Source: a virus. From it: a DNA stretch of 22,738 nt. The stretch lies in IMG/VR virus record IMGVR_UViG_3300037487_000923, positions 1 through 22,738 of that record, one strand, 5' to 3'. Both the position numbers and the translations under genes were made by a program. Under the pieces are notes generated by a model. That model made no database searches. It was not told where the DNA came from and saw only the letters and a program-made list of their open reading frames with translations. The stretch's first letter is position 1. Every line of letters starts with the position of its first letter. Of the stretch, positions 1 through 22,738 are shown piece by piece.

Positions 1-2
1 AC

Positions 3-806
3 ACAGTAATTTATTTAGATGAGTGTCACAGTTTATCTTTAAAGAAGAATTCATGGTTAAGTAAATTTAATGGTAAAATTATAGGACTTACTGGTACTCC
101 TCCAACTAATATCAAATCTGATAAGGGTTTTATGGTAGACAAGTATTGTCCTGTAGTATACACATATGATACTGATGAAGCTATAGATCATTCAATTTTG
201 AATGACTATAGAATCATAATTCATTATGTAGAATTAGACAAAGTTAAGAATATTAAGGTTGTGAAACCTCAAGCAACATGGATGACTAGTGAAATTCAAA
301 TCTATAACTATTGGAGTAATAGAGTTGATACTAACTATGGTCATTTGAAAAAGATAGCAGCTATTCAACGCATGAAAGCTATGCAAGGCTTCTTATCTAA
401 AGAGTTTAAAGCTAAAAATCTTCTTAATGACATAGGACACTTTAGTAAATGTTTATGTTTTGCAAGTACTCAAGAGCAATCAGCTAGAATCTGTCCAATA
501 ACTTATCATTCAAATAATAAGTTTTCAGAATCAAATTTAGAGTCTTTTAAAACAGGAAAGTTATTAAAACTATGTGCTGTAGAACAACTATCAGAAGGAA
601 TTAATATACCTGATCTAAAATTTGGAATAATTATGCACTCTTACGGCAATGAGAGAAAAGCAAGTCAGAAGATTTTTAGATTTCTTAGATTAAATCCTGA
701 TGATTGTAGTACTATTCATATACTATGTTATAAAGATACAATTGATGAACAATGGGTTAAATCTGCGTTAGAGGGATTTAACCAAGATAAAATACGATAC
801 TTATGA
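3..806 (+). CDS. SF2 DECH-box DNA helicase, 3' part (5' end outside window)
   Basis: The frame is open from base 3, so the protein runs in from the left edge and the methionine at 132 is internal. Visible motifs are motif II DECH (bases 18-29) after the hydrophobic strand VIYL, and motif III as LTGTP (87-101). Near the C-terminus SEGINIPDL fits motif V and QKIFRFLRL fits motif VI with its arginine finger. These are the marks of superfamily 2 ATP-dependent helicases of the UvsW/RecG/type-III-restriction kind; the Walker A lobe is outside the window. Its likely job is DNA unwinding or branch migration in replication or recombination. Its TGA stop overlaps the next ATG (ATGA), which suggests coupled translation with the following gene. 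The helicase assignment is firm; the exact subfamily cannot be told from half the protein. Confidence 0.9.
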   Translation, partial: TVIYLDECHSLSLKKNSWLSKFNGKIIGLTGTPPTNIKSDKGFMVDKYCPVVYTYDTDEAIDHSILNDYRIIIHYVELDKVKNIKVVKPQATWMTSEIQIYNYWSNRVDTNYGHLKKIAAIQRMKAMQGFLSKEFKAKNLLNDIGHFSKCLCFASTQEQSARICPITYHSNNKFSESNLESFKTGKLLKLCAVEQLSEGINIPDLKFGIIMHSYGNERKASQKIFRFLRLNPDDCSTIHILCYKDTIDEQWVKSALEGFNQDKIRYL

Positions 807-1405
807 TTGAACAAATTAGTGTAGACCTAAATAAATTATATGCTAATAAACTTAAATTAGAAGATTATTTCATTTTATTTTGTTTAGTCAACGAAGAAGA
901 AGAACTATTAGTAAAATATACTTTCCATTCTGGAGGTATTGATACTAATAGTTTTCAAAGATTGAGAAACTCTGGATTTATTGTTTTAACAAATGAGATA
1001 AATATTACTTTTAGTAGTATTAAGATAACAAATCAGACTAAAGAGTTATTTAATGTGCAAGATAATACAGATTTTGATACATTATTTAAAGAATTACTGT
1101 CTACTTATCCTAATAGTGTTAAAAGAATAACTGGAGGTACAAGAAGATTACATAATGATTTAGTAAGATGTAAAAAATTATATAAAACTTCTTTAGTTAG
1201 TTCTGAAAAAGTAAATAAAGATTTACATAAGAAAATATTATTATGTGTCCAAATGTATTACAGAGAACATTTGAAAGACAATAAACAAGAGTTTATGCAA
1301 TTATTGGCTACATTCTTATCTCAAAGAACTTGGGAACAATATCTTAATGATGTAGAAAAATTAGAAGTATTACCAAAATCAAACACTGACTATGACGCAA
1401 TTTAA
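803..1405 (+). CDS. Unknown 200-aa protein between two helicases; possible replication accessory factor
   Basis: I do not recognise the family. The protein is lysine- and leucine-rich with no signal peptide or membrane segment. The first 90 residues mix strands and helices and could be a small winged-helix-like domain (SFQRLRNSGFIVL resembles a recognition helix plus wing). Residues about 95-190 look all-helical, with basic stretches (VKRITGGTRRLHNDLVRCKK) that could contact DNA. It starts in an ATGA overlap with the SF2 helicase and overlaps the DnaB-type helicase start by 14 nt. A helicase loader or initiator adaptor would fit that position, but this is inference from context and basic character, not from a recognised motif. 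Confidence 0.75.
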   Translation: MIEQISVDLNKLYANKLKLEDYFILFCLVNEEEELLVKYTFHSGGIDTNSFQRLRNSGFIVLTNEINITFSSIKITNQTKELFNVQDNTDFDTLFKELLSTYPNSVKRITGGTRRLHNDLVRCKKLYKTSLVSSEKVNKDLHKKILLCVQMYYREHLKDNKQEFMQLLATFLSQRTWEQYLNDVEKLEVLPKSNTDYDAI

Positions 1406-2450
1406 GCAGAGAATAGAACAAGGATTATCTGGTGAGTACACTGGTTTATCTAATGGATTTAATAGAATTAATAAGTATATTTATAATATTCAAAGAAGTT
1501 GTTATACCTTAATTGGTGGACTTTCAGGAAGTTCAAAAACAACTCTATGTGATTTTATATTATTAAATGGTTTACAAGATGCTAAAGCTAAAGGTGTTCC
1601 ATTTAATGTGACTTATTATTCCTGGGAAATTGATGAGGTAAGTAAAAAAGCTAATTGGCTATCTATTATTATTTATAATAAGTATGATAGAGTAATATCC
1701 CCTCAAACAATTAAGGGTTTAGGTGATTCTAGATTAACTGAAGAAGAAAAGCAGATAGTCTATGATGAATTACCTGAACTTGAAGAGTTATTCGACAAAA
1801 TAGATTGGCATTGGGTACCGGTAAATCCTACGGGTTTGTATCATCTTTGGTGGAAAACAATGTCAGCTAAAGGAGAATTTACTATGATGCCTTATACAGA
1901 TGAGGAAGGTAATGCTAAAGAAAAGATTGTTAGTTGGAAAGCTAGCAATAAAGAAGAATACAATATTGTAGTATTAGATCATATGGCTTTAGGTCGTTTA
2001 GAAAGAGGATTTAATCTTAAACAGAATATTGATAAAATGTCTGAGTATATTGTTGCTTGTAGAAATATGTTTAATATGACATTTTTTATAGTTCAGCAAT
2101 TTAATCAAGGTTTGAGTTCAGTAGACAGATTGAAATTTAAGGGTGCTGATATTAGTCCACAGCAAACTGATTTTAAAGATTCTACTAATCCTTATCAAGA
2201 TGCAGATGTAGTATTAGGATTAATGAATGCTTATAAAATGGATCTAGAAACTAGTCTAACTTATAATATTAAAGTGGATGGATTTCCAGGTAATTTAAAA
2301 GGTAAATACAGACTTCTTAAGGTGATTAAAAATCGTTTAGGTCAAGATAATATATCTATAGGCCTGTATACTAAACCAGAAGCTGGTTACTTTGAAGAGT
2401 TACCAAAAGAAATGACATCTGAAGATTACACAATGTACTTAAACAAATAA
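1392..2450 (+). CDS. DnaB-type replicative helicase (SF4, RecA fold)
   Basis: An ATP-driven ring helicase that would unwind DNA at the phage fork. Residues 16-51 contain TGLSNGFNRINKY, the usual lead-in of the DnaB/gp4 RecA-like core, then a Walker A GLSGSSKTT (43-51). SWEI (77-80) places the conserved Glu 79. The Walker B strand is NIVVLDHMAL (191-200) with Asp196-His197, and FFIVQQFNQG (231-240) matches the DnaB motif that ends in a sensor Gln. At 352 residues it is much shorter than bacterial DnaB (about 470): the N-terminal primase-binding domain is absent, leaving only linker plus core. It sits upstream of the Sak4-like ATPase, separated by one base, and is in the same operon as the primase. 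Helicase assignment is solid. Confidence 0.9.
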   Translation: MTQFKQRIEQGLSGEYTGLSNGFNRINKYIYNIQRSCYTLIGGLSGSSKTTLCDFILLNGLQDAKAKGVPFNVTYYSWEIDEVSKKANWLSIIIYNKYDRVISPQTIKGLGDSRLTEEEKQIVYDELPELEELFDKIDWHWVPVNPTGLYHLWWKTMSAKGEFTMMPYTDEEGNAKEKIVSWKASNKEEYNIVVLDHMALGRLERGFNLKQNIDKMSEYIVACRNMFNMTFFIVQQFNQGLSSVDRLKFKGADISPQQTDFKDSTNPYQDADVVLGLMNAYKMDLETSLTYNIKVDGFPGNLKGKYRLLKVIKNRLGQDNISIGLYTKPEAGYFEELPKEMTSEDYTMYLNK

Positions 2451-2451
2451 A

Positions 2452-3120
2452 ATGGGAAGAATTATATTAGCTATTGGTACACCTGGTTCAGGAAAATCAA
2501 GAGCAATTTTAAATTTAGATGAGAATACAACTCTATTAGTTAAACCTAATAGAAAAGAGTTACCCTTTAGGGGTGGTGCTGTGAAATACAGTACAGAAAA
2601 AGGTAATGTGGTAAATTGTGCTACATTCCCAGAGCTTAAAGTAATATTAACTAAAGCTAATGAAGGTACCAAATTTAAAACTATTGTAATAGAAGATTTT
2701 ACACACTTCTTAACAAATAGAGTCATGGCTGATTCTAAGATTAATGGTTTTCAAAAATGGTCAGATTTAGCTGTTGATGTATTTCAAGGCTTAATTAAAA
2801 TGGAAGAAAAGCTACGTGATGATTTAAATGTGATAGTGATAGGACATACTGAAAGAAGTACTAATATGAATGGTGATACAGAAATTACTCTACAAACTGT
2901 AGGTAAATTATTGGATAACCAAATCAAAATACCTTCTTACTTTACTTATGTTCTTCATGCTGATGTAAAAGAAGTGAATGGAAAGATGGAATATTCATTT
3001 TTAACTAATTATGATGGATTAAGACTTGCTAAATCGCCAGAAGGTTGTTTAGAGAAGTTTGAACCAAATGATTATAAGTTAATCTTGGATAAAATCGCAA
3101 AGTATCAGTCTGGAGAATAA
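2452..3120 (+). CDS. Sak4-like RecA-fold ATPase (single-strand annealing/recombination)
   Basis: A 222-aa P-loop ATPase with Walker A GTPGSGKS at residues 9-16, directly after the first strand (IILAI), and Walker B TIVIED at about 77-82. NVIVIGHTE (126-134) fits the third core strand with a polar sensor. Size, the very early P-loop and the ending of the core fit the AAA_24/Sak4 group of phage RecA-like recombinases, which anneal ssDNA with the help of a cognate SSB. The probable SSB gene follows after 46 nt, the arrangement expected for Sak4 systems. It begins two bases after the helicase stop, so translation is probably coupled. A plain AAA ATPase with another job is possible; the family call rests on architecture and neighbours. 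Confidence 0.8.
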   Translation: MGRIILAIGTPGSGKSRAILNLDENTTLLVKPNRKELPFRGGAVKYSTEKGNVVNCATFPELKVILTKANEGTKFKTIVIEDFTHFLTNRVMADSKINGFQKWSDLAVDVFQGLIKMEEKLRDDLNVIVIGHTERSTNMNGDTEITLQTVGKLLDNQIKIPSYFTYVLHADVKEVNGKMEYSFLTNYDGLRLAKSPEGCLEKFEPNDYKLILDKIAKYQSGE

Positions 3121-3166
3121 CCTTTTTCAGATCAATTTAAATTATTAATTATAAAAAACAACAATT

Positions 3167-3760
3167 ATGTTCAATTTTGAAAACGCAGAAGTATCTAAAG
3201 GTAATTACAAAGAAACTATTAAACCAGGAATTAGTATTGTTAAAGTAACAGCTATTACTAATGGTCTTAGTTCACAAAAACAAACTCCTTATTTAGAGTT
3301 TACAGTAGAAGATGGTCATGGTGCTGAATTAAAGCAACAATATTATCTAAGTACAGTAGTTAATCCAGGTAAACAAAAATCTGCTTGGGATATTTCTAAA
3401 AATGCAATCTTAGCTTTAGTAGCAGCATCTAATAATTTAGATGAAGTTACAGCTAAAACTAAAATGCCTAATGTTAAATCTGCTGAAGAATTAGCTCAAA
3501 AATTAGCTATGTTAGTTATTGGTAAAGAATTCAGATTAAAAGTTAGTGGTGAAGAGAAGATTTCTCAAAAAGGTACAAAATATGTAGCTTCTTCATTCAG
3601 CAACGGTGTATTTTGTGAATCTAAATCAATTACAGATGCAGATAGTAAATTATTTTTTAACTCTGACAAGAATGTTAAGAAATTAGCTATTGAACCAGCT
3701 GATACTAGTGCTGCTCAATCAGCATTCTCTAGTCCTGCTTCTGACTCAGTAGTATTTTAA
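3167..3760 (+). CDS. Single-stranded DNA-binding protein (probable)
   Basis: A 197-aa soluble protein, likely the phage SSB that coats ssDNA at forks and recombination intermediates. The first 60 residues alternate short strands (GISIVKVTAITNG, TPYLEFTVEDGHG, ELKQQYYLS), a pattern common in phage OB-fold SSBs (gp2.5-like). FRLKVSGEEKISQKGTKYVAS further on fits another strand-loop-strand. The last 20 residues are low-complexity Ser/Ala/Pro-rich and end in DSVVF, an aromatic-terminated tail like those used by SSBs to recruit partners, though less acidic than usual. It sits between the Sak4-like ATPase and the primase, and a strong terminator follows directly. It shares 16 nt across its start with the primase gene. 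I see no catalytic motif. The call is by context plus strand pattern. Confidence 0.7.
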   Translation: MFNFENAEVSKGNYKETIKPGISIVKVTAITNGLSSQKQTPYLEFTVEDGHGAELKQQYYLSTVVNPGKQKSAWDISKNAILALVAASNNLDEVTAKTKMPNVKSAEELAQKLAMLVIGKEFRLKVSGEEKISQKGTKYVASSFSNGVFCESKSITDADSKLFFNSDKNVKKLAIEPADTSAAQSAFSSPASDSVVF

Positions 3761-3779
3761 TTTGTTATAATAAAATAAC

Positions 3780-3811
3780 ACTCCTTAACCCCGTAAGGTT
3801 AGGGAGTTTTT
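3780..3811 (+). terminator. Rho-independent terminator after the SSB gene
   Basis: An 11-bp stem ACTCCTTAACC / GGTTAGGGAGT (one T-G wobble) closes a 6-nt loop CCGTAA and is followed directly by TTTTT. It lies 20 nt after the SSB stop and ends 14 nt before the primase ATG, leaving no room for a separate primase promoter downstream of it. It is therefore probably leaky or regulated, setting a high SSB to primase ratio. Confidence 0.9.
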
Positions 3812-3825
3812 AAAACTAATCCTTT

Positions 3826-4818
3826 ATGTTCAATTTTGATAGTGCAAGTTTACAAATAAATAAAGATGAAATACTTAAATATATTACAGAGTTACAGATA
3901 TTAGAAAGATATTGTGGTAATTATAAATCAATAGATTCTAGCTTTAAATCAGAATTTTATAGAGATACTAATCCAAGTTGTAAAATTGTAATTAGTAGTA
4001 ATGGAATACCTTATTACAAAGATTTTGGTAATGGAGATTATTTTCTAGCATTTGATTATGTAAGTAGAAAGTATGGAACTAATTATCATGAAACTTGTAA
4101 TATTATAGCTAATGATTTTGGATTAAAGAGAACTAATTTTAATGTAACACCTCAATTGTTATTAAGTAATGATGTTCCCAAATTGGTTAAAATAAAATCT
4201 AATATTCAAATAGTTGCTAGACCATTTAATATTTTAGATTATTATTATTGGGATCAGTTTGGTATTAGTTTACCTATTTTAGAAAAATTTAATGTAAAAG
4301 CATGTAGTCATGTGTATTTAAACAAAGGAGATAAACATTATGTTTTTAAACATAAAAATGATACTCCTTTATATTCTTATAAGTTCTTTAAAAACAATAC
4401 TGAATATCTTAAAATCTATAGCCCTCACTCAGCTACAAAGGAAGGTAAGTGGTTAAGTAACGTAGGTTCAGATTGTTTACAAGGTTATGATCAATTGCCA
4501 GAAACTGGAGATTTATTGATTATAACTAAAAGTCTTAAAGATGTAATAACTTACTATGCAATGGGTTACAGTGCTGTAGGATTACAAGCAGAAACTAATA
4601 AAATTAGTAAGAAATCTTATGATGAATTAATTAAAAGATTTAAAAGAGTAGTTATCAATTTTGATGATGATGATCAAGGTAGAACTTCTACTGGTGATTT
4701 TTTATTACAACATGATTTAGAATTCTTTTTTGTTGATAAACTTAAAGACATAAGTGATCATTATAAAAAATATGGTTATGGAAAAACTAACAAACTAATT
4801 AAAGATAAATTAAAATGA
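3826..4818 (+). CDS. DnaG-like primase with TOPRIM domain (atypical motifs)
   Basis: A 330-aa protein expected to make RNA primers. The N-terminal 100 residues follow the layout of a DnaG zinc-binding domain (FYRDTNPSCKI, YKDFGNGDYFLAFDYV, ETCNIIANDFGL), but the zinc-binding Cys/His positions are not conserved, so zinc is probably not bound. The C-terminal half is a TOPRIM domain: LLIITKSLKDV (230-240) stands where cellular enzymes have the acidic LVEGEKD motif, and VVINFDDDDQGR (275-286) supplies the DxD metal ligands (Asp280/Asp282). TKSLKD variants occur in other phage primases. No helicase domain is fused; helicase is supplied by the separate DnaB-type gene. It follows a terminator after 14 nt and overlaps the next microgene by ATGA. 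Confidence 0.82.
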   Translation: MFNFDSASLQINKDEILKYITELQILERYCGNYKSIDSSFKSEFYRDTNPSCKIVISSNGIPYYKDFGNGDYFLAFDYVSRKYGTNYHETCNIIANDFGLKRTNFNVTPQLLLSNDVPKLVKIKSNIQIVARPFNILDYYYWDQFGISLPILEKFNVKACSHVYLNKGDKHYVFKHKNDTPLYSYKFFKNNTEYLKIYSPHSATKEGKWLSNVGSDCLQGYDQLPETGDLLIITKSLKDVITYYAMGYSAVGLQAETNKISKKSYDELIKRFKRVVINFDDDDQGRTSTGDFLLQHDLEFFFVDKLKDISDHYKKYGYGKTNKLIKDKLK

Positions 4819-4928
4819 CAGATGAAAATATAGAATATCTTTTAAATTTAATTTCATACGATGATTTAGATGAATATGAAAAATTAGAAGCGGTTAAAGA
4901 ATATTTATTAGACTTATTAAAAAAATAA
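4815..4928 (+). CDS. 37-aa acidic microprotein
   Basis: A short frame starting inside the primase stop (ATGA) and ending 3 nt before the next gene. The product is rich in Glu, Asp, Leu and Lys (DDLDEYEKLEAVKEYLLDLL) and would form one or two amphipathic helices. No known family is recognised. The exact overlap at both junctions and the codon usage like its neighbours support a real gene. Its function is unknown; an acidic helical peptide next to primase could be a small partner protein, which is a guess. Confidence 0.6.
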   Translation: MTDENIEYLLNLISYDDLDEYEKLEAVKEYLLDLLKK

Positions 4929-4931
4929 ATT

Positions 4932-5222
4932 ATGACAATACATTTAAACTGGCAACAATTTGTTGATAAGTATTCTCCTATAAAGAATACAATAGAATTA
5001 GATACTCCTTGTGATGGATTTTTATTTTTAGATAAAGATCAAATAAAAGATGTACCTTTGGAAAGAACTTGGTCATTAATGAATAATGAAGTTGATGATG
5101 ATATTTATATTACTAACGGTATAAAGATTATTAATTCAATGGGTTATTTAGTTACTAGAGAATCTTGGACTATTGATGAAGTTATTGAAGTACGTCTTGA
5201 AGAAGGGTATGAAATTAAATAA
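4932..5222 (+). CDS. Unknown 96-aa protein
   Basis: Not recognised. A soluble, acidic protein (IELDTPCDGFLFLDKDQIKDV, EVDDDIYITNGIKIINSMGYLVTRESWTIDEVIEVRLEEGYEIK) with predicted mixed alpha/beta content and no membrane segment. The start lies in AAATAAATTATGACA, the A/T-rich leader type used by other genes here. It lies in the operon between primase and nuclease genes with a 6-nt gap to the next gene. The position suggests an accessory role in DNA metabolism, but nothing in the sequence proves it. Confidence 0.7.
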   Translation: MTIHLNWQQFVDKYSPIKNTIELDTPCDGFLFLDKDQIKDVPLERTWSLMNNEVDDDIYITNGIKIINSMGYLVTRESWTIDEVIEVRLEEGYEIK

Positions 5223-5228
5223 TAAACT

Positions 5229-5663
5229 ATGGAAATAATAAAAGTAAGCTTTGATCCAAATGAGATTTGGAATCATGGTGATTTTAGACAACTAATAACT
5301 AATATTAGTAATGGGTTTTATAATGAATCTAGGTTTGAGTATGAATTATGGATTATTACTACAAATAATAATCTTAATTATATTAATGCACTAGCTAGTC
5401 AATTAAAAGTACCTACAGAAAGAACAGTTATGTGCTTAAATGATAGTAGTAAAGTAGGAATAATAACATTGAATTCAGATATTCACTTTGATGTTGAATA
5501 TACTATTATTCATGCATTAGATCCAACTACTGTTAAAGGTATATTTGTAGATAGAAAAATAGCTTATCCTGCAATGGGATTAAAATATATTCAAGATCTG
5601 GATAAATGGACAGCTATTATATTAAGAGAAAGAAATAATGGTGAGAAAATCACACCTTGCTAG
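5229..5663 (+). CDS. Unknown 144-aa protein, possibly a degenerate HAD-like fold
   Basis: Alternating hydrophobic strands and helices (YELWIITTNNNLNYINALASQLKV, SSKVGIITLNSDIHFDVEYTII, VKGIFVDRK) suggest a Rossmann-like alpha/beta fold. The order strand-T-N-N, a lysine in SKVGII, then DIHFDVEY loosely matches HAD phosphatase motifs II-IV. However, the motif-I DxD nucleophile is missing (the N-terminus reads VSFDPNEIW), so hydrolase activity is doubtful. The last 26 nt overlap the start of the PD-(D/E)XK nuclease, so the two are probably translated together. The HAD resemblance is tentative. Confidence 0.65.
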   Translation: MEIIKVSFDPNEIWNHGDFRQLITNISNGFYNESRFEYELWIITTNNNLNYINALASQLKVPTERTVMCLNDSSKVGIITLNSDIHFDVEYTIIHALDPTTVKGIFVDRKIAYPAMGLKYIQDLDKWTAIILRERNNGEKITPC

Positions 5664-6210
5664 CAAATTTAAACCTAGTGCTAAACCTAAAAAGAAAGCA
5701 GTACCTCATGGAGTTCCAACTGTACATGATGGTGTTCAACTAAGATCTGGATTAGAGAAAGTATGTTATCAAGCCTTACAGAAAGCTAATATAACACACT
5801 TTAATTATGAAGATGATGTATTTGAACTCCAAAGTAAATTTACAGCTACAGGAAGCTGTTATCAGCTCTATAAACGAATGATGGCATATGAAGAAGCTCA
5901 AGCTTTAGGAATTAATGCTAGATTTAAAGATAAGAAGAAAGCAAAATATGTATACCAATTTGGTGAAGTTACTAATAACCTTAGAGCAATAACTATTAAA
6001 CCTGACTTTAGTTGTCTTAATAAAGATACTAAAACTGGTTGGATTATTGAAACTAAGGGTGATTATACTAATGAATATCTTCTTAAATTAAGATTATTTA
6101 AACATTGGTGGACTACAAATGGATGGGTTATAGATTATTTTGCTCCCAACAACTTAACTAATGTAAATAAGTGTATTAAAATAATTAAAGAAAAATATTA
6201 TGGATTATAG
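5638..6210 (+). CDS. PD-(D/E)XK endonuclease, T7 endonuclease I-like (junction resolvase candidate)
   Basis: A 190-aa nuclease. The basic N-terminal arm (VRKSHLASKFKPSAKPKKK) could contact DNA. SGLEKVCYQAL (37-47) carries the conserved helix Glu40, KPDFSC (121-126) gives the PD with Asp123, and WIIETKGDYT (135-144) gives ExK with Glu138 and Lys140. This order (SGLEK, PDF, ExKG) is that of phage T7 gp3-type endonuclease I, which cleaves Holliday junctions and branched DNA during concatemer processing. An insertion of about 60 residues separates the first helix from the PD motif, longer than in T7 gp3. ATG at 5638 overlaps the previous gene by 26 nt; its stop overlaps the next gene by 11 nt. 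Family is secure, substrate is inferred. Confidence 0.85.
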   Translation: MVRKSHLASKFKPSAKPKKKAVPHGVPTVHDGVQLRSGLEKVCYQALQKANITHFNYEDDVFELQSKFTATGSCYQLYKRMMAYEEAQALGINARFKDKKKAKYVYQFGEVTNNLRAITIKPDFSCLNKDTKTGWIIETKGDYTNEYLLKLRLFKHWWTTNGWVIDYFAPNNLTNVNKCIKIIKEKYYGL

Positions 6211-6667
6211 AACTAAATATCATATAGCTAGAAAGTTATTATTTATGACAATGCTAGGAATTACTTCATATTTTGTATTAAAGATTATAATGCATAAAAA
6301 TGAAACACCTGAAATTCCTAAACCTTGTATTATATTTGATACTGTAAAAATAGAAGTTTTTAGTGAAGCTAATTTAATACGATATATGGATATTTTAGAA
6401 ATAGAATATCCAAATATTGTGTTAGCTCAGGCTAAATTAGAATCTGGTAATTTTACATCTAATAGATTTAAACAATATAATGCTTTATTTGGATTTCAAA
6501 CATCTAATACTAATATTATAAAGTATAAATCTTGGAAACAATCAGTTATTAATTATAAAAATTGGCAAATGCGTAGATTAAAAGATGGTGAAAATTATTA
6601 TGACTTTTTAGTAAGAGTTAAATATTCTGAAGATTCTAATTATATTAACAAATTAAAACAATTTTAA
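6200..6667 (+). CDS. Membrane-anchored glucosaminidase-like cell wall hydrolase
   Basis: A 155-aa protein with a short basic N-terminus and one hydrophobic segment at about residues 13-31 (LLFMTMLGITSYFVLKII), then a short linker and a compact catalytic domain. YPNIVLAQAKLESGNF (70-85) with candidate catalytic Glu81, followed by YNALFGFQ, is the signature of glucosaminidase/FlgJ-type and related lysozyme-fold domains that cut peptidoglycan glycan chains. The membrane segment fits a signal anchor, so the domain would face the periplasm, as in SAR-type endolysins. It is encoded in the replication block, not with virion genes. It may be the endolysin or an early envelope-modifying enzyme. The domain call is good; the role is inferred. 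Confidence 0.75.
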   Translation: MDYRTKYHIARKLLFMTMLGITSYFVLKIIMHKNETPEIPKPCIIFDTVKIEVFSEANLIRYMDILEIEYPNIVLAQAKLESGNFTSNRFKQYNALFGFQTSNTNIIKYKSWKQSVINYKNWQMRRLKDGENYYDFLVRVKYSEDSNYINKLKQF

Positions 6668-6668
6668 G

Positions 6669-6836
6669 ATGCCAAAAGTAGATTACAAAGATCTAGAAGA
6701 GATCACAAAATTTTTAGATAGAGTTGTAGCAATACCTAATCAAATTAAACCTAATAAGATTGAGTTAGATGCTGCTAAATTATCTAAAATGATTAAAGAT
6801 AAATACACTGAAATAAAACCTGATTACGAGAAATGA
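6669..6836 (+). CDS. 55-aa unknown microprotein
   Basis: Begins right after the previous stop (ATG at 6669) and its TGA overlaps the exonuclease ATG (ATGA at 6833-6836). The product is highly charged (KDLEEITKFLDRVV, KIELDAAKLSKMIKDKYTEIKPDYEK) and probably a helical hairpin. It has no membrane segment. No family is recognised. Precise nesting between two genes and neighbour-like codon use make it a credible gene, probably translationally coupled to the exonuclease. Confidence 0.65.
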   Translation: MPKVDYKDLEEITKFLDRVVAIPNQIKPNKIELDAAKLSKMIKDKYTEIKPDYEK

Positions 6837-7585
6837 TAGGATTAATTGATGCAGATTTTATACCATACTTTGTATGTTATAATAAACAAGATGAACCTGA
6901 GAAAACCTTAGACGAAGCTATTAGTTCAGCTAATAGTTATCTTCAAGGGTTACTCAATGGAACAAATGTAGAAGAATTTAATTTATTCTTTACAATTGGA
7001 AAAAACTTTAGATATGAAATATATCCAGAGTATAAAGCTAATAGAATTGGTAAAGAGAAACCACCTTTCTTTAATGAAGTAAGAGATTATTTAATTAAAG
7101 AATATAATGGTATTTCTGGATATAATCTAGAAGCAGATGACTTATTAGTTATTTATAAAAATAAATTAATTAATGAACAAAAAGAATATATTGTAATATC
7201 TACAGATAAGGATATAAATAACTTAGAAGGTAGACATTATAATATTAAAGAAAATGTGTTAGTGAATATTAGTGAAGAATTTGCTGCAAAATACTTTTGG
7301 ACATCTATGATTACAGGAGATACTGCAGATAATATTAAAGGATTACCTGGTAAAGGTCCTGTTTTTGCAGATAAATTATTCTTAAATATTGATGATGTAG
7401 AAAGTTATAGAAATTTGGTATTGAATGAATATATTACTAAATTTGGCGAAGAGAATGGAATAAATGAATTTTATGTGAACTACAAGTGTTTAAAAATTAA
7501 GGATTCTTACGAAGGTATTGAATTCCTGGAACCTATAAAAAGCACAGAAGTTTATGCAAGAACGCTTAACGTGGTTAGAGAGTAA
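6833..7585 (+). CDS. 5'-3' exonuclease, FEN / T7 gp6-like
   Basis: A 250-aa metal-dependent nuclease. Visible PIN/FEN motifs: IDAD (5-8) for the first metal-binding Asp; YPEYKANR (64-71), the R/K helix that engages the 5' phosphate; LEADD (99-103); ISTDKD (122-127); and GDTADNIKGLPGKGP (162-176), the H3TH region that grips duplex DNA, with Asp163 and Asp166 as ligands. These match phage T7 gp6, T5 FEN and the polymerase I 5' nuclease. It would remove RNA primers and 5' flaps and resect DNA ends for the Sak4/SSB system. It is stand-alone, not fused to a polymerase. Start overlaps the 55-aa gene, and its end overlaps the next frame by 32 nt. Confidence 0.92.
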   Translation: MIGLIDADFIPYFVCYNKQDEPEKTLDEAISSANSYLQGLLNGTNVEEFNLFFTIGKNFRYEIYPEYKANRIGKEKPPFFNEVRDYLIKEYNGISGYNLEADDLLVIYKNKLINEQKEYIVISTDKDINNLEGRHYNIKENVLVNISEEFAAKYFWTSMITGDTADNIKGLPGKGPVFADKLFLNIDDVESYRNLVLNEYITKFGEENGINEFYVNYKCLKIKDSYEGIEFLEPIKSTEVYARTLNVVRE

Positions 7586-8147
7586 TGGTTACATACAAGA
7601 TAATGTAATTAATCATACAAGAACTACAAGATTTCTAATGCCCTTAATTGGGGTATCAGAATTTAGTTTAAAACATATAAATCCTAAATTATTAATTAAT
7701 GCTCATTGTACCGGCACTGATGATAATTTGATTTATATAATCCTTAATAAGTTACAATTTCTTGAAGAAAGTGAAGCTTATTTAATTACTCAAAATTTAA
7801 ATGAACATTTTATTGATCATATTGATGATGAGCAAGAACATATTTTAATATATCAAGTACCTCAACATTTTGAGGATGATTATAATAAAATATTATTAGG
7901 TAAATATTCTCACACTAGTACTTTCTACAAAGAAGTATTGTGTAGAATTTACGGTATTAGTAGTAATACTACAAGCCATTTACCAACTATTTATGATTGT
8001 CTATATCCAACAGCATTAAAAAGAAAATTGTATGCTGAAGAATTAGATGTAGACATTAATTTAATAGACGAGGTTTCAAGTAAACCTAATTTAGACTATG
8101 AAATATTTAAAACAATTGAACAATTAAAAGAAAATTATGGAAATTAA
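7554..8147 (+). CDS. Unknown 197-aa protein
   Basis: Not assigned to a named family. It is soluble, acidic and mixed alpha/beta: strands such as DNLIYIILNK and HILIYQVP, then LLGKYSHTSTFYKEVLCRI. The GKYS turn after an acidic strand recurs in uncharacterised phage proteins, from memory. The ATG at 7554 lies inside the exonuclease gene (32-nt overlap), and there is no other in-frame start near the exonuclease stop. It overlaps the reductase start by 11 nt. The two-sided overlap suggests it is made together with the exonuclease and the reductase. Function unknown. Confidence 0.75.
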   Translation: MQERLTWLESNGYIQDNVINHTRTTRFLMPLIGVSEFSLKHINPKLLINAHCTGTDDNLIYIILNKLQFLEESEAYLITQNLNEHFIDHIDDEQEHILIYQVPQHFEDDYNKILLGKYSHTSTFYKEVLCRIYGISSNTTSHLPTIYDCLYPTALKRKLYAEELDVDINLIDEVSSKPNLDYEIFKTIEQLKENYGN

Positions 8148-10047
8148 AAAAGAGATTATTCCTTGGGGAGAAATAGGTTACATTACATATAAAAGAACTT
8201 ACTCTAGAAAATTAAATGATAATGATATTAATTCTAAAACTGAAGAATTTGAAGATACTATTGAACGTGAATTAAAAGCTTGTAAAACACAATTAAATTT
8301 AGAATTTAATCCTAGTGATATTGAATTATATCGTAAAACAAGATTAAATTTAAAATGGAGTGTAGCTGGAAGATTTATGTGGCAACTTGGAACCTCAACA
8401 GTAGATAAATTAGGATTACCTAGTTTACAAAATTGTGCGGGAACAGTTGTAGATCATCCAATTAGACCATTTACTTGGACTTTTGAAATGTTAATGTTAG
8501 GTTCTGGAGTTGGTTATAATATTCAAAAAGAATATGTATATCAATTACCTAAAATTCAATCTTCTCAAATTAAAATTATAAGATTAGACACTAAAGATGC
8601 AGATTATATTGTACCTGATTCAAGAGAAGGTTGGGTTAAATTACTTGGAAAAGTATTAAAAGCTCATTTTTATAATGGTGAAGGATTTACATATAGCACA
8701 CAATTAATTAGAAGTAAAGACTCTCCAATTAAAGGTTTTGGTGGTACTGCGAGTGGACCAGAAGAATTATGTTGGGGTATGAGTGAAATATCTAAAATAT
8801 TAAATATTAGAGCCGGTTTAAAACTTAGACCTATTGACGCTTTAGATATTATGAATATTATAGGGTTTATTGTAGTATCTGGAAATGTTAGAAGAAGTGC
8901 TCAAATTGCATTAGGTGATTATGATGATTTAGAATATCTTAAAGCTAAAAGATGGGATTTAGGTAATATTCCTAATTGGAGAGCAATGAGTAATAATTCA
9001 GTTGTTTGTAGTGATACTACATTATTACCTAATGAATTTTGGGATACTTATAATGAAGGAGAGCCTTATGGATTAATCAACTTAGAATTATCTAGGAAGA
9101 TTGGTAGAACAGGTGAAACAGAATATCCAGATAAAGATGTTGTTGTTTATAATCCTTGTGCTGAACAATCATTAAATAACTATGAAACTTGTTGTTTAAG
9201 TGAAATATATTTACCAAACATTACTTCATATGATGAATTAAAAAATGTATTAAGATTAACTTATAGAGTTAATAAACATAGTTTAGCTTTAAAATGTAGT
9301 CTTAAGGAAACTGAAAAAATTGTTAATTCTAATATGCGTATGGGTATTGGTATGACTGGTATTTTACAGGCTACTGTAGAACAACGCAGTTGGTTAAAAG
9401 ATGCTTATTTATATATTAGAAGTTATGATAAAGAATATTCTAAAATAATGAATTGGCCTACTAGTATTAAGTTGACTACAATAAAACCAAGTGGTACATT
9501 AAGTCTACTTGCAGGTGTTACTCCTGGAGTACATCCTAATCCTGCTGGTCCTTTTTATATTAGAAGAATTAGAATGGCTACAAATTCACCTTTATTATCT
9601 GTTTGTAAATCACATGGATATTCAATAGAACCACAATTTAACTTTGATGGTTCTGAAGATAAAGGCACAATGGTTGTATCATTTCCCTGTAAATTACCAA
9701 AAACTACACCTGTTGCTGCAGACTATAGTTGGAAAGAACAGTTAGAAATGGTTAGACAAATGCAAGCTGAATGGTCTGATAATTCTGTAAGTTGTACTGT
9801 TTATTATAAAAAAGAAGATTTAGAAGATATTAAACAATATCTAAAAGAGAACTATTCAACTAATTTTAAAACTTTATCTTTTTTATTATACTTTGGACAT
9901 GGTTTTAAACAAGCTCCTTACGAAACAATTACAGAAGAACAATATGTAGAACTAGTAAAAAATACAACACCTATAACATCTGTTGATGTTCAAGAAACAG
10001 ATTTTAACATTGAAGAATGTGGAACAGGTGCTTGTCCAATAAAATAA
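8137..10047 (+). CDS. nrdJ: Adenosylcobalamin-dependent class II ribonucleoside-triphosphate reductase
   Basis: Converts ribonucleotides to deoxyribonucleotides with a B12-generated thiyl radical, in the cytosol. All key residues of the monomeric Lactobacillus-type enzyme can be placed: Cys100 in LQNCAGT and Cys352 in ETCCLSE form the reducing pair (C119/C419 there). NPCAE (339-343) carries Asn339, the thiyl Cys341 and Glu343 (N406/C408/E410). The C-terminal tail CGTGAC (628-633) is the Cys-x4-Cys re-reducing pair (C731/C736), followed by PIK. MGIGMTG (402-408) and TIKPSGTLSLLAGVTPGVHP (448-467) are the RNR core loops. At 636 aa it is about 100 shorter than the 739-aa reference, with losses spread through the N-terminal half and middle. 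No separate small subunit or activase is seen or needed. Confidence 0.93.
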   Translation: MEIKKEIIPWGEIGYITYKRTYSRKLNDNDINSKTEEFEDTIERELKACKTQLNLEFNPSDIELYRKTRLNLKWSVAGRFMWQLGTSTVDKLGLPSLQNCAGTVVDHPIRPFTWTFEMLMLGSGVGYNIQKEYVYQLPKIQSSQIKIIRLDTKDADYIVPDSREGWVKLLGKVLKAHFYNGEGFTYSTQLIRSKDSPIKGFGGTASGPEELCWGMSEISKILNIRAGLKLRPIDALDIMNIIGFIVVSGNVRRSAQIALGDYDDLEYLKAKRWDLGNIPNWRAMSNNSVVCSDTTLLPNEFWDTYNEGEPYGLINLELSRKIGRTGETEYPDKDVVVYNPCAEQSLNNYETCCLSEIYLPNITSYDELKNVLRLTYRVNKHSLALKCSLKETEKIVNSNMRMGIGMTGILQATVEQRSWLKDAYLYIRSYDKEYSKIMNWPTSIKLTTIKPSGTLSLLAGVTPGVHPNPAGPFYIRRIRMATNSPLLSVCKSHGYSIEPQFNFDGSEDKGTMVVSFPCKLPKTTPVAADYSWKEQLEMVRQMQAEWSDNSVSCTVYYKKEDLEDIKQYLKENYSTNFKTLSFLLYFGHGFKQAPYETITEEQYVELVKNTTPITSVDVQETDFNIEECGTGACPIK

Positions 10048-10050
10048 ATT

Positions 10051-10518
10051 ATGAAAATATTTGATTTTGATAAATTAAATAGACCTGCAACATTAAGTGA
10101 GTACAAAGACGAGGAAACTTGTTTTTGTACTTCTTTAAAAAATAATAATATGGTATTAGATAATAAAAAAGAATTAGAACCCTTAGTAAGTAAATTAGAT
10201 ATTATTAAAGAAACAATTAAATTTGATGAAGGTAAACCTTGTATAAGTGATATACCTCAATTAAGTTTAATATCATTAGCTAAAGTATTTAACTATGGTG
10301 CTAATAAATATAGTAAATTTAACTACTCTCATGGCACAGAGTGGTTAAGATACTATGATGCTGCACAAAGACATATGAATTCTTGGATGACTTGTGAAGA
10401 TATAGATGAATCTACACACCATCATTTAGACCATGCAATAGCTAGTCTTATGATGTTAAGAGAAAATATACATCTTGATAAAGGTGTTGATAACAGAAAC
10501 CCTATATATAAAAAATAG
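10051..10518 (+). CDS. DUF5664-type dATP/dGTP diphosphohydrolase-like protein
   Basis: Residues about 53-140 match the phage DUF5664 pattern: KFDEGKPCISDIPQLSLISLAKVFNYGANKYS, then W-rich YDAAQRHMNSW, then STHHHLDHAIASLMML. These conserved Lys/Asp/His/Glu positions define an all-helical fold related to MazG-like nucleotide pyrophosphohydrolases. Pfam labels the family as the N-terminal domain of dATP/dGTP diphosphohydrolase. The first 50 residues are family-specific and polar. The gene lies 3 nt after the ribonucleotide reductase, so a dNTP-pool role is likely. Activity and exact substrate are inferred. Stop is TAG, one base before the next ATG. Confidence 0.8.
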   Translation: MKIFDFDKLNRPATLSEYKDEETCFCTSLKNNNMVLDNKKELEPLVSKLDIIKETIKFDEGKPCISDIPQLSLISLAKVFNYGANKYSKFNYSHGTEWLRYYDAAQRHMNSWMTCEDIDESTHHHLDHAIASLMMLRENIHLDKGVDNRNPIYKK

Positions 10519-10519
10519 T

Positions 10520-11431
10520 ATGGTATTAAACAAAATACAAAAACCAATTTATGATTGGTTATTATCAAAAACTGGATACTTAAAGTGTAGTCCTAAAGTA
10601 GTAGCTAAGAATTATCCTAGAAAAGTAGATGTTAAACATATAGTTATTGCTTTAGAGCAAGCTAGAATTACTTTTAAATCTAAAGAACCTGTTAAAGAAT
10701 CTAGTAAGCAATTAGTTTTAAGATTAATTAAACCTGAATCTCCAAGAAGATTTAAAGTTAATAAAGATTATGATTTAAACAATGTAATTTTCTTACCAGA
10801 TTTACATGCTCCATTTATTAAACAAGGTGTACTAGAATTTTGTCTAGAACAACAAGATAAGTATAAATGTGGAACTGTAATTTTTGCAGGAGATATTATT
10901 GATGGTCATGCTTGGTCTTACCATGAGCATGATGTAGATGGTATGTCAGTAGGTGCTGAATTAAGTGCTGCTAAAATTCAATTAGAAGAGTGGTTTAGAG
11001 CTTTTCCTAAAGCAATTAGTCTTATGGGTAATCATGATTTATTGATTCAACGTAAAGCTAAAACAATAGGTTTATCTCAACAATTTATCAAAGGATTTGG
11101 TGATGTATTAGCAGCTCCAAAAACTTGGGAATTTAAACTTGAGCATACTTTTCATAATGTATTATACAAACATGGAAGTGTTGGTGATGCATTTAAAGTA
11201 GCTAAAGAGTCTAGAATTTCAACTTGTCAAGGTCACTTTCATAGTAAAACTTTTGTTCAATGGTCAGTATCTGAAAAAGATTCTATCTTTGGATTACAAG
11301 TTGGTTGGGGTGCAGATAGACATGAATATGCTTTTGATTATGGTAAATCTTTTACAAGTAAACCAATCATTAGTTGTGGCTTAATTTTGGACAAAGGGAC
11401 AACTCCCATTGTTAAATTAATGCCTTTATAA
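10520..11431 (+). CDS. Calcineurin-like metallophosphoesterase
   Basis: A 303-aa protein. The ATG at 10520, two bases after the upstream stop, is preferred over an in-frame ATG 45 nt earlier inside the DUF5664 gene. Metallophosphoesterase motifs are complete: PDLHAP (Asp94, His96), GDIIDGH (124-130, Asp125/Asp128), GNHD (170-173), a histidine in YKHGS (218) and GHFH (238-241). These bind two metals for phosphoester cleavage. The N-terminal 75 residues (YDWLLSKTGYLKCSPKVVAK) look like a helix-turn-helix-like extension that could bind DNA. Phage members may act on DNA ends, RNA or nucleotides; the substrate here cannot be read from sequence. It follows the dNTP genes. Confidence 0.88.
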   Translation: MVLNKIQKPIYDWLLSKTGYLKCSPKVVAKNYPRKVDVKHIVIALEQARITFKSKEPVKESSKQLVLRLIKPESPRRFKVNKDYDLNNVIFLPDLHAPFIKQGVLEFCLEQQDKYKCGTVIFAGDIIDGHAWSYHEHDVDGMSVGAELSAAKIQLEEWFRAFPKAISLMGNHDLLIQRKAKTIGLSQQFIKGFGDVLAAPKTWEFKLEHTFHNVLYKHGSVGDAFKVAKESRISTCQGHFHSKTFVQWSVSEKDSIFGLQVGWGADRHEYAFDYGKSFTSKPIISCGLILDKGTTPIVKLMPL

Positions 11432-11541
11432 ACAAATTAAATAATCATGACTTATTAGTATTTATTAACTTTTAAAAAAATAAAAATGTTAGTTGAATTT
11501 TTACACCTAATAAGTTGTGGTTATTTAAAAAATAAATTAAA
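11432..11541 (+). promoter_or_regulatory. Intergenic leader with nested inverted repeats
   Basis: A 110-nt gap, the longest inside the plus-strand block. A 9-bp inverted repeat ACTTATTAG (11450-11458) / CTAATAAGT (11507-11515) encloses a weaker bulged stem (TTAAC-TTTT with AAAA-T-GTTAG, about 11465-11492). A 22-codon frame starts at 11486 and overlaps the next gene's start, but may be chance. There is no U-tract after the outer stem, so it is not a classic terminator. It could be an mRNA structure or an operator/promoter region. Very AT-rich DNA makes such repeats fairly common by chance. Confidence 0.3.
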
Positions 11542-11832
11542 ATGGCTAAAGTAAAATTAGATTCAGAAGAATTTTTAAGAATAGCAGTAACCCACATGCT
11601 CAGAGAGTATGATGTAGATTACGATTATGTGGTTAAACACCCTAGTATCAAAGGTGTTTTATGGTGCCATTATTACTGGGATACACCAGAAACTAAAAAA
11701 GAATATTTAAGTTGGTTAAGAAACTACTTAAAAATAAATGTTAATTACAAACCTCATAATATTGAAAATGTTATAAATTCAATAGATACTATGTGGGGAT
11801 TAAAAGTATATAAAAATGATATTAAAAAATAG
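11542..11832 (+). CDS. Unknown 96-aa protein
   Basis: Not recognised. A soluble helical protein rich in Tyr, Trp, Lys and Asp (YDVDYDYVVKHPSIKGVLWCHYYWDTPETKKEYLSWLRNYL), with no signal peptide or membrane segment. It is preceded by the only long intergenic gap of the plus block and by an A-rich leader (AAAATAAATTAAAATGG). The last 17 nt overlap the start of the zinc-ribbon gene. Aromatic richness suggests a small binding protein, but no function can be assigned. Confidence 0.7.
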   Translation: MAKVKLDSEEFLRIAVTHMLREYDVDYDYVVKHPSIKGVLWCHYYWDTPETKKEYLSWLRNYLKINVNYKPHNIENVINSIDTMWGLKVYKNDIKK

Positions 11833-12199
11833 TATAAAATGTAATCATTGTAATGATGAAATAGAGTCTAAACATAGACATGATTTTGTTAAATGCACTT
11901 GTGGTAAAGTTGCTGTAGATGGAGGTAAAGATTATAAAAGAACAATGTTTACTGAGATATCTGATTTTACAAATACTTCAATAGATGATGATGGTTCACA
12001 TGAACTTAGAAGGCAATATCTTACATGGGGTAACAACTTTGATAAAGATATGAATAGATTACCTAAAACTATTTATAATCCAATTATGGATATGACAACT
12101 GATCATATCCAAGCAATTTTAGATGGTAATTGGGTTGAAAATAATCCTTTTTATGAAGAATTATTTAAAGAAGAATTAGAATTTAGAAATAACAAATAA
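11816..12199 (+). CDS. Small zinc-ribbon protein of an uncharacterised phage/bacterial family
   Basis: A 127-aa protein. KCNHCNDEIESKHRHDFVKCTCGKVAVDGG (residues 8-38) has a CxxC and a CxC pair with an invariant-looking RHDF, so one structural zinc is expected. The remaining 90 residues hold a polar helical tail (TIYNPIMDMTTDHIQAILDGNWVENNPFYEELFKEE). Similar short zinc-ribbon proteins recur in many phages and lack a known function. It is the last gene of the plus-strand block, 4 nt before the bidirectional terminator. The start at 11816 overlaps the previous gene by 17 nt; the ATG at 11839 is out of frame and cannot replace it. Confidence 0.75.
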   Translation: MILKNSIKCNHCNDEIESKHRHDFVKCTCGKVAVDGGKDYKRTMFTEISDFTNTSIDDDGSHELRRQYLTWGNNFDKDMNRLPKTIYNPIMDMTTDHIQAILDGNWVENNPFYEELFKEELEFRNNK

Positions 12200-12203
12200 G
12201 TAA

Positions 12204-12231
12204 AAACCCCTTAGCAATCACTAAGGGGTTT
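12204..12231. terminator. Bidirectional Rho-independent terminator between convergent operons
   Basis: A perfect 11-bp stem AAACCCCTTAG / CTAAGGGGTTT with a 6-nt loop CAATCA, flanked by AAAAA on the left and TTTAATTTT on the right. It would therefore work on both strands. It ends the plus-strand replication/nucleotide block at 12199 and would also stop transcripts coming from the minus-strand giant-gene operon. Confidence 0.92.
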
Positions 12232-12331
12232 AATTTTAACCTTAAAACTATCATTATGAAAACCATCACAAAGAGTAGCTACGTGCTACAGATTAGAAAC
12301 AAAAGGCTTTATTGTCTTTATTCAGTAATAT
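12232..12331. other. Convergent junction region: 3' UTR of the minus operon, small hairpin
   Basis: About 100 nt between the terminator and the minus-strand stop. GTAGC-TACGT-GCTAC (about 12275-12290) forms a short hairpin with GCTAC also present as a direct repeat. Base composition here is visibly less AT-rich than the flanks. A plus-strand 27-codon frame runs from 12256 into the end of the minus-strand gene (12339). It could be a microgene, part of a small RNA, or chance. No tRNA-like fold was found. Confidence 0.4.
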
Positions 12332-15300
12332 TTATTTAAAATAAAAATTTCCAGAAGTCATTAAGTTGTCAAATTGATGTTCTAAGTTAGCAATAGGAAC
12401 AACATCTTGAATTTCTTTATTTAATCTTAATTGACCTTTGTTAGGTCCTTTTTGTACATATAAATCTTTAGAATCACCTGCATAATTATATGGTAATTTA
12501 ACTAATTCTACTAAAATATCACCAAAATCACTAACTGCTCTTAACCCTGATACAGGATTTTTAATATTAGCAGCAATAGACTTAGGATTAATTGCAGCAT
12601 CTAATTCACCTCCAATTCTATCAGATTGTTTTCTTAAAAAGTTTACAAACATTTTAAGTTCTTTATCATCATCATCAATACCTTTAGCTAATCCTTCTAA
12701 TAATAACATTAATACAACACTAGATGCCCAATAAATAGCTTCTACTTGTAATTTTTTAAGATTAGATTTTTGATAATCTTCTAATGAACTAAAAGTATTT
12801 TTAATAGTGTCAAAATCAAATTTAGCACCTGCTTTTAAGATCATTATAAAATCTTTAAATGTTCTATATCTACCTTCTTGATAATTTCCAGAAGTTTCAT
12901 CATAATAAGTATTACCTAATCTAGATTTTCCAAAGTTATACATCCATTTTTTAAATTGCATTGCAGATTGCCCTAAAGCATGTTCTTGTAAAGCAACTTT
13001 ATCATTTTCACTGTAGTTACCATGAATCATTTTATTCATGTTTTTAATATCTACAGAAGCTGTTCTTTTTTGTTGAGGTGAATATTCAAAACCATCTTTA
13101 AGTTTTAATTCTCCATTAACAAACTCATGTGCTTCCCAAACTGATAATTTTTCACCAGTTTTAGAATTGGTAAGTATTTCAGATCTAAGTTTAGCAATAG
13201 CAGTATTAGATTGTGCTAAAAATTCACCACCTGTAATACCTAAAAACATTACTTTACTAATAGTTGAGCTATCTTCTATAATTTGATTTCTATCAATCCA
13301 ATTAAATTTTTTAAGCATTGCTTCAAATTTATTAGAAGGATCTAATAAATATTCATCTTTACCTAAATTTTTCATATAACTTAAACTTCTAACATATTCT
13401 GCAGTATCCATTATTGCAGCATTTAAATGTTTATTATCAAATCCAAATTGTTTACCAAATCCTTCTATTCTATTATTAATTTTAGCCATAATAACGTTAT
13501 TAATAGCTGAAAATGGATTTAAACCCAATGATTTGTAAGCTACAAAACTATTAAAGTTCTGTATGAGTTTAGATATTTTATCTTGGTTAGCTGGAGAATT
13601 AGAATAGAATATCATTCTCATATAACTTTCCATTCTTTTACTTACATTAGAATCAGAACCTTTAATAATTTCTTTTTGTTGAGCAGCATTAAGTTTAAAA
13701 AAGTTTTTTTGATCAATAACTTTTTTAGCGATAAGTAATGTAGCTTCAGCTTGTTTCATTAAATCATAATTTTCAGCCATTTGAGCAGCTTTAATTAATG
13801 ATTTACCCATATCTAATTCTAATTCATCAGGTGTAAGTTTAGATTCTTCAATTAATAAAAGGTTTTTAGTCATTTTAATTTTATTAACCAAGGCTTTATC
13901 TTTAGCGTTAGTTTGAAGTTCTTTTCTTAATTCTTCTAATTTCTTAGTTAATTGTTCAATCTTTTTATTACTTTTTAATTCTCCTGTATAAAAAATAGGC
14001 ACATCTTCTAACATATTTCCTTCTTCATCTAATTCTCTAGAAGTAAAGATTACATCAGGATTAATATATTGTCTAATAGACTTACTAACAGTATTAAATA
14101 TACCAATAGATTTAATATCTTTAGCAATAGAACTTCTAACTCTAAACATCTTACCTTGCATTTTTTGTTTAGTTGCTAAAGGTAATTTATCTAATAATTC
14201 ATTAGAAGTATTTTTATAAAATTCAAAGAATTCTTTTCTTGCAATACCTGCAGGAGATTTATCATTCATTAATGCGTGATATTGTTTATCAGCATATTTA
14301 GTAGTAGCACCATTTATTTCAGTAACAATTTCAACATGTTCAGGTTTAACTCTAGTAATTTCAACTCTTTCTACAGTACCATCATTAGTCCATTTTTTAG
14401 TTGCGTTATCATAAGTACTTTTTAATCTAAAAGATTCTTGCATTTCAGTATAGTATTTTCTTCTATATGCTTTATACAATCTTTCATATTCATTAAAAGT
14501 TAAATCTTCACCTGTAACTTTCTTAGTACCAGCTACATATGGTTTTTTAACCCATTGAGTATATCCTGATTCAGAAGTAACTAATTGTTCAAAGTTATTT
14601 CTTTCTTGTTTAAATTCATCAGAATATTTATGATTCTGACCATCTCTTGCTCCAGTGTTATCAACAGTTTCAGCACTTAAAAATGCTCCAACTTTTTTCT
14701 TATCTTCTGCAAATTTTAAATTATGTTGTTTTTCAGCATTAGATAATGTTTCTCCTGGCTTGTAAATATATTCTCTTTTATCACCTTTAGAATCTCTTAA
14801 AATTCCAAAGATATTAGTTCTATCTTTATAATATAGTTCACTAACTTTTTGTAATACTCTACCTGTTAACTTACCATCTTTAGTTTTTTGAAACATAAAA
14901 TCAAATCCTTCTACTCCTGCTTTCTTAAGTTTAGATATTTGATTTTTAACTTTACTAATCCAATTATTAGTATTTTCATAAACTTCTTCTCTAGTCTTTT
15001 CAACATGTCTTTGTAATAACTGTAATAATGGATCCATACTATTAGCTAAACCACCCATCTTACCTTCTTGCCAAGAAATATCTTTAGATTCATCGAGCAT
15101 TTGCTTAATATCTTCTTTACTAATACTTTTCTTAGTATTAGTTTTAACAAAGTTAATCATATACTCTTCAAGAATTTGTTCAACTCTTTCTTGAGTATTT
15201 TTATACATAGAATCTATTTCACTAGTAATCTTTTTAATTTCTGAATTTAAATCAGACATTTCAGGTGAAAATGTAGCAAATTCTTTATAGAACTCTAATT

Positions 15301-16594
15301 GTTTTCTAATTTGTAAAACAAAATTAATATGACTTTCATTATTCATATCAAAAGTTTTATCTAAAAAATCTTCAGTAACACCTAATTCATGATGAATAAA
15401 ATCTGCAGTATTTGTAAAAGCATCTATATTTTCTAAAGTAGATAACTTTTCTTTTAAATCTTTTAATCTGTTAATAGTATCTTCTTTAGGTAAATAACCC
15501 TTTCTTTCCTTAGCTGATTCAAACTCAAGTATTCTACTTTTTAAAAGAGTAATTTGATTTTGAATTAATTTGTTTAAGCGATTAATAGTTTGATTGCTTA
15601 ACACTTTTTTTTCAGTGACTTTTTCAGTTTCTTTAAATTCTGGTTTAAACTTAATATCTTTTACAGAATCTTGTATTTTTAATTTTACAGTTGGTAATAA
15701 TTCAGCAGATTTTGTAGAAGTATCTTTTGCATTATAATCTACAGCAATAGGTAATATAAATAATTCAGAAGCCTCTAAACCATTTGTATTATTTAATAAA
15801 ATTCTATACAAAGATAATTGTTTAGAATGTTGTTCACGCTTACTATCTTGTGTTTTACCACTTACAACTCTATATTTAGGACTACCATCAGGTTTTAATT
15901 CACCTGTTTTTTCAAATACTGCCGTAGAATCATATTTTGTTTGACCATAATTATCTTTTATAAAATTATTACCTCTCATGGTTTTCATATCATAAATACG
16001 AATATTACCTTGTTTATCATAAGTTAATAAATCCACGGTTCCAGCTACTCCAACTTCATCATTGTATACTAAAATATCATCGGCAATAACTGTTTCTCCA
16101 GAAGTTTCAAATTTCTTTTTTAATTCTTCTAATTGTTTTATAAATGAATCATATTCAGTTTTAGATAAAATACCATATCCAGAAATATCAGATTTTAAAT
16201 TATTACTAAAAAAATCACGAACTAATGTATCTATTTTAGTACCTATTGTAGAAGCACTAGTTAATAAATCACTATCTTCTGGACTATCTTTAAATACTGA
16301 AGTAACCCTTCTATATAATCTACCTGTTAAAGTATTTACATAATTTTTACCATCAGGTGTTAATTTAATAATTTTAGAATTTGTTTTTAAAGTACGAAGT
16401 TTTTCAGCTATTTCTTTAGGAGCATCTTTAAATTCTTCAACACCTATTTCAACTTTTTGACTAACATTACTTATAATATCGTTAATGTTACTAAAATCAG
16501 GTTTAATATTATAAATATTAGGATTATTTTTTAAATATTCAACTAATTCTTCTTTAGTATAAGTTTTCCCGTTATGTGAAAAAAGGCATGCCAT
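12332..16594 (-). CDS. 1420-aa giant protein: RecB-like nuclease domain plus long helical region, candidate packaged/ejected virion protein
   Basis: Domain order. Residues 1-50 are a short adaptor (MACLFSHNGKTYTKEELVEYL). Residues about 110-265 are a PD-(D/E)XK domain of RecB/Cas4 type: STIGTKIDTLVRDFF, then AGTVDLL (Asp188), IYDMKT (Asp202, Lys204) and QLSLY (Gln259, Tyr263). Residues about 320-500 and 870-925 are charged, coiled-coil-prone helices (IEQLTKKLEELRKELQ). One hydrophobic segment (IYWASSVVLMLLLEGLA) lies at about 1284-1303. Function of the C-terminal 1000 residues is unknown. It is last in the minus operon that also encodes the RNA polymerase. By analogy with crAss-like phages it may be capsid cargo injected into the host; the hydrophobic segment could help cross the inner membrane. 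Nuclease residues are seen; virion location is inferred. Confidence 0.8.
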   Translation of the reverse strand: MACLFSHNGKTYTKEELVEYLKNNPNIYNIKPDFSNINDIISNVSQKVEIGVEEFKDAPKEIAEKLRTLKTNSKIIKLTPDGKNYVNTLTGRLYRRVTSVFKDSPEDSDLLTSASTIGTKIDTLVRDFFSNNLKSDISGYGILSKTEYDSFIKQLEELKKKFETSGETVIADDILVYNDEVGVAGTVDLLTYDKQGNIRIYDMKTMRGNNFIKDNYGQTKYDSTAVFEKTGELKPDGSPKYRVVSGKTQDSKREQHSKQLSLYRILLNNTNGLEASELFILPIAVDYNAKDTSTKSAELLPTVKLKIQDSVKDIKFKPEFKETEKVTEKKVLSNQTINRLNKLIQNQITLLKSRILEFESAKERKGYLPKEDTINRLKDLKEKLSTLENIDAFTNTADFIHHELGVTEDFLDKTFDMNNESHINFVLQIRKQLEFYKEFATFSPEMSDLNSEIKKITSEIDSMYKNTQERVEQILEEYMINFVKTNTKKSISKEDIKQMLDESKDISWQEGKMGGLANSMDPLLQLLQRHVEKTREEVYENTNNWISKVKNQISKLKKAGVEGFDFMFQKTKDGKLTGRVLQKVSELYYKDRTNIFGILRDSKGDKREYIYKPGETLSNAEKQHNLKFAEDKKKVGAFLSAETVDNTGARDGQNHKYSDEFKQERNNFEQLVTSESGYTQWVKKPYVAGTKKVTGEDLTFNEYERLYKAYRRKYYTEMQESFRLKSTYDNATKKWTNDGTVERVEITRVKPEHVEIVTEINGATTKYADKQYHALMNDKSPAGIARKEFFEFYKNTSNELLDKLPLATKQKMQGKMFRVRSSIAKDIKSIGIFNTVSKSIRQYINPDVIFTSRELDEEGNMLEDVPIFYTGELKSNKKIEQLTKKLEELRKELQTNAKDKALVNKIKMTKNLLLIEESKLTPDELELDMGKSLIKAAQMAENYDLMKQAEATLLIAKKVIDQKNFFKLNAAQQKEIIKGSDSNVSKRMESYMRMIFYSNSPANQDKISKLIQNFNSFVAYKSLGLNPFSAINNVIMAKINNRIEGFGKQFGFDNKHLNAAIMDTAEYVRSLSYMKNLGKDEYLLDPSNKFEAMLKKFNWIDRNQIIEDSSTISKVMFLGITGGEFLAQSNTAIAKLRSEILTNSKTGEKLSVWEAHEFVNGELKLKDGFEYSPQQKRTASVDIKNMNKMIHGNYSENDKVALQEHALGQSAMQFKKWMYNFGKSRLGNTYYDETSGNYQEGRYRTFKDFIMILKAGAKFDFDTIKNTFSSLEDYQKSNLKKLQVEAIYWASSVVLMLLLEGLAKGIDDDDKELKMFVNFLRKQSDRIGGELDAAINPKSIAANIKNPVSGLRAVSDFGDILVELVKLPYNYAGDSKDLYVQKGPNKGQLRLNKEIQDVVPIANLEHQFDNLMTSGNFYFK

Positions 16595-16606
16595 AATTTT
16601 ATAATT

Positions 16607-17290
16607 TTAAATGTTTATATCAGACCAAGTTCTTTTATTTTTAATATCGTTTATTGTAGAACAAGATATATTATAATATAAAGCTAATTCTTTTTGTGCA
16701 ATACCGTTTATTAATTTTTCTTTTATTTCTTTAACTTGATTTATTGTAAGTTTTGTAATACTTTTACTTAATCTTCTTTTATCTCTATTTGCTAAATTAC
16801 CTTCTACTGTTCGTTTTCTAATTTTACCAGCTTCTTTCATTCTTATTTTTCTATATTCACTGTTTTTATTAGCTTCTTTAATTTTATTAATTCTTTCAAT
16901 AGTAAAAGGTTTACCTTTTAATGCTTTAGATAATTTTAGTTTTGTTTCATTTGTTACTATTCTACCTAAAACACTTCCTGCTATTTTACAAATATTATAT
17001 TCAGGTTTTTGTGTATCAATAAACCATTGTTCTAATTTAATACAATATTCTGAAGGACATATTGCTAATATTTTAAATTCAAAATTTTCTTTTCCATATT
17101 TATTAAAAGATCTTTGTAAATATTGATTATAATGAGTATTTTTTAATAATGCAGAATAATGTTGAGATGATCTTTTATAAAATCCACTATTATTTTTTTG
17201 ATTTATTGAAGAAGCACTTCCTATATATTTATAGTTATTTATTTTATTTAAAATACAATAAACTCCAGAATTAAAATTTTTAACAATCAT
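16607..17290 (-). CDS. GIY-YIG homing endonuclease (free-standing, Seg-like)
   Basis: A 227-aa mobile endonuclease. SGVYCILNKINNYKYIGSA (8-26) is the GIY-YIG core (GVY, YIG), with Arg40, His44 and LEQWFID (Glu87) as the other catalytic positions. TNETKLKLSKALKGKPFT (113-130) is a NUMOD3 DNA-binding motif and the basic stretch (KIRKRTVEGNLANRDKRRLSK) continues DNA contact. The end (INQVKEIKEKLINGIAQKEL, YYNISCSTINDI) is a helix-turn-helix. It inserts neatly between two late genes: 3 nt after the 202-aa gene and 12 nt before the 1420-aa gene. No intron is evident, so it is a free-standing homing gene that would spread by cutting alleles lacking it. It may not serve phage growth. Confidence 0.92.
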   Translation of the reverse strand: MIVKNFNSGVYCILNKINNYKYIGSASSINQKNNSGFYKRSSQHYSALLKNTHYNQYLQRSFNKYGKENFEFKILAICPSEYCIKLEQWFIDTQKPEYNICKIAGSVLGRIVTNETKLKLSKALKGKPFTIERINKIKEANKNSEYRKIRMKEAGKIRKRTVEGNLANRDKRRLSKSITKLTINQVKEIKEKLINGIAQKELALYYNISCSTINDIKNKRTWSDINI

Positions 17291-17293
17291 AAA

Positions 17294-17902
17294 TTATCTA
17301 CTACAAAATTGTGTTATTTCTTCTGATTCCATTAATTTTTCTAAATCTTGAATTCCATCATAATCTGATCTTTCATAAGTATCTTCTGATGTTGCAATTT
17401 CTTCTTCATATTCTAATCTTGCATTTTCATTTTCAATTTTAGAATTCTGAATATAACTATTAATTACAGGAGTATTTAATTCAATAATAATTTTAACAAT
17501 TCCTGATTCACCTGAAACTCTGGCAATAGGTTTTTGAGCAGTAGTAACAAATTTACTATTAACTTCATTTGCTAATCTTTTAGCAACAGCGTAAGCTTGT
17601 TCTAAACTTTTAATTCTATTACTTCCTTCAGCAACACTAAAAGTATAAAGATTAGTTTTAGTTCTTTCAATTGCTGGAGAGTTTATTAAAATAGTTTTAG
17701 AAATATCTTCCGATAAATTATCACTACCTTTTATAAACTCTATACCTGTATTTAATTCTTCTATATTTACAGGAAATCTACCAAAAAAATCATTAAATCT
17801 AGTTGTATCTAAATATAAATCTACACTATTTTTACCAACAGCTTCTGCTAATTGTAATAAGTTTTTATATTGAGGGTCATTTATGTTTATACAATTTGTC
17901 AT
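17294..17902 (-). CDS. Unknown 202-aa protein in the giant-gene operon
   Basis: Not recognised. The protein begins one base after the polymerase stop (TAA-T-ATG) and precedes the homing endonuclease by 3 nt. It has a helical N-terminus (YKNLLQLAEAVGKNSVDLYLD), a mixed middle (SLEQAYAVAKRLANEVNSKF, GIVKIIIELNTPVINSY) and an acidic tail (LEYEEEIATSEDTYERSDYDGIQDLEKLMESEEI). No membrane segment or enzyme motif is seen. Co-transcription with RNA polymerase suggests an accessory or packaged partner. It could also be a split-off end of one of the giants, since related phages vary in how these are divided; I cannot test that here. Confidence 0.75.
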   Translation of the reverse strand: MTNCININDPQYKNLLQLAEAVGKNSVDLYLDTTRFNDFFGRFPVNIEELNTGIEFIKGSDNLSEDISKTILINSPAIERTKTNLYTFSVAEGSNRIKSLEQAYAVAKRLANEVNSKFVTTAQKPIARVSGESGIVKIIIELNTPVINSYIQNSKIENENARLEYEEEIATSEDTYERSDYDGIQDLEKLMESEEITQFCSR

Positions 17903-17903
17903 A

Positions 17904-20900
17904 TTACATACATTTGGTTATAATTTCTTCTATTTCTTGTAACTCTGTTAAAGTATTAGCTTTATTAATCCTATCAGTTAATTGAGCGTACTGATTTGGA
18001 CTAAATTCTACACCACCTAATTGTAAAGTTTCTTGATTAACCATGTTTAATAATGCAGTTTTACCGTTTTCCAAAGCTACATTTTTTTCTTCATTAATCA
18101 AAGGTTTTTCTTTATTATCTACAACTATTTCTTCTACAACATTAGCAGATTCACCTGAAATTTCTTTAGTAAGATCTTCAGTTAAAGCATAAGGGTTAGT
18201 AGATTGTTTTACAGATGGATTAACAAGTTGTTGTTTTTTACTCATATCTTCAATACTTTCAAAAGAACTAGGATCAGTATTATTAAGATTATCTACTTCT
18301 CTTTCTGCAGGAGTCTTTTTAGTAATTTTACTAAATATACTAACAGCATTATTATAATCTCCTGGAGAAAACACACTAACACCTTTGTTACCTGTTTTTT
18401 CAACTAATTTATAAACAGCTGAATCACCTATTGCAAAACCTTCAGTTGTTTTATGAGCTTCTAATCCTTTAGTTCTATTTTGATCTAAATCACTACTATA
18501 ACTAACTAATTCATAAACATTTGCTTGATTTTTACCTCTTTCACCAACTCTAATACTCATAAATTGAGGAAAAATATAAGAAGTTTTAGTATAAGTAATT
18601 ATCTTACCTTCTTTATCTTTATAAGTACCTTCTTCTTTAACTTCACTAGATTCAAATAATTTATTTAAAACTTCTTTGTTTTCAATAATAGATTTTTCAC
18701 TAGCTAATTTGTTTTCTAAAGTTGCTTGTTGTTTTTCTAAATCTATTAACTCTTGTTCATTAATATATTCTTTTTTATTAATTTTAGATTTTATTTTAGC
18801 AATTTCTAAAGAAGTATCACTTTTAGTTTTAAAAGTAACTTCTTTGTTACCTTCAGAAACTATAACAGAACTATTATTATTTTCAACACCTACAAAAGTA
18901 AGTGCTTTCCAAGGAGTATTTAAATCTGCAGCATATAATTTTCTAAAATTATAACCTAAATCATCTAACTTAACAGATAATTTATCAGATTTAGTAACTA
19001 ATGAATCTATAATATTATCTAAAGATTTTGAATAACCACTAAACATTTCAACAGGCAAATATTTAGCTACACTGTTGTTTTTAAATGTCATATTATCTTT
19101 AACCATTAAATAACCTAACATATTGTTAACAAAATCTCTTGGTGTTAAACCTGTTTCATCTAATTTAGTATTGTTATCAAACCATAAAGATTTAACTGAA
19201 TCTATTAATAAAGATATAGTTTCATTACTTTCTTTAACAAAAGATTTAGTATCTATAACATCTGCTTCATAAATAGATTGATCTTCAACCTCTAAGTTAA
19301 CATCATTTATTTTAGCTGAAAAATATTTAACAATATAATTATTTTTAGTTGAAGGATTAGCTTTTAACACATTTAATTGTTGAGCCAAAGTCTTTTTACC
19401 TTCAGTGTTTAATTCATTAAATACTAAACCTAAATCAATAGATTTTAATCTTTTATTAATTGATTCTTTATCTATTTCAGAAGTAGCTAAATCATTTTTT
19501 AATTTTTCTAAACTACCCATATAAGCTTTAATAGACAAGAATCCTAAAAATTCTCTACTTACTTTAGCTAAGTTATCTCCAGTTTTAATAAAAGAAGGAT
19601 TTAAACTTTTTAAAAACTTTTGAAATTCTTTTTTAAATACTTTAGTTTGTTCAATAAATATCTTTTGACCTACTTGACGTTCAACAGTTAATGCACGTTT
19701 AATATTATTTAATGTATTTTTATCATTTTCTAATAAATCAGTAATATCAATATGTGGTTCAGTAGATACTTCTAAATTTTCATTTTCAGCTCCTACTAAT
19801 TCATTAATTTTAAAAGTATCAATTGCTTGATGTAGTTCATCATGTAATCCTGTAAATGAAACATCTAATCCTTGATTTAATTTAAGGAAAGTATTAATGT
19901 TTGACATCACATTATTTTGATCAACAACTTTTAAGAATTGAAACAATGCTTGTAATTGTACTTCATTATTACTAGTTGACTTAGTTGCATCAGAAGGTTG
20001 AAACTCATTACCTAATAAAATATTTTCAATATCTTGTTGAGATATAGTTGTTTGTTCAGGATTTAATTCACCTTTAGTTACTTTTTTAATTGCTACACCT
20101 AATTCATCTTTTGGATAAAGTATTTTAGCAATTGCTGCAGCTTTAATAGATTCTTTAGTAAAATTAGATTCTACATTAGTTTTAAGTGCATATTTTAAAG
20201 TTTTAGATAATTCACCATATTCTTGAATAATAGGTAAGTTAATTAATTTCATGGTATTTTCAAATGTCATACCTTGCATAATCAACTCCATAGTACCACC
20301 AAGTAATTCAAACTTTAAGTTTAATCTACCAGCAATAGGATCTTTAGCATTATCTGTAAAAGCATTTAAAAGTAAGTTTAAGTTATCTGCTATACGTTGA
20401 CCATCTTTATTTTTTTGTTCATATTTACCACCAACTTGCCCAGCAATATCAAATTTAAAAGATTCTCCATTAAATACAATACTTTTATTTCCCAATTTAG
20501 ACATTAAAAAAGCAAACTGTTGAATCTTATTAGCTGCAATACCAATACCATTTTTACCATCAGAGTTCTTTTTGTTAGAATCAAACTTACCATTAACATC
20601 ATGAGCAGATTTATTCTCATCTTTAATTTTACTTTCAGTTTGTTTAATAAACCCTTGTTTAATTAAGTCTTTTGTTAATGTTACTAAAGAATCTGTTGAT
20701 GTAGTATTATTAGTAATATTATTAAGTGACTCATTAGTTAAAATACCAATCATTGCATCTAACGCAGTGTTGTTATAATTAGCTGTAGGTTGTAATTTAG
20801 ACTTAATAAAATCTTCTTGAGTATAAGGTAAGCCTAATTTAATAGATGCTTCTTTATATGCTTCATCAAATACAACAGATTTAATTGCTGAAATTTGATC

Positions 20901-22738
20901 TTTTTCTAAATTTTTATTACTTAATAATGAAGTAAGTCTAGTATCTTTAGATAATACATTATTAAATACTATTTTAAAGTTCTTATCATATTTTTTATTG
21001 TAATACTGATAAGCTTCAAACTTTTCAGCATCAGTTTTCTCAGTACCAAATTTAACTGGAGCACCTTCTGAATTAATCCAAAATGCAGGCATTTGAATAA
21101 ACTCAGAGTCAATATCAAAATCCGCTCCTGATAAATATACAATCTCATCAGGAAATATACCTACACCATTGTAGTAATCTGGTAACAAACTAACTACTTT
21201 TAATGACATAGCTGACTGCTTATCACCTGTAGGAATACGATAACCAAACATTTTTAATATTTCTTCATGTTTTTCAGTAATCATATCTCCTACTTTTAAA
21301 CCATGTCTAGTTAAAATAGCTTGAGATAAAATACATTCAGAATATTTTCTACCATCTTTATCAGTTACATTATAACGTAAAGTAGTATTAGTAGTGTATT
21401 TAGATTTATCAGCATACTTAGAAGGATTTTTAACAACTTCATGATGAGATACAACATTACCTGTATTAATATCTCTAACAGGATTAATTCCTGAACCAGA
21501 TAATAATGATACTTTATCACCATTAACTTTTTGATTTAAAACACCTTTACTAAAATGTGATAAAATAACTTGTTCAGCTTTAACTAACATTTGAATCATG
21601 TTATAGTTATAACCACCTTCAAAATATTGCATTTGTTGAACATCAGCACCACTTGCCGCTAAAGATCTTTTAACAATTTCATCTAATTCTGTAGTATCAA
21701 TCATTCCATCATAAGTACTATCAGGACTTAAAGCTTTACCTTTTAAATCTTTAATAATAGCAATAGCCTTAGTAAATTCAGAATTTCTAGAGTTATTAAT
21801 TGCATCATTATAAATTGTTCTTAATTCACCAACTTTAATTTCTTTACCATTAACTAAGAATGGAACTGGTGCATTGTCATCTAATTCACTAGTAATAATA
21901 GTTAATATTTGAGAACCAAATACAATATCTTTTTTACCTGTAGGAGTTTCTACTTGTAATCTTTTAGTATTGTTAGCAACTTTAAATCTTGATTTAGATA
22001 AGTTTAAATCAGTAGATAAACTATCTTCAGCAAGCATTGTAGCTCCCTTAGAAGCAGATTGTGTAGCAACATGATCTACAGCATTCTTATCCATGTTGTT
22101 AGCTAAATTGTGCCAGTATTCCATTCCTGGTACTGGTTTATATAACTTAGCTATTTCTGCAGTAAGATTTCTAAATTGTTCACTTTCAAAATCATCTTGA
22201 TTAAACATTAACTCTGTTAATTCATTTGTTAAGTTTACAAAAGTATCTACATTTTTATCTTCAACGTAAGATATAGAACTTCTAACTAAACCAAATTCAG
22301 ACATCTTTAAAATTAATGCATTAACACCATCAAAAGCTACTGTTTTCTTAGAGTTTAATGAAGCTAAAGTATCTGATAAATATGATTGATTTTTATTACC
22401 AATATTAACATTTCTTACAATTTTACCAGATTTATCTCTTTTTGTAAATTGAATAATATTTTTATAAATCTCTCTAGTTGTTTCATCTAATCTACCCATT
22501 CTTAATGAACCCATCATAATATGATGTTGAGCAGCGTAAGATTGAGCGTCATTACTATTTATTTCTTTAATATCAGAAGCATTAACTTCTTTATTGTTGA
22601 TATCAAAATAACTATCTCCTTGTTTAGTAACTCTTTCTAAAGTATTAGTTTCAGGATTAAGTACTACATAAACAGGTATATCTTTAATAATTGCAGAGTT
22701 ATGATTACCTTTACCATAATCCATACCAGAAGCCATTG
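17904..22738 (-). CDS. crAss-like single-chain (virion) DNA-dependent RNA polymerase, C-terminal 1610+ residues; 5' end outside window
   Basis: Transcribes phage genes. The frame is open to the right edge, so the first methionine (22736) is probably internal. Catalytic signature: YLSGADFDIDSE at fragment residues 534-545 gives the DxDxD loop (Asp539, Asp541, Asp543) of two-barrel polymerases. It is preceded by GYRIPTGDKQSAMSLKVV, aligned with the cellular beta-prime RPPTLHR...NADFDGD layout. This form was described for the Cellulophaga phage phi14:2 virion polymerase (gp66). An earlier segment, NQKVNGDKVSLLSGSG (401-416), may belong to a second barrel region. The C-terminal 700 residues are helical with a coiled coil (YINEQELIDLEKQQATLENK) and a polar tail. 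Full length is probably above 1900 aa. It is first in the visible minus operon. Confidence 0.88.
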   Translation of the reverse strand, partial: MASGMDYGKGNHNSAIIKDIPVYVVLNPETNTLERVTKQGDSYFDINNKEVNASDIKEINSNDAQSYAAQHHIMMGSLRMGRLDETTREIYKNIIQFTKRDKSGKIVRNVNIGNKNQSYLSDTLASLNSKKTVAFDGVNALILKMSEFGLVRSSISYVEDKNVDTFVNLTNELTELMFNQDDFESEQFRNLTAEIAKLYKPVPGMEYWHNLANNMDKNAVDHVATQSASKGATMLAEDSLSTDLNLSKSRFKVANNTKRLQVETPTGKKDIVFGSQILTIITSELDDNAPVPFLVNGKEIKVGELRTIYNDAINNSRNSEFTKAIAIIKDLKGKALSPDSTYDGMIDTTELDEIVKRSLAASGADVQQMQYFEGGYNYNMIQMLVKAEQVILSHFSKGVLNQKVNGDKVSLLSGSGINPVRDINTGNVVSHHEVVKNPSKYADKSKYTTNTTLRYNVTDKDGRKYSECILSQAILTRHGLKVGDMITEKHEEILKMFGYRIPTGDKQSAMSLKVVSLLPDYYNGVGIFPDEIVYLSGADFDIDSEFIQMPAFWINSEGAPVKFGTEKTDAEKFEAYQYYNKKYDKNFKIVFNNVLSKDTRLTSLLSNKNLEKDQISAIKSVVFDEAYKEASIKLGLPYTQEDFIKSKLQPTANYNNTALDAMIGILTNESLNNITNNTTSTDSLVTLTKDLIKQGFIKQTESKIKDENKSAHDVNGKFDSNKKNSDGKNGIGIAANKIQQFAFLMSKLGNKSIVFNGESFKFDIAGQVGGKYEQKNKDGQRIADNLNLLLNAFTDNAKDPIAGRLNLKFELLGGTMELIMQGMTFENTMKLINLPIIQEYGELSKTLKYALKTNVESNFTKESIKAAAIAKILYPKDELGVAIKKVTKGELNPEQTTISQQDIENILLGNEFQPSDATKSTSNNEVQLQALFQFLKVVDQNNVMSNINTFLKLNQGLDVSFTGLHDELHQAIDTFKINELVGAENENLEVSTEPHIDITDLLENDKNTLNNIKRALTVERQVGQKIFIEQTKVFKKEFQKFLKSLNPSFIKTGDNLAKVSREFLGFLSIKAYMGSLEKLKNDLATSEIDKESINKRLKSIDLGLVFNELNTEGKKTLAQQLNVLKANPSTKNNYIVKYFSAKINDVNLEVEDQSIYEADVIDTKSFVKESNETISLLIDSVKSLWFDNNTKLDETGLTPRDFVNNMLGYLMVKDNMTFKNNSVAKYLPVEMFSGYSKSLDNIIDSLVTKSDKLSVKLDDLGYNFRKLYAADLNTPWKALTFVGVENNNSSVIVSEGNKEVTFKTKSDTSLEIAKIKSKINKKEYINEQELIDLEKQQATLENKLASEKSIIENKEVLNKLFESSEVKEEGTYKDKEGKIITYTKTSYIFPQFMSIRVGERGKNQANVYELVSYSSDLDQNRTKGLEAHKTTEGFAIGDSAVYKLVEKTGNKGVSVFSPGDYNNAVSIFSKITKKTPAEREVDNLNNTDPSSFESIEDMSKKQQLVNPSVKQSTNPYALTEDLTKEISGESANVVEEIVVDNKEKPLINEEKNVALENGKTALLNMVNQETLQLGGVEFSPNQYAQLTDRINKANTLTELQEIEEIITKCM
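21108..21122 (-). other. RNA polymerase catalytic metal loop DFDID
   Basis: Encodes Asp-Phe-Asp-Ile-Asp (residues 539-543 of the visible fragment) in the context SGADFDIDSE. The three aspartates would hold the catalytic Mg2+, as in DFDGD of cellular RNA polymerases. Confidence 0.9.

Follow-up and report, generated by a model that had tools for sequence, protein, structure and literature searches.

A giant open reading frame at the contig edge

What is encoded by the long frame that runs off the end of this virus record, and what does it tell us about the phage that carries it? The window (the whole stretch of DNA analysed here, 22,738 nucleotides, positions 1 to 22,738 of IMG/VR record IMGVR_UViG_3300037487_000923) ends inside a minus-strand frame of 1,610 amino acids (17904-22736) that opens at the contig edge (22736), in the last bases of the record. 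The frame reads GYRIPTGDKQS...PDEIVYLSGADFDIDSEF and also contains ...GYRIPTGDKQSAMSLKVVSLLPDYYNGVGIFPDEIVYLSGADFDIDSEF... A preliminary description had taken the part at 20980-21260 for the active site of a single-chain RNA polymerase in a giant late gene, and YRIPTG and DFDID are indeed encoded there on the minus strand, with the DFDID codons at 21122-21108. Four close IMG/VR relatives extend the ORF upstream, and in two of them it is complete, at 4,215 and 4,060 amino acids. The first methionine of the window ORF is an internal one in these complete ORFs, and the window portion corresponds to the C-terminal ~40% of an ORF of ~4,060-4,215 amino acids, a size taken from the relatives. The gene was rightly called giant as far as the relatives go; the window ORF itself is cut by the contig edge. 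The polymerase frame, its motifs and its two neighbouring ORFs are as follows, with the role of each part as predicted:

17904..22736, minus strand: C-terminal 1,610 aa of the giant RNA polymerase ORF, including the greater part of the catalytic core; truncated on the 5' side by the contig edge; profile match to 6vr4 at E 8.6e-83
21837..22712, minus strand: probable beta-like N-terminal barrel region, window aa ~9-300 (limits approximate), placed by model strands 252-543 and the gp66 alignment
22346-22344 and 22307-22305, minus strand: Lys131 and Lys144, invariant, inside the N-terminal barrel region
21051..21536, minus strand: beta-prime-like barrel, at approximately window aa ~401-562; cellular beta-prime aligns with the model from residue 643 onwards
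21225..21242, minus strand: YRIPTG, residues 499-504, within the conserved motif GYR[IV]P[TN]
21108..21122, minus strand: DFDID metal-binding motif, predicted catalytic, aa 539-543, in the loop before a strand
20529..20558, minus strand: GKNGIGIAAN, aa 727-736, aligned with gp66 GKSGVGITAN
20337..20369, minus strand: LNAFTDNAKDP, aa 790-800, aligned with gp66 LNAFVDNAKDP; Asp795 invariant
17294..17902, minus strand: ORF of 202 aa, located between the polymerase and gp65-like genes
12332..16594, minus strand: gp65-like polymerase-associated protein, 1,420 aa; blastp to phi14:2 gp65 at E 2e-20, tblastn to crassvirus 'RNA-polymerase subunit' genes

Profile and structure comparisons point to the phi14:2 RNA polymerase

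Searches of Pfam, PHROG and the PDB with the single sequence return no match for the polymerase ORF, and neither does a search of the PDB with a five-row profile of close relatives, so that a diverse profile was needed. Using tblastn against phage genomes, we obtained 80 records, mostly crassviruses, including annotated RNA-polymerase catalytic subunits of Rudgehvirus (E 1e-13), crAss002 and crAssphage (gp44). A motif alignment led to 80 IMG/VR loci and from these to a 55-row alignment, A3, with a mean column identity of 20%. Against the PDB, the A3 profile has a single significant chain, 6vr4 (phi14:2 RNA polymerase), with an E value of 8.6e-83 over residues 589-1801. A3 has no phi14:2 row, but gp66 was represented, by a 75-aa motif region, in the seed alignment with which its rows were retrieved; the match to 6vr4 far exceeds this seed in length. 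The profile gives no sequence match to QDE-1 or RDR2, which are matched in fold only.

We modelled with AlphaFold2 a 1,180-aa segment of a relative (L022, from the same record as L004) that is 85% identical to the window (pLDDT 84.1, pTM 0.83). In a Foldseek search of the PDB, 6vr4 comes first (E 1.8e-29), followed by QDE-1 (1.3e-3) and P23-45 gp96. VIA-align aligns 6vr4 with Z 19.2 over 908 residues at about 19% identity, and QDE-1, RDR2 and P23-45 gp96 with Z 14-15.4, 10-14 and 9.9; cellular beta-prime subunits reach Z ~10, aligned from model residue ~643 on. Matches in a viral structure library are mostly crAss-like polymerases, the best being A0A7S9XE14 of Virus NIOZ-UU157 (E 2e-31, 21% identity). 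The model aligns with 6vr4 and QDE-1 from end to end, which puts both barrels in one chain of the modelled relative, and this match suggests that the N-terminal barrel region is the beta-like barrel. Since the window ORF is 5'-truncated, it is the relatives that support two barrels in one chain: the completeness of the window's own first barrel is not visible, and its extreme N-terminus may be cut. In the model, D781-D785 (window 539-543) form a coil that leads directly into a strand (786-790).

These comparisons agree with the preliminary description, which had recognized a crAss-like single-chain polymerase from the sequence: the profile leads to 6vr4, as does the best fold match. Its proposed kinship with eukaryotic RNAi polymerases is likewise reflected in QDE-1 and RDR2, which come next after 6vr4 in the fold matches. 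It had named the two-barrel fold and the place of DFDID in a barrel loop as the points on which the reading could fail; the model's best PDB match is the two-barrel phi14:2 gp66 (6vr4), and DFDID lies in the loop before a strand of the beta-prime-like barrel.

DFDID and the invariant residues

In window numbering, K131, K144, K230, Q276, E467, R500, P502, S508, P519, G537, D539, F540, D541, D543, N656 and D795 are invariant in all 55 rows. Within DFDID, the three aspartates and the phenylalanine are present throughout, and the fourth position is isoleucine in 52 rows and valine in the other three. Such invariance in an alignment with so low a mean identity argues that the motif is not a chance occurrence. 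For most of the rows, the retrieval pattern itself included DFD[IV]D; the same motif is nevertheless present in annotated crassvirus genomes that tblastn identified independently of this pattern. DFDID is found in phi14:2 gp66 (1361-1365), Rudgehvirus, crAss002, cr271, cr118, cr50 and cr4, and DFDVD in crAssphage, cr85, cr112, cr110, cr11, cr1, cr128 and Dulem41. Judging from these sequences, Crassvirales normally have DFDID or DFDVD at this site. The preliminary description had stressed DFDID in place of DFDGD; within crassviruses this is not distinctive, since phi14:2 gp66 itself has DFDID and DFD[IV]D is usual. A deviation peculiar to the window phage was rejected on the same evidence.

The conserved YRIPTG may be the counterpart of the cellular NRAPTLH region. 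K131 and K144 are candidates for the two beta-subunit lysines; in the alignment, their context is KKTVAFDG..LILKMS in the window and LKGVYFG..TYLKYS in gp66. A Lys-Arg pair directly ahead of the first barrel is present in every row that covers the site, which in the window lies off the contig end.

The window belongs to a metagenomic branch of crassviruses

In the polymerase tree, the window groups within an all-metagenomic branch of 27 rows (SH-aLRT 100) that is distinct from the Intestiviridae, Steigviridae and Suoliviridae sampled; the tree is without Crevaviridae and the epsilon and zeta groups, and phi14:2 forms a long branch whose placement is unsure. Also left out were the polymerase ORFs of cr7 and cr114, which have no read-through under the standard code, and that of cr4, which is short. 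The hallmark genes of Crassvirales (TerL, portal, MCP, tail) are found in near-complete relatives and not in the window fragment, and the relatives' homologues of phi14:2 TerL, portal and MCP have E values of about 1e-50, 1e-106 and 1e-38. On this sequence evidence, we assign the window phage to Crassvirales, outside the three families sampled. The polymerase had been said to set the phage's lineage; it does so for Crassvirales, and in the polymerase tree the window lies outside the sampled families. In four of five relatives (the records of L003, L004, L018 and L019), in-frame stops fall within the match to the terminase large subunit, which looks as though an insertion had interrupted it.

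The L004 record has TerL, portal, MCP and tail tubular protein at 11.7-34.5 kb and the polymerase at 44.7-57.3 kb, all encoded by one strand, and this co-direction supports the description of a late gene.

At the other end of the window, a replication and nucleotide block (3-11431, plus strand) runs in the opposite direction, facing the polymerase. It contains the 3' end of a helicase, a DnaB-like helicase, an AAA ATPase and a Toprim (primase-like) protein, together with a glucosaminidase-like protein, a 5'-3' exonuclease, a B12-type ribonucleotide reductase, a dATP/dGTP diphosphohydrolase domain and a metallophosphoesterase.

The genes next to the polymerase differ among close relatives. The 202-aa ORF (17294-17902) shares only its C-terminal ~47-63 aa with a 147-aa ORF at the same place in L002 and L004, and its N-terminal ~140 aa look replaced. 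Compared with the sister locus L002, which has ~95% DNA identity nearby, the window has a clean ~681-bp insertion between the 202-aa and gp65-like ORFs, a free-standing GIY-YIG homing endonuclease gene (16607-17290, minus strand; Pfam PF01541, PHROG 314). The gp65-like ORF carries an in-frame insert of ~255 aa (aa ~51-306; window 15677-16444, minus strand) that is absent from L002, L004 and L005 and matches a PD-(D/E)XK nuclease (Pfam PF12705, 23.8 bits against a cutoff of 22). PDDEXK domains have already been reported in large transcription proteins of some crassviruses (PMC7886860).

A metallopeptidase signature upstream in the same ORF

In the complete ORF of L004 (2210-14857), an apparently intact zinc-metallopeptidase signature, HEAFH...EEYLAD, is found at about residue 1683, ~1,450 aa upstream of DFDID. 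HEAFH...EEY is invariant in 39 rows. A second model, of this part, has a mean pLDDT of 69.5, higher in the core. Foldseek finds no significant match for it, and VIA-align gives weak matches whose top rows are zinc peptidases (PPEP-3, Z 6.4, with a noise guide of 8). Because the fold searches are weak or empty, the call of a metallopeptidase domain rests on the invariant HExxH...E pattern. In the lineage of the window, the HEAFH...EEY part and the polymerase share one ORF of ~4,000 residues, and the gp65-like gene is separate. A rather doubtful possibility is that the peptidase frees the polymerase by cleaving the chain, either inside the capsid or following ejection, which would make the ORF a self-processing polymerase polyprotein. 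We considered the fusion of metallopeptidase and polymerase as a new arrangement and rejected this, as Suoliviridae genomes share it in one ORF. For the polymerase genes of crassviruses, lengths of up to ~6,000 aa have been described (PMC10136315).

A predicted virion polymerase and its alternatives

We consider it very probable that the product of the window ORF is the catalytic part of a DNA-dependent RNA polymerase of the Crassvirales type, with two barrels in a single chain, and infer for it a mechanism of injection from the virion. The polymerase would be made late, together with the structural genes, and packed in the capsid; it would then be extruded through the tail into the cell, ahead of or with the DNA, where it would refold and transcribe the early replication genes. 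Late expression and virion packaging in the window phage are suggested by synteny and by analogy with phi14:2 and crAss001, and polymerase activity is likewise predicted by analogy. The phi14:2 polymerase has been reported as a virion component that transcribes early genes (PMC7886860), and polymerase-associated proteins have been detected in crAss001 virions (PMC10172136).

The same type of polymerase could instead be a non-virion enzyme, made after infection for later genes, as P23-45 gp64 is; of the two-barrel polymerases that P23-45 encodes, one is a virion protein and the other is not (PMC10770324). We regard this as unlikely, because in the relatives the gene is co-directional with the structural block and lies at its end, and because proteomics, according to the record annotation, places phi14:2 gp65-gp67 in the virion. 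Far less probable is a decayed, inactive polymerase-like virion protein retained for a structural role: extreme divergence, seen in the 20% mean column identity, would fit such decay, but the catalytic aspartates and two lysines are invariant across the 55 divergent rows, and the long ORFs are intact throughout. That a cellular beta-prime or a eukaryote-type RNAi polymerase unrelated to crassvirus enzymes was captured is hardly credible, for the fold similarity to QDE-1 and RDR2 (Z 10-15) and to beta-prime barrels (Z ~10) is surpassed by a better match to 6vr4 over about twice the length, the motif is DFD[IV]D and not DFDGD, and synteny and hallmark genes are crassviral.

The window polymerase adds a new, divergent member to a known family and does not represent a new kind of enzyme. 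The family of crAss-like polymerases, together with the presumed strategy of injecting the phage's own polymerase, reaches across a broad metagenomic branch beyond the crassvirus families sampled. For testing, the analysis provides alignments and a set of invariant residues (Lys131, Lys144, Asp539/541/543 and Asp795, window numbering). Standard profile libraries miss the gene, and such genes are left 'hypothetical' or misnamed 'DNA helicase'. The latter is the annotation that the giant RNA-polymerase ORFs of cr118_1 and cr50_1 (L100, L102) carry in the deposited genomes.

Comparison with known polymerases

The polymerase of phi14:2 (gp66, 6vr4; a Cellulophaga phage of the Steigviridae) shares with the window homology over ~1,200 aa, the fold, DFDID and a downstream gp65-like gene. 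However, gp66 is a separate protein of 2,180 aa, gp67 is encoded upstream by a gene of its own, and gp67, gp66 and gp65 are all separate. Closer in arrangement are the Suoliviridae (uncultured phages cr118_1 and cr50_1), in which one ORF of 4,774-4,946 aa carries HEAFH and then, ~1,480 aa later, DFDID, again with a separate gp65-like gene; these gut phages belong to another branch of the polymerase tree. In crAssphage (Carjivirus communis, Intestiviridae), gp44/gp45 include a GYRIPT...TGSDFDVD polymerase with a zincin-bearing protein encoded adjacent to it, but the zincin protein has a gene of its own, and on the downstream side the polymerase is joined to a further subunit. The match of Virus NIOZ-UU157 (A0A7S9XE14) is structural, to the model of the window's relative, and the virus is unclassified.

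Outside the crassviruses, QDE-1 and RDR2 have the same single-chain two-barrel fold, whereas their identity is about 10% and their biology is different. P23-45 gp96 resembles the window lineage as a two-barrel virion polymerase inside a giant protein that also includes a metallopeptidase domain (PMC10770324); unlike the window polymerase, it is fused to a tail tape measure protein, has DFDGD and comes from a Thermus phage. Cellular beta-prime is a separate subunit with DFDGD, whereas in the type represented by the window the motif is DFDID and both barrels belong to one chain.
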